Part shown: in pieces, positions 1 to 64,000 of the stretch | Position numbering within the stretch: position 1 is the stretch's first letter | Layout of the letters: each line of letters starts with the position of its first letter | NCBI GenBank assembly: GCA_036874045.1 | Contig: CM072345.1 | Coordinates: forward strand, 14,104,001-14,168,000 | Direction of reading: 5' to 3' | From: Cymodocea nodosa | Taxonomy: Eukaryota > Streptophyta > Magnoliopsida > Alismatales > Cymodoceaceae | DNA: 64,000 nt | The notes under the pieces: generated by a model | The model's input: the letters and a program-made list of their open reading frames with translations, nothing else | Told to the model about the DNA's origin: nothing | Databases searched by the model: none | Position numbers and translations under genes: made by a program

Positions 1-434
1 AGGCTGAGGCTTTGGCAGAATTCAATGTTGGCATCAAAGACTTGAGGAATCTGCAAGGAAGGTCATGTACAACACACTGATGAACTGTCAAAAGGGGTGT
101 ATACAAAGGAACTAAAGGGCATGTACAAAAGGGAAGTCATGTAAAAGACAGGGATACAAAAGGGAAACAGCAACATCTAAAAAGAAGTTTCAGATGAAGG
201 CAAGGAATGTTGGGTTTTTTTTGGAAGATTTCCAGGCTTTTTTATACCATCTCCTCTGAAATTTCCATTGATAGTTGGTATCTCTTTTTTTCATAGGACT
301 GAAACCTGATATGATACAAATACTAGATACTATGTTATGGATTACTGTATTTTATGGCTGAATCCCATGCTTAAAAATCATGTGCAACAGAAAAAGGCAC
401 AGCTAATTATGACAACATAAGTACAATTGGATAC
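1..434 (-). other. Part of an ERCC1 intron
   Basis: The stretch follows the donor site after exon 5 of ERCC1 (GT at 434-433 on the minus strand). No ERCC1 coding segment is recognisable here, so the next exon must lie outside the window. No other gene was seen. Confidence 0.6.
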
Positions 435-1964
435 CTCCAGCCACAAAGGAGGGTGCAATCATGAAAGAGAGCTGTCCTTGTAACTTCAAGTAGGGGCTTA
501 ACAACATCTTCCTGAAATAAAATTTAAATTGAAGAATGAATAGAAGGATCAATAAAATAAATAAACAATTGGAACCAGAGCTAATCTATATATTTTCTGA
601 TCTAGATACATCATCACACCCATAGCATAGTAGAAGTCACCGTGATAAATTTGATATCATGCTAGTTTGAGTAAAAAGGGCACCACAGATAACAAGGATC
701 AAGGGAGGTCAGTCTGTTTACCACATCAACATGGCAAAGCACAACACGAAGTTTAAAGTTCTTTTGCAATTCTCTTATCCTAAAATACAAGTAGTCTGGA
801 TGGAGTAGATGATACCGGAGACTGCAAACAATACCCAGGTAATCAGACAAATCTGAGAGCAAATAGAGATTCCTTATTTCATTGATAAAGTTGATTTGAA
901 TAAAAGATTGAAAACTGGGTAGCAATCATTGTTCTGCCATATTTCGGCAGATTACTTAGAATTTGGAATTTAAATATCGTGGAAAGATCCATTGTTCATG
1001 CAATAAAACGAGGAGGTAAGAACATGGTCCAGCCAATATTATAATTTACAAATAGGGGATATTACCGCGTAGCCAGCAGTTCTTATATATTTATAAAACT
1101 ATTGTGACAAAGATTTTCACTCTGGTCTACAATGAACTGTAGAAATATTATACTTATATTGTTCATGCAAAGGGTTTAGTTTCTCATGGCAGAGAGATTT
1201 TTCCAAAAACCTCGTATTATGTGTCTTTTCCTTGTGGCCTCTATATATAGAACATAAAATCCTGTAATTTAAACGCCATGCTAACTAGCATCAGGACTTA
1301 AAGAATATCAACATAGAAATCACAGCTACAAGAAAGACAGCTAACAAGCACCTCAAGTACAAGGCACACGAGTTCTGTCCCAGCAAGTAATCGCAAACCA
1401 CATCTGCAAACACCCACTTGACATTTCTTATGTGCTTGAGCAAAGGATTCCCTTTCTGCAAACACAAAAAACATGACAGAGTTTCGTCAACTCTACCAAT
1501 AACTAGTTATAGACGAACAAAAGCAAAAAAGGGGTGAGAAAGAGAGAACCGGACCTGCCTATGGCTCACAAGGATAGCATTGCGGTTTTGACCAGTTATA
1601 GACCCCGATGACGAAGCAGACACGGTCGCAGCATCGTTCCTGCAAAATCGACGCCTTCAGCTTACGTTCTGCCAAATCAAGATGGAAATGAGATAATCAA
1701 TCACCTCTGCTCTTGTTCGTGTTCCGTTGGTGGCGTCGGAGGAGGAGGAGGTGTGTAGAACTCTGTGGACTTGATGTAAGAGAAAGCTTGAGCGAAGGAG
1801 CCCGCGGTGGCAATGCCAGTGCCGGAAGTTGAAGGTGACGCAGACGAGGAGAAAGAAATACCGCTGCAGGAAAGATCGCCGATGGATGGAATAGTTATCG
1901 TACTCTTCTTTATGTTCTTCTCATCCTGCTTCTCCTGCTGCTGCTTCTGTTGGCAATCCTCCAT
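435..1964 (-). CDS. ERCC1: DNA excision repair protein ERCC1 (RAD10 homologue), 3' end beyond the left edge
   Basis: ERCC1 pairs with XPF to form the structure-specific endonuclease that cuts 5' of bulky DNA lesions and trims ends in recombination, acting in the nucleus. Five coding exons are visible on the minus strand: 1964-1705, 1639-1555, 1455-1352, 821-722 and 511-435, all with GT-AG borders and consistent phase, giving about 208 residues. The first exon is a low-complexity Ser/Pro/Gln-rich leader. The later ones carry the hallmark Rad10 stretches [64 protein letters not shown] and [11 protein letters not shown]. The C-terminal helix-hairpin-helix domain that binds XPF is missing because the next exon lies left of position 1. 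The start at 1964 is the first ATG of the open frame. The family assignment is very secure; the exon borders are inferred. Confidence 0.93.
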
Positions 1965-4706
1965 TACCGTAGGCGTGAAAGGAGAAGACCGTTTAGCGCG
2001 AAAAGATCGAGACGTTTATCTAACGGGCAGTTAGGGTTGTCGTCCTCAAGTCTGCCCGATTGTTCGTTGGAATGTTCTATCCGTTTTAGGTCGGGTTTGG
2101 GCCAGTGGACTCGGATCAGCCCGCTTCAGTCGGATGTAAACATAAAGTACCCGGTTTGCATCAGTCATGGTTTTTTTAAGGGAAAAAAATAGATTAAATT
2201 AAGATAAAATATTTGAAATATAATTTTCCTTTTAGCACGAGAATTTTTATTTTAAATATAACTTTCCATTTCTTTTTCAATTTTTCAACCATCCTAAGAT
2301 TTCAAGTAAAGCGGTACACTCATTCTTCTTAAGCAAGAACTTATAAATCTTTTTCAAACACCTGCAAAATGTAGCATATATCTCTCGTATGGTCCGAAAT
2401 TTTTTTTTATGGTATTTACTTTGTTAAATCTTACCACGATATCCTTTCCGATGATGATTTCAAATTTAGCCTTTACAAGGAAATATTGAAAGAAAGAACT
2501 ACTATTAAAACAAAAAATTTAGTTTGAATTTGCAGTCAAGATAAATTATTTATTAAAGAAAATCGAATGAAAAAGGAATGATAAGACTACTACTTTTGTT
2601 CCCCTTGTAATTATGTTTAGAAAATAAATAACAACTATATTTTTGTTAATTGTTTTAATTCTTCATCATTTTGAAATATTCTTTTTAAATATAGATCTAT
2701 CATTTCTCGTGAGTATTTCCTCTCGATTATTTTTAAAGATACTTCTCTCTTCTGTCTTTCAATTTTATGAGAACATCTTAGTTCTATTTCTTATGGATTA
2801 ACAAAAGTCATATTATATTTAGACAGCCTTTTGAGAATATCTTCTAGATTTTTGTTGTTATTGGCTAGAGAATTTGGTTGATGTCATTGAAATAGATATT
2901 CTTAGAAAAGTTTAATCTACTTGGAATATATATCAAGTAAATATTTTCACTGATCCTGACCGTGTTATTTTTAAGCTGACGTTGCAAACGTGGGAAACAC
3001 TAATTGAAGCTTTTGTGTGACTTTCTAAGTTTTTAGATCTCCTTTTTTTTCTTTTTCCCTTTTCCATTAGTTTATTTTTGGATATATACTTTTATGTTCT
3101 TTTGTTAACTCCTCTCTCAGTTGTATAACTAAGGGTTTACCTGTAATTTACTTCTTCCATGGTATTACCCAAAAAAAGAAAAAGATAAAATATTTGTCTA
3201 TGAAATCATAATCAAAGGGAAGATCTAAATAAAGTTCGACAAATAGTTAAAAAAAAAATACTAAAACAGGTGCAACCCATCCAAATAACACAGCAGATTA
3301 GATGAGACTTAGATATCGATTTTTATTATCACCTTCTCTGCAGAATTGACCTAATGCCAATAAGCATCATTATCATTGTCAGAGTCTTTATTTGCATCAT
3401 TAGTGAAATGAAAGCGGAGCTATCAAGCAATTTAAAATGGGTTGGGAAAATAGAGTGTTTTTTTTGGATGATGTGATTTTTGCGATTCGAACTTTAACAG
3501 AACTATAGTTATCGCTGTTGTGAATAGAACTAGGAATATTAAATTATACGCATTGTCCAGCTCCAGCGAATAAAAGATGTAACGAGCGTACGTGCGAAAT
3601 GACAGAGGAACGAACAATCCCCATGCTGCGGAGGTCGCCCGCCCACCCACGGAGCCGTGAAAGGAAACAAATAAATTTGGTGGTTCAGTTGCACCCGACG
3701 GCCGGTCAATATTATAGCTCAACCCCAGCTCAGCTAGTTTTATAGATCGGCTGGCGTAACCATTTTTTTTTTTTTTTCGAGACATATGGCGCTGGCATAA
3801 ATATAAAATTCAATGCGTGCACAGCAAACCGGCGCCACTCTCACCTGCCTTAATCTAATCAAAATTGCGTGGCTTATTGACTTCGAGACGATAATTGAAA
3901 GAAAATCGTGGAACGTGACATCGGCGAGGCTTTAATTTAAAATCAAACTTTCGAATGCGCCATCCTTCTGGATTTTATCAGCGATAACCATTGCTCTCGA
4001 TTCCGTCTCGTCGTCGTCGGCCAGGTACGAAGAGAACGACCGAGCCAACTGGATCAGAAAAGGAGGGGCAGCTTGCTGTCACACCCACACCCTCCATATA
4101 ATTGCAGATGCCGATATCTGTGAAAGATTCATCTCCGAGATCCACCGGCCAGTCGTCGGTGGACCAGCGTAGCCCCCCACCATCCTTCCGGTAACGGACA
4201 GTAGAGTCCCTGCCAAACCATTACCAGATACATTACCTTCCCTGGAGGGCGCTTTGCTTTCCCCAAAGGAGCTTTTGGAAAGTCCTGTTCCCTGTCGTAC
4301 GTCACCCGGATCCAAATACGCGTCACCGTGCATGGAAACCCATCCCGCCGTCTACCGGAAATGCTAAAACCAGTCGGACTCGAAGCGTGTTTTTGGTGAA
4401 AATGTTTGGCAGAGAGTGTGGACGGCGAGAGAGCGAGTTGGGAAATAAACGACGATGTCGTAAGACTATTTGAACAAAAAATATTATTATTATTATCAAA
4501 TATTAGAAAATATATATATTGTATGCGGATCGGCTGTAGACCGAAGAATGATCGTGCCCACTGAAACTAAAATAAAAATTATAAGAATTTGGCGAAAATG
4601 TAATCGTTCGAGTCAATGTTCGCAGCCTCATCAGGAACTTATGCTAACAATGGTGAATTATAATACAGATCTAATGGGTAACTACTACCGATTCCAATTT
4701 AAAAAG
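1965..4706. other. Intergenic region with the ERCC1 promoter
   Basis: AT-rich DNA between the ERCC1 start and the tail duplication of the AAA-ATPase. The ERCC1 promoter should lie near 1965-2200, where the sequence is GC-richer. A second GC-richer island at about 3590-4340 contains short open frames on the minus strand (for example 3785-3432 and 4333-4079) that match no family I know and show no splice context. No transposon was recognised. Confidence 0.5.
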
Positions 4707-4730
4707 TTAAAGGAAAAAAATGGAAAAGGG

Positions 4731-5070
4731 TTTTTTTTTTTTTTTTTTCATTTTTGTTCTGTCAGTGCATTTTTCACGCCGCGCAGGCGCTTTCTCCGGC
4801 ACGGAAATCGGCGAACGGAACCTACTACCACGGCATGGCGAAACTTCTACATCGTCGGATGATGGCTGCGCCGGGAAATCTAACGATGACGAGGACAGCT
4901 TCGGACGGTGGCACGGCATCGACGATGGGGGTTTTGTTGGCGTCGTCGGAAACGGTCCTGCCTTCCTACACCCGCCACGCACTGGAATCAACCATTGTGA
5001 CTGCCGGAACTCCTTGTTCAACGTCCCGTTAGAAGTCAACACCCCTTTCCATCTCACGCGTCCAACAGGT
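4731..5070 (-). pseudogene. Second, diverged copy of the AAA-ATPase 3' end
   Basis: On the minus strand this segment repeats the last 80 or so codons of the adjacent AAA-ATPase. The gene has KEFRKLYGLIRVRSGIRK and the copy has KEFRQSQWLIPVRGGCRK; both continue into a Pro/Ser-rich tail ending near PPQPSSD in the gene and PAQPSSD in the copy. Equivalent positions lie about 260 bp apart (for example 4857 and 5116 on the plus strand), and the copy starts about 14 nt after the gene's stop codon. It is not in the gene's reading frame and has no ATPase core. It ends in an A-tract on the minus strand (T-run at 4731-4748 on the plus strand). It arose either by tandem duplication or by insertion of a 5'-truncated retrocopy. 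It probably serves only as 3' UTR. Confidence 0.75.
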
Positions 5071-5083
5071 GAAATCCAACCTT

Positions 5084-6664
5084 CTACGATGGCGACGGCG
5101 AACTTTTGCAGTTGTCGGATGATGGCTGCGGCGGGAGATCTGACGACGAGGTGGATAGCTGTTGACGGTGACGCGGTAACGGCGATGGCGCGTTCGTCGG
5201 CGTCGCCATCGCCGAGGAGTGCCCTTCCTTCCTAATTCCACTGCGGACTCGAATCAACCCATATAACTTCCGGAACTCCTTGCTCAACATCCCGTTCGAA
5301 CTTAACGCCCCTTCCATCTCACTCGTCCTTGGCTCCATATCTTCTCGACCGGAACCGGGAGCAACGATGGAGTTCTCTGTGAAAGTCTTCTTCTTGGTAG
5401 TGATGTTGCCCAGCAGCCCACCGACCCTTCTGGCCGCCGACGATTGTTGCAGGGCGTTGAGGAGAGTCTTCAAGGCTCTGCTTGGAGAACCACGGTTGGC
5501 AATCATGATCTCCCCAATCTCCGCTTGGCTTATGCTCGCTCCATTCTGAAAAATCTCCTCCACGGCAGGGTAGAGCTTGTGATCCTTCAACCCGAGATAG
5601 CTACTGGCCATCGTCTTGAATGCCGTAAAGTTGCAGAGCGGAAAGAAGAGATGCACGTCCAATCTGCCTGGCCGCATCACGGCCGAATCTATTCCGGACA
5701 CGGCTGCATCCCGCATCGTGAACACCATCACCCTCTCCTCACCGCAGCAGGAGAAGATCCCGTCCATGAAATTGAGCACTCCGGTCAGGGAATTCGCCCT
5801 GTTATGGAGATAATGATCGAGGTCCTCTACGACGATGACCGATCTAGGGCTGGTCTGGACGAGGAGAGTTTTGAGTTCCGACTCATCCGAGACCCGACCA
5901 AGGTCAACGTCGTAGATGTCGAAGGAGAGGAATTTCGCCATGGCGGCGATGAAACTCGATTTCCCCGTTCCCGGCGGGCCGTATAGGAGATAGCTTCTCT
6001 TCCACACACGGCCCAACCTATGGTAATACATCTTGTTCTTAAGAAAATTCTCAAGATCGGTCTTCACTCTGTTTTTGAGGTCCGGGTCCATCGCCAGCGT
6101 CTCCATCGTCGACGGGTGCGTGAAAGGCACGGACTTCCACCTCCTCCTCACCTCCCTTCCATCATCACCTGCCACGATCGAATTGGTGAACAGCCGAACC
6201 TCCTTCTTCCTCAACTCCACCTCATCCGCCACGGCTTCGATGTGCTGGATGTACGGCCGCAGAATCCTCCTCCGGTCCCTCTTCCTCACCCGGAGCACAA
6301 GCGCCTCGCCGGCGTGGTCGGTCCAGGTGATCCTCGCCCCCAGGAACGTGTCGCGTACGGTCTGGTTCGCATCCATCTGGATGTAGAGATCGGACCGGAT
6401 GTTGGGTTTCTTCGAGAACAGCAACACGTTGTTCGACTCCTCCAACGATGGGAGGGAACCGATATAGATGACGGCCTTGCGGTAGAGAGGATTCTCTTGA
6501 AGGCAATCGTTGTACATGGGAATCTTATAGCACTGGTGGGCATAAAGCTTGTCCTCCGCCGCCCTCCACCACCGTACCAACAGACCCAGAATCTCCCTGA
6601 CGGAGAAGACGAACCGGAGAAGCACCAACCCACCGGCAACCCAGATCAGCGGATTCCACCCCAT
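5084..6664 (-). CDS. AAA-ATPase, BCS1-like plant family (At2g46620 type)
   Basis: A single-exon gene for 526 residues. The N terminus has a membrane segment (about residues 7-24), as in BCS1-like ATPases of mitochondrial or ER membranes. The N-terminal ASD-type domain (about 30-190) is followed by the AAA domain: Walker A GPPGTGKS at 229-236, Walker B VIVVEDLD at 276-283, and RPGR at 331-334. The motifs RVWKRSYLLYGP and FPLCNFTAFK match Arabidopsis At2g46620 as I remember it, as does the conserved C-terminal KEFRKLYGLIRVRS (462-475). The Walker B acidic pair and the Walker A lysine are intact, so it should hydrolyse ATP. Cellular role and substrate are not established; relatives respond to stress or pathogens. 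Codon use is strongly GC-rich. The start is supported by a TATA box 65 bp upstream. Part of the tail is duplicated just downstream. Confidence 0.9.
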   Translation of the reverse strand: MGWNPLIWVAGGLVLLRFVFSVREILGLLVRWWRAAEDKLYAHQCYKIPMYNDCLQENPLYRKAVIYIGSLPSLEESNNVLLFSKKPNIRSDLYIQMDANQTVRDTFLGARITWTDHAGEALVLRVRKRDRRRILRPYIQHIEAVADEVELRKKEVRLFTNSIVAGDDGREVRRRWKSVPFTHPSTMETLAMDPDLKNRVKTDLENFLKNKMYYHRLGRVWKRSYLLYGPPGTGKSSFIAAMAKFLSFDIYDVDLGRVSDESELKTLLVQTSPRSVIVVEDLDHYLHNRANSLTGVLNFMDGIFSCCGEERVMVFTMRDAAVSGIDSAVMRPGRLDVHLFFPLCNFTAFKTMASSYLGLKDHKLYPAVEEIFQNGASISQAEIGEIMIANRGSPSRALKTLLNALQQSSAARRVGGLLGNITTKKKTFTENSIVAPGSGREDMEPRTSEMEGALSSNGMLSKEFRKLYGLIRVRSGIRKEGHSSAMATPTNAPSPLPRHRQQLSTSSSDLPPQPSSDNCKSSPSPS

Positions 6665-6728
6665 GCCGCGTACGCACGCACTATGACGCCTTCGACATCA
6701 CAAGGCCGAAATATGTGCCCTCGCTTGG

Positions 6729-6736
6729 TATTTATA
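6729..6736 (-). promoter_or_regulatory. TATA box of the AAA-ATPase gene
   Basis: TATAAATA on the minus strand, 65 bp before the ATG at 6664 and so at a plausible core-promoter distance with a short 5' UTR. Confidence 0.6.
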
Positions 6737-8943
6737 GGTGGGAGTTGTCGGCCCTGAAGATCGAGGAGAAAGATAATTATTGTTATGAGTTGTTAAAGAT
6801 TTTTTTAAAAATATATATATATATATATTAATAAATTTTAAGTTAATATAAAAGCTAAGTAGTATTTATAACATTTTCAAGTGTAAATGACTACAATTTC
6901 TTCTTCTTTTTTGTTATATTATTTGTTGTTAATTTGTGTTCGGTAAGGTGTAAGGCAGTCGTGAGGTTCTTTGACTTGTCATAACGTTGTGGACACGATT
7001 ATTTTTATTTTTATTTTTTTTTACATTTGCAGTCTTCGACATTTGTAATCGTCTTCGAGATTAGCGCTGGGGACTGGATAGGAAGGAGAGGAGTCAATTT
7101 TGGTTGCATATGATCATAATACCGTATTTATTTCTTGGAAACCGCAAAGGTGTTGTATTCTCTAGACTAACACTGCACCAGTAACGTCTAGGAGCAGATA
7201 AAGCGCAACATTTGTTTCAAGCGAACGAGCTTCCTTAAATCTGTTCTCTAAATTTACCCAGACCCTCATGTGGATATCATTTTACCACAATGTTGATGAC
7301 GATAACGTCATCGACATCCATCAGTCTTTCAAGCCGTGCACAGCATATGGTCTTCATCTCCAAATGGCAAAAATGTCGTAAGCAGAAAATTAGATTTCAT
7401 TTCTGCGTGGGGGCTGTCGTTCTTGTTCCGTTCCAAAATCATCGATGAAGAAAACGAAGAACAACGATTCGCTCCCTCCAACATGTGGAATACATGCATT
7501 TATCGTGAGAAGCAATCAACCCATGTATCACTCGAACGCTGTGCAAACGGCGGGTACATCATTTCGAACAACCAAAGTCGTCGTTTCAAATCGCAGGCGA
7601 CGCACCGACTCAGTCTTTGGTTTTCTTTCTTTTTTGTTTTATCCTATCGGTGCGAGACTTTTTCTATAACAGACATTATTTTCCTGGTGTTATGATATCT
7701 TGGGTACATCGTCGTGCCATTCATCCACGTTCCGTGCCTAAGGAAGAAGAAGGCGGTCGACGAATCTTTGACCGATCACAAACCCGAACCCCATCCATCC
7801 CCCGTCGCTCGCCCACACATGACAGGAGATGGGCAAGAAAATCGCATCGCCAGGTGTGGTGTTGAAATCCGACTACCCGAAACACGCAAACGGAAGGAGA
7901 AAGGACTATTAATTCATTATAACTCCGTCAAGGACAATCGACAGATCCAACCACAGCTGATCAACTATAATAGCAGTGATGGACGACAATTGCAGGTTGG
8001 CCATGAAGAGGAGCAATTGCGGCTTTCAATGTCACGCTTGTGTCACAGATGCCCGTGTTTTTACTTACCATAAAGAGCCCATTTATTCACTCTCCCGCAA
8101 TTTGAAGTATGGCAAATTAAATATGCCACGCACACATTCAATTGCAATTCACAGCCAGCTCACTCGTCTTGTATATCTTCAATGTGCCTGGATGTATCAT
8201 GTATGATGTATTTATTTTCTTATAATGATCGAATTCATTGACGTGCATGTTCGTTTTTCTGAAGGTAGTTGTCATTGCTGTGTTTTGTATCAAAATTTCA
8301 TATCACGTATATTTCAGAATCAAACACTGGTGGTATTCAATAAATGTTTTTGTATTTGATGCTCGAGAAACACTGGCACCGAAATGTTTTGGAATAAATA
8401 AAAACATTATACACCAATGGTGTTCAAATGCAAATTTAGCGCAAAAACAGGTTGTGTGTTTTCATTTCATTTCTAGGTAAATGATAAATGCAATATTCTA
8501 GTTTTCAAACATAGAAATAATAATAATAAAATCCTTTATCTTTTTCGATCTATCGTCGACTGGACAATACAAAAGAATACTATTCTATCATAATCTCTTG
8601 TCTTTTAGTCTATGATTTTCACCTGTCTTTCATTAATACATTTCCATGAATACATTCACAACACCAAACCTATTTCTTCACATGCAGTGTCTAATTCATT
8701 AAAGGTCCAAGTCTTTATCAACTCGAGAACTCGGATTGGTAAAGAAAATAAATCGTGCTCGTAATAATCAATAATAAAGTATTAAATCATACCTTAACAT
8801 ATGCCAACGACAGTAAACTTTACCTTCATAGTCGATTGACGTAAATCATAATCATCCCGGTGAAAATCTTTTACCCACGTGCACCTTTAATGACACCCAT
8901 GTCATGCAAATTCCAACGCAACGCAAGCGTTAAGTCTTAAATA
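6737..8943. other. Intergenic region upstream of the AAA-ATPase
   Basis: Contains an alternating AT run at about 6811-6828 and mixed-composition sequence with several plus-strand open frames (7336-8480). These frames overlap each other, have no recognisable domain and no consistent codon bias. I see no convincing gene or mobile element. Confidence 0.45.
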
Positions 8944-11410
8944 TGCATGGTCGGCCGGGCCAAATCATGTAGCCTAGCCCGGTACGATCAAATCATACCG
9001 ATCAACAGCACAACACGGTCTATCAGACCATTGTTTGACGAAATGGTGTCATGTTGTTAGCGTGACATGATGTGGTAGTTGCGCCTGACTCGACGTGATT
9101 TGCCCAACTCGACGTAAATTGGGCGGGCTTGTTTTTGTATACTTTCCGACAGAAATTAAAACAACAATAAATAATTAAAACAGTGAAAAATGAAAGTAAC
9201 AGGACATTATCAGAAATGTTACTGTATATTTTATTGATAATAATTAGAAATTACAAAATGATTTAGGATGATTATTTATCCTCGTATTATTAAAAATATT
9301 TTTTCAAAATTTATGAAATTTACTTATTCATTTTGTATTAAAGGTAAAGTAATTAGTTTTACTTTTAATGATGCTTCAAATAATACTACAACAATTCCTA
9401 TATTTAAAAGTAGACTAAATCTACAAAATGATTTTAATTTACGTCATCAGAGATGTACATGACACGTAATTAATATTAAAATTTAAGTTAATATTGTAGA
9501 AATTAAAGATTACGTAGAAAATATTAGATCAATATTGTCTTGTATTACAAGTCTTGGAAGAAGACCAAGAAAAGTTTGATTATATATGTGATTCATTCAG
9601 TTTATTTCGTAAAAAATTTACTTTTAATATTACTTATAAATTAAAATTTTTATATTTAATGTTAAATAGTTGTATTCCTTGTAAAGAATCTATGATAGCT
9701 TATTATAATCGTAATGTAAGTAATTATAGTAAAATATTAAATGATAATGACTTCTAAATAATTAATTATTTTGTTGAATTTTTAAAACCATTTTCTAATG
9801 CAACAATAGAATTATCTAGAATATATTATTCAACTATTATTTATGCATTACATCATCTATATCAAATTACATCAGTTTTTAATAAACATGGACAATACAA
9901 AAATTTTACACCAATTGTAGAAAAAATGAAAAAAAAAATACAAATATCAGCATGATATTCCTTTATTATACGCGTTATTGTTTAGATCTATGGCGAAAAT
10001 TAATAATAGTTAGTAAATTAATTAATAAGATACAAAAATGTTTAGAAGTACAAGTAGGTTTAATTCCTTCTACAATAGAAGTTAATTTAAATCAAATGTT
10101 TGATTTATATTATATGAAATATAGAAATGAAATAAGAATAACACAGGTTTCACAACTCAATATACCTTCTTCAGCGTTATCATCATCGATGATGACATTG
10201 TGAAGCAATAGAAGATGAAGAAGATAATTATTCCTCATCTTCCACTTTTAAGTTGTAGACAAAAATTAATTATTTTTAATCAAATTAGTCATCAATATTT
10301 ATGAAATAAATATATTGATGATTTTGATGTAATTAATTTGTAGAGAAAACAAAAAATGATATTTCCTATTTTATATTTAATGACTAGAAATTTACTAACT
10401 ATTTCAATAGTTTCTATAGCTTGTGAGTAAATTTTTAGCTTTAGTAGAAATATCTTACTTAAAAGAAGATTTTAATTGAAAGATAATATTCTTGAAGTAT
10501 CAATGTACGCCAAAGATTAAGAACTTATTCGACATCGCATTCAAGATCAATATAATGTCATGAAGGATGATTTTATAAACATGAAAATATAAATTTAAAT
10601 ATAATTATGTAATTTCTTTTAAATATTTTGTAATTTTTATTATTTCCATTAATGAAATATAAAATTTTTTTGTAACAATATTTTGATATTCACCATTATC
10701 ATTAATTTGTATTGATCAACCACAAATAGCCCACTGCCCATGGTCTCCTTTTTTAATTAATTTTTGGTCTAATAAAACCATCTTTTTTTATCTGACCAAG
10801 GCCCTTTGATCAAACCTGAGTTTGGTCTAATCAAATCCCAAGCGGTATAACTGAGGAATGGTGGGTGCTCGACATTTGATTTAATTGACCCTTTAGTTTG
10901 ATCTGATTGATTTTTACAAGGACATTGCCTCCCTCTCTAGTGCAACTGATTTTTACCAGATATTTGTTTTTTTATTTATTTAAATTATTATTATTATTAT
11001 AGATGCAGTATAATCAAATATAGTTACAATCTAACTGAAGTTTTGGTTCAATCACACCAAGCTTTTGATTTGGTTAAACTGAATTTTTGTTCTTATTGTT
11101 TAATTTCATTTATTTATTTATTTTTACATGACCTCCTTGTTTCCACCCTCGTTATTTTTTTATGTTTTATTTTTTTTTTACCCTTAGGCTTCTAAGTTTG
11201 GACATTTTCAATCTACCAAAGATGCATACATGAGGATGAAGAGTACAATCTGTGATATAATTAACTGTACTATCGCTGAGCACAAGCCATATGGGCCCAT
11301 GTCAATGAGCTATGCTCGAGTCGCACCTGCAACCTATGGTGTTAGTCTAAACCAATACGAATGGGCTGACGACTTTTTGAGTTGTGTTAGCCCGGCATGA
11401 CCCATATGCA
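8944..11410 (+). mobile_element. Decayed hAT-family DNA transposon
   Basis: The plus strand keeps successive pieces of a plant hAT (RICESLEEPER/DAYSLEEPER-type) transposase between about 9190 and 10570: SFTFNDASNNTTTIPIFK (the 'DNASNN' region), YLMLNSCIPCKESMIAYYN, KPFSNATIELS, and the C-terminal dimerisation block with LYLMTRNLLTISIVSIACE. The zinc-finger N terminus is not visible and several in-frame stops and shifts break the frame, so it is dead. Imperfect inverted ends are proposed at 8944-8963 (TGCATGGTCGGCCGGGCCAA) and 11387-11410 (complement TGCATATGGGTCATGCCGGG), in line with the GC-rich ends of such elements. No clear 8-bp target duplication could be read. The core is extremely AT-rich, as expected from long decay of methylated cytosines. 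Confidence 0.8.
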
Positions 11411-11482
11411 TCTATGGTTAATCTTGATTTATCACCTATTGTATTTTATAATAAACATTATCTCTTTATTTGTGTCCAACGA

Positions 11483-11513
<31 letters not shown>

Positions 11514-12380
11514 GTTGGTATGCAGTGGCTGCATTGCAACCCCAATGATACACTTTTAATTGAAATTACCCATATCGTGTTTACGTTTCACTAATGGCTC
11601 AACATATCATTTACTCTTTTAGTTGGTATTTTAAATGTTCATCTTTCACGATCTTCGACCATTCCATCACTTGAAGGACACGTTGAACCGCTAGCCTCTA
11701 GTTTAAGACCTAAGCCCATCTCTCTTTAATCACCATTTTTGATTAACCTAATCATATAGTCTTTCTGTATTAGTTAGTTAATTGCGTCTTTTACATATAA
11801 ATTTCTTTTTAAATTCTATCGATAATCAAACTTTAGAAGTTTTGGTACACATCAATATATACCATTACCAATACATGGAAAATTATATGAATTTTTAAAT
11901 AATAATGAAATATATATTATTTTTTGTTGGTCTAACTTTTTTTTAATGATATTATTAAAGTAAAATAAGAACAGTAAGCCAGGAGTCCAATAAAGTAACA
12001 AAATGAGGAGAGTCTAAAAAGATTCATGAAACGGAACTAAACAAGAGTTCAAACAAGAAAACAATCAAATGTTGTTATCCCTGGTCATGTCAATCCAAGA
12101 GTGAAAGTCCAATTCAAAAGGTACACGTTCTTAAATTAAAGATACTTCTTTGGTAACATTAAGGCCTACACCTAGAGGAGAGTTTTTTAACTGAATAATA
12201 ATAATATCAGACACTTTACTGAACATGAAGTTGATATCACGATAAGGTCATTCAAAATATATTTATTTTTATAAGTCTAAATAACCTATAAAAAAAAGCT
12301 AAAAATAAAGAACGCCGTCGACCCTTCAAAACGCCCACTTTACACTTTACACCACCTCATTTTTCTTATTTCTTAGTTTA

Positions 12381-12418
<38 letters not shown>

Positions 12419-12747
12419 CATCCTCCGTTTCCGTGGTCTTCAGCGCCGGAACCGTCGTCCGTCGACCCGACGGCAACGTGAAGAAATTCCACCTTCATTG
12501 ACGGTCGACCTCCACACGGGCGTCGACGTCACTTGTGTAGTCTGATCTTCGTAAGATCGCATCTCCCCTTCTCCCTTGTCGTCATCGAGATTTTTATTAT
12601 TTCGTCGACTCTGGTTCGGTGTTTCTATCGATTTCATCCGCAATTCTTGAAAATGTAATGGCAGGAACTTTTGGATTGGTGCTATGATATTCGGTATTCG
12701 ATCTTCCACGGTCTTGTACTGAGTTCTGGGAAAGAGAGTCAAAGGGT
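11411..12747. other. Intergenic region and MIP2 promoter / 5' UTR
   Basis: AT-rich DNA with an A-tract near 11491-11513. From about 12300 the sequence turns GC-richer and leads into the MIP2 5' UTR, which contains a CT microsatellite. An ATG at 12671 opens an out-of-frame reading frame overlapping the MIP2 start and may act as an upstream ORF. No TATA box was identified. Confidence 0.45.
12383..12415. repeat. CT microsatellite in the MIP2 leader
   Basis: About 16 uninterrupted CT units. CT/GA tracts are common in plant 5' UTRs and core promoters; it lies about 335 bp before the MIP2 start codon. Confidence 0.9.
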
Positions 12748-15700
12748 ATGGAAGGAATCATGGAAGGAGTGGACGAGGTGCTCTTTGAGACCAAATATCT
12801 TGCCAAGGAAAGGGAGTGTCTCTCGGCTTCTTCTTCGTCTTCTTCCTCTTTTTCTCCACCATCCGTACAGGTGATGCTCCGGTCACCTGATTTTAAGTTG
12901 TCAGTTCCGATTCAATTCAGTTGATGCAAGTCTAATTTCAGTAATGTGGTTTTCAGATCGACAGAGGTGTCAAGAGTGGTCTCCTTTCACTTCTCTCAGT
13001 TGGAGGTATATTCTAAACAAGTGACTTGCTGGAATTATAGAAGATAATGAGTGTAGAGAACTAGTAATATCACATATATAATTGTTGTCTGCCGGAGCTG
13101 GAGTATGGTTGTTGTTGAGATAACTTTTTCTTTGAGGGTTGCATGGTCATGTATTTGTATACGAGAAGGTTGCGTTGTTATGCATTTGTACATGACTACC
13201 ATAAACCTTTTCTCTCACGTCTTCACATACAAATTTTGCTTCAATTTGTCTGGACAATTGTTCACTTGATATTGCATATCATGCTTAGCTCACTTATTGT
13301 TTAGGTGATTTCTATATGGTAATAGTTACATAAAATTGGCCTTTGTTGATAGCTAATGATCTGCATGCTGTTTCTTTTAAAGGTCTTTACAAGCTTAGAG
13401 AAAAGTGGACTGAAAATAGACGACCTAGAACTTCCAAGAAAACGACATCTCTTTTTATATCTCCCAATGGAGAACATATTGCCGTAGCATCCAAGAATCA
13501 GATAATAATTTTGCAGGAGGAGGATGAATATATGACTCCGTGTGGCATCTTTACAAGTATAGTGCTCTTGATTGTATGAAAAATGTTTTTCCTAATTTGA
13601 TACTTTCAAGATTTATCTGTTTATTTCATGTTTTTCTGTACTTTGATTCTGTTGTAATAGTGCCATGTTCAATGTTCATCAGTCAATTTGGTAGAATATG
13701 GAATTCCATTATCCTTGTGTCTTAATTCTTGTATGTCTTGTTTGACTTTGGTACCTAGAATAAAACCACCTTCTGTTGCAATTCCTGCAAACATATATAA
13801 TGTAGTATGGCCACCATTGCCATTTTTCTTGATGCAGATGCTACTGCTACCGGTCACTTTAAAACTAATCCTGCAGTTAGCTTTTATAGAAATTTCATTG
13901 CTGGTTGTAATGAATCTACCAAGATTATGGTTTTTTGTGTGTTTAGTTAGGATTCTTTGCATATATATGACAGTGTAATCTTCAACATCCCTTGTAACAG
14001 CCAGTTAGACAATCTCATTTCTTCAGCATTCCCTATCGTAGTTTTTTTGGGCAACATCCTGGCTGGTGCCAAGACACCATTCAAGGCTGAGGTGCCTAGA
14101 CATCCTGAGTTGATTTTTTTTCCCTATGATTATTTTTTAATCTTCGATCATCAAATAACATCCATTGATGAGTATTATTTACCTTTTTCTTAGTTATTTC
14201 TATTTGCTACCGAATATTTGATTTAGTGCTGTTAAGATTGTTGCTTTATTATCAAGGATAAGGACTCTCATCATAAAATAAGCAATCTTTGTTCCCATGT
14301 AACTTTGAGTAGCAATCTTGGACAGAAAATTGTCATTTGAAGGACTCACCCCAGATAACAGTGTCTACTTCATGGTCCTTAAGCAGCACCTTAGACGGAA
14401 GAAGATGCAACAGATTTAGCAACTCTGGAAGTTCCTCATCTTTCACATTTCTCCTAAGGCTTAAATCCCATCCATTCCCTGCATTATTTTGCTTTGCTCC
14501 ACCCTTGATAACTGCCATTGGGGAATTGGAAAGCTATGTCATTCTTGGAAAACCTCACTCATTGCCCATCCATTGAAGCAATTTTCCACCTTGAAGAATG
14601 CCCTTGAGCCAAATACCACCACGAAAATGTGTTTGCCCCATAAATTCCCAGAGCTGTAGTAAACCCTTTCAGAAATGGGATGTATGTGCATTTGCCTTTT
14701 TGGTTCCCCTGACATTTGTTGCTTGGTCGTATTTGTTGTTCAGTACAATGACCCATAGGGAGTTCTCATTTAGCAACCATTGCCACCAAGACTGTTGTTA
14801 TTATTGACATTGTTATTGTTATTTATTATTCAATTTATTGTTTTTTGAAAGTTAACTGGATGGATCCCAATGATAAATAAGGTTCATACATGAAATTTCA
14901 AAAAAAAAAGGGATTGATGAGACACTGAATCCAAGGAATAAGGAAAAATTACAATTCAAATGTTTAGCACCCTATTCCACAAGTTAAAAGGACCCATCCC
15001 AAGTGTAATCCTATCATCAACAGTTTTGTCATCCTGTTCAAGTACCAAAACCATTTCTAATCAGCCAGATGACCAGAAAAAAAGTGCATTTTGTGTTTAA
15101 CCACTATAAGTTTTCCCTGTATAAGGTCATTCACACCATCCACCATTTAGCCATTGAGAAAAATTGCAGGCTATCTAAGACTACCTTCCTGCTCATAATC
15201 CCAGACAAAGGTTGAAGAATAAGTTCTCCACATCCTTCTCTTTGTCCTTGAAAAAAGGGCACATGAGATCCAGGTCTCTTGGCCATTTGCTTCTTTCTAT
15301 ACACCTTGGTCACCATCCTTTTTGTGCATGAGAATCCATTTGAAAGCTTCCAAATCATCTTACAAAGCTTCCACTTTTCTCTTGGATAATGTCCTCATGG
15401 CAGCAGAATCATCTTACCTGTCAGAGGTGATCTACTCTTCCAAATCATCTTACAAAGCTTCCACTTTTCTCTTGGATAATGCCCTCATGGCAGCTCTGAA
15501 CTAAGATACACTTACAGCATTTGCAGGCCATTGTACCTAGCCTGCATTGCAGCACCCGCCCTGTTTAAAATTTGTTACCTGTGTGAATTCACTGTCTTTT
15601 AAGTTAGATCTAAATGGGAAATGCCAGGAGCATTGATTATTGTCATTCTCATATGTTCACTTCTGTAATAAGAATTATCTGCCAGCATTTGAGTTGCATT

Positions 15701-18700
15701 GTCACTGTTCAGATAATTACCAGCGTGGTTAGGTTGTTATTGTTAATTTTAGAAAATTACATGTTAAGTTATTAGTAGAATAGTATATTTATAAATCAAT
15801 TTAGAAATATCTGTAGTATATAAAAATGGTTTTTTAAATATTTTTTTTACTGGTGGTGTCTAGGCATCATCAAGGTGCCCAAGGCATCTCTGCTCGTCAC
15901 CATCATGCTTTGATGCCATCATAAGTTCATAACTATGCTCCCTTTTGATAATCAACACTATTTTCATTGGCTTTCCGCTTTTATTCATAGTATAAGTTAT
16001 CACAATTATATTATCGTTGAAGATAATTTATAAATTGTATACTTTCATATAAAATATTGGTATTTATTTACAATTGTTAAACACTTAAACTTTAGATTAT
16101 TGATATGTACGAAATATGAGCTTAGTTGAAGTCTGTGACATCAATTCACTAGTTATATAATTTTTATATTTCATCCTCTTTATTCTGTAAAATACGTAAT
16201 ATTTTTCCCAGTTTCTCCTGTTTAACAATTTCAGATTCATTTGCATGATTTTCCTTCCTGAAGTATGATATGTAGTATTAATGTGCTTCAAAAGTTATCT
16301 CTTTCAGCTCACAATTACACTATCGTTGAAGATAATTTATAAATTGTATAATTTCATATAATATATTGGTATTTATTTACAATTGTTAAACACTTAAACT
16401 TTAGATTATTGATATGTACGAAATATGAGCTTAGTTGAAGTCTGTGAAATTAATTCACTAGTTATATAATTTTTATATTTCATCCTCTTTATCAGTAAAA
16501 TACGTAATATTTTTTCCAGCTTCTCCTGTTTAACAATTTCAGATTCATTTGCATGATTTTCCTTTCTGAAGTATGATATGTAGAATTAATGTGCTTCAGG
16601 AGTTCTCTCTTTCAGCTACTACTAGCAGCACTGTGGACATGTTTTCTTATTAGATAAGTTGAATGTTACCATTAACTCTAACAAAGATTTGTGTCTAATC
16701 TATATTGTGTGGTATAAAGGAACTGAATATCACAGGCATAAATAAGCATCAATTTCCTTGATAATAGGTACAGACAAAACAACCATTTTCAAAGGTGGAA
16801 CTTGGTTAGAACCTGCTGGGATACTTGGTGTTGTTGACGACATAGACACACTTTTTATTGTAAATTCAAATGGTGAGATGGTATCAAGGACAACATCAAG
16901 ACAGCTAAAGCTTCCTCTCCCTATTTCTGGCTTGTTTACAGTTGATGATTTTAATGCAGAGCATTCCATGTAAGGTCTATTTCATTAATATGACATGTAT
17001 TTTATGTATAACAACTTTTCATCTTGGTAACTTTGTACATTTTAGTGGCAGTGTGCCATTGAGAGTCTCTTTTGAAATCTCAGATTGTTTATGCAGGAAT
17101 GGTTTTTGCATTGTAGCAGCAGATGGTTCCCTTTATTGTGTTGAAGTCACTCAAGAATCAAGTGCATGCATTTGTTCCAGCTCAACCGTAAAATCAAGAC
17201 CAAAGGAAAGCTCTTATGAGAGTGTTTCATGCTTAGATTTTTGTCATGACATGTCCTTGTTAGTTATGGTTCACAGTTCTAGTCTAGCTACAGGAAGCTC
17301 TGTTCAAAATTCTGGTAAATAGTTTAATTTTGAACTTTTTTGCATTATGTCTAGCTTAAGGCTTAAATGTTTCTTCATCTTAAAGTGTTTTTGGACTGAG
17401 TTATTCATTAGTCTTATATCAGTAAGTTGAGAGAGAAATTCTTTTCCTGAATACTGCTTATGGTTTTTCTGGCAGGATTCTTCTCTATTTGTTTATGGCA
17501 TGTTGCAAAAAACTTAGAGCTAAATTTACTTTTTAGTAGTCCTAGGTTTGAAGGACTATACTCATCACCAAAGAGCCAAGTGGAAATCTTTACAAGTCCA
17601 AAAGTGCTGATCTCACCTGAAGGAAGGCATATTGCGACTCTTGACATGAAAGGGTGGTTGCGTATTTATTATCTCAAACAGAATCCTTATTCTATTTCAA
17701 TGTTTTCTTTTGACAAAAAAAATTGTGTCAAGTTTTCTGATGGTTCCGAACTGGTTGAAGGAAACTTCTTCACAAACATAGTTGATTTTGCTTGGTGGTC
17801 TGATCATTGTCTTATACTTTCAAGGAGTGGTCATGTTGTTATGCTCGATATAAATAATGGTTTAAAGGATATGGAAAATGATCTAGAATTCTCTGTGTCC
17901 TTGCTAGAAAGAGTGAATGGCCGTCAAGGATATGTTTTTGCTTTGGACTGCAGACCAACACAGGAAAACTCAGCTTTGAGTGAGCATAAGGGCACATCTG
18001 AAAATGTCCCTCATGAAAATTATGAAGAAGAACACATTGGTGAATCAAGCTGGAGCTTAATTTCTCTTTCAGCTAAATCTGTAACTGAAATGTATGCTAT
18101 CTTGATCCGGAAGCAACAATATCAAAATGCTTTACAATTTGCCAACCGTTTTCAGCTAAATAAAGATGAAATTTTTAAGGCACAGTGGTTATATAGTGAT
18201 CAAGGCGTTAATGAAGTAAATAAGTATTTGACAAACATTAGCGATCAGAATTTTGTACTTTCAGAATGCCTAAAAGTTGGATCAGCTGAAGATACAGTTA
18301 TAGGTTTGCTTTCTCTTGGTCTTCATATAACTGATCAGTACAAGTTTCTTAGTCTGGAAGATGAAACAGATAGTATAATATGGAGGTACCGAATGATTAG
18401 GCTTCAGTTGGTGCAATACAAGGATCTGTTGGAGACATTTCTGGGGATCAATATGGGCAGGTACAAGTCCTGGATACTAGATTGTTTTTGTAGCTCAGGA
18501 TACATTTTCAGACATTTATAATTGATCATTTGTTCTTGTTGAGTGGTGTTCCATTTAATCAACGCATCATGGTAAAAACTCTAAGGCTGTGTATCTATTG
18601 ACCTTGCCAGTTGTCTCCTTCATAGGAGCCTTGTGCGCTAAGTTACCTCCCCATCTCAAGAAAATATTTCGATACACAGTTTTCTTTCATACCTTCATCC

Positions 18701-21700
18701 AGTGTCGAGTTTCTCACTTAGATGTTTATAGCTTTGTCTATTGCAACATTCTTTAGCTTTGACTTCAACACAAGAAATTTTAGCGATGATAAGACTTAAG
18801 GGTCTATTTGGAAGCACTTCTCCCAAAAACAGATTTAGTCTCACGTTTTAAAAGCTAGCTTTTAGAGCTTGATGTTAGAATCTAGTTTTTAAGAAATAAG
18901 CTCTAAAAGCTTTTAGTTTTTTGGTGACACAAAGCCAAAACAGCTTTTACATTGATGTAGAAAGACAATGTTGTCCCTTTGAAAGTCAACAAGAGGAAAT
19001 GTGTTTCACTATTTATGTAGGCTGAATTTATTTGCATTATTTCTCAATGATAATATAGACGATATTTACACAAATAATTTCTGTAAGAAATATTCATTGT
19101 TTTGTGATGTAGTTAATGACTTGTATATGATTGTCAAGATTAATTTTTATCACAATTACCTAATAGGCTCTTTGATTTTTGGTAAGTATTGTCTTTTCAA
19201 AATTTGATGGCATTTGTTGTAATTATGTCTTGGTTTTATTGTAAATTGAATAAATGAACAAAGACAGAAAGGAGAAAAATTATGATTTGGGAGAAGTGGC
19301 CTTCACACATCTTCTCCCAGAATCCACAACACTATTGTTTTTCTGTGTCCTAAATTACAGCAGATTTTCCTAGAAGTTACATGTTTTGTACTGTTTAAGG
19401 CAGTTCCGGCACTAAGACTGCTTTTGGGAGAAGTTATGCCTCAAAATCTCTCCTGAATGGACCCTATGATTTAAACATTTATATACTTCAATATATCTGC
19501 AAGTCTAAACTAATAGATTAGTTTGAGACTCTCATACACTCTTCTATGTTTTCTGTTTCTCCTTTTTAATCACCCTGATGCTTTTATGACAGTAACACTT
19601 AAATATTTTGTGTACTACTTCTTAACTGCAAGCTTTTCAGATTTTCTGCACAGGAATACAGCAAATTCCGTACATTACCTATTAAGTCGTCTGCCATAGA
19701 TCTGGCAGAAAGTGGGAAAATTGGAGCTTTAGATCTTCTGTTTAGGCGTCATCCATATTCTCTATATGGTAATATTTTGGATATTTTATCTGCCATTCCT
19801 GAAACTGTTCCTGTTCAATCATTCGGGCAACTCCTTCCTGGGGCTTGCCCCCCTAATGTTGTTATTTTGAGAGATGAGGATTGGGTTGAATGTGAAAAGA
19901 TGGTGTCTTTCATGAATGAAACAACAATTGATTTTGAGAACAATTTTTCCACAAAGACAGAAATCATTTTGAAGTGCACCACGGGTTTGGTTTGGCCTTC
20001 AATGGCTGAACTGTCTGAGTGGTACAAAAATAGGGCTAGAGATATTGATAACTTGAGTGGCCAGCTAGACAATTCCCTCTCTTTGATTGACTTTGCCTGT
20101 CACAAGGGTGTGGTTGAGTTGAAACCATTTCACAAAGACATGTCATATTTGCATCAAATTGTTTATTGTAATGATGAAGAAACAAGTTTCTATGTGAGCC
20201 TGACCTCATGGGAAAATTTGTCAGCCTATGAGAAGTTCAAGACGATGCTTAAAGAGGTCAAGGAAGAAAAAATTGTGGCTAGGTTGCAGGAGAAAGCTAT
20301 CCCATTTATGCGTAATCATACTTACTCTATGAAGGATTTAAAACATGCTGTCAGTGGGAGCCAAGAAAATGAACATTCTGGAAGTGTGGAGTCCTTTCTG
20401 GTTTCATGGTTGAAGGAGACTGCTGCCAAGAATGAGATGGGTATATGCTTGATTGTGATAGAGGAAGGATGCAGGAATCTGCACACTGGAGAAACGTTCA
20501 GGGATGAATCTGAAGTGGTCCATACAGCCTTGGAGTGTTTATACTTGTGCACTTTGACAGATTGCTGGAATATGATGTCATCCATATTATCCAAGCTTCC
20601 AAGAAAAACTTCAAAAGAGATCTTAGCCATGCATGGAAATGTTTCAAGTCCAAGGCAAGGTGTTAGAGGTTTTGGATCTCCCATACCTTCTTATTGGGAA
20701 AACCAAAAAAGTAGTTCAGAGATGCCAACCGATTTACAGATCCGGGACAAGGAAGCTTTGCCACAACATTCTGTAGGAAATTTGAAGGGGGCAAAGGCTG
20801 GGTTGATTGAGAACCTAGAGAAGAGGATCAAAATTGCAGAAGGCCATGTTGAAGTGGGGCGACTTTTGGCATACTATCAGGTTTTAGCCTCTTCATCCCA
20901 ATCTTTGGCTCTTGTTCCCATCATATGGTATAGTTATTGTATCAGTCATCAGTTCTATCTTGTTTGTTAAATTTATACTGAATTTAATTTTACAATACTA
21001 CATTATTGAAGATCTAGCAAGACCGTTCTGAATGCTTTGCTTATTTTTTATAATATTAAGAACTATTGTTGTGGTATGCCATAGTTCTTAACGTTGTGTG
21101 TGACCCAGTAACTGTGGGGAAAGTCATTATTCAGAAATTTAGATCATTAACCGCTAATTTGCTATATTTAGGGTTTAGGACCTTCTCTAGTCAAGACAAA
21201 TCACATGTTCATAACCATCTAGCAACTCTGGCTATCAAAGAGTACAAATCTTTATGAATACTTTCTCTTTGCATGTGTTCTTACAGAGCTTTACTTTTAC
21301 TATATGATGTCTATGAGTGGACAGGGCCCATCTATCCAATGGCATATGTTTCCATCTTTCTGATTATGATTTTGACAAACCGTAGTTTATATCTCTCTTT
21401 TTCTAAATAGAAATCATTTTTATCTTGTTAAATTTGGTAGAGATTTCTTTTTGAACATTCATTAGCGGGGGTTTCTGGTATAGAAATTGATGTATCTTTT
21501 AGTATCTTGATCAATAAGGTGTGAGTCATATGCCACAAGTTAATGCCTTTAGTTTTCACTCTCCAGCAAATGTTTTGTAGATTTTGCCTGAAATTTTGGC
21601 CGACTAAAAATGCTTGGGATCATCTTATAGTTATATTGCACTTGACTTTTGTAAAAATTCCAGTCCATGCTGAAAGCATATTAAGCACCAAGGTTAATTG

Positions 21701-24700
21701 AATTTTAGATGCTTAGCTTTCTTGGTTTATGATAGACATAATCAAATAAACATTGGATGGTTGATAAAGGTTTATAAAATATTGAATACTCATGCTTAAT
21801 GTCAAGATTCAAAATTTAGGATGTTTGAAAAAGTGCCATCCCTTCTATAGCTGATTCTTAATTTCTGGATATCAGATAAGAAATGATTTTTTGGTTTGTA
21901 CTTACTTATCACAACAGCAATAGAAGGTTCTTTTGTAACCACTTTATAAGTAAATATAAAGCTAATATTCACTTGTTTGTGTGAGATTCTTAAGGTAGTT
22001 GAATCTACTATAAAATCATCACAATCCTTCCCTGCTTGCAAATTGAAGGTTTCATTCATTTCTAGGTCCCAAAACCAATGAGCTTTTTTCAAGGAGCTCA
22101 TTCTGACGAAAAGAATGTAAAACAACTTATACGCCTTGTTTTGTCAAAATTTAGTCGTCAGCCAGGAAGATCTGATAATGATTGGGCAAATATGTGGAGG
22201 GATTTGCAATGTTTTCAAGAGAGAGCCTTCCCTTTCCTTGATAAAGAATATGTACTTACAGAGTTCTGTAGGGGACTGCTAAAAGCTGGAAAATTATCTC
22301 TTGCAAGGAGCTATCTAAAGGGATCTGGTGATGTTTCTTTAACAACAGAAAAAGCAGAAAATCTTGTTATTCAAGCTGCAAAAGAGTACTTCTTCTCAGC
22401 TTCAAGTCTTTCTTGCTCTGAAGTGAGTACTTCTAATCACTCCCATATGACAATTGTTTTGATGCCTGTTCTACATGAAAAATCTAAGTTTTTACAACAT
22501 CTCTAGCTAGAGTGGCATATTTGCATAATTTTCAAATCGTGTCATTAGCTTTTGTTTTTGAACGTTTCATGTCTATCTATAATTGCATAGGTATTAATGA
22601 AGCATCATCACTTATAAAGTATTCGAATTTTGGAGCACATTGGGTGAGAATGGTAAGATAGCGTATCATAGAATGGACATTTATTCTAGTCATGCATCAT
22701 AAGATTAAGCTAACGGCTGTTGAGAATGTGGGAGATTCAGTGGTTCCTGTATTATTAAAAATTTATTGGCTTCTAATTGTTCCTTTCCTTAAAGTTCTGA
22801 TTTCTACAGTAACATTTTTGGAAATTGTGCAGATATGGAAGGCAAGGGAATGCTTAAATGTATTTCCAAATAGTGAAAGTGTCAAAGCGGAGTCTGATAT
22901 CATTGACGTTCTAACCAATAAACTTCCAACATATGGTGTGACTCTCCTTCCAGTGCAATACAAGCAAATAAGAAATCCCATGGAGATAATTAATACCGTG
23001 ATCACAAGCCGAACTGGGGCTTATGTTGATGTGGATGAGCTCATTGAAATTGCAAAAATGTTGGGACTGAGATCTTCAGATGATATAGCAGCCATCCAAG
23101 AAGCTGTAGCAAGAGAAGCTGCTGTTGCTGGTGATCTCCAGCTTGCTTTTGATCTTTGCCTTGCTTTGGCTAGAAAGGGTCATGGACCTATCTGGGATTT
23201 GGCTTCAGCACTTGCAAGGGGCCCTATCCTTGAAAACATGGACATTACTTCCCGAAGGCAGCTCCTAGGTTTCGCACTTAGCCATTGTGATAGTGAATCT
23301 ATTGGGGAATTATTGCATGCATGGAAAAACATCGATATGCAAATTCATACTGAAAAGTTAACGATGTTGACCACCACAGGTCCTCCAGATTTCTCTGTTC
23401 CAGATATTGGAGATGTACCACCTCATGCACAGAATCTTCAAGAAAATTGTATTGCAAGAGTATCAGTGGAAGGTGATGCAGACAAAGGCAAGAATGCTGA
23501 CATGGAAGTTCATCTTAAAAATAAAGGTAGCCTACTTTCTAAAGTTGTGATGAAGACACCCACTGATGATGGAACCATTTGGGATGATATATTGAGAGAA
23601 AATGGAAAACTTTCTTCGTTTGTTGTTTCTGAACTTCCTTGGTTACTAGAGTTGAATAGCAAAGCAGAATATGGTAAAAAAGCATCTTTTGGAAACAAAT
23701 CTCCAGGAAAATGGTTCATGTCTGTGAGATTGCAAGCAGGTTTGTGCATATTGTCCCAGTTGGCTTTGAACAATTTATCTCCTAGTGACGATTTGATTGC
23801 ATCTATTATCAACTCTGAAATGGAACCCCCTGCTACTAGTGAACATGACATTGTTGGATGCTCATTTCTACTAAATTTTATGGATGCTTTTCATGGTGTA
23901 AAAATTATTGAGGAACAACTCAAAAAAAGGGAAAGTTACCAAGAAGTTCATAGCATCATGAACCTTGGAATGATGTATAGCTCTGTGCAAAGCTCTGCAA
24001 GTGAGTGCTCAAGCCCTAGTGAAAGAAGGATGCTGTTACTTAACAGGTTTCAGCAGAAGGACAAGTCATTTATTGCAGGTGATTTATGGATCTTATATTC
24101 TTATATGCAATTTTCTTTCATGTTTCTTTTGCATATGAAAAATCGTTGAGGTACCTCTTCTGTAAAACTATGTTTATTTTCCAATATGTTGCCTGTTCAA
24201 CATGCCATTGCCCAAGTTCAGCAAGGTTCTGCATAACATCTTTTCATTAGGTTGGTTTCCTGAATTTTTTTTTTTCCTATGGTATGATTAGAATAACATA
24301 TTTCAGTATTCATGATTAGAATAAAGTAGTCATGATTATGTTTTTTGGCACATGATGATCTCACTCACAAGTCACAAGAGACCACAGAAACACTATCTAT
24401 ATGAAAGTAACTAAGATCACCTTGACCTTTTTATGTAAATTATTTCTGATTTACATCCTCGTCTCAATATCTCTCTTTATTTCTCAGATCAATCAACAAA
24501 AATTGATGAAATACAGTCTGCATTCTGGAGAGAATGGAAAATAAAGCTAGAAGAACAAAAAAGGCTTGCTGAGCATGCTAAAGAATTGGAAGGTGTGATT
24601 CCTGGAGTGGACACTTCACGTTTTTTATCAGGGGATATAAGCTACATTGAAGGAGCTATTCTCCAGTTTGTTGATTCAGTAAAGTTGGACAAAAAGCACG

Positions 24701-27700
24701 TTGTCCATGATGCTGTGAAACTAGCAGATGCATATGGTGTGGATCGCAAAAAGGTGCCTTTCTTCCCACCCTTTGTCTAAGTGGGTATCTATATGAATCC
24801 TTCCTTATGTAGTCTTTGTATATGCAACTACTACATTCAGTACAGCTATTGTTAAAACTTAAAACTATGCACTACATTCGGTACATATGTAGGGTTTTTT
24901 TCTGTATCAGGTAAGCAAGAACCATAAAATCACACAAGACTAACTTCCAATGCTGACTGACTAAAAATTCCCTTTTAAAAGGATGAGAGAAAATACAAAG
25001 CATAAGGTTACTCTGATTATTTTCACTACTGGTTTCCCAGTGATATTCTGTCGAAATACACTTTCCTTGGGCCGTTTTCTTTTAAAAATGTCTTCTTTCC
25101 TTCTAGCATTATTTCTACAGCAAAAACATCTGGTAGCTTTGCACTCTGGATTGTTTCCCTTTATTCAAAACTTTACCTTTTGTATCCTTTCTACTTGTTT
25201 GTGACTTTTTTGCTGAATCTGGAATGGTTCATTCTCATTTAATTTTTTTTCTGATCTTCATATTATTGTTGCATTGATTTTCATAAAGACACATTTTGGT
25301 TTAAGGATTGCTCCACAAGCTTTACAACTTTAAATTTCTGAGCTTTTTGAAGTAATTGTCACCTTCTTTCCTTCCAGCATGAATATCAAGGGGCTTTCTA
25401 TGTTAGTCATCTTCTGATTCATCTGAATGTTCCCAGGCATCTGAGCTTTTGCAAAGAATCATCTCCATGCATATAGATGAAATAAAGAACCATGGCTTAA
25501 ATGATCTGTGTGCTATTAGACCGTATGCATGACTCTTTCAATTTTTTCGTTCCACTTTTTATGTTGGATGATGGTCAATTGTTGCACCCCTTCCACAAAA
25601 TGTGTTGCTTAGTCTGAAAGCATTGGCAATGCAATATTTGTTTACTTGTTCGAAATAAATGTTTGAGAGAAATGGTTTAATTACTGTTGGATGAAAGATT
25701 GTAATAAAACCTTTTGACAGCAGTCTATTACTTAGCCATCACTAACATCATGCACTACTTTCAGCAATATACTTGCATTTTATTTCTCTGAATTGCTTTG
25801 ATGATTGCTGAAATTTAACATATATTGGAGCTTATCATGCATTTCAAGGTCAATGACTTTTCCTTCTTTATATTAGGTACTTCTGTGGTATCTTGGCTCT
25901 GCTCTTGTTTCTGAACTATGGACAAATGATGAAATTTTAGTTGAAATTTCAGAATTTAGAGATGATATTTTCACTTCTACAAGTGACATTGTTTCCATGT
26001 TATGCTCGGTTGTGTACCCTGAAATTGAAGGGCATAATAAATTGCGCCTTTCCTATATGTACTCTATTCTTTCTGCCTGTTACTTGTATTTGAAGAGAAC
26101 CAACGGATCAGCATTGCTGTTAAATAAGAACCCTGATCATGCACACACTCTTGAGTTATTCCATTATTATAAGGTTCTAGAACAGGAATGTCAAAAAATT
26201 TCCTTTATTAAGGATTTGAACTTTAAGAGAATAGCTGGATTGCATGATTTGAATTTTGAGTGCTTCAGTGATGAAGTTTGCAAGCATATTTGTGAATCTA
26301 CTGCACAAGCTCTGGCAGATATGGTAAAAGTCCTTGGTTCTATTTATAAAGATCCACAATCTTTGGGTCTTATATCTTGGCAGGCTGTTTATAGTCATCT
26401 GATTACAATGACACTAACTGAGTTAGAGACTGCAAGCAAAGGAAAACTTCATTACATGAATACTGACAACTTTCTTGCCTTCATTAATGAAATTGAAAAA
26501 CGTTATGAAGGCTGCAGAATTTATTTAAGAGCTTTACCAGGAGAAGAGACACTACATATATATAGAAGATATTACACACTCTGTGTGCCAACTATCTTTT
26601 CAAGTAATCTACCCGATGAACCAGGAGGCCAATCTTGTTTGGTCAGGGCTTTGGACTTTTGGGTCATGTTAACTGATGACATCCAGGAGAGCATGCCTTA
26701 TGAAATGCCAGAATGGACTTCTGGGAACATTATTGTAAACGATCTTTCCAATTGTTTCAAGGTACTTAAGAAGTTGGTCGTGGGGGGTACCATCTCAACA
26801 AATAAAGGCTGGAGCATTGTCTCAGGCTATGTCAGGCACCAACTTACTGATCAATTGGATGACATAATTTCACTCTGTAAATCTATGATCTTTTCAGGTT
26901 GTGAATTAGAAGAAATTGTTGAAGTTTTTTCTGCAGGAAAATCTGAAAATTTAAATCTTAATTTTTCTGAAGATCTTTTAGAGGTATACGCAGGAGCAAT
27001 TGATTCATGCCTGAAAGAGCTAGTTGATGGCTCGGGAAAACGACAGAACTTGCACATGCTGTTGACATCCCTGAGCAAGTGCAATAGTTTGGAGTTACTC
27101 AAGGAGATTAGGTATGCAATTTGGGAAAGATTGAGTGCATTTTCCGATGACATGCTGCTACCAAGTTCTATACGCGTTTATGCCCTTGAACTGCTGCAAT
27201 CTGTAAGTGGGAGGAACCCACAAAGTAATTTCGTTGAATTAGTAGCAGATATTGGGAAGTGGGAAGGCTGGGATGAGTCTTCCAATGGAAATGCAACTTC
27301 TCAACAAAAAGACATTGCAAGCAAGCTTACAAGCACTTTAGTTGCCCTCAAATCAACTGACATGGCATCCTTGATTTCCCCAAGCATAAAAATCACTCCA
27401 ATTGATCTATGTACAGTGGAATCTGCAACATCTTGTTTTTTTCATTTATCTGAAGCATCTATTTCCAAACAGCATGTTGACAGGTTACAGGTCATTTTAG
27501 AAGTGTGGGAAGAATTGTTCCACAGCATGAAAGAGGAGAAGATTTCTGTTGTAACTGAAGAAAAGAATGATTGGGGTGCTTTTGAATGGAGTGATGAATG
27601 GGAAACTTTACCGGATGAGCCTGTTAAGAAATTGGGTGATGCAGATGTCTCTGCTGCTTTTCATCCTCTGCATACCTGCTGGATGGAGATCATCAAGAAG

Positions 27701-28432
27701 CTCATCAAGCTTTCCCAGCTTACAGATGTGATTGAATTATTAGATCGGTCACTATCAAGATCAAAATTTGTTTTACTGTCTGAAAATGAAGCCCAAGAAC
27801 TGTTCCAGCTTCTAATTTCAGTCAATTGTTTTCTTGGCTTGAAGGTTGTCTTGCTACTACCGTATCAAACACTTTGGTACTCATCTTTGAATGTCATTGA
27901 GGATAAACTGAAACTTGGAAGATTTCAGACTAAGTGTGATGAAGAGATAGAGCTGCTGGTGGTAATATTAGGATCAGGAATCCTGCCATCTATCATCAGT
28001 GATCCAGCCTACCGCAAGACATTTTCATATTTGTGCTTTTTAGTAGGGCATCTGTTGCGGCTTTGTCAGGAAGATTTGCTCGAGTATCAGAAAGACCAAA
28101 GCAGAACAGGCAGGGCTGCTACGTTTCTTTTCAGTGGTCTTGCCCTTCCGTCTTTTGTAGCCGAGCTTGTACTAGCTGGACAATATCTTTTGGCGGGATA
28201 TATTGTTTCTAAATGGATGCATACACACCCTTCTTTCAGTTTGATCAATGTTGCTGAGGTTAGTCTTAGAACATATTTGGACAGATTATACCAAAAACAA
28301 CAGAGTGGTCGCTCAGATCTCGCTGAGTTGGCTTCAAGCAAGTTCCTTGTGCATACCTGCTCCAATTTACGGAGAAAACTTGGAAATTCCCTGCAGTCTT
28401 CGTTGTTGGCCCTCCAAAATAACTTGAAATGA
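12748..28432 (+). CDS. MIP2: MAG2-interacting protein 2 (NBAS/Sec39-like ER tethering subunit)
   Basis: MIP2 is the plant counterpart of NBAS/Sec39, a subunit of the ER-resident tether that receives COPI vesicles from the Golgi and is needed for storage-protein export. Eleven coding exons keep phase: 12748-12870, 12957-13005, 13383-13556, 16768-16969, 17097-17314, 17476-18460, 19641-20880, 22066-22422, 22833-24078, 24488-24753 and 25877-28432. They give 2471 residues, close to the roughly 2400 usual for the family. The start fits the family opening EGVDEVLFETKYLA. The N-terminal half-propeller (SLFISPNGEHIAVASKNQ, LISPEGRHIATLDMKGWLRI) is followed by the Sec39 helical region (MYAILIRKQQYQNALQFANR, SGKIGALDLLFRRHPYSL, AIPETVPVQSF, DWVECEKMVSF, NRARDIDNLSGQLDNSLSLI). 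The C-terminal part is a helical solenoid in one 2.5-kb exon. No tail motif or membrane segment is seen. Family assignment is secure; borders are inferred from phase and splice signals. Confidence 0.93.
14200..15350 (-). mobile_element. LINE-like remnant in MIP2 intron 3 (antisense)
   Basis: Minus-strand translation gives broken pieces resembling the C-terminal part of plant non-LTR ORF2 proteins (zf-RVT region): SLWVIVLNNKYDQATN, MGQTHFRGGIWLKGIL, GNGWDLSLRRN and VDTVIWGESFK. In intact elements these correspond to the familiar 'LW..VL..KYG', 'WW.D', 'WDL.F.R.L' and 'D...W' blocks. Frames change several times. Family and exact ends cannot be fixed by eye. It lies wholly inside the 3.2-kb intron, opposite to the gene. 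Confidence 0.45.
15347..15494. repeat. Two direct copies of a 58-bp segment, 90-bp period
   Basis: Positions 15347-15404 and 15437-15494 are almost identical; both begin CTTCCAAATCATCTTACAAA and end CCTCATGGCAGC, with about one difference. The 32 bp between them is unrelated. A recent local duplication in MIP2 intron 3. Confidence 0.9.
16001..16617. repeat. 309-bp tandem duplication in MIP2 intron 3
   Basis: Copy 1 (16001-16309) and copy 2 (16310-16617) are nearly identical over their whole length. Both start CACAATTA and both end in a pyrimidine tract plus TTTCAGCT. They differ by a handful of substitutions and a 1-3 bp indel, so the event is fairly recent. Each copy ends in an acceptor-like TTTCAG, but neither precedes a coding segment; the real acceptor of exon 4 is at 16766-16767. 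Confidence 0.95.
18799..19465. mobile_element. MITE-like non-autonomous DNA transposon in MIP2 intron 6
   Basis: A 667-bp insert with inverted ends: left AGGGTCTATTTGGAAG followed by CTTCTCCCAAAAACAG; right (complement) AGGGTCCATTCAGGAG with ACTTCTCCCAAAAGCAG further in. An internal GGGAGAAG...CTTCTCCC hairpin lies at about 19290-19320. There is no coding capacity. The terminal sequence recalls the AGGGTCTGTTTGG ends of plant hAT or PIF/Harbinger MITEs; without a clear target duplication the superfamily stays open. Confidence 0.65.
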
Positions 28433-29886
28433 GAAAAACTCTCACCAAGCTGAACGACTGGTGCTATTTATTAGTTGGCTAAATTTCAATGCCAATTCCA
28501 TTTTCTGTGAAGCGCCAAATCTAAAACCAAGATTTTCCTTTCTGGTGGCTGTGGTTTCCAATGGGAATTTTATTGAATTCATTATGGTTTTTTACACATC
28601 ACCTGCACAAACCCATGTATAGTTTTGCATTTACCGATGATTGCTCTTTGGTTCTGATTACTTCCATTTGGAAATATAGACGATGAATGTGTTCTTGCTG
28701 ATTGTCATCGAGCGGTTCTCGTCCGTTTTCCTTTCCGCAAGGGCGTGAATTTCTTTTGATGTGCGGAGCTTATTTTTTAACTATACTAAAATGATGGGGC
28801 TTCCAATTGTGTAGCATAGAGAATGCTTCATTTTTGTAAGAAAATACTTAGTCGAGTGAAAGTTCTGTTGGGTAACTTATCTTCATTTTTGGAAAAGCTT
28901 GCGTGGGTGTGTGAATTGGACGTAGACATTGATTGAATCAGTATAAAATCATTGTATCTGCTATGCTTTGCTTGTGATAAATATACTTATTTTATTTATT
29001 CGTTTAGTCAATAAAAATCTACACGTACGCAAATAATTTTATGCTTTCTTTCCTCTCTTTCACTAGCTTTTTATTATTTTTCTTACTTTCTGGTGCAACA
29101 TTTGTTGTCAATATGTTTTGATGAATGACATGGAAAATCATCCCTAAAGGAGGAATTTGAACGGATAAATAGCTTGAAAAAAGAGTATTCAAAATTACTT
29201 ATTTCAACTACTACTTTTCAGCAATTGGAAACTAAAGAAATCATTATCAAAGTATAATTGTGGAATTACTTAATTAATGATTATGGAGGCATTTTGAAGA
29301 TAGGGAGCATCTGTTTCTAATTGTTGCCACAATAAAAACTATTTTTTATGTGAGTTTTATGACATTATTGTTTATACATAAATCTTGACGAAGCATTTGT
29401 AGTAAAGGACTTGTGCACTTAATTACCATTTTTTTTTAGTTCTTTTCTCTTCAACAAAGGTTGAGGATTAAAATTTGTACGCAAAAGTTTGCGTAAAGAT
29501 AATTATCCACCTATAATAAGAAGAATATGATGGTAAAGTAACGTAAAGAAGATGATAAAAAATCTCACTACGTGTAAATCAAACACAGAGAAAGATGAAA
29601 GTACAAATTTCTTGTCCAGTACAATTCACATGTAACAGATACGTTTGGTCCTTTTATCTGATTAACAGGTAGGTATGTAATCTTGGGTGTTCGGATCTTT
29701 CGATGAACCCGATCTGTCTCTCTGATTTATGTACATAGATCATTAAAATCCGAGAGAACCCTAAACATGTGGCCACGTGAAATAAAATGAGAATGACAGT
29801 TGGCTGATTCAACCAACACAACGACAGGCAGACGGAGAAGAAGCTGATCTCTGATCTCATCCCCTCAGCATCCACACAAACCAAGC
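28433..29886. other. MIP2 3' UTR and intergenic region before the F-box gene
   Basis: AT-rich. The 3' UTR of MIP2 probably runs to around 29000, where AATAAA-like signals (for example at 29010) occur. The rest should contain the promoter of the F-box gene. No coding or mobile sequence recognised. Confidence 0.45.
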
Positions 29887-29963
29887 ATGGACAGACTGCC
29901 TGCAGAATTGTGGCTCAGGATCCTTGGCCTCTTGGATGTTCCTAACCTTGCTAATGCTCTTCA

Positions 29964-30012
<49 letters not shown>

Positions 30013-31762
30013 TCCCATAATCTGATGTGAAAATTCACAATTCATGAATAGACTTGTTGTACCATCATCCATTTTCTAGCTTTAGGAAAATTAGAACCTG
30101 CCATAATCCATTTCACTTCATTCAGAAAATTTCCCAGACTGCTAGAGTTCTGTCTGGGTCTTCCCCCACCTGGTAATTGATCTCTCTAATGGGTTTCTGC
30201 AACTCAGATCTTGTTGATTCTGTCTATTCCTGAACTCGAATCTTCAGGTCATTGCCAATAACATATATTACCTAACATAATCACACTTTCCACCTTTGAT
30301 ATCTCTCCGATGCTTCACCATTAATTTAATCCCTCTGAGACCTGAATTCTAGATCTTGAGGCCACCAATGAACGGTGATCGTCCCACTTGTAAATTTGTA
30401 AAGCATTGTTGGTTCTCCTTCCTGCCGTTCCTCGTGTATCTCCTAATGGTGGGCATGTGGATCTGGGTCTGTGATTTACCTGATTTGTGGGTTGACGAAA
30501 CCAGTGTGCAGGAGGTGGAACAATCTGGCCTCCGACGACCTTCTTTGGTCCAAGTTATTCCAAAGCAGGTGGGGAGGAAACGCCATGGACACCTTTTCTC
30601 CGGTACAAGGTCCTGTTTCTTCATCTCCTTCCTCCTCCTCCTCCTCCTCCTCCAAATCGTGGAAGGATGTTTACGAAGTGCAGGATCGGCGCGACAGAAT
30701 CGGCTTGTAAGCACCCCCACACCACCACCACCACCACCACCACCTCCATTACCTGTTGGATAAAATTCGGGCTATTCACTGGTTTATATTTGTCTTTTAT
30801 GAATGTATCGAGGCATCTCCTATTTTATAATACATATAAATATAATTAACAAGTGCAAATCACAAGAAAATTTTACAGATAAATAAACTTTACAATCCAA
30901 CCTTGTTTGTCTCCAATTTACAAAACCATTAAACTTGTGATACGATGATTAGCACTTTCAATGCGATACATTAGCATTTGTATTGTTATGCATTAGTATG
31001 TGTGATAGACGCATTATCATTTGCAGCCTGATCTGCAGCATTTGTGATATGATGCTCTTTCATTTCAAGAATATAAATCACAAATGGTGATGCTTTCTAT
31101 CACTATCACTAATATTATTTCCCACGACAACTGCTAATGCATCGTTAGTAGTTGCTAATGTATGATCATATCACATCACATCACAGGTCAAATGATTTTG
31201 TCAGTTTGAGATATATAATTCCGTTTTATAAATTAGATTTTTTTTTTTTTGACTACATTTATATGTACCCTTGCAAAATAGACTTACACTTGTTCACTGA
31301 TATGCACATCAAAACCCAAAAACACTACTTACATATCCTACGTTTAATTCCCATGTACGAGTCTTTTGTTCGTGAAAAAAAACAATAGCTTAACTTTACT
31401 GGATCCTTTATATATAATAAAATTGCAAGATTTACGATGATCCTAGGGTGTGTAGAGATGTATGGAAATAAGGACAAACAGAGGATGTTCTCTCTCTACC
31501 GTAATGATGATATACTGCTACTACTACCAAAGGGGTTGTGCGTCGTTTCAGAGGATCGAAGATCACAAGGGAAGGCGATGAGTACTACCTCGTTTGCCAT
31601 GGCGAAATACGTCGCCGCTTGGGCTCGACCGGCAAAGGTGGCGGCGACGGTAAGGAGGAGGAGGAGGAGGACGACCATCGGCATGGCGTGTCCGACAAGA
31701 TCATCTTCTTCATCGGCGACCTGGAGAAGGCCTGCGCCGACGCCAAAAGGATTCGGATGTAA
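29887..31762 (+). CDS. Small F-box protein (FBP7-like)
   Basis: Three exons keep phase: 29887-29965, 30505-30706 and 31552-31762, giving 163 residues. Exon 1 opens with the F-box start DRLPAELWLRILGLLDVPNL, and exon 2 completes it with VCRRWNNLASDDLLWSKLF. A Ser-rich loop follows, then SWKDVYEVQDRRDRIG. Exon 3 holds REGDEYYLVCHGEIRRRLGS, an acidic Glu/Asp run, and the C terminus SDKIIFFIGDLEKACADAKR. F-box proteins link substrates to SKP1-CUL1 ubiquitin ligases. The short length, the xxYYLVxxGxIxRxLGS block and the SDKI-FFIGDLE ending recall plant FBP7 (At1g21760), reported to support translation under temperature stress; I hold that match at moderate confidence. Intron 1 begins directly with a CT microsatellite. 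Confidence 0.85.
29967..30009. repeat. CT microsatellite at the start of the F-box intron 1
   Basis: About 21 CT units directly after the donor site of exon 1 (GT at 29966-29967). Length changes here would alter the sequence just inside the donor. Confidence 0.9.
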
Positions 31763-32511
31763 ACCTCTTTTAACTTTTTATTTTTTTCCTTTTCGTAAAC
31801 GGAATGTTGTCTTTTTTCTTTCCAAGATAATAATTTAAAAAGTACATTTTGAAATCACAACCAGAGTGAGTGAAGAAAAATCAAACAAAGTTGCAGAGAA
31901 TTTAAGAAAATACAAAAAACGTATGACAGGATTTAGCGAAGTCCATTCCTTCCGGAAGCTCTCGGTAAGACTTGTATTTTTAGTACCTTGCAGTGGTTCA
32001 TGACCGACGGTGTTTAACATCTTAAAAATGTAATTTTCTTATTGAATTTGGAAGGGAAAAAATTACAGTAGACAAAAAAGAAAAACTATGGATAACAGCT
32101 ATTGAAGGATCGTTGGTGCTGCGTGTCGCAGAGACGCGTCCTCTAGTATCCGTCCGTGGAGTTGAACGTAAACAAATCAGCATCTCCCTGTTGTGTCGGC
32201 AGATTACTGGCTCTGATTTGCTAACTAATTCACTTCCGCACACTTCTCTACCATTGTATCAGCATATTTTCCTTATTCAATGTCTAGAAACCCAAATTGG
32301 CTTTTCTATAAAGATGAACGTCACGGTGGTTGAGGCTTACATTGTTGCAATTTGATCTTTTGGCATGTCTGCCTCTGCATCCCTCTCTTTCAATGCCATG
32401 CCCTCTTCAGGTCTTTCATGGAGACCTGTTATTTAAAGCCAGGGGTAGTTTAGACGCGTACCAAAGGGTGATCATTGAGAGAGAGAGAGAGCAATGGGAA
32501 CAAGTGTAACT
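31763..32511. other. Convergent intergenic region (3' ends of F-box and MFS genes)
   Basis: The two genes end toward each other 750 bp apart. The stretch should hold both 3' UTRs. It contains a short GA run at about 32478-32491 and otherwise nothing recognisable. Confidence 0.5.
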
Positions 32512-35163
32512 CTACATACGTGTTTTATGATAATCAGTTACCATCATCAGCCGGCGTTGTAGGACAGAAGCCAGGAAGAGGAAAATAGAGCACATGCCAA
32601 ACATGACAGTGATTGGGAATGCATCCACCTACATGTCACCCAATAAATTTACGAACTGTAAACTGATACGAACACTAAACAAGAAATAAACGTTAAGGAA
32701 TAAGGATACCAAGGACATGAGAACACCTACACCATCTACTTGTCAGACACTTCAAATAAACTTCAGAGGACACTTACATTGTAAAGAACGATGCAAACAA
32801 AAATGTTGAGGGGTATGCGGAAGAAGTTCATGATTGTACTCCTTGCTTCCTCAGGGATGTACTGGGATCTCATCTTCATGATAGATGGCCAGAATATCCC
32901 AACACATGCCTCGAAGGTACAGAAGCCAATGAGTTGAATGCAACCTGCAAAAGAGATGCTTCCACCTTTTTTCCCAGTAGGTGCAACAAAGTACTGTTCA
33001 ATATATGAATTGTATTAGCTTAAATTCATGAAAGGTAATTGAGTGTCAGAATGAGTTGGAGAGGCTTACACTAGTGAGAACAGGAATGAATAGACTGGAT
33101 GCTGAGATCAAAAAGACAAGCTGCATGTAGCTTTCAACTTTAAGTGTCACACGTGCCAAGAGTCTCGATGCAGTTGAACTTCCCAACATTGATGAGAGCA
33201 TAAAGGTTGCAAATATGAAACCATGAGGAATCTCCTCATCATTTGGGCTCAAAGCAGGTGTCCATAGGAAAACAAAAGTATACATAGAACCTTCAAACAG
33301 TGACTGAATTGCACCCAACAAAGCAATCTTCTCATCTGGTTGAAACAGAAGTAGCGTTGTGAACATGGTTGTTTCTGCAGAAAAAAGAAGTTAGCTTGAC
33401 GCTGAAGAACATTTTACCAGAAGCAATGGCAACTGCAGCACCCTTGAATTGGGTAAGTAGATCCTTGCTATCAGAAGAATCTCCATAGTTTTCAGACCAA
33501 GTTGACAGGATTATTGCCATTCCAATGGCTAGGAAACATGCTGCTGCATCAAAGGGAGCAACAGGACCAAAACCCAAGTTGTCCGCCAAAATATTTGCAA
33601 ATAATCCTGACACGATAGCCACTAGACCATTGCCAAGGAATATAGCCATCGAGAATGTAATAGAAAGCCATTGTGGCTCAAAGCCCCTCTACATAACATG
33701 AAAAGTTCAAACATAAAGTTATCTTCACGATTTGATCAAAATGATTCATACTTGTGTCTTGACATTGGAAATAAGTGAAAAATCTCAAGGTGCATAGAGG
33801 AAGCACTTTTGAGGAAAAATATCAATCTTCATAAAAGATACAACTTAGAAGTAAGCTTGATAATTACTCTAATTTGTGAGTTTTGCAATAGTCTCAGATT
33901 AGAAAAAGTAAGGCCAAAATTTTCACACATATATAGGGAAAAATCATTGCATTCAAGTCAAAAGGCTTTGCGTTTGATGCTCATATTTCAATATGGTATC
34001 AATGCTCAAAATGGTCTACTAAGTCTAAATCTTTATATATGCATCCTTTCAAAAGTAACACATGTAAGACCAAAAAAATCACTGGTAAAGGAAAGTGTTG
34101 GAATGGTATACTAGAAGACGATAGTTGCATTTTTATAAGGACAGACTTCTCCACCCACATGATCAATTGATTTTAAATTAGATGTCTTCATTTCAAGAAC
34201 AAATCACATAGAAAATATAAAACTAAGATGTGGTGGCACCAGTTGTTGAAGAAGTATCTCCCCCTTTCCTCATTTAAGCAGATCACATAAAACATCCATT
34301 AAGCCGAGTTTATATTCAGAAGACAATGGTCCATTTTATGATTTTAAACAATGAGAAAAAAGGCTGGCCGATCATTACCTTATTGTGCTCTGCCACGAGC
34401 CATGATTCAAAGGCAGAGAAGAGGAGAGAGGTGGCAATTCCACCAAGAACACGTCCCACCATCAAAATCTTGTATTCGGGAGAGTGCTTCGTGATGCAGC
34501 TCAAGATGTACGTGATGCAATAAGTGACGCATGCTCTCTTCCTACCCCTGCAGTCACCAAAACAAATGGCAACAAGTTCGGATTCAAACCTCACAGATTC
34601 CGCAACACAGAACCATCAAGTTGAAACTCTTACTGTTTGTCCGCCAGTGAACCGACGATTGTCCCAAAGATCATAGAAGAACCAAATCCAGCAATGAAGA
34701 GCCTCCCAATCTCGCCCTTCTCGAAACCGTATTGGCTGTAGAGGTAGTAGACGTAGGGGCCCTGCAACCAATCACCGGCTGTGGCAGCCAAATTCAACAC
34801 ACAATTAAAATTCACCACAGACACCAAAAAAGATCACCATCCATAACCACCCTTCTACGAATCTAGTAGTTTGGAACATTTGTTTTCTCTTCAACTAAAC
34901 GAGAACTGATGGAGCTCCACAATACGCACAAGATCCAAAGCAACTCACTCCATCAACCCCGTCCACACAGCAAATCAGCGAAACGAACGGTGGGAAAGGA
35001 AACACGGCGTACCCATCATGAGGGAGTAGACGAGGAGGTAGTTGTTCTTAAACGAATTGAAGACGGACGTGGTGTTGATCTGGTCCACGCCGATCTTCCT
35101 CACCTCCATCTCTAACACCACCACCGACAGCCCTCCGAACAACAGGTAGTAGAACACCTCCAT
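32512..35163 (-). CDS. MFS anion transporter of the MOT2 / MFSD5 family
   Basis: Seven exons on the minus strand keep phase: 35163-35013, 34778-34634, 34547-34379, 33688-33418, 33335-33070, 32993-32778 and 32628-32512, giving 444 residues. The protein follows plant homologues such as At4g27720 almost block by block: FNSFKNNYLLVYSLMM, AGDWLQGPYVYYLYSQYGF, GRKRACVTYCITYILSCITK, GRVLGGIATSLLFSAFESWL, PVAPFDAAACFLAIGMAIIL, LFEGSMYTFVFLWTPALSPN and SQYIPEEARSTIMNFFRIPL. About twelve membrane helices are expected. Relatives include the algal molybdate transporter MOT2 and human MFSD5, so transport of molybdate or another anion is the family-based guess. Exon 1 is odd: after GGLSVVV it reads LEMEVRKIGVDQ, whereas the second first exon upstream reads AAMELSKTSADR, closer to the family. 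No TATA box precedes this exon 1. Confidence 0.92.
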
Positions 35164-35459
35164 TGCGATATTGGCACCGGCGACTCCACCACCAGCAAAG
35201 GAGCAGAAGGTCCCTTAACTTTGTTGTTGTTTAGGACTACGACCTTCGCTCTATTGTTGTTGTTTAGGCTGTTGTAGAGAATTTTTTTTTTCTTTTTATG
35301 ATGTCTTTGTTGGCATTTTTTTTAAGAGAAGAATTTACGTCGTGATCTGCACGTATTGGAAGAATGATCAAGAAACTTACATGCATCATTCATTTTAAAA
35401 GAAAAAAATGAGGGCTGGAAAATACTCGTCGCCACCGACGATCTCACTTGACCATGGGC

Positions 35460-35467
35460 TATAAAAC
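35460..35467 (+). promoter_or_regulatory. Possible TATA box
   Basis: TATAAAAC on the plus strand in GGGCTATAAAACCGAGGG, a good match to the plant TATA consensus. It lies directly before the GC3-rich open frame. No known gene starts just downstream, so function is uncertain. Confidence 0.35.
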
Positions 35468-35670
35468 CGAGGGAGCGGACGAACGAGAGGCATCTGGAAT
35501 ACCGTTATTGCGACGAGGGCTGTGAAGGATTGTTGAAGCTGCGACCAAGCAAGAAGGAAATCAGCGAAGAGCACGTGGAGAACCTCCTCGTGCTCGATAC
35601 TGAATCATTTGGCGACGTCTGTGACAAGGGGGGCGGCATGACACCGAAGGATGGTGGCTCGATCTTATGA
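35461..35670 (+). other. Unrecognised GC3-rich open frame behind a TATA box
   Basis: Seventy codons with no internal stop, ending in TGA at 35668-35670, containing LKLRPSKKEISEEHVENLLV and DTESFGDVCDKGGGMTPK. Third positions are mostly G or C (CTG, TAC, GAC, GAG, GTG, CTC, AAC), like the real GC-rich genes here and unlike the AT-rich surroundings. The first in-frame ATG is late (GGGM), so it is not a full gene as it stands. It may be an exon relic or a displaced exon fragment. I do not recognise the family. Confidence 0.3.
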
Positions 35671-36290
35671 GCAGCCAGTCCTCCAGTGAAATCTCGATGG
35701 TGCTTAAAGTTTTCATGTGGCCATGAAAATGGCCGACGGAAGCAGCCTCCCCAGGCGGAAGGGGGGCGAAGCAAAGGAATAATAATAATAATAGTGAGTG
35801 AGCATAAAAGGAAAGAAGGAAGGAGAAGGAAAAGAAAAAACGAAACAAAAAAATGTGTTCTTGCGATCCGCACCAGTGCGCAAATCAACGCATATGCCAA
35901 ACCGATCATATTGGAGGAAGAATGAAATGAAAAAAAAAAAGAAGGAAAGAAAGAAAGCGTAGAAAAGGAGAGACGTCGGTAAAAGAGGAAGGAGGAAGGA
36001 GGATCCCCCTTGCCACAAACGTAGATATATATATGTGCCAATCAATACATATATGCGGAAGGGGGAAAATGAAACCAAGAGAAAACGATGGGAACAGAAA
36101 GGGAAGGAAGTCAGCTGAGGGAAAAAGAAAAAGAAATAGAAAAGGGCGAATGAACGAAGGGAAGAAGTGACCGTATATGTCAATTGATGCATATATGTGA
36201 AGGAAATAATAATAATAATAATAATAATAAAGAACATGACGAAGAAGTCAATCGAAGGAGACTAGAGAGAGAGAGGGAAAAGTTAGTTCT

Positions 36291-36530
36291 CTATGTATTT
36301 TAGATATAAAATATAAATATTTAAAATAAAATCATAATCTTTTAAATATAAAATATAAATATTTAAAATAAAATTAAAATATTTTGAATATGAAAAATAA
36401 ATATTTAAAATGAAATTGAAATATTTTAGATACTCTAAAATATTAATATCTAAAGTAAAATCAGAATACTTTAGATAGGAAGGAAAAGAAATATTTAAAA
36501 TGAAATCAATATAATTTGAACAAAAAAATA
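36291..36530. repeat. AT-rich degenerate tandem repeat
   Basis: Several loosely conserved units built on AAATATTTAAAATAAAAT with flanking TTTTAGATA/TTTTAAATA blocks, spaced about 55-60 bp. Looks like a decayed minisatellite in the spacer between the MFS first exons. Confidence 0.7.
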
Positions 36531-36689
36531 TATATATAAATTCAAATATTCAAAAAAATCATAGATGCTAGATATAAAATCTGTAAATATTTCTTTTGAA
36601 CATGAACTTAAACTATTTGACATAAAAATATACGTATAATGTCAAGTATGCCTACACAATATCTCTGATACACGTGGCTAAATAATCGA

Positions 36690-36781
36690 AATGCCGCTAC
36701 CACAATACCGACGATTCACCCTTCCCGAAACCGTATCGGCTTCAGAGGTAGTAGACGTAGGGCCCTGCAACCAATCACCGG
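36690..36781 (-). pseudogene. Truncated copy of MFS exon 2
   Basis: The minus strand repeats the acceptor and start of MFS exon 2: GCAG followed by CCGGTGATTGGTTGCAGGGC, as at 34778 downward. The copy has lost one C in the following run, which shifts the frame, and similarity stops near 36690 where the real exon would continue for about 55 bp. It cannot serve as an exon in its own right. Confidence 0.85.
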
Positions 36782-36983
36782 CTGCGGCAGCCAAATCCAA
36801 CACAATTAAAATTCACCATCCGTTACCTCTGTTCTACGAAACCAGTGCTTCGGAACATTTGTTTTATCAAAGACTAAACGAGATCTGACGGAGCACCACA
36901 AAGTATGCACAAGATCCAAAGCAACGCGAGATCCAAGTAAGCAGCAACTCACTCGATCAACCCCGTCCACACAGCAAATCAGC

Positions 36984-37225
36984 AAAAAAAAAAAAAAAAA
37001 ACCAGGACATCAGGCAATGCAGAATTCGAGCAGAATCCACTAAGCAAAGCTCGAAACAACCCTAATATCGATCCAGACAACCAAATCCGGGCACCAATGC
37101 GCCGTCCCCACCTCAACACCACACAAACAAGGCAAATCTATCCCCGACAAACTTAGACTGAGATCTAGATAATGGATTCCACGGGCACGAGTAACAGAGA
37201 CCGTAGGGTAAGAACGAAAACCTGG
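36984..37225. repeat. Extra segment in the upstream MFS intron copy, led by an A-tract
   Basis: The two copies of intron 1 align closely on either side (CACACAGCAAATCAGC and CGGTGGGAAAGGAAA). Between them the upstream copy has about 225 bp more, starting with 18 A residues at 36984-37001. The downstream copy has only about 6 bp there. It is an insertion in one copy or a deletion in the other; the extra sequence resembles no element I know. Confidence 0.7.
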
Positions 37226-37263
37226 AAACCGAAACAATCGGTGGGAAAGGAAAGACGGCGTAC

Positions 37264-37414
37264 CCATCATGAGGGAGTAGACGACGAGGTAATTGTTCTT
37301 GAACGAATTGAAGACGGATGTGGTGTTGATCCGGTCCGCGCTGGTCTTGCTCAGCTCCATCGCTGCCACCACCACCGACAGCCCTCCGAAAAACAGGTAG
37401 TAGAACACCTCCAT
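37264..37414 (-). CDS. Second (alternative) first exon of the MFS gene
   Basis: A 151-bp segment, exactly the length of MFS exon 1 (35163-35013), with the same ATG, the same open frame and the same donor phase (ATG-ATG-G before GT). It encodes GGLSVVVAAMELSKTSADRI and FNSFKNNYLVVYSLMM with no damage. Compared with family members I remember (AALELSKTG-DRIN), it is closer to consensus than the exon 1 attached to the gene body. A TATA box lies 160 bp upstream. The exon 2 copy right after it is truncated, so a useful product requires splicing about 2.5 kb on to the intact exon 2 at 34778, which would join in frame. It could equally be a silent leftover of tandem duplication. Confidence 0.7.
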
Positions 37415-37573
37415 TGCGATAGCGGCACCGGCAGCTCCACCACCACCACCACCAGCAGAAAAGGAAGAAAAGGTCCCTACCTTTCCTGTCGTACGGGGCT
37501 ACGAGCTTCGCTCTTCCCTTCACCAACCTTTCTCTGTATGACGGCAGAAGGGAGAAGGCACCGAGATGGGTAG

Positions 37574-37581
37574 CTTTTATA
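37574..37581 (-). promoter_or_regulatory. TATA box upstream of the second MFS first exon
   Basis: TATAAAAG on the minus strand, 160 bp before the ATG at 37414. The 5' UTR homology between the two first-exon copies ends before this point, so the downstream copy has no counterpart. Confidence 0.55.
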
Positions 37582-39668
37582 GTTTTTTTTATAACGTCAT
37601 CTTTGTATTCATAAATAACAATAATTAAAATAATAGTTAATAGATTGACCGAAAGAACTGAACCGCCGTCGTCGATTCACATAAAAAAAAAAGGTTTGTT
37701 TTAGCAGGAAAGTTCAGAATTAAAAATTTTAAAAAAAAATTCTGACTTTTCTAGTGTTTATATTACACGAGAAATTTATTCTTAACTTTATAAAATACAA
37801 AAAGAAATTTATTTTTAACTTTTAGATCATTAGAACTCTAAAAATGGAGAAACACTAGAGATTCTTTTGTATATGTTAATATAATATATAATAAATATCA
37901 TTATATTATTTAAATATTATATGATATATATAAATATTTATTATTTATATAAAGTAATATAGTATATATCAATATTTATAAAGTAATGTATTATAATTAT
38001 CATTATTTATATAAGTTGTAATTATAAATATATATGCTATTATTTATTTATTATTATTACGATTATTATATTTCAATTTATCATAGTTATGTTGATATCT
38101 ATATATCATATTTATTATTTATATGATTATTATCATGTTATAATTAATTTAATTATTAATAATTCATGATTTATTATAAGGTCAATAATATATATTAAAG
38201 TTTAAATTATTCATTGAAACTTTAAATTACACAATTTTTGACTTTCTAATTTCAAATAAACAATTTTAAATTTCACTTTTTTAACCTTTTATTTTCTTTA
38301 TTTTTACTTTCTGATTTTTATTTTTTTTTTGAACTTTTTATTTCTTTAATTTTTGTACTTTCTGATGCGACATAAACAGATCTTAAGAAATCTTTTACAG
38401 GTTCACATTATTTTTATAAACCAAACAAATTGTCACATGATTTCTGCCTCTTCTTGTTGGAAAAAAAATGTAAATTACCATCATACCGAGGGTCGTATTG
38501 AAAAAATTGCATATAAATTTCTGGATAGATGTAAAAGCTTCGAAATAATATCTAAATGATAAAAGAAATAACAAGCATTCCAAATGGTGTGATCTAGAGT
38601 TAGCATCTAGTAATCCAAAAGAAATTTAAATAATATCCCGACGCGAATCCGATACATCTCATCCCTTTACTCTTTAGTATATGCGAATTAATTGACTCTG
38701 ATAATTCGATTAGTTAATCGTAATTGATACTCATATGATTTATGATAAAGAATCGACACTAGGGACGTACACAGACATGTGCACAGATTCGATCCGACGA
38801 TGGAGATTCCATGAAGTACCGGTGAAGGAGATGTTGATGTTTTCGGATCATTCCAACGGTTGGGTGGTCCGAATATTTAAAAGTCGATCCAATGGATCAA
38901 AAGAAAAAAAAAGAAGATAGCTCGACCTTAAAAAGAAATATGGGCCGACACTGCCCGATCATTAAAAATGGGCGCCCAACATGGTTCAAATGATCGGGCC
39001 GTACCGCTTAATGGTACGATCCAATCGTATCGGACCGTATCGATCTGATTCGACCCGAGTACCCGACCCAACACAAGTATAGATGAAACATGAAGACTTT
39101 CTCGAAGAAAATGTGTACAGACCACCGAACACTTTATGGATTAGTTTATTATCGTTGCCATCACTTAACGTAGATAAAACAGATTATTTCTGTTGGTTGA
39201 AATTTATCCTAGAAAAAATAGTTGACCAACGGTGTCAATATTTTTGTAATATTTCAAATAGTAAAATATTGGCTCTCAAAATCTAAAGCGTAATCTTCAA
39301 AAGGTACAACGATATACATTTCGCTGCGAAAATGTTTTCTTTTGTTGGAGAATCAGGGAAAATAGATTGAACTAGCTCCTAGCACTGTAGATTTTAGTGA
39401 AAAGTAGTAGCAAATTTATGATTCTCTTCTGAGATTGAGTGTTCGCTTGAAAGATTAAAAATAAAATTCACGAAATCATCGCAAAGTAATAAATCGGCAA
39501 AATTTCAAGAACGATAAAGCAAAGATTTCGAAAATATAAAGAATGCCGGGAAAACGCTGCAAATTTGCAGTCCCGCGAGAGAGAAGGGACGTTAAATTTA
39601 AAACATTACTAGCTCCACGTGTGATCACTTATTACACACCACCACTTGCCAGCGACAGTGCACGCAGA
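37582..39668. other. AT-rich intergenic region before the RABA3-type gene
   Basis: Very AT-rich from 37720 to 38360, with short palindromic ATATATAAT runs that suggest decayed mobile or satellite DNA. A GC-richer patch at 38940-39070 (GGGCCGTACCGCTTAATGGTAC and CGACCCGAGTACCCGACCC) recalls the ends of hAT-type elements but has no partner that I can find. The RABA3 promoter occupies the right end. No gene seen. Confidence 0.45.
39616..39621. promoter_or_regulatory. G-box (CACGTG) in the RABA3-type promoter
   Basis: Perfect CACGTG palindrome within CCACGTGTGATC, 48 bp upstream of the start codon. G-boxes bind bZIP and bHLH factors in light, ABA and stress responses. At this distance it could lie in the 5' UTR. 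Confidence 0.4.
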
Positions 39669-41032
39669 ATGGGGAGCCTCGGCTGCGATCTTGCCGGGCG
39701 ACCGCCAGTCTCGGCTCAGGCTCTCCCGGAAAAGGGCGTGGACTACGTCTTCAAGATCGTGGTGGTCGGGGACTCCGCGGTCGGGAAGACGCAGATGCTT
39801 GGGAGGTTCACGCGCGACGACTTCGCGTTCGACTCCAAGTCGACCATCGGAGTCGAGTTCCAGACGCGCACCGTCTCCATCAATGGAAAACTCGTCAAGG
39901 CTCAGATCTGGGACACCGCCGGCCAGGAGAGGTGAGTGTCCTGACCTGCACCGTTTTCCTTCGTCTTCCGTAATCTCTGTCGTCGCACATTAGAGAGAGA
40001 TAGAGGAATTTACCTCATATTTAAATCGGTTCTGTTGACGCGTGCCCTACATTTTGAGAATTTGGAGTCATGAACTGATCATATGATTCCCTAGCCGATT
40101 GGAACCGCTGGTTGTAATTCTACACGCCACACTATCATATCATGTTCTGCTCTTTCTAGGCGTATTTTGAGCTAGAATTAGTTGCAGAATCCATGGTATT
40201 TTCTTGTTCATCAATAGTATGCTCATCATGTGATGTTTCATTGTTACCTCAAAAGCTAAACTAGAGGTTTTGTTAACTAAACCATTGAAGTAATAAAATT
40301 CAGATGTATTACTTGTAGGAGTGAAATGTGCTACCAACTACTACTCCACAGAGGGAATTGAATCCTGTGATTTATAACAATGGCCCCATCGTTTGCCGTT
40401 CTGAATCCTGACCTAACATGCCATACCGAAGTGCCAAGGACGACCATGACCATTAGGAAGGAAATGTTTCACCCAAACTGTTGGTTTTTCTGTCACATAG
40501 TCGAAGTGCAGGAGGCTTCTCAGTTCTTCCTCATGTTGGTTTGACGTGTAGGTACAGAGCAGTCACCAGCGCATACTACAGGGGTGCCCTGGGAGCAATG
40601 CTGGTGTACGACATCACGAAGAGGGAATCCTTCGACCATGTAGCCAGATGGGTTGACGAGCTCCGCGCTCACACCGACAATTCCGTCGTGATCATGCTCG
40701 TTGGAAACAAGGCCGATCTCAAAGACCGGAGAGCTGTGTCGACGGAGGACGCCATCGAGTTTGCGGAGGAGCAAGGCTTATTCTTCTCAGAGACGTCTGC
40801 CTTGAGCGGCGAGAACATAGACTCTGGGTTCTTCACCTTGCTGGAAGAGATCCATGCAGCGGTCTCGAGAAAGAAACTCCTTGGCGGTGAGGACGAAGAA
40901 AAGAAATCTGGGAGCAACGATGGCGGCGGCGGTGTTCTGGTTCTGAAAGGGACAAGGTTGGCAGTTGCTCCCGAGGGGAAGGAGATGGAACTGAGTGCTT
41001 TCAGCAATGGCCACTCTTCTTGCTCTTGCTAA
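39669..41032 (+). CDS. RABA3: Rab GTPase of the RABA (Rab11) group, RABA3-like
   Basis: Two exons, 39669-39931 and 40552-41032, give 247 residues. All GTPase motifs are present: GDSAVGKT at 34-41, [11 protein letters not shown] (switch I region), WDTAGQE at 81-87 with the intron right after the following Arg, then [23 protein letters not shown] and ETSAL. The C terminus SCSC gives a CSC geranylgeranylation motif for membrane anchoring. RABA GTPases control trans-Golgi-network and recycling traffic to the plasma membrane and cell plate. An intron at the [12 protein letters not shown] border is typical for plant RABA genes. The motifs [41 protein letters not shown] and the CSC ending point to RABA3. 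The insert with a Gly-rich run before the tail ([20 protein letters not shown]) is somewhat long. The gene is GC-rich. Confidence 0.9.
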
Positions 41033-41387
41033 ATATAGTCACTTCCTTTGCTCCGTTTGTTGAACATATATGGGCGGGCTTGCTTTCTCTATGGTTGGGT
41101 ATTCACCATTCACACTCCAGTCATTGATGTGTGACAAGAAATCTTGGTGGTGGTGTTGCTTTCTTCACTTCACTAATAATCCACCACATTATTTGACAAG
41201 AAATCTTCACTAGATTCGAAAGAAATCCCAACATGGAATTGGACCGGGACCAAGACCAAGACCAAACAACAACAGAATCTGAACATCAATGACAAAAGGC
41301 AAAGAGGGCACCATTTATTCCCATGACACAGAAACCAAGACAAAGAGGGCAAAGGAGAATAAAAAAAAACCATCTCGAATCTGTTCA
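41033..41387. other. Convergent 3' region between the RABA3-like and aldolase genes
   Basis: 355 bp between two genes ending toward each other; presumably two short 3' UTRs. Nothing else recognised. Confidence 0.5.
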
Positions 41388-42503
41388 TTACTCGCTCCAG
41401 TAGCCGTCGTCTTCCTTGTCGTCGTTGCCATCAATCTTCCCATCGTCATTATCACCAAAAGATTTCTTGAAATTTACCACGTCTTGGACCGCCGCCCGCC
41501 GGAACATCCCCACATCTACAGCCCCCGAAACCATTTGATATCCTCTCCTCCTTATCTCCTCTGGTGGATCATGAGGCATGGCAAAACCACCCAAGTACAC
41601 CTTCTTCTTCTTCTTGTTTTTGTTCTCTTTCCCACCGAATTCCAACACTTTCCTCTCTCCTTCCATCAACACCTTCCTCACTTCCTTGTGCGCGGGCCTC
41701 CACAGGTAACCAAGGCTGGCGCTCAAGTCCAACGGCCCCATCTGCACGCAGTCCACCCCATCGACGCCCATGATCGCCTCGATGTTCGCCATGGATTCCC
41801 CGCTCTCGATCTGGACCATGATGAGGAGCTCGTCCTCGTAGTTCTGGAGATAGTCCTCGTCGATGCCGTACGCCGACGCCCGGACCAACGTGTGGGCGGA
41901 CCCGCGGATGCCTTTAGGTGGGAACTTGCAGAAGGAGACGGCGCCGGCAGCGTCGGCGGCGGTCTCAATCATTGGGAACATGATCCCCTGGGGACCGAGA
42001 TCGAGGGCTTTCTTCGCCCAGGCTGCGGTGGACTCCGGTAGACGGAGGACGGCAGCGGTGTTGGTGGCGGCGAGGGCGTGGAGACAGGGAAGCGCGTCGG
42101 AGATGCCGGTCGGGCCGTGCTCCATGTCGACGACGACGTAGTCGTAACCGGCGAGGCCGGCGATCTCGGCGAGGGTGGGGGAGGAGCTGAGCAGGAAGAG
42201 GCCGTAGAGGGTCTCTCCTGAGGAGAGGCGGGACTTAAGGGAAGTTGGTCTTGCGGTGGAAATGCTGGTGGTGGCGAAGGCGGAGGAGGGGATGAGGGTG
42301 TTGGTGCGTTTGGAGTGGAGTGGAAGCGAGGGCATGGAGATGATGGGGCTCTTGCGTGGTTTGGGGATCGGACATGTGACTGGGGTCGTGGGTCTTGCTA
42401 GGACTTGGGAAAGGTGGGTGGTGACGGAGGCAGTGGTGGTGCGGTTGCAACCGACGACGACGGGGGAGGAGAACATTGTCGAGAACACGGCGGAGGAGAA
42501 CAT
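41388..42503 (-). CDS. HpcH/HpaI-type class II aldolase, organelle-targeted (At4g10750-like)
   Basis: A single-exon gene. The core reads SLKSRLSSGETLYGLFLLSS, GYDYVVVDMEHGPTGISDAL, LDLGPQGIMFPMIETAADA, FPPKGIRGSAHTLVRAS, IMVQIESGESM and VDCVQMGPLDLSASLGYLW. These hold the metal and catalytic residues of the family (His of EHGP, Glu of QIESG, Asp of GPLDLS). Members cleave or form 2-keto-3-deoxy acids; the plant substrate is not established. Chosen start at 42503 gives 371 residues with a Ser/Thr-rich leader of about 85 residues that suits plastid or mitochondrial import. The open frame also runs up to an ATG at 42638, which would add 45 residues less like a transit peptide. The C-terminal tail is acidic (DNDDGKIDGNDDKEDDG). 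The start is 766 bp from that of MTA, head to head. Confidence 0.9.
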   Translation of the reverse strand: MFSSAVFSTMFSSPVVVGCNRTTTASVTTHLSQVLARPTTPVTCPIPKPRKSPIISMPSLPLHSKRTNTLIPSSAFATTSISTARPTSLKSRLSSGETLYGLFLLSSSPTLAEIAGLAGYDYVVVDMEHGPTGISDALPCLHALAATNTAAVLRLPESTAAWAKKALDLGPQGIMFPMIETAADAAGAVSFCKFPPKGIRGSAHTLVRASAYGIDEDYLQNYEDELLIMVQIESGESMANIEAIMGVDGVDCVQMGPLDLSASLGYLWRPAHKEVRKVLMEGERKVLEFGGKENKNKKKKKVYLGGFAMPHDPPEEIRRRGYQMVSGAVDVGMFRRAAVQDVVNFKKSFGDNDDGKIDGNDDKEDDGYWSE

Positions 42504-43269
42504 TTGTTGAGAACACGGCGGAGGAATTGTCGAGGTGTCAGCGTTGTCCACGAGGTGGACTTGAGGAATGAAGCGTGTAAGGGCAGGATTCAGCCATTCA
42601 GGACAGTGCGATTCCCTTTTTTTAAGTAGTGTGAACAAATTCTGGACTTTCGGGACGATGCGAGCTTCTTTTTCCAGTACATTTTTCTATTCGTGCCTAG
42701 GGTTAGGGCACGCGCCGCGACCTTCCTTCTTCTCTCGTCATCGCCTCCGCCGCTTGGTCGGCCATCTGTGGGAAGATGATCCAGCGGTGAAGATCGAGCC
42801 TCGGACATCGTCGATCTGTTTTCCTTAACGCTTAAGTAAAACGATTACATGAAAGAGATAGAACTAACTGGTCTTGAAGGAGGTAAAACAAATCACATTT
42901 ACTATAATATTTATATTCGATAATGATATGCGCAGAATAGTTGACGATTGACGACTTTTAGTCAACTTGTAAAGCCAATGTGAGAAACATGGAAAACCTA
43001 CCTGGTGGTCGTACGATACAAACGACTATTCACATCGACGGGCAACCATCGAAATATTTCTTACGAGAAAACAATAACGATAGAATATTTTAAGTTTTTC
43101 TTATCATAAACTTCAAATTTTGGTTATAATACATTAATCAATTAATTACGTATGAACTTAAACGATAGAGTTAAGTTGTTCTCTCCATATCCGTACCAAC
43201 TCAAAACCCCCCCGGTTCGACTTCGACAGCCTTTTTGCCCGCCACCGCCGTCTTCTCGTCGCCCGCCTC
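42504..43269. promoter_or_regulatory. Divergent promoter region between the aldolase and MTA genes
   Basis: 766 bp between two oppositely oriented start codons, so the two 5' ends may share a control region. No clear TATA box on either side. The aldolase-proximal part is GC-richer and continues the open frame of that gene to 42638. Confidence 0.45.
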
Positions 43270-46200
43270 ATGGAAACCAACCCCGTCGACGACGTCGCCG
43301 CCATCAAGGAGATGCGGAAGCAACTCCAGGATCGCATCGAATCTGGCCGGGCTGCGCAGCACGGTATCATCTCCTCGCTCCAAACCCTAGTCCCTGACCT
43401 CGTCTCCTCCCTCGACCTCTCTCTTCAGCTCATCTGTGCCTTCAACCGCCGCTCCTTTGTGCCCACCCCCAACCCCAATCCACCCAACACTTCCCCGACC
43501 ACTCCCCGCAACAGCAACCGCCGCCGTCCTGCTACCGCCGTTGAGTCCAAGGCCTCCTCGGCTCACACGAGGCTGTCGCCTGACTTCCCTCGCCTCCAAC
43601 AGCCGAACCTCGACGAGTGTGGTGGTGAAAATCGGCTCCTGGTTGTTCGCACGATGGTGGCGGTCTGCCTTCTGGAGCGCGTACCTTTCACGGCGATAGA
43701 CTCCGCAGCTTTGTTGAGGAAGATCGAGGGGGAGAGTTCCTCTGCAACGTTGGCAGAGAAGGCGGCTCTTATCGAGCTTGGAGGAGAGTCTGGGACGATT
43801 TCTGCAATCGAGATGGCGCTTCGTTGCATTGCCGAGGAGAACGGGGGGGTGGAATTGGATGAGTTTATGGTCAGTGGGAAGTCGAGGATCATCGTTTTGG
43901 GGATTGATCGTAATAGGTTGCTGAAGGAACTACCTGAGACTTCTCAACAGCAACAACAGCAGCAGCAGCAGCAGACGGAAACGAATGCTAACGACGGCAA
44001 TACCCAGAATCAGCCAATGCCAGGGGTTGATGCAAACGGCAGTAGTGGAGCTTTGATGCCTAGGCCGCCTCTGGATATGTGGATGGGTCCTGGTGGTGAT
44101 CCGCATATGCCTGGCATGATGCATATGTACCCTGGGGCCGGTCCGCCAGCACCGATGGTGGGTGTGAGAAGTGGACCCAGAGGAATGGGTCTGATGGGCA
44201 TGTCGAGGATGATGGGCATGCCTCCTCTTCATAGGCCACCAGTGGCACCTAGTTCCTCTAGTATAACACCACCAAAAGCAAGGTCCGAAGAAGATGACTT
44301 GAAGGACTTAGAGGCTTTGCTCAATAAGAAGTCTTTTAGAGAGATGCAGAAGTCAAAAACTGGGGAGGAGCTTTTGGACCTCATACATAGGCCAACTGCA
44401 AAAGAAACTGCTGTTGCAGCAAAGGTTTGTTAATTGTTAGGAATTCATCCTCGTTGCATATAAAGCATTCTGAAATTTCGAATATGGTTATTTATTTTAC
44501 TAACATTATGTCAGCATTACAGATTTATTGTTCATTTATTATTTGAGATAACAAAAGGAATGCGATAAATTAAATGCTAGGTGGAGGAATCTCTTCTAAT
44601 TTCTTATCATTTACTCCTTTAATTTACATTTGTTGCTCAAATTGAAATCATTATAGTTTGATGTCATCGTTATTTCTATACCTTGCAAGTGTATATATAT
44701 ATAATCCAAGTTTTTATTTGTTTCCAGTTTAAAACAAAAGGTGGTTCCCAACTAAAGGAATATTGTTCAAATCTAACAAAGGAAGATTGTAGACGTCAAT
44801 CAGGTTCCTACATTGCATGTGAGAAGGTTAGTGTGATTAAAACACTGGTCGGTTTTGTGGGTACTGAGCTTTTCATTATGTAGTCTGAAACATATGCTCA
44901 TATGCCTTTAAATGTTATGCGGTATTTCCATGTGTTTAATATGCTGTAGAATTGACTCATAGGCGGTTAGCTTCCATTGAACTGCCAATAAACATATAAT
45001 CATAAACTTTGAACTGTCACACAGCATTTTCCTTGTTTTTTTAAACTACCAATCTTCTATCATTTGTTCAGAATTTCTAGTTCATTGTTACTTGAGCACA
45101 CGTCTATCATCCATCAAATGTCTTATTCATAATTCATTCTACAAATATAGTGACTTTTGTGAAAGATAGGAGAGATGATGATGTGATGGCACCAAAATGA
45201 TACTTCTTTTTTAGTTTTTGTATTATTATTCTACCATGTGCATACCTTAAATATACTATTGTGATAAATGGAATGTCATCATTCTATATCGACTATTAAA
45301 GGGTTTTTTGACCAGAAAAGGAAAACTTTTCATCATGATTTCTTTTTTACCCATACTAATGGGGGGTTTGACCTTGGACTTGATTCTCCACCACTGATGA
45401 ATGAATTGAGCAATTGGTTCAACTAACCTTCCTTTGACCTATCACTTGGATGTTGCCTAATCAATTGATCATGCCAATGTCAAACTATTAACATCACTCA
45501 ACTAAACAAGTGAAGCTAAGCCATGTTAGAGGAGTAAATTGCAAGAGTCATGCCCATCAAGAGTTGTGCATTGTATGCTCATTGATAATGGGATGATATT
45601 CATCTATCATTGCTAGCCATGTGGACTGTTATAAATATCCCTTAATGTATCTCTAATTAAAGAAAACAGGCATGGTAACTGATTCTTGAATTCTTAGTCT
45701 AATTTTGATCTCCCACTCTCATCAAAGATTCTAATTGACACCTGTATGACTTGGATATCAGAGAACCTTTGGGTCCTTGACATTGAAGACTAAGTGATTG
45801 CCTTTAGCATATTGAGCACCTTCTCACTTTATAGGTTCAATGTCTAGGTTTTGGTTATTGTTCAACTTGTTGTTAATGAATGAGCACCCATGAGGTATTT
45901 TATAAAGGGCACACAAGATTAGATGGTGTCATTTGTGGGAATTAGTCTTCAACCAAATGTGTAAGAAACATGATTCACATGACGTCTGAAGCACATCTTT
46001 TTAGCAAACCAATGTAGTTCTATGATATGTTTGACTTGGTAACTTGAGGGTTTGTGAAATCATGTCACACATTCAAATGATAGGATATGAAGCTTTTAGG
46101 GATAATGTTCTTTGTTTACACGCATAACATAACTCACTCATATGGAGTCAATTTTATTAATTAGTGAAAGGGTAGACAAACTTAGCATGCGTTGATTCCA

Positions 46201-49200
46201 GCATTGACACATGTCAATGACATCACCACAATCTGTTGATCATACAATTATTGTGATTTTGAGTATTATATTTCCATTTATTTGCTATGCATCCATGCCA
46301 TAAAATATACAAACAAGAACATATAAACTTTACATAGCTTAATGATTTTGATAAGTTGGCAATCATCTTCATGGCGTCATGCCCAAGTAACTCACTTAAA
46401 ATGGTTGCCCTTACCCTTGATTGTTTCCTTAGTAGTGTTGTTGCTACTTGCTAGGACAACCACATAAATAGATACAATTTCATCGTGATGCAATATGGAA
46501 GATACATTACAAGGAGCTACATTATTAATGCCATGAATTTATGATATTTTATGAAAAATGAGTAACCTTCACCAAACTACCTAAGGCTCCCAACTAGTTT
46601 GTGATAAATCATTTCTAAATGAAATTATGAGAAGACTTGGATGGTTAAATTCATGGTTTATCTACTAGTGAAAAACCCATTTATTGGAAGGGACCTAAAT
46701 GGTCATGTAAGGGAGAAAAACGACGCATATGGAAGAAACCATGTTAGATTTGCTTTTGGTAAAAATGAAGACAGAAATTTAATTTTAGACTTTAATGTAG
46801 CTTATGACCTTTTAGGAAAAAAAGGAGCATTTAATTACATTTAGAAGTGGTTCAAATGCTAGTTAAATAGATTTTTACTTACTAGAAAATAGATCAAAGA
46901 ATGTGTAAAAATTGTAAGGTTATTTTGGAAGAAAGCTAAGTATATAACATAGGTTGTTAGTATTAGATGCTAATATCAAGATTAGGAAGAGAAAGATTAA
47001 AGTACATAAAAACCTAAGAATTAGGTGGTGGAATCGAAAAGGTAAAAAGAAAATGATATTTGAAGATAACCTGTTAAAAAAAGTTTATGAGAGCTAGATA
47101 GAGAGGTAAATAAATTTTGAAATGAAATGACTACTTGTATTAAAAAGATTATTAGGGAATTTTTAGGAGAGTCTTGTGTGCTAGTTCCACTAGGTAGAGA
47201 AAGTTGATAATGGAATGAAAATGTTTAAAAGATAATAAAAGAAAAGAAAGAATGCCATAAAACCTATCATAAATGTAAAAATCAGGAAAATCTTTACATC
47301 TTAAGATAACTTGATAAACTATTGTTGTTGTTTACTTAATCATTCCTTCCTTGTAGTTGCAGTTATTGCCCTTTTATGGATACATACAAATTATATAAGA
47401 TGATTTTCTCTTATTTTATCTTTAATTGGTACAACTCCTATTTTATTTTGCATGAATGATTATCTTTTATGATATCATCACTCATCTATTTTAATACTCA
47501 CATCTTTATTACACTAATGTTCGGCATGTGCTTATATTTTTCTAGAAGTTTTCTTTTAATTTTAAGGATATTCTTTTATCAAATAACTCTATAGATGCAT
47601 CACTAATACCATACTTTAAAATTTTATTCAGGTTCACTTTCGTCGTATAATTGCTCCTCATACAGACATGAGTCTTGGTGACTGTTCATTTCTAGATACT
47701 TGCCGTCACATGAAGGTACTTCTCACTTTATATAGATTCACTATTTTTAATAGAACAATGTGATGCTATTAATGAAATTCTTCTCATACATTGTTGCTAA
47801 GGCTGTGTTTGTAATGCTTTATTATGTTTTCTTGATCTATTTGTTTCTGGATGTTTCTTATTATCAATTAATAATAATCACTCTATCAACTTTTCAAAGA
47901 AAAATGATGTAATGCTGGTTTACATATTTTTGATGGACATGCAAATATGTTCTTTTGAAATTGATCCTACCCCAGAAATGTCAACGTTTCAAAGAAAAAT
48001 GACGTACTGTTGGTTTGCATCTTTTTGACAGACATGCAAGTATGTTCATTATGAACTTGATCCTACCCCAGATATGCCTCCTATGATGATGGGGGCAGGG
48101 AATGGTCCTCCAAAGCCAATGAAGACTCAAAGGGCTGAATATTGTTCAGAAGTGGAACTTGGTGAACCACAGTGGATCAATTGTGACATCCGTACTTTTA
48201 GAATGGACATTTTGGGGCAGTTTGGGGTTATTATGGCAGATCCACCTTGGGATATTCATATGGAGTTACCTTACGGAACCATGGGTGATGATGAAATGCG
48301 GAATCTCAATGTCCCTGCCTTGCAGACTGATGGATTAATTTTTCTTTGGGTAACTGGACGAGCTATGGAACTTGGGCGTGATTGGTATGTGTTTCCTTCT
48401 GCTATGGTTTATGACTTCATTTTTTTAAACATGAATTGCTGGACTATTTTATATGGAAGACCTCAAGAAATCGGGGAGGATATTATTGCTTTGTTGATCA
48501 GATTATAGTGCCTTATCTTGTGTACCATTCATTATCATTACTCTTTATATTTGTGACATTGTTTATTCCTTTGGTTTCCTACATTTCATTATCTCTTCAA
48601 ACATTAGTGTCCTCTAATCACAAGTGATTATGATAATCTTGGTTATGCCAATTTTCTTTTTTAGGAGCCTTTTCTTTGGCATGACACATTCTATATTGGC
48701 TTGTCTTTATCATCAGAGCTCATTTCATGGTTGGCTAGCACATTGATTACTTGCCTATTCAATATGCCTTACATGCCATCTAACTCATATTCCATGTCAT
48801 CATCTTCTTTGTTGTGGACTTGAGTACTTTTAAACTATGAGAGTGTCATGTGTTAAGTAAATTTCTTTTCTCCAATGAAGTTGTAAACATTCACTAATGG
48901 GCCTTCTTGAATGGTATTATCTCTAATGGTGCTGAAGTGGTTTCCGTTGATTCCAGTTTAGAGCTTTGGGGATATAAGCGTGTTGAAGAGATAATATGGG
49001 TGAAAACCAATCAACTGCAACGCATTATAAGAACTGGTCGCACTGGCCATTGGCTTAATCATAGCAAAGAACATTGTCTTGTCGGAATAAAGGGAAACCC
49101 TGAGGTAAATCGGAACATTGATACAGATGTTATTGTTGCTGAAGTTCGAGAGACAAGTCGTAAACCTGATGAGGTAAACTTGATGTCCATTCTAAATTGT

Positions 49201-52200
49201 CAGATCCATTATCATGAAAATGTGGGTCTTTCTTCAATTTATTCATCTAATACCTTGTATTGTGGTGTCAAGCTTCCTGAGGGCTGAAGTGGGGGGGGGA
49301 TTGTAATTTCATCTTTCTATCTCATTCCATGATTTGGGGTGGTTTATTAGGATAATAATAAATGTCAATGCTTGTTGATGAAATTCATTTAAATATATAT
49401 ATTTTTTCAAATTTCCAACTTGTCAACAATGGTTGCTTCATTGTGACCTGAAAGTCACAGGCTCAAATGTAAGGATTAGTTTCTTCATTTATAAAAGTAA
49501 GATTGCATGCAATTGGACCTTCAGGCCCTGCAAGATGAAGACTCAGCTGAGATTGAGACACCACAAGAACCAAGCAGAGCTAGTAGAAGGGAACCATTGT
49601 TGGAATGATGCCACCCAATCTCTGCATATTTATATTCATCACATAATATGAGGATAAAGTTGTTACAAAGTTCAAATAAATCTGACAAGACGTAGTGGAC
49701 TAGGTTTATAGCAAATAACATCCCAGTTTAATAAGGCACGTAACAATAATCTTCAACTATAGTGGCCTCCTATAACCCCCATCAAACTTTGGATGATGAG
49801 GCCAAGTTTGGCTGGGTAAGGACTTTGTGCGTTGTTGGAGACAATTGCTGTGAAGATGTCTACCTACAATTTTTTCCTAACAACATGATAATCAATGGTA
49901 ATGCGTTCAAAAGAGTATCATAAAATAAGGTTAATGGTTAAGCGTAAGGTACTGATTATCAAAAAGAGTTCAGGAGTTTGGAGTAATGGTGTAGATATTT
50001 CCCTAAGAAGATGGGTAAACTATGTTAGCTGAGCTGCTGTGGATGCCACAACATGATATTTAGATTCAGCGCAGCTTCTGGAGACTGTCAGTTTTTCAGA
50101 CTTCCAAGAAACATGATTTACACCTAAAAAGATAGTAAGCACTCACAAAACATTGTGGTATTGGGCAAGCAGCCCAATCAGAATCAGAAAATGCATAAAG
50201 ATCGATGCTAGAGTTTTTAAGGTTATTCATATCTGTGTGGAAAGTACCATATACAAGAGAAAGAGTTTTCTTTACAAGCATAAAATTGAGATTCTAAAGG
50301 CTTGTGCGTAAACCAACAAACACAATTCAGAGAAGTTATGCTTGGACAAGTAGAAGTAAGGTACTTGGGAGAGCCCACTTAGCTTCCGTAAAGATGAGGA
50401 TCAGAAAAAGGTGGATTGGAGGACTGAAGGACAGAACCGAGTTTGATGGGAAAAGGAGTGGGTGCATGCTTACAATGAGACGTATTAGCTATTTCTATAG
50501 TGGAATAAGGCATATTGTCATCGAGAGAGAAATGCCAGAATTAAATTTGATGATTTCAACTCCAGGAAATTGGTGAATCTGTTTCAAGAAAATAAAGACT
50601 GATCAGATAGTGGCCATGAGATGATTATCATTGATTCTTAAGAGAATTTGATCATCATAGAGAAGAAATAGCATTATGGAATTCAAATTTTTTATATAAA
50701 TAAGGGTGAATCAGTAGTGTTGCAAACAAAACTATAGTCAAGAAGAAAATGAATGAGTTTATTAAACCACAATATTAGGGCTTATTTAATACCATAAAGA
50801 GCTGTACATGGGAGGCAAACATAATCTGGTTGAGTTGGGTCAGTAAAAACTGGAAGTTGTTTTGCATAGAAAGGTCACTTAAGGTCTCCCGAAGAAAAAC
50901 ATTTTTGGTGTGTAGTTTTATTGGCTGAGAATTTACGGTGGCAATATAAGCACAATCCAAATGTTACTAGGACTCACAACAGGAGAAAGTGTCTCAGTGG
51001 AATCTGTCTTCTTAGTGGTGGAGCTAGAAAATTTGGAATGGTGGATCACAGATCTAATGTATAAAAATAGATTATTAACAAAAAATATATTTTACGTTAC
51101 GTATATGCCTTATATAGTTCCAATGATCCCACATGGAATTTTGAAACATTTGCTAATCAGTCAAATCAAATGATGTTAGAAATTATGTTTTATTTTGGTT
51201 TTCTTATCACATATGCTGCCAAATCACCGATTATATCCCTCCATAAAGGTAAAACTTATATTGCAAAGTTCAATGATGAGTTCATAATCTCTAAAATCTC
51301 TCAATGATGGTTTTGTTATCAATTTTATCAACTATAACATGCTCAATAAAAGCAATTGGGCGATCATTCACAAACCCATCTCTTATTTTGTTATGCAAGT
51401 GTGTCCAAGGTCAAAAGATTTCATAATTGATGATAATTCTCATAATCAGCCCTCATGTCGATTATTAGATATATGGGAAATATGATCATTTTTACTGTTG
51501 AAAATCAGTGAGATTTATGTCATAATCTTTCATATTACACTTTGGTTGTTTTATATTTATGTCATAATCTCGTAATCATTCATAAATCCATCTCTTATTA
51601 TGTTATGCAAGTTTTTAGTTTTTCCATAGATGCAGGAGTGATCGAAATAAGCAATGCTAGCTTAAAAAGCGATACACAAGGAAATAAAAGTAATAGAAGT
51701 TTATTAGTAAGCATGTCTTTCAGATTGAAAGATTGGGACTGATCACTATGAACCTCAAATATATTTTTTCCTAATTAATTTTTAAATCTATTAAATTCTC
51801 TATTATAAAAATCAAACGAATGAAATTCTATAAGGTCAACTAAATTTTCTTTATCAAAGGGGATAAAATTGTTATTTAGATCAAGACATGCAACAAATAG
51901 TAGTAATGCGGTGCTTTTCTAACTAAAAATGATCATTAGGCTTATTGATTAACAATTAGGCTCAGTGTTAAAAATTTAACTCAGGCATGGTGTTGAAGAT
52001 ATCAAATTAGTGACAATATATGAATTTAATCCTGTCATCTTAGGATAGATCACATTAATTTTTTGTAGGGTGATGAATAGATGTTAAATTAATTAAGGTC
52101 AAATATCACATAGGTATACTCTTTAGGGTGTTTTCCACAAATGGTGTGAGCCGTATGACCCACCTTGCTTTTATTTAGCTTCGCCACTGCTTCTAGTTTG

Positions 52201-53474
52201 TATCATTTTGGCAACAATGTGAGCTTTCAGCCTTCCAAGAGAGCTAAATGTTTAAAGATCTATTTTGTGCCAAGGACATGCATAGGAATTTAAGATACGC
52301 AGAAATTTGATAAATGTGAATACAAGAATGTGAAGCTTTCGCCATCATATTCTTCCTTCCATTCAAACTTTCTATCTTTTCTTTAATGCCATTTTGTTGA
52401 AATCCTCTTTGATATGCCGTCGGTGAATGCATTTGTATGGATGAGACTGATATGACTGCCGTCAATTCCAGTTAGTGGAACCGTTCTTTTCTCCCCCTGT
52501 AGCGTTACATGTATATTCCATATGTATTTGGTATGCAAGAGACTGAAGTGACTAACTTCAATTGCAGTTATTTAGCTGTTATTTTGTCCATTGTTTGTTG
52601 TTATATGTATTTCTTTACTCTGTTGCTGTTTGCATGTAAAAATAACTGGACAAAATTATTTCTAATTAGTAAATGTTTTACTGCAGATGTACCCCATGCT
52701 GGAGAGAATTAGTCCAAGAACAAGGAAACTGGAATTGTTTGCTCGAATGCACAATACGCATGCTGGGTATGCCTTTTCTTCTCTGGAATTTGTTTTTCTT
52801 TTTGAATTGTGAGAACTAAAAGAATTCCGTTAAAACAAACTATTTTTCATTATTCTTGTCAAATCATATGTATTATGGGTGCATTGGTTTGTCCCTCGGT
52901 AAGACTTTGTGATTTGGTTCCGACGTTCCGATCTGTCTTTTCTGTTCTGTGCATCTTATTTCTCCACATGGAAAATGTTCCTCATTCTTAAGAGGAAAAA
53001 TAAAAATAAATGTGCCAAATTTTAGTTTAATTCTCTTTACACAGAAATCCATACCTTCACGATTGTTAGTTTTCCTTTTTCACTTAAGTTTGCCTTTTTC
53101 AACTATTTGGCTGATACGAAGTTCTTGTAGTTTCATTCTCTACTACAATATTTCTTTTCCTGTAAAGCTGACTCCTCATCTATTTCTCTTTCTCAAGGTG
53201 GTTGTCTCTGGGTAACCAACTGAACGGAGTACGATTAGTTGACGAAGGTCTGAGGGCAAGGTTTAAGGCTGCGTATCCGGAAGTTGAAGTGCAGCCACCC
53301 TCCCCTCCCAGGACCTTCTCTTCCATGGATGTAGATCCTAACGCAGCACAACAAAGGAGTCCATTCGCCAACATGGATTCCAAGCAACTCTCCCAGTATA
53401 TTGAACAATCACAACCCGAAGCATACGCATCGGAAGACAAAACCGCAGCTGCTCCGGATGTCGACATGTCTTGA
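43270..53474 (+). CDS. MTA: mRNA N6-adenosine methyltransferase MTA (METTL3 homologue)
   Basis: MTA is the catalytic subunit of the plant m6A writer and works with MTB in the nucleus. Seven coding exons keep phase: 43270-44424, 44728-44826, 47632-47715, 48032-48384, 48957-49173, 52687-52766 and 53198-53474, giving 754 residues (Arabidopsis MTA is about 685). The long first exon encodes the plant leader with a Gln run and Met/Gly/Pro-rich low-complexity region. Exons 2-4 carry two Cys/His zinc-finger-like clusters ([11 protein letters not shown]...C..VHF and [20 protein letters not shown]). The catalytic DPPW lies at residues 516-519 within [19 protein letters not shown]. Downstream are [58 protein letters not shown] and [20 protein letters not shown], all matching the METTL3 fold. 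The active site is intact. Introns 2 and 5 (2.8 and 3.5 kb) hold transposon relics. Confidence 0.95.
46620..47340 (+). mobile_element. RTE-type LINE fragment in MTA intron 2
   Basis: Plus-strand translation gives the endonuclease part of a plant RTE-like [44 protein letters not shown] and DLLGKKGAF, then (in shifted frames) NRFLLTRK and [20 protein letters not shown]. This corresponds to the 'GDFNGH.G...GY...GFG.RN..G..LL.FA...DL' block that such elements share. Several stops interrupt it. The reverse transcriptase half is absent, so it is an internal fragment. Same orientation as the host gene. Confidence 0.75.
47887..48076. repeat. 95-bp tandem duplication across the MTA exon 4 acceptor
   Basis: Copy 1 (47887-47981) and copy 2 (47982-48076) align throughout, both starting CAACNTTTCAAAGAAAAATG and ending CCTACCCCAGANATG. 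Copy 2 contains the working acceptor and first 45 nt of exon 4 (48032). In copy 1 the acceptor AG has become GG (position 47935-47936) and one base is missing in the exon-like part, so it cannot be used as an in-frame exon. Confidence 0.9.
49540..50990 (-). mobile_element. Fossil of a copia-type LTR retrotransposon in MTA intron 5
   Basis: The minus strand shows remnants of the reverse transcriptase and RNase H parts of a Ty1/copia element, in the expected order, with the RNase H hallmark [10 protein letters not shown] near 50180 and RT-like segments between about 50300 and 50960. It is broken in many places and lacks recognisable LTRs, so it is an old internal fragment. It lies antisense to MTA, wholly within the intron. 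Confidence 0.75.
50991..52686. other. Remainder of MTA intron 5
   Basis: AT-rich intron with no recognised gene or element. Two related stretches mentioning ATTCATAAATCCATCTCTTATTATGTTATGCAAGT-like sequence occur near 51370 and 51580, hinting at an old partial duplication of about 210-bp period. Confidence 0.4.
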
Positions 53475-54080
53475 TAACAGGTTTTTTTTTCTTTAAAGGA
53501 TTTTTATCTATTATCAAACCTTCTATTAAATTATATAACTTAAAGTAATCTACTTTCTTGTTTGACGATGCATTCGTTTGGTTTCTACAGAAGTGCGATT
53601 CATGACACAATGGAGGGTTTCCCAATAACAATAGAAAAGGAGATGTTCATGTTCATGTTCATCATCATTCATGATACGTATATCGTTGACATGTAACATG
53701 GGTTTTCCTCCTAGAGCAATGCATTTGCACTAATCACCCATGTATCTTAACATTCATGTATGTAATTGATAACTCATTTAGATTTTGGTAAAGTTGTACT
53801 CGCCGTGATAATACAAACAAAATCTCCAACAACTATTGTTATTATAATTAAGTTTTTTTACATGTAGGTCATCAAAAAAATTGCTAATTGCTTTTTTGTT
53901 GTTTGAAAATTCTTGTTTACTTGCGTTGTTAAAAAAATCGTCATTTTATAGGGATGTCCCTTTCGTTACATTACCTATGGTTAACTCATTAACTGTAATT
54001 TATAAATTTTTAATGATACATAAGTAAATATAGATTTTTCCCGAAGACCTGCAATTATTATCACTTACAATTCACACGGC
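53475..54080. other. Convergent 3' region between MTA and the delta-like gene
   Basis: 606 bp of AT-rich DNA expected to contain the two 3' UTRs. Nothing else recognised. Confidence 0.5.
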
Positions 54081-54746
54081 TTACACCGGACGAGGGCCAC
54101 GACGAACCACATGCCTGACTTTGACCTTCACGGCGCCGCTCATCCTCCTTACCTCATCGGCGATCACCTTTAGCTCCTCCTCCTCAATCCTCTCGTTGGA
54201 GGAGACCAGAACCACCCTGGTCCCGCTGACCTCATCACACAACCTCCCGAATTCCTCCATCACCTCCCCCACCAACCCCGCCTTCCCCTTCCTCGCCAGC
54301 ATCCTCACCAGCACCACCACCTCCCTGCACAACCCACCTCCTCCTTTCATCATCCTACTTACCACCTCCTCGGCTCTCCCGTCTCCCCGCACCGCCCGGA
54401 GGATTCTGCCGGCGTCTCTCTCCACGGCGGCCGTGGCGTTGTTGCACCGGGACACGTCGAGGAGCGCTGCCGCGTAGCCGGTGGAGGCTCTGCGGTAGGT
54501 TGTGGTGGCGGGTTTTTGGCGTGGGAGAGGTGGACGCGGAGGGTGGTATGGGGCGGCGGTGGTGGTGGTGAAGCTGGAGGGTGGTTGGCGGGAAGTGGAG
54601 GAGGATGAGGATGGTTTGGTGGAGAGGCGGGCGTGTGATGGGATAGGGGTAAGGGTGGTATGGAGGAGGAGTGGTTCACGAGAAGCGGCGAAGAGGAGAG
54701 GGCCGGCGGAGGTCACCGATGACGCCGGCGAGGATAGGGCATCCAT
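54081..54746 (-). CDS. ATP synthase delta-subunit-like protein, plastid-targeted
   Basis: A single-exon gene for 221 residues. A Ser/Pro/Thr-rich leader of about 80 residues looks like a plastid transit peptide. The mature part resembles chloroplast ATP synthase delta (OSCP family): YRRASTGYAAALLDVSRCNN, AAVERDAGRILRAVRGDG, LVRMLARKGKAGLVGEVMEE, VSGTRVVLVSSNERI and LKVIADEVRRMSGAVKVKVR. The true delta subunit links the F1 head to the peripheral stalk. Here the protein stops at RRGPRPV, roughly 40 residues short of the usual end, so the segment that completes the C-terminal domain is missing; the helical N-terminal domain also looks shortened. It is probably a divergent paralogue rather than the main subunit. 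The open frame extends to an ATG at 54851; 54746 (MDALSSPAS) was chosen as the better transit-peptide start. GC-rich. Confidence 0.75.
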   Translation of the reverse strand: MDALSSPASSVTSAGPLLFAASREPLLLHTTLTPIPSHARLSTKPSSSSSTSRQPPSSFTTTTAAPYHPPRPPLPRQKPATTTYRRASTGYAAALLDVSRCNNATAAVERDAGRILRAVRGDGRAEEVVSRMMKGGGGLCREVVVLVRMLARKGKAGLVGEVMEEFGRLCDEVSGTRVVLVSSNERIEEEELKVIADEVRRMSGAVKVKVRHVVRRGPRPV

Positions 54747-56008
54747 TGTTTCGTGCGACGGTGAAAGAACCGTTTCTTGCTGGTAGTGGTTGTGAATCAG
54801 AGGAAAGTGGGCAGGCTGCCGTGGACTGATCGTTCTCCTCGACGGCAACATGTTTGTTTTTTTTTTTTTCAGAGTTTTTAATGTTTATTACAATTTAATA
54901 TTTTTTTACATTTATTAAAATTTAAATTTTGATGTAAATTATAACAGTATCAAATTATTGCAATTGATTCATTAAGATTCGTACATCATTTTGATCAATT
55001 CTTATACTACATATAATAATCCATTCATCTTACAAGATATATACTCAGGAATAAAATTTTATATTTAAAACTAGGCGAAAATATTATCATATTCTTAAGG
55101 GGAGGAAATATATATTAAATTCAAACAAAAACATTATAAATATAAAAAAAGTAGATAATATAAATATTGCGTTTTTTTTTTTTTTGTAGCTCTGACGTGA
55201 TTTTTTCCCGTCAATTCCTAAAATTTTTTAGTCATTTTTGTTTTGACCCGTTAAACCTTCCTTTCCATCGACGCATTAAATATTATTTTTTATAAGAGCA
55301 ATATTTTTGCTTGGATTAAGTTCAAGACTTTTTTAAGGAATGATTATCGTGTCCCGTATCATCTTAACATGTAATAAAATTAATGTCATTTTAAGCGTCA
55401 CATCATATTTCACATTATTAAATAACATTAACTGTTAAAAGTATCGTTAGTTTCATCAATTAAACTGTTACACATTTCAACGTAAACATCCAAATTTTGC
55501 ATTTACGAAAAACAAGAAAATGATTTCCTTTCACACAATGGAAAATTATTACACGACATTTTCCTTCCCCTTAGTCTTTATAGATATTTTATTTTCCTTT
55601 TTTTTTTTTCATTTTACTTTTATCTTATGTGAATCTATCTATTTCATCTTTCCTTATTTTATACTTAGGTTTGTACTTAGTTCTAATTCGACACATACCA
55701 TACATTAACAATCAACTTTAAGAAAAATCAAGGGATCAGATAATTTAGGTTACAAGGTAAGTATTATTTAAATATATTAATTTAAAATTTATGAACAGTT
55801 AGTATTATATTTAAATTAAATAAGTATTTTTTATAAATATTTATTTTAAATTTAATTTTAAACTCTAAACATTTACTATATTTATTGCAAATAAAAATTG
55901 ACATGAGAAGAGGAGATGAGGTGTTGTGGTCGGCCTAACCCTAGAATTTTCACAACACCGCTTGTAAGAATTTTCCTTTTTTTGGCTTCTTTCGGAGTGG
56001 TCGACGGC
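54747..56008. other. Intergenic region between divergent genes
   Basis: About 1.26 kb separating the delta-like gene (minus) and the small conserved gene (plus). Strongly AT-rich from 54850 to 55900, with poly-T/poly-A runs near 54857 and 55171. No gene or element recognised. Confidence 0.5.
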
Positions 56009-58393
56009 ATGCCTCTGGTGGATTACGCCTCTTCTTCCGGCGAAGAGGAGCAAGAAAAGGAGGAGGAGGAGGAAGAGTGGGACAAGCAAGATTCGCTTGC
56101 CCAACCACAACTGCCGGTACGAGGAGGAGGAGGAGAACAGGATGCTGACACCGACGACTCCGGTCCCGAGCTGCACCGGAACGAGTGAGTTGCTGCTGTT
56201 GACGCATGTTTATTTTCATCTACTTTGTGTTGTCTTCTTCGCCCGGAGCTCTGATGTGGTAGGGAGGTGTTTGATTCCACAATCGATTTCGGAAATTGCA
56301 GTGGACTTTAGCAATTCTCAATTTTCGCCGCTGTATTGGATTGGGATTTTCCCGTAGGGGTTTTTGATCATTCTTTCGAAGATCATTCCTATCTTAGGGG
56401 TTTTGCAATGCTTGATTTTGTTGGGGGTTTTTGCTCATCAATTGTTATTTTGATGTAAATATATTTTTCCTAGTTTGTCAGCAGAGTTCTATTGGTCTTG
56501 GAACTTTTATTTAAATGTGAATATCTCATTCAAAAATAATTGGTCGTAAGTGAAGGAGTCTCGAAATTTTGGTTATGAGTGGGGACTTAGGTCAAAAAGA
56601 TTATTATTCGCTCTGGTGCTATGTACAAATATAGACATCTAACTCAAAATTGATTAGTTATGAGTGGAGATATCTTTTATTATATATTTTTAAGTCATTT
56701 CTTTATTTTCTATTGCGGAATTTTTCATTTCTTTCGATACTATCCTTTGGGATGAATGGTTAAAGTTACGGAAGCTTCATGCCCATGCCTCTTTATTGGA
56801 ATTTTCATCTGGAAAGGTTATAGCAATTATAACTATTGTTCCAGGAAATTCAAGCAATTTTACTACGATTATTGGCTTGGCACTTCTGTAGTTTCTCCAA
56901 TAAAAAGAAAAAGAAAAAGTGGGCATCATTGATTGCCCAAGTAACCTATAGAGCCTGTTCTGGTTGGTTTCTATCATCAATACTCCATTTTATGCTTAGG
57001 AAAACCAATACAGTGTAGTGACCTTAGTAAATCTGTATGCAGGAATAGAGAGGCACCAACCAATATTCAACCAGCTGGTATTCCATCTCCGTCTGTACCG
57101 ACTATTTCACTCCCAGATGCTTCACTTCTTTTCGATTCACCATCCTTCTCATCTCAGCAAATCACTGGGAATGATCACACTTCCACAGCTGCAGCAGCCA
57201 TGAGCCAATGTGCCTCAAGGAAGAGAGAGGCAAATGGTTCTGCCTTGCAATTTGTGCATAACAAGAATCCTCGAGTAAGCATTCCACATTCAAGGACTGC
57301 ACCAGCTAGATCAAGTGACTTGCTTCCTCCTCAGCTTCTTGGAAGGTAAAGTGAATTTCTTGTGTGCTAGCTTTTGATACCATAAATAGGCCTTTTCCTT
57401 AAAAAAAAAAGTTGGAAATTTTTTTTACTTCTTAAATACAACATATGGGTTTATCATTCGTTACATATGGTCACCGAAACCATAATTGTAGTATTTCTTA
57501 TTCGATCCTGGTATAAACATCATGTACTTTCACTAAATAATTTAATAGTGGGATATGCTATGGCAACAAAGAGTGATGAACCTGATAGTCGGAAAGAGAT
57601 AAAATTAAAGATCTTTTTAGAGTAAAAGATATTTACGTAAGCAAGCATCATCCATGATGGCCACTCAAAAAAAACTATCATCCAAAAATGCTATTAGATG
57701 ATTGCATCCCTTATCGTTTTACTGCATCAGTTTTAACCCATCATTCTGCTGACAACCACAAGACAGAATGACATTGACCTCCTTTTTCTCTCCATTTCCT
57801 AGCTCTTGCCCTTCGTGTTTCTCTCTTATCTATCATCTGCATCAATTTCTTTGAAATCTAGACATTAGATTATGCAAAAATGAGGTTTTGCACAATTAGA
57901 TGCCTTGATCACGAGGATTTGGTAAGCATATAGCCATTCACTTATTCATATTTGAAGATTTCTTTAGGACAGCCGGTACTCTACGTCCAGTGGCACAAAA
58001 CTTGCGGTGCTCAACCACGACCCCATCTTCACGATTTGGGCCCAGCATTCTACTCTACGTCCGGCAGCACAAAACATGTGGTGCACTCTCACGGCCCCGT
58101 TTTCCCGATCTTGGGCTTCTACCATTTCCCTCGGGGAATCCTTTTTCAACAAGACGAGGCTTTTTTTTTTTTTTTTTTTTTTGCTTCTTACATATTACAC
58201 AAGTAATTTATCCTCTCGCATGCTTCGACTTAAAGATCTCATGTAATTATGCAGCTTTCCTCAGCGGACATGGGTTTTTTTTTTTTTCATTACTTATCCC
58301 GGGACGTGGTGACATTTTTGTGTACTTTGCAGGAGCAACGTGGTGACTGAGGATATAAGCAAACTTTTTGTGAATAGACGCGGTGGACGGTGA
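56009..58393 (+). CDS. Conserved plant protein of unknown function, 179 residues
   Basis: Three exons keep phase: 56009-56184, 57043-57345 and 58333-58393. The start MPLVDYASSSGEEE is followed by a long acidic Glu run, then a Ser/Pro-rich middle (IPSPSVPTISLPDASLLFDS), a basic patch (ASRKREANG), and LPPQLLGRSNVVTEDISKLF as the C-terminal block, ending VNRRGGR. I recall plant proteins with a similar acidic 'ADYASS-EEE' start and a 'LLPPQL-GRSNVVTEDI-KLF' ending, none with a known function. No membrane segment, no catalytic domain; composition suggests a disordered nuclear protein, possibly of a ribonucleoprotein or chromatin complex, which is a guess. An upstream in-frame ATG at 55916 would add 31 residues not expected in the family. 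The short last exon holds the conserved motif, which makes it easy to miss in automatic annotation. Confidence 0.8.
57970..58130. repeat. Imperfect direct repeat in intron 2 of the unknown-function gene
   Basis: TACTCTACGTCCAGTGGCAC at about 57974 recurs as TACTCTACGTCCGGCAGCAC at about 58053. The following 50 bp (ACAAAACTTGCGGTGC.. and ACAAAACATGTGGTGC..) are related too. The period is about 79 bp. The patch is GC-richer than the rest of the intron and is followed by a T-run at 58161-58182. Confidence 0.7.
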
Positions 58394-60313
58394 CCAACCG
58401 CTCGTAGTATAGTTGCCGTGTTCACGTAGTTGTAGCATGTACTTGTGTGGAGCAAAGTTGCTAGTGTTTTTTAACCTTTAGGACAATAGTGAAATGGTCA
58501 TTTATCGTAGCTTTCTATTTTCCATATGCAATTCAGCAGTTGTTCATGTGCGCCCCATATTTTGATGCTCGTACTTGTCTCCTTCGAATCCCCAGCTCTT
58601 AGGTTCTTGTGGATGGTCATTTGTTTTAGAGTTCTTTTGCCTTTACTGGCCATTATGTATGTATTTTGCGTAACATCGTTTCTACGTGATGACCTTATCA
58701 CAAAGGCAACGCTTGTAGACCTCTTCATTAACATGTATTAGCAAATCATGTATTGACATGGGACGTTCATATTTTGATGGTAATTACTCATCTGGTTATT
58801 TTGGCTCTTGTAAGGCGAACCATCAACTCCCAAATATCGCTAGACACCATCATTTCTCGGGACGGTTGTCTCTGAAAACTAGTAGGGCACTCACTCTTAA
58901 CTACGGTAGAAGGATATGATGTATCAGCAGAGGGATCAATGTTTTGGGGATGACTTGATAATCAACTCGAGAGAATATGAGAACCGTTTGAGGATGATAC
59001 GGTAGTTCTTGGTAGAAGATCAGCCGTGTTGATCACTAGTTGAAGAGATTCTTCCAAAAACAATCACAATAATTGATTTACATTAAGACAGGACAGAAAA
59101 AATTTCGTGGAGAAGGATGTAACCTAGAAATACTTGCATCTCTTGTGTTGGTAGTATAAGAGGTAGAATTAACAAACATATCGTTCACAGTGAAGATCAT
59201 GTGATGTGATTTCACAAAAACAAAAGATTAAGGGTCTGTTTCTTTGCAGTTTTTTGGAATGTTTTCTATTCAGATTTGATAACACTCCAGAGAAATATGT
59301 ATACAATACGTTCTTTTCAATATGTAAGATCATAGGATTTCACAACGTCGTTTGCTTATTGTATACATATTGCTCTGGACTCTTACGGTCTTATAAGTGT
59401 ATTATTTTTCTTCCATAAATACATATGGGATAGAAATAATTGTATACATATTGTAATTAGATGATTATAAATATATTATTAATTTTTTATTTAAATTAAA
59501 TAAGTATCTGTCTTTGATCAAAGGTATTAAAATTGGTCGATTTGTGCTATATTCAACTATTGATCTTCAAACTCAATAAATAAATTGGAAATAGGTTCAC
59601 ACTTTATTCCATGATAGATCATATTATAGATTATCTATCTTATAATTATTTTTATTTTTGAAAGTAAAATATGCAAAAATAAGGGCACCTATAGGAAAAA
59701 GTTCTTTTTAGGTGTCTACCGCATTTTTGCCATGTACATGTATAAAATGTGCAAAAACAGGTTAACGTGTGCGTATGCACAGGCATTAAAAGCTGGCATA
59801 TTTTCGCACACTAGTTAAAAGAGTAAAAGAGAAAACAAGTTTTGTTCCAACTTTTCTGAAAATACAAATTTATATAAATGATCGTTGCCAAATAGAACTA
59901 TTTCGATTTTGGGAATTCTATCTCCACACGCATATGGACATCATATATATAAATAAAGTAAGTCTTTTTGGTAATGATAATATATTTGTCCCATTGGAAC
60001 TTATCATCATTTCTTCCATTACAACACAGCAATAAGACAGATGTATAATCTCTAATCCCTCCATATGTTAAATTATAAGGTACAACATCGATCGTTACAA
60101 TCCCACGCTTCGGATATTGTCGAGTACCGTAGACAGCATCAGCTTCTTAAATCAAACTATGTATCATCCCACCGTGCTTCCCTCGATCCTCCGGCGAAAC
60201 GAGCGACATGAAAGACAGAACCATCCGTTCTTTCCATATATATAATTGCAAATTTTTCAGAAGATCAAATATTACGACGGACCAGATGAATAAATAGCGT
60301 ACACGAACTCCTC
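58394..60313. other. Convergent intergenic region before EXO70
   Basis: 1.9 kb between the 3' ends of two genes. An AGGGTCTGTTTCTTTGCAG start at about 59229 looks like the end of a MITE, and two GTATACA-rich blocks near 59300 and 59358 could be internal repeats, but no matching inverted end was found. A small hairpin (GGCACCTA...TAGGTGTC) lies at about 59683-59720. No gene seen. Confidence 0.45.
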
Positions 60314-62218
60314 TCAACGCTGCAACAACTTGTTGCTGTTGGAGGAGTTGGTAGGTCCCTCGAAGAGATTCGACAGGTAGCTCTCCAGATCATCGGGGGC
60401 ATATTTGACGTACTTGTTCCGGTGCCTCTCACCGTCCAGAAGGCCTCCGAACAGCCCCATGAACGACCGATACGCCTGCACCACCTTCGTTGATATGGAG
60501 ATCCTCATGTCTTGCCGAAGTTGGCGGTTGGGAATCAACCACGACGTCTGCGTCTTGCACGCCTCTTCGAAGGAATTGTTGAAACTCCGGAGTCTCTGCT
60601 TCAGGATCCTGGTGGAAGGGGAACTGGAACCTGAGGCGCACACGCCTTCGTGGCTTAAGAAAGCTAGCAACGGTCCCCATGAAGCCCTCTCGCAGCACGT
60701 TGCATGCAGACGGCATAGCCTGGCGCGCTTCTTCTGCCAGTCCTCCCCCAGCATGTGGCGTACACCGTCGTCCACCTTGTCCACCATGTAGTTCAGGTTG
60801 TTCATCATGAACAGGTGCAGCAAGGACTCGTCTCTGTACGACGCCGATTCCGTGTTGAGACGTGATTCCAGAGCAGAAATGATCGACTTGAAGACAGAGG
60901 TCGTGGGGTCGGAAGAAACGTCACAAAGGGTATTCTCTTCACTGTTATCTGCACCACCGAGTACTGAACTAAGAGTTCCACTGTATTCGGCAAGCAGATT
61001 CACGTAATTCATGACGTATTTTGTGACGTGATGAACTCCACCTCCCACGAATGGAACGGCCGATAATGGGACGTTCTGGATCCCATTCTTTAACTTGGAG
61101 ATAGCTCCCTTCGCATATCTAATTTGCATCTCAAGTAGTTCATGGCATACAATCATAACGTAAGAACCAGAGTCCTCTGGGAACAACTCTTTTATTTCAG
61201 GGATAAGATCCGTTAAGTCTTCATACATATCAAGAATTTGAATCAATCCTTCTGGAGAGGGGTGTCCCATAGTCACGCCTTGGCCAAAGTTAAGGAGCTG
61301 CACTAAAGAACCCTGACAACTCTGCACAAAGCAATTCTTGCAGGCGGTTTCTGAAAGTTCCGCAAAAATCTTGAAGCAAAGGTTCTTTTCATTAGCAAGA
61401 TACGTTTGGATAAAGTCCTTCATGGCCCACCTCCACCTTGATACCTTTGGACATAAGGCAACCCAGTTCATCCGTGAGATTTCTTCGATACTTTGTTTCT
61501 CAGCCTGGATATTAGAAAGGCACTCGTCTAGCACATCTTTTCTGGCACTAACGTAAGCTTGACAACATTCCCTGTCATACTTCGATGCAAACATCAGTTT
61601 TGCAATGTGTTTAATACCATGAAGAGCATTAAAACTCATAGAAGACACAACAGGTTCTCTGGAGCCGTAATCATCGCACTTCTTATCATGCCTTTCCAAG
61701 GAAAAGTCTTTTCCGAGAGAGACCATCCTCTGGGATTTTGTTGAGATGGTGGAGTCCTCCGCAAATGAGCTCTCACTGTGAGAGTTTCCAAAGGTGTCAT
61801 CTTCGCTAAAGAAGCTACTCGAGAAATCTGAAACATGGCCTATTTCGGATGTAACAGATGGCGTATAACTAGGCTCAAAAGTTCGACAATTCTTCACTAA
61901 AAGTTGCGTGAGTTCCATCTCCAGCCTCCCCATTGCAATCTGAAGAACGTCGTTTGCGCGACTTAAAAGCTCATTTTCTTGCCAATTTGCTTTAGTCCAC
62001 TGAAACCTATTTAGACATTCAACTGTACGCTGGACTTCATCTACCGCATTGAGGAACTTGTTGGCATCAACTGGATCACCATCCCAAATCAATGATTCAT
62101 CAGATTCCCAGACAAGGATATCATACTTCACAATGTTGAAGCGCTTCTCCATATTAGTTCGCTTAATGACTTCCGAAGGTCTCTGGTCCACCATGTACGG
62201 GAAATTGAATGCTGCCAT
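60314..62218 (-). CDS. EXO70 family subunit of the exocyst complex
   Basis: A single coding exon for 634 residues. EXO70 binds membrane phosphoinositides and tethers secretory vesicles at the plasma membrane; plants have many paralogues. Recognisable blocks: FLNAVDEVQRTVECLN, LQIAMGRLEMELTQLLVKN, then the Exo70 domain (about 230-615) with FNALHGIKHIAKLMFASKYD, CLSNIQAEKQSIEEISRMNW, EGLIQILDMYEDLTDLIPEI, LLEMQIRYAKGAISKLKNGI, VPFVGGGVHHVTKYVMNYVN, FMMNNLNYMVDKVDDGVRHM and RISISTKVVQAYRSFMGLFG. The N terminus (MAAFNFPYMVDQRPSEVIKR) is shorter than in most members, which start with a longer coiled coil, so the subclade is uncertain and an upstream coding exon cannot be ruled out. The open frame runs on to an ATG at 62272; MAAFNFPY at 62218 was preferred. 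Confidence 0.9.
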   Translation of the reverse strand: MAAFNFPYMVDQRPSEVIKRTNMEKRFNIVKYDILVWESDESLIWDGDPVDANKFLNAVDEVQRTVECLNRFQWTKANWQENELLSRANDVLQIAMGRLEMELTQLLVKNCRTFEPSYTPSVTSEIGHVSDFSSSFFSEDDTFGNSHSESSFAEDSTISTKSQRMVSLGKDFSLERHDKKCDDYGSREPVVSSMSFNALHGIKHIAKLMFASKYDRECCQAYVSARKDVLDECLSNIQAEKQSIEEISRMNWVALCPKVSRWRWAMKDFIQTYLANEKNLCFKIFAELSETACKNCFVQSCQGSLVQLLNFGQGVTMGHPSPEGLIQILDMYEDLTDLIPEIKELFPEDSGSYVMIVCHELLEMQIRYAKGAISKLKNGIQNVPLSAVPFVGGGVHHVTKYVMNYVNLLAEYSGTLSSVLGGADNSEENTLCDVSSDPTTSVFKSIISALESRLNTESASYRDESLLHLFMMNNLNYMVDKVDDGVRHMLGEDWQKKRARLCRLHATCCERASWGPLLAFLSHEGVCASGSSSPSTRILKQRLRSFNNSFEEACKTQTSWLIPNRQLRQDMRISISTKVVQAYRSFMGLFGGLLDGERHRNKYVKYAPDDLESYLSNLFEGPTNSSNSNKLLQR

Positions 62219-64000
62219 TTGCACAATATCCCAAAAAGCAACTGAGCAAAACAACAAGCAGATGATATGCACCAGATTGATTCCCTAGTTGTATGAATAA
62301 GCTTCGACAGTTGATAAAAAACAGACAAATGACACAAGATGCATGTTCTCTCACAAATAATTTTAAGATTTCAAACGGCAACAAGAAGTTCTATTCTCCC
62401 CCTCTAATTTTAGGTGAAAAGAAGATCACCACGGTGGGATGTTCGATCCAAGAGTCTAGCTCCACAAAAGTAAATCCTGTCTTCTCCAATCTAAAGTTTC
62501 CGATAGACGGTAAAAGAAGTGAAATGGAAAGCTCCTACAAGACAAACATAAGGAAGTCATTCAACATGAAATGTCAAAAAGAAAATTTTAAAACTTGCAT
62601 ACATATCGAGGAATCAATCAGTCACAAACTTGTTGGTAGTAAATATGGAAACAAATTTAGGAGTATTAGAATAAATCACAATTGTATCTTTCTATCTCCC
62701 AGAATACGGAAACATGCACCGATGAAATAGATTAAACACTGGATTCAAAGCAGTAGCAACTTATTCATGAATGATCCCAAAAATTCAAAAGAGGAGTAAA
62801 GGACAAGCTGAAGCTGCATCAAAATTTAGCCTAGACAGACAACCTCAGCACAAAAAAGGAAAATAAGGCCTCCTGCCTCCAAATTTCTAAAACATGACAA
62901 AATCTAAAATAAAGCTTCACATAGAAGGAGGAGGAGGAGGCGAATTCTCAGTCCAGCGAAAAGAAAGGGAGCAACAGCAAGTCTGGTTTAAACATCGAGG
63001 TCGTTAACTTGCAAAAAATGTGACGACAACGCCCAGATGAAAGGTCCTATATGAAACAACAGCAAGCGTATACGTGGGAATTGCACAAAATTGGAGAATC
63101 GAAACTTTTCTTCTTCAAACAAACCAGGAGAGATGGTTGATCCGACCTGATCCTTGCAGTTGTAGAGCTGTCGGTAGAAGACTCGAAAGAACGCTAGGTT
63201 TGTGTGGAGAAGAGGAGATGATCTTCCTCCAGCGCGATCTCCAACACCAGCGATTAGGGAATCCAGAGTTGAGGACGACTACAGAAGTCTCTTCTCTCCA
63301 CATTTGTCAACAAAACCACATCCCTCCTTCCATGCCTGGAGAGTAATGGCGTTTCCAGTCTTAGAGCTGTGGAGCCCAGCAACCTTTGAAATCTCCTCTT
63401 CTAGAGTTTTAAATGGCTGGTTTGGAAGACGTGGGTTATTTGACTAGATCACCTCGTCAAAACATGATATATCCAGGAAAAATATCCGAGAAGCCCTCAA
63501 CAAACAAGGGAAATTAGCTACGATCTTGAATCTCCTCTGGTGATACATGCCTTTCTGCCTTTGAACAAAAATGTGAAGATGACGGAATCACGAACGACGT
63601 ATGGAAAATTATAGAATTATCCATGTACGATGATATAATAGAATAATCGACAGGGTGCTGTGCCGAAAGAAACCCGTAAAAAAATAATAAGATATATTTT
63701 CACTTCTGTTTGACCCAAAAAACTTATTTATTACCGCATTAATGTTGGAAGTTGGAAATTTTCTTGTAGAAGACGACAACTTATTTTTTTTATTTTTCCA
63801 TTCGAATATATGAATCGTTCAACCATCTGCCTTAGACAAAAGAAGGAAAGAATGTGGACATCGAGATCATTCTTCTAAGGCCAACACGGTTTGGTTCAAC
63901 CACGCGGAGCAGCGTGTGATCTTTAACCATGGTTGGTTGGTGATAATATTAGGATTTGAATTTGAGTATTTTTTGTAGCAATGATGAAGATTAAATTAAA
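62219..64000. other. EXO70 upstream region
   Basis: Likely holds the EXO70 promoter and perhaps 5' UTR exons with an intron; the GC-richer part at 63100-63400 is a candidate first exon. No convincing coding segment in either strand. The right end (63440-64000) is AT-rich with nothing recognisable. Confidence 0.4.

Follow-up and report, generated by a model that had tools for sequence, protein, structure and literature searches.

Two homologous first exons and a single gene body in a predicted MOT2-type transporter gene of Cymodocea nodosa

In the stretch of Cymodocea nodosa DNA analysed here (64,000 nucleotides of contig CM072345.1, hereafter the window), an intact eight-exon transporter gene has two tandem homologous first exons, compatible in phase and with intact donors, in front of one shared body. 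The gene has one intact paralog, on C13, and comparison with this outgroup suggests, from promoter, intron and substitution polarity, that the upstream copy represents the ancestral 5' end. We consider it probable that the 5' end was partially duplicated, that the upstream exon is the working start, and that the proximal exon is mostly a relaxed relic. Part of the 5' end of one transporter gene would have been duplicated in tandem after the split from the C13 paralog. The unit would have begun inside the 5' leader, at -89, taken in exon 1 and intron 1, and stopped within exon 2; the longer intron and the ancestral core promoter would have stayed with the upstream copy, and the body with the downstream one. 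Transcription would still most likely start from the upstream TATA promoter, and splicing would join the upstream exon (last base 37264) to exon 2 at 34778, removing an intron of 2485 bp. Within that intron the proximal exon would lie as a mostly relaxed relic with a strong frameshifting internal donor, unused or of minor use. As a polarised case of a duplicated first exon with a single body, the gene illustrates how alternative first exons are born, and probably also how they fade.

Two copies of exon 1 and their shared body

All features of the gene lie on the reverse strand and are given in window coordinates. The upstream exon (37264-37414, phase 1) and the proximal exon (35013-35163) are both 151 bp long and begin with ATG. 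As the earlier note had claimed, both have an open frame, the two share one end phase, and 34778 is indeed the acceptor of an intact exon 2. The donor TGG/GTACGC is identical at the two copies, which differ at 14 of 151 sites and, in their peptides, at 10 of 50 residues. Homology between the two regions is far beyond chance, both around exon 1 (34979-35252 to 37230-37514, E = 2e-74) and around exon 2 (34712-34983 to 36716-36987, E = 6e-50). Scores against the PF05631 profile agree with the earlier suggestion that the upstream exon is closer to the family consensus (49.0 bits, with 42.1 for the proximal exon and 48.1 for that of C13), and repeat scoring gave 46.7, 39.6 and 46.3 bits respectively. 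The proximal intron 1 (34779-35012) is shortened to 234 bp, having lost a 242-bp piece of ancestral intron (36988-37229) that both the upstream copy and C13 retain; the local score of this piece between these two is 58, which none of 500 shuffles reached (mean 14.6, sd 2.1).

The copy of exon 2 behind the upstream exon (36720-36781) had been described as truncated and frameshifted, correctly so, as it carries a 1-bp deletion and its match stops at 36716. It retains its acceptor and has a good donor, AGG/GTGAAT, and upstream transcripts may therefore include a frameshifting exon of 62 nt. The fragment could thus be a cassette (poison) exon, and its possible inclusion counts against clean use of the upstream exon. 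Homology continuing past the fragment at 36715 was considered and rejected, 121 of 500 shuffles having reached its score.

Between the copies lies 1.46 kb of filler (35253-36715). Within it, 35253-36290 has almost no counterpart elsewhere in the genome (a single 90-bp match, on C3), and 36296-36547 consists of AT-rich 42-bp tandem repeats that have many relatives. Tandem duplication of the full gene with later loss of the upstream body was rejected: set against the whole window and L009, the filler gave no 3'-flank or other-intron match at E below 0.5, save AT-rich or low-complexity sequence. An old deletion of an upstream body is possible. No AATAAA occurs on the gene strand in 35164-37263, which counts for a start at the upstream exon.

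The shared body (32337-34778) comprises exons 2-5 (34634-34778, 34379-34547, 33418-33688 and 33070-33335) and exons 6-8 (32778-32993, 32520-32628 and 32337-32425), and with either first exon encodes a predicted 471-aa MFS_5 protein. The PF05631 profile is covered over 1-356 of 356 positions whichever exon 1 is joined to the body, at 632.2 bits with the upstream exon and 625.4 bits with the proximal one (cut-off 25). By this match the gene is assigned to the PF05631 MFS_5 transporters of MOT2 type (molybdate-transporter-like), plant MOT2 being, as we take it, a member of this family. Searches for RNA families in the window at gathering score, and for solved structures at E 0.001, gave no match. 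The body is intact and has an omega of 0.110 against C13, and a simulated body unused since the duplication was stop-free in only 91 of 2000 runs; at least one exon 1 must therefore work.

Promoters, leaders and donors

The upstream leader and core promoter (37415-37600) contain the TATA box TATAAAAG at -167 (37575-37581) and a further TATA at -179 (37593). The earlier note had reported a TATA box at the upstream copy only, which was partly upheld: no homologous TATA was found for the proximal copy, but a TATA-like CATAAAAA lies there at -137, close in place to CATAAAAG at -140 in the C13 paralog, and counts against use of the upstream exon alone. The upstream promoter matches the C13 core promoter, the score being reached by 8 of 500 shuffles in a free local comparison and by none of 500 in an anchored one; the free local figure is the fairer, since the anchor was picked from the exon 1 alignment. 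Proximal sequence beyond -89 gave no match to the C13 core promoter (88/500 free, 389/500 anchored). A duplicated promoter, also proposed earlier, was not borne out, as the match of the proximal copy to the upstream one stops at -89, the limit of the duplicated leader (35164-35252), and proximal sequence beyond this point scored within shuffles against the upstream promoter (57 and 39 of 500; in a second run, 79 and 91 of 500). If each exon has its own promoter, that of the upstream exon is the C13-like TATA promoter and that of the proximal exon has CATAAAAA at -137 only.

The earlier idea of an original upstream copy and a drifting proximal one is supported by the C13 promoter, intron and substitution polarity, except that the core promoter was apparently not duplicated. 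Comparison with a relative, which might have revealed the upstream copy as the newer, was made with a single paralog from the same genome (C13), and the outcome was the opposite.

The proximal exon also contains an internal donor, GAG/GTGAGG (35098-35106, after exon nucleotide 60), which is absent from the upstream exon and from C13 and from which splicing would shift the frame. Donors were scored against what we take to be the consensus for donors and the 5' end of U1, whose pairing energy reflects splice strength only approximately. The U1 duplex at the internal donor has an energy of -10.2 as against -5.3 for the normal donor of the same exon, and the true donors of the two genes (n=14) range from -2.1 to -6.7. 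A value of -10.2 was reached in 4 of 3000 simulations. New internal donors beating all 14 true ones (-7.0 or below) arose in 374 of 3000, so that only the exact strength of this donor is rare.

Unequal evolution of the two first exons

With C13 as outgroup, nine exon 1 sites have changed in the proximal copy only and two in the upstream copy only, three being ambiguous; eight of the nine proximal changes are nonsynonymous and lie within codons 17-28. A relative-rate test of 2 against 9 sites gave p = 0.065. The comparison of synonymous and nonsynonymous change that the earlier note had called for was run with C13, and yielded an omega of about 0.28 for the upstream and 2.4 for the proximal exon (three-omega fit: C13 0.294, upstream 0.276, proximal 2.38). 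A separate proximal omega was favoured by likelihood ratio (p = 0.0496). Omega = 1 was rejected neither for the proximal exon (p = 0.42) nor, when tested separately, for the upstream exon (p = 0.78).

Models with fixed neutral rates used the kappa of the body, a C13 branch length from a five-point grid, and a neutral rate from 215 intron sites (26 differences) or from 303 sites including the leader (43 differences). A constrained upstream and a neutral proximal exon fitted best in all six settings. The reverse assignment was 4.0-12.0 lnL worse and constraint on both exons 1.7-13.1 lnL worse; neutrality of both was only 1.5-3.2 lnL worse.

That the proximal exon remains open and has a normal donor counts against sole use of the upstream exon, although 57% of exons simulated with 11 random changes stay open too. 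The changes in the proximal exon form a cluster (any-window scan, 32 of 5000), with only 1-2 outside codons 17-28 where 8.9 would be expected under neutrality (P 0.001-0.006, the cluster having been picked post hoc), and uniform decay is thus a poor description. Gene conversion behind the conserved proximal parts is not favoured, because the adjoining intron and leader bases were not homogenised.

Alternative readings and known systems

Similar layouts are already known in other genes. The closest precedent among the work consulted is PEP1 of Arabis alpina (exons 1a and 1b), in which exon 1 and parts of the promoter and intron 1 are partly tandem-duplicated as a segment of about 2 kb, with copies 6.3 kb apart; 5' RACE demonstrated both starts, and identical Paj proteins are predicted (PMC3527215). 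Like the present gene, PEP1 has its 5' end, exon 1 included, partly duplicated in tandem; its two copies are joined to one common exon 2, and the sequences upstream of them are strongly diverged. It differs in that use of both was shown, whereas here use is putative, the peptides differ at 10 of 50 residues, exon 2 is partly duplicated and one exon looks relaxed. Another precedent with two homologous first exons and one gene body has the same layout; there the duplication is dated to more than 420 Myr and both main isoforms are old. The Cymodocea nodosa copies arose after the C13/C17 split, and one of them may be in decay.

The PEP1 precedent of two starts and a common exon 2 lends some weight to the possibility, which we rate as a minority one, that both exons are true alternative first exons, the proximal one driven by a promoter newly recruited in the filler, and that the resulting transporters differ mainly in residues 17-28 of the N-terminal segment. 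Both frames and donors are intact, the proximal changes fall almost entirely in codons 17-28, and CATAAAAA is available at -137. The segment itself can matter, to judge from the passages on Arabidopsis MOT2.2B, a form described as a splice variant that is missing the first 41 aa and did not interact with Cnx1 (PMC10397214). MOT2.2A and MOT2.2B resemble the present case as N-terminal variants of a MOT2 transporter from one gene, and differ in that those passages describe no duplicated exon (PMC10397214). Against use of both exons stand the poorer fixed-rate likelihood, the internal frameshifting donor that outscores the proximal exon's own, and a proximal promoter region whose match to the C13 or upstream promoter does not exceed shuffles. 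A more specific form, in which both exons are used, the proximal one has been reshaped at residues 17-28 (LEMEVRKIGVDQ for AAMELSKTSADR) with the rest conserved, and donor choice acts as a switch, seems to us rather doubtful. If it were true, a second transporter N-terminus may alter coupling to molybdenum-cofactor assembly, and the choice of exon and of normal or internal donor would decide whether full-length protein or an unproductive, frameshifted transcript is made.

It is still less likely that only the proximal exon works as a first exon, under a new promoter, and that the upstream exon is a dead partial duplicate. The eight exons would then form one contiguous, intact gene whose intron 1 is short, the TATA-like CATAAAAA would be at hand, and the exon 2 fragment, which would poison upstream transcripts if included, would be avoided. 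This reading sits 4.0-12.0 lnL below constraint on the upstream exon alone, leaves the fewer changes and the higher family score to the upstream exon, and the C13-like core promoter is found upstream only. This arrangement is also what a gene model built on the nearest exon 1 would give. Such models can assign the wrong N-terminus and promoter. Misassembly, or a tandem placement of two haplotypes, is very improbable, even with a single assembly to rest on, given that divergence between the copies reaches 12% of sites in the intron and 19% in the leader (in our judgement too much for alleles), that a 242-bp deletion and the 1.46 kb of filler set them apart, and that the gene body is present once here and once on C13.

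Ancestry of the duplicated first exon

On balance we favour the reading that the upstream exon 1 (37264-37414) and its TATA promoter are still the main start of this minus-strand gene on contig C17, with a 2485-bp first intron that contains the proximal copy of exon 1 (35013-35163), which lies next to the shared body (exons 2-8, 32337-34778). As the earlier note described, both copies are 151 bp long, open and equal in phase, and sequence comparison bore out that the upstream copy terminates in a frameshifted exon 2 fragment (36720-36781). The duplicate match extends from exon 2 as far as the leader, pairing 34712-34983 with 36716-36987 and 34979-35252 with 37230-37514. The copies are separated by 1.46 kb of filler (35253-36715), whose first kilobase is near-unique in the genome, with a single 90-bp match on C3, and which contains an AT-rich 42-bp tandem array (36296-36547) whose relatives, among the matches listed, lie on at least 15 of 28 contigs. 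A dispersed repeat at 37686-37900 starts past the core promoter, some 270 bp 5' of the upstream ATG, and 38 of the 43 matches from one genome comparison fall on it.

Contig C13 carries the sole intact paralog, and a comparison covering 89 kb of this contig gave a single place that matches exon 1 and intron 1 of the window at E 1e-6. The C13 intron 1 (545 bp) matches a piece of the upstream copy (36988-37229) that is absent from the proximal copy (score 58 versus 14.6, sd 2.1, for shuffles; 0/500). Upstream of exon 1 the match continues through the TATA box (ACTATAAAAGC versus ACCATAAAAGC), a score reached by 8/500 shuffles in a free local test and by none of 500 in an anchored one. The proximal promoter region had no match to C13 beyond shuffles (88/500 free local, 389/500 anchored), and past -89 from its ATG the proximal copy had none to the upstream copy (57/500 and 39/500 shuffles; 79/500 and 91/500 in a second analysis). 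Because the C13-like intron piece and promoter occur only in the upstream copy, this copy is the ancestral 5' end of the gene, and it is the proximal copy that keeps the original join to the body, in agreement with the earlier suggestion that the upstream copy is the original promoter and first exon. A simple tandem duplication of leader, exon 1, intron 1 and part of exon 2 would leave such a layout, with the core promoter presumably outside the duplicated unit.

Constraint and splicing

The rest of the C17 gene has an omega of 0.110, and under neutrality since the duplication the body stayed stop-free in just 91/2000 simulations (substitutions alone), so some exon 1 is in productive use. Against C13, nine sites changed in the proximal exon alone (eight nonsynonymous) and two in the upstream exon alone (one nonsynonymous), with three ambiguous. 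A three-sequence codon model gave omega of 0.294 for C13, 0.276 for the upstream exon and 2.38 for the proximal exon; a separate proximal value was favoured (p = 0.0496), and proximal omega = 1 was not rejected in this model (p = 0.42). The corresponding test of the upstream exon, the other two sharing one value, was uninformative (p = 0.78). The upstream exon was also claimed to be nearer the family consensus, and it does score higher with PF05631 (49.0 bits, versus 42.1 for the proximal exon; C13 48.1).

With neutral rates fixed from the intron alone (26/215 sites) or from intron plus leader (43/303), an upstream exon under constraint with a neutral proximal exon was the best model in 6/6 settings; the reverse fell 4.0-12.0 lnL short of it, and both neutral only 1.5-3.2. 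The main rival, that both exons are used, we consider less likely, the model with both constrained being 1.7-13.1 lnL worse; its best argument is that 9/10 proximal events fall in codons 17-28 (with codon 26 counted as a proximal change), a clustering reached in 32/5000 in an any-window scan (codon 17 doublet counted as one event). Uniform neutral decay of the proximal exon does not predict this cluster, with 1-2 events outside these codons versus 8.9 expected; either the exon is partly still constrained or the cluster is a local mutational patch.

The cluster created an internal donor, GAG/GTGAGG, after exon nucleotide 60, with a U1 pairing energy of -10.2, versus -2.1 to -6.7 for the 14 true donors of both genes (the normal proximal donor, -5.3, among them); its use is predicted to give a frameshift and early stop. 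The best internal sites elsewhere reach -5.3 (upstream exon) and -4.4 (C13 exon 1), and when twelve changes were placed at random in the upstream exon, -10.2 was reached in 4/3000 simulations and -7.0 or below in 374/3000. Because the exon 2 fragment retains an acceptor and a good donor (AGG/GTGAAT, -6.3), transcripts that start at the upstream promoter might include it as a 62-nt frameshifting exon; if the upstream exon is spliced straight to exon 2, the 471-aa frame is intact. The stretch from one exon 1 to the other has no AATAAA on the gene strand.

Among the matches listed in open-licence literature on duplicated first exons and on MOT2 first exons or alternative splicing, we found no report of a duplicated first exon in this MOT2-type gene, and the main text of a survey of plant alternative first exons (PMC2174465) lacks the words duplication, duplicated and tandem. 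Precedents for the layout are PEP1 of Arabis alpina (PMC3527215) and PGM1 (PMC7101342).

Gene, paralog and neighbourhood

A search of the genome (374.6 Mb) with PF05631 gave 12 matches: exons in the window, which spans C17:14104001-14168000, exons at C13:17777892-17779941 and a marginal match on C6 containing three stops. From the profile, we take the family to be that of the Arabidopsis MOT2 (GoSAMT) transporters. Those transporters are described in PMC10397214. Both genes have eight exons, of which 1-7 are equal in length; the last (32337-32425) is 89 bp in the C17 gene, product 471 aa, versus 62 bp in C13, giving a longer, different C-terminus.

The C13 region is treated as a paralogous segment. 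An AAA ATPase neighbour (5376-6664; C13 17785281-17783975) is common to both loci in the same inverted order. The other side is weakly supported: 46615-47291 matches C13 17769689-17770147 in order, but its stronger match, C13 17808613-17809316, is out of order, and the match of 9955-10674 is out of order too. The sequence at 46615-47291 thus occurs twice on C13. In a Pfam scan of nine neighbouring reading frames, two had no match; the others comprise an AAA ATPase of the At3g28540 kind (5084-6664), pieces matching KNTC1 ARM and Sec39 domains (17460-24149), Ras family (40481-41032), HpcH/HpaI aldolase (41388-42638), ATP synthase delta (OSCP; 54081-54851) and Exo70 (60314-62272). At 47886-48076 a 95-bp unit is present in two tandem copies (86% matches).
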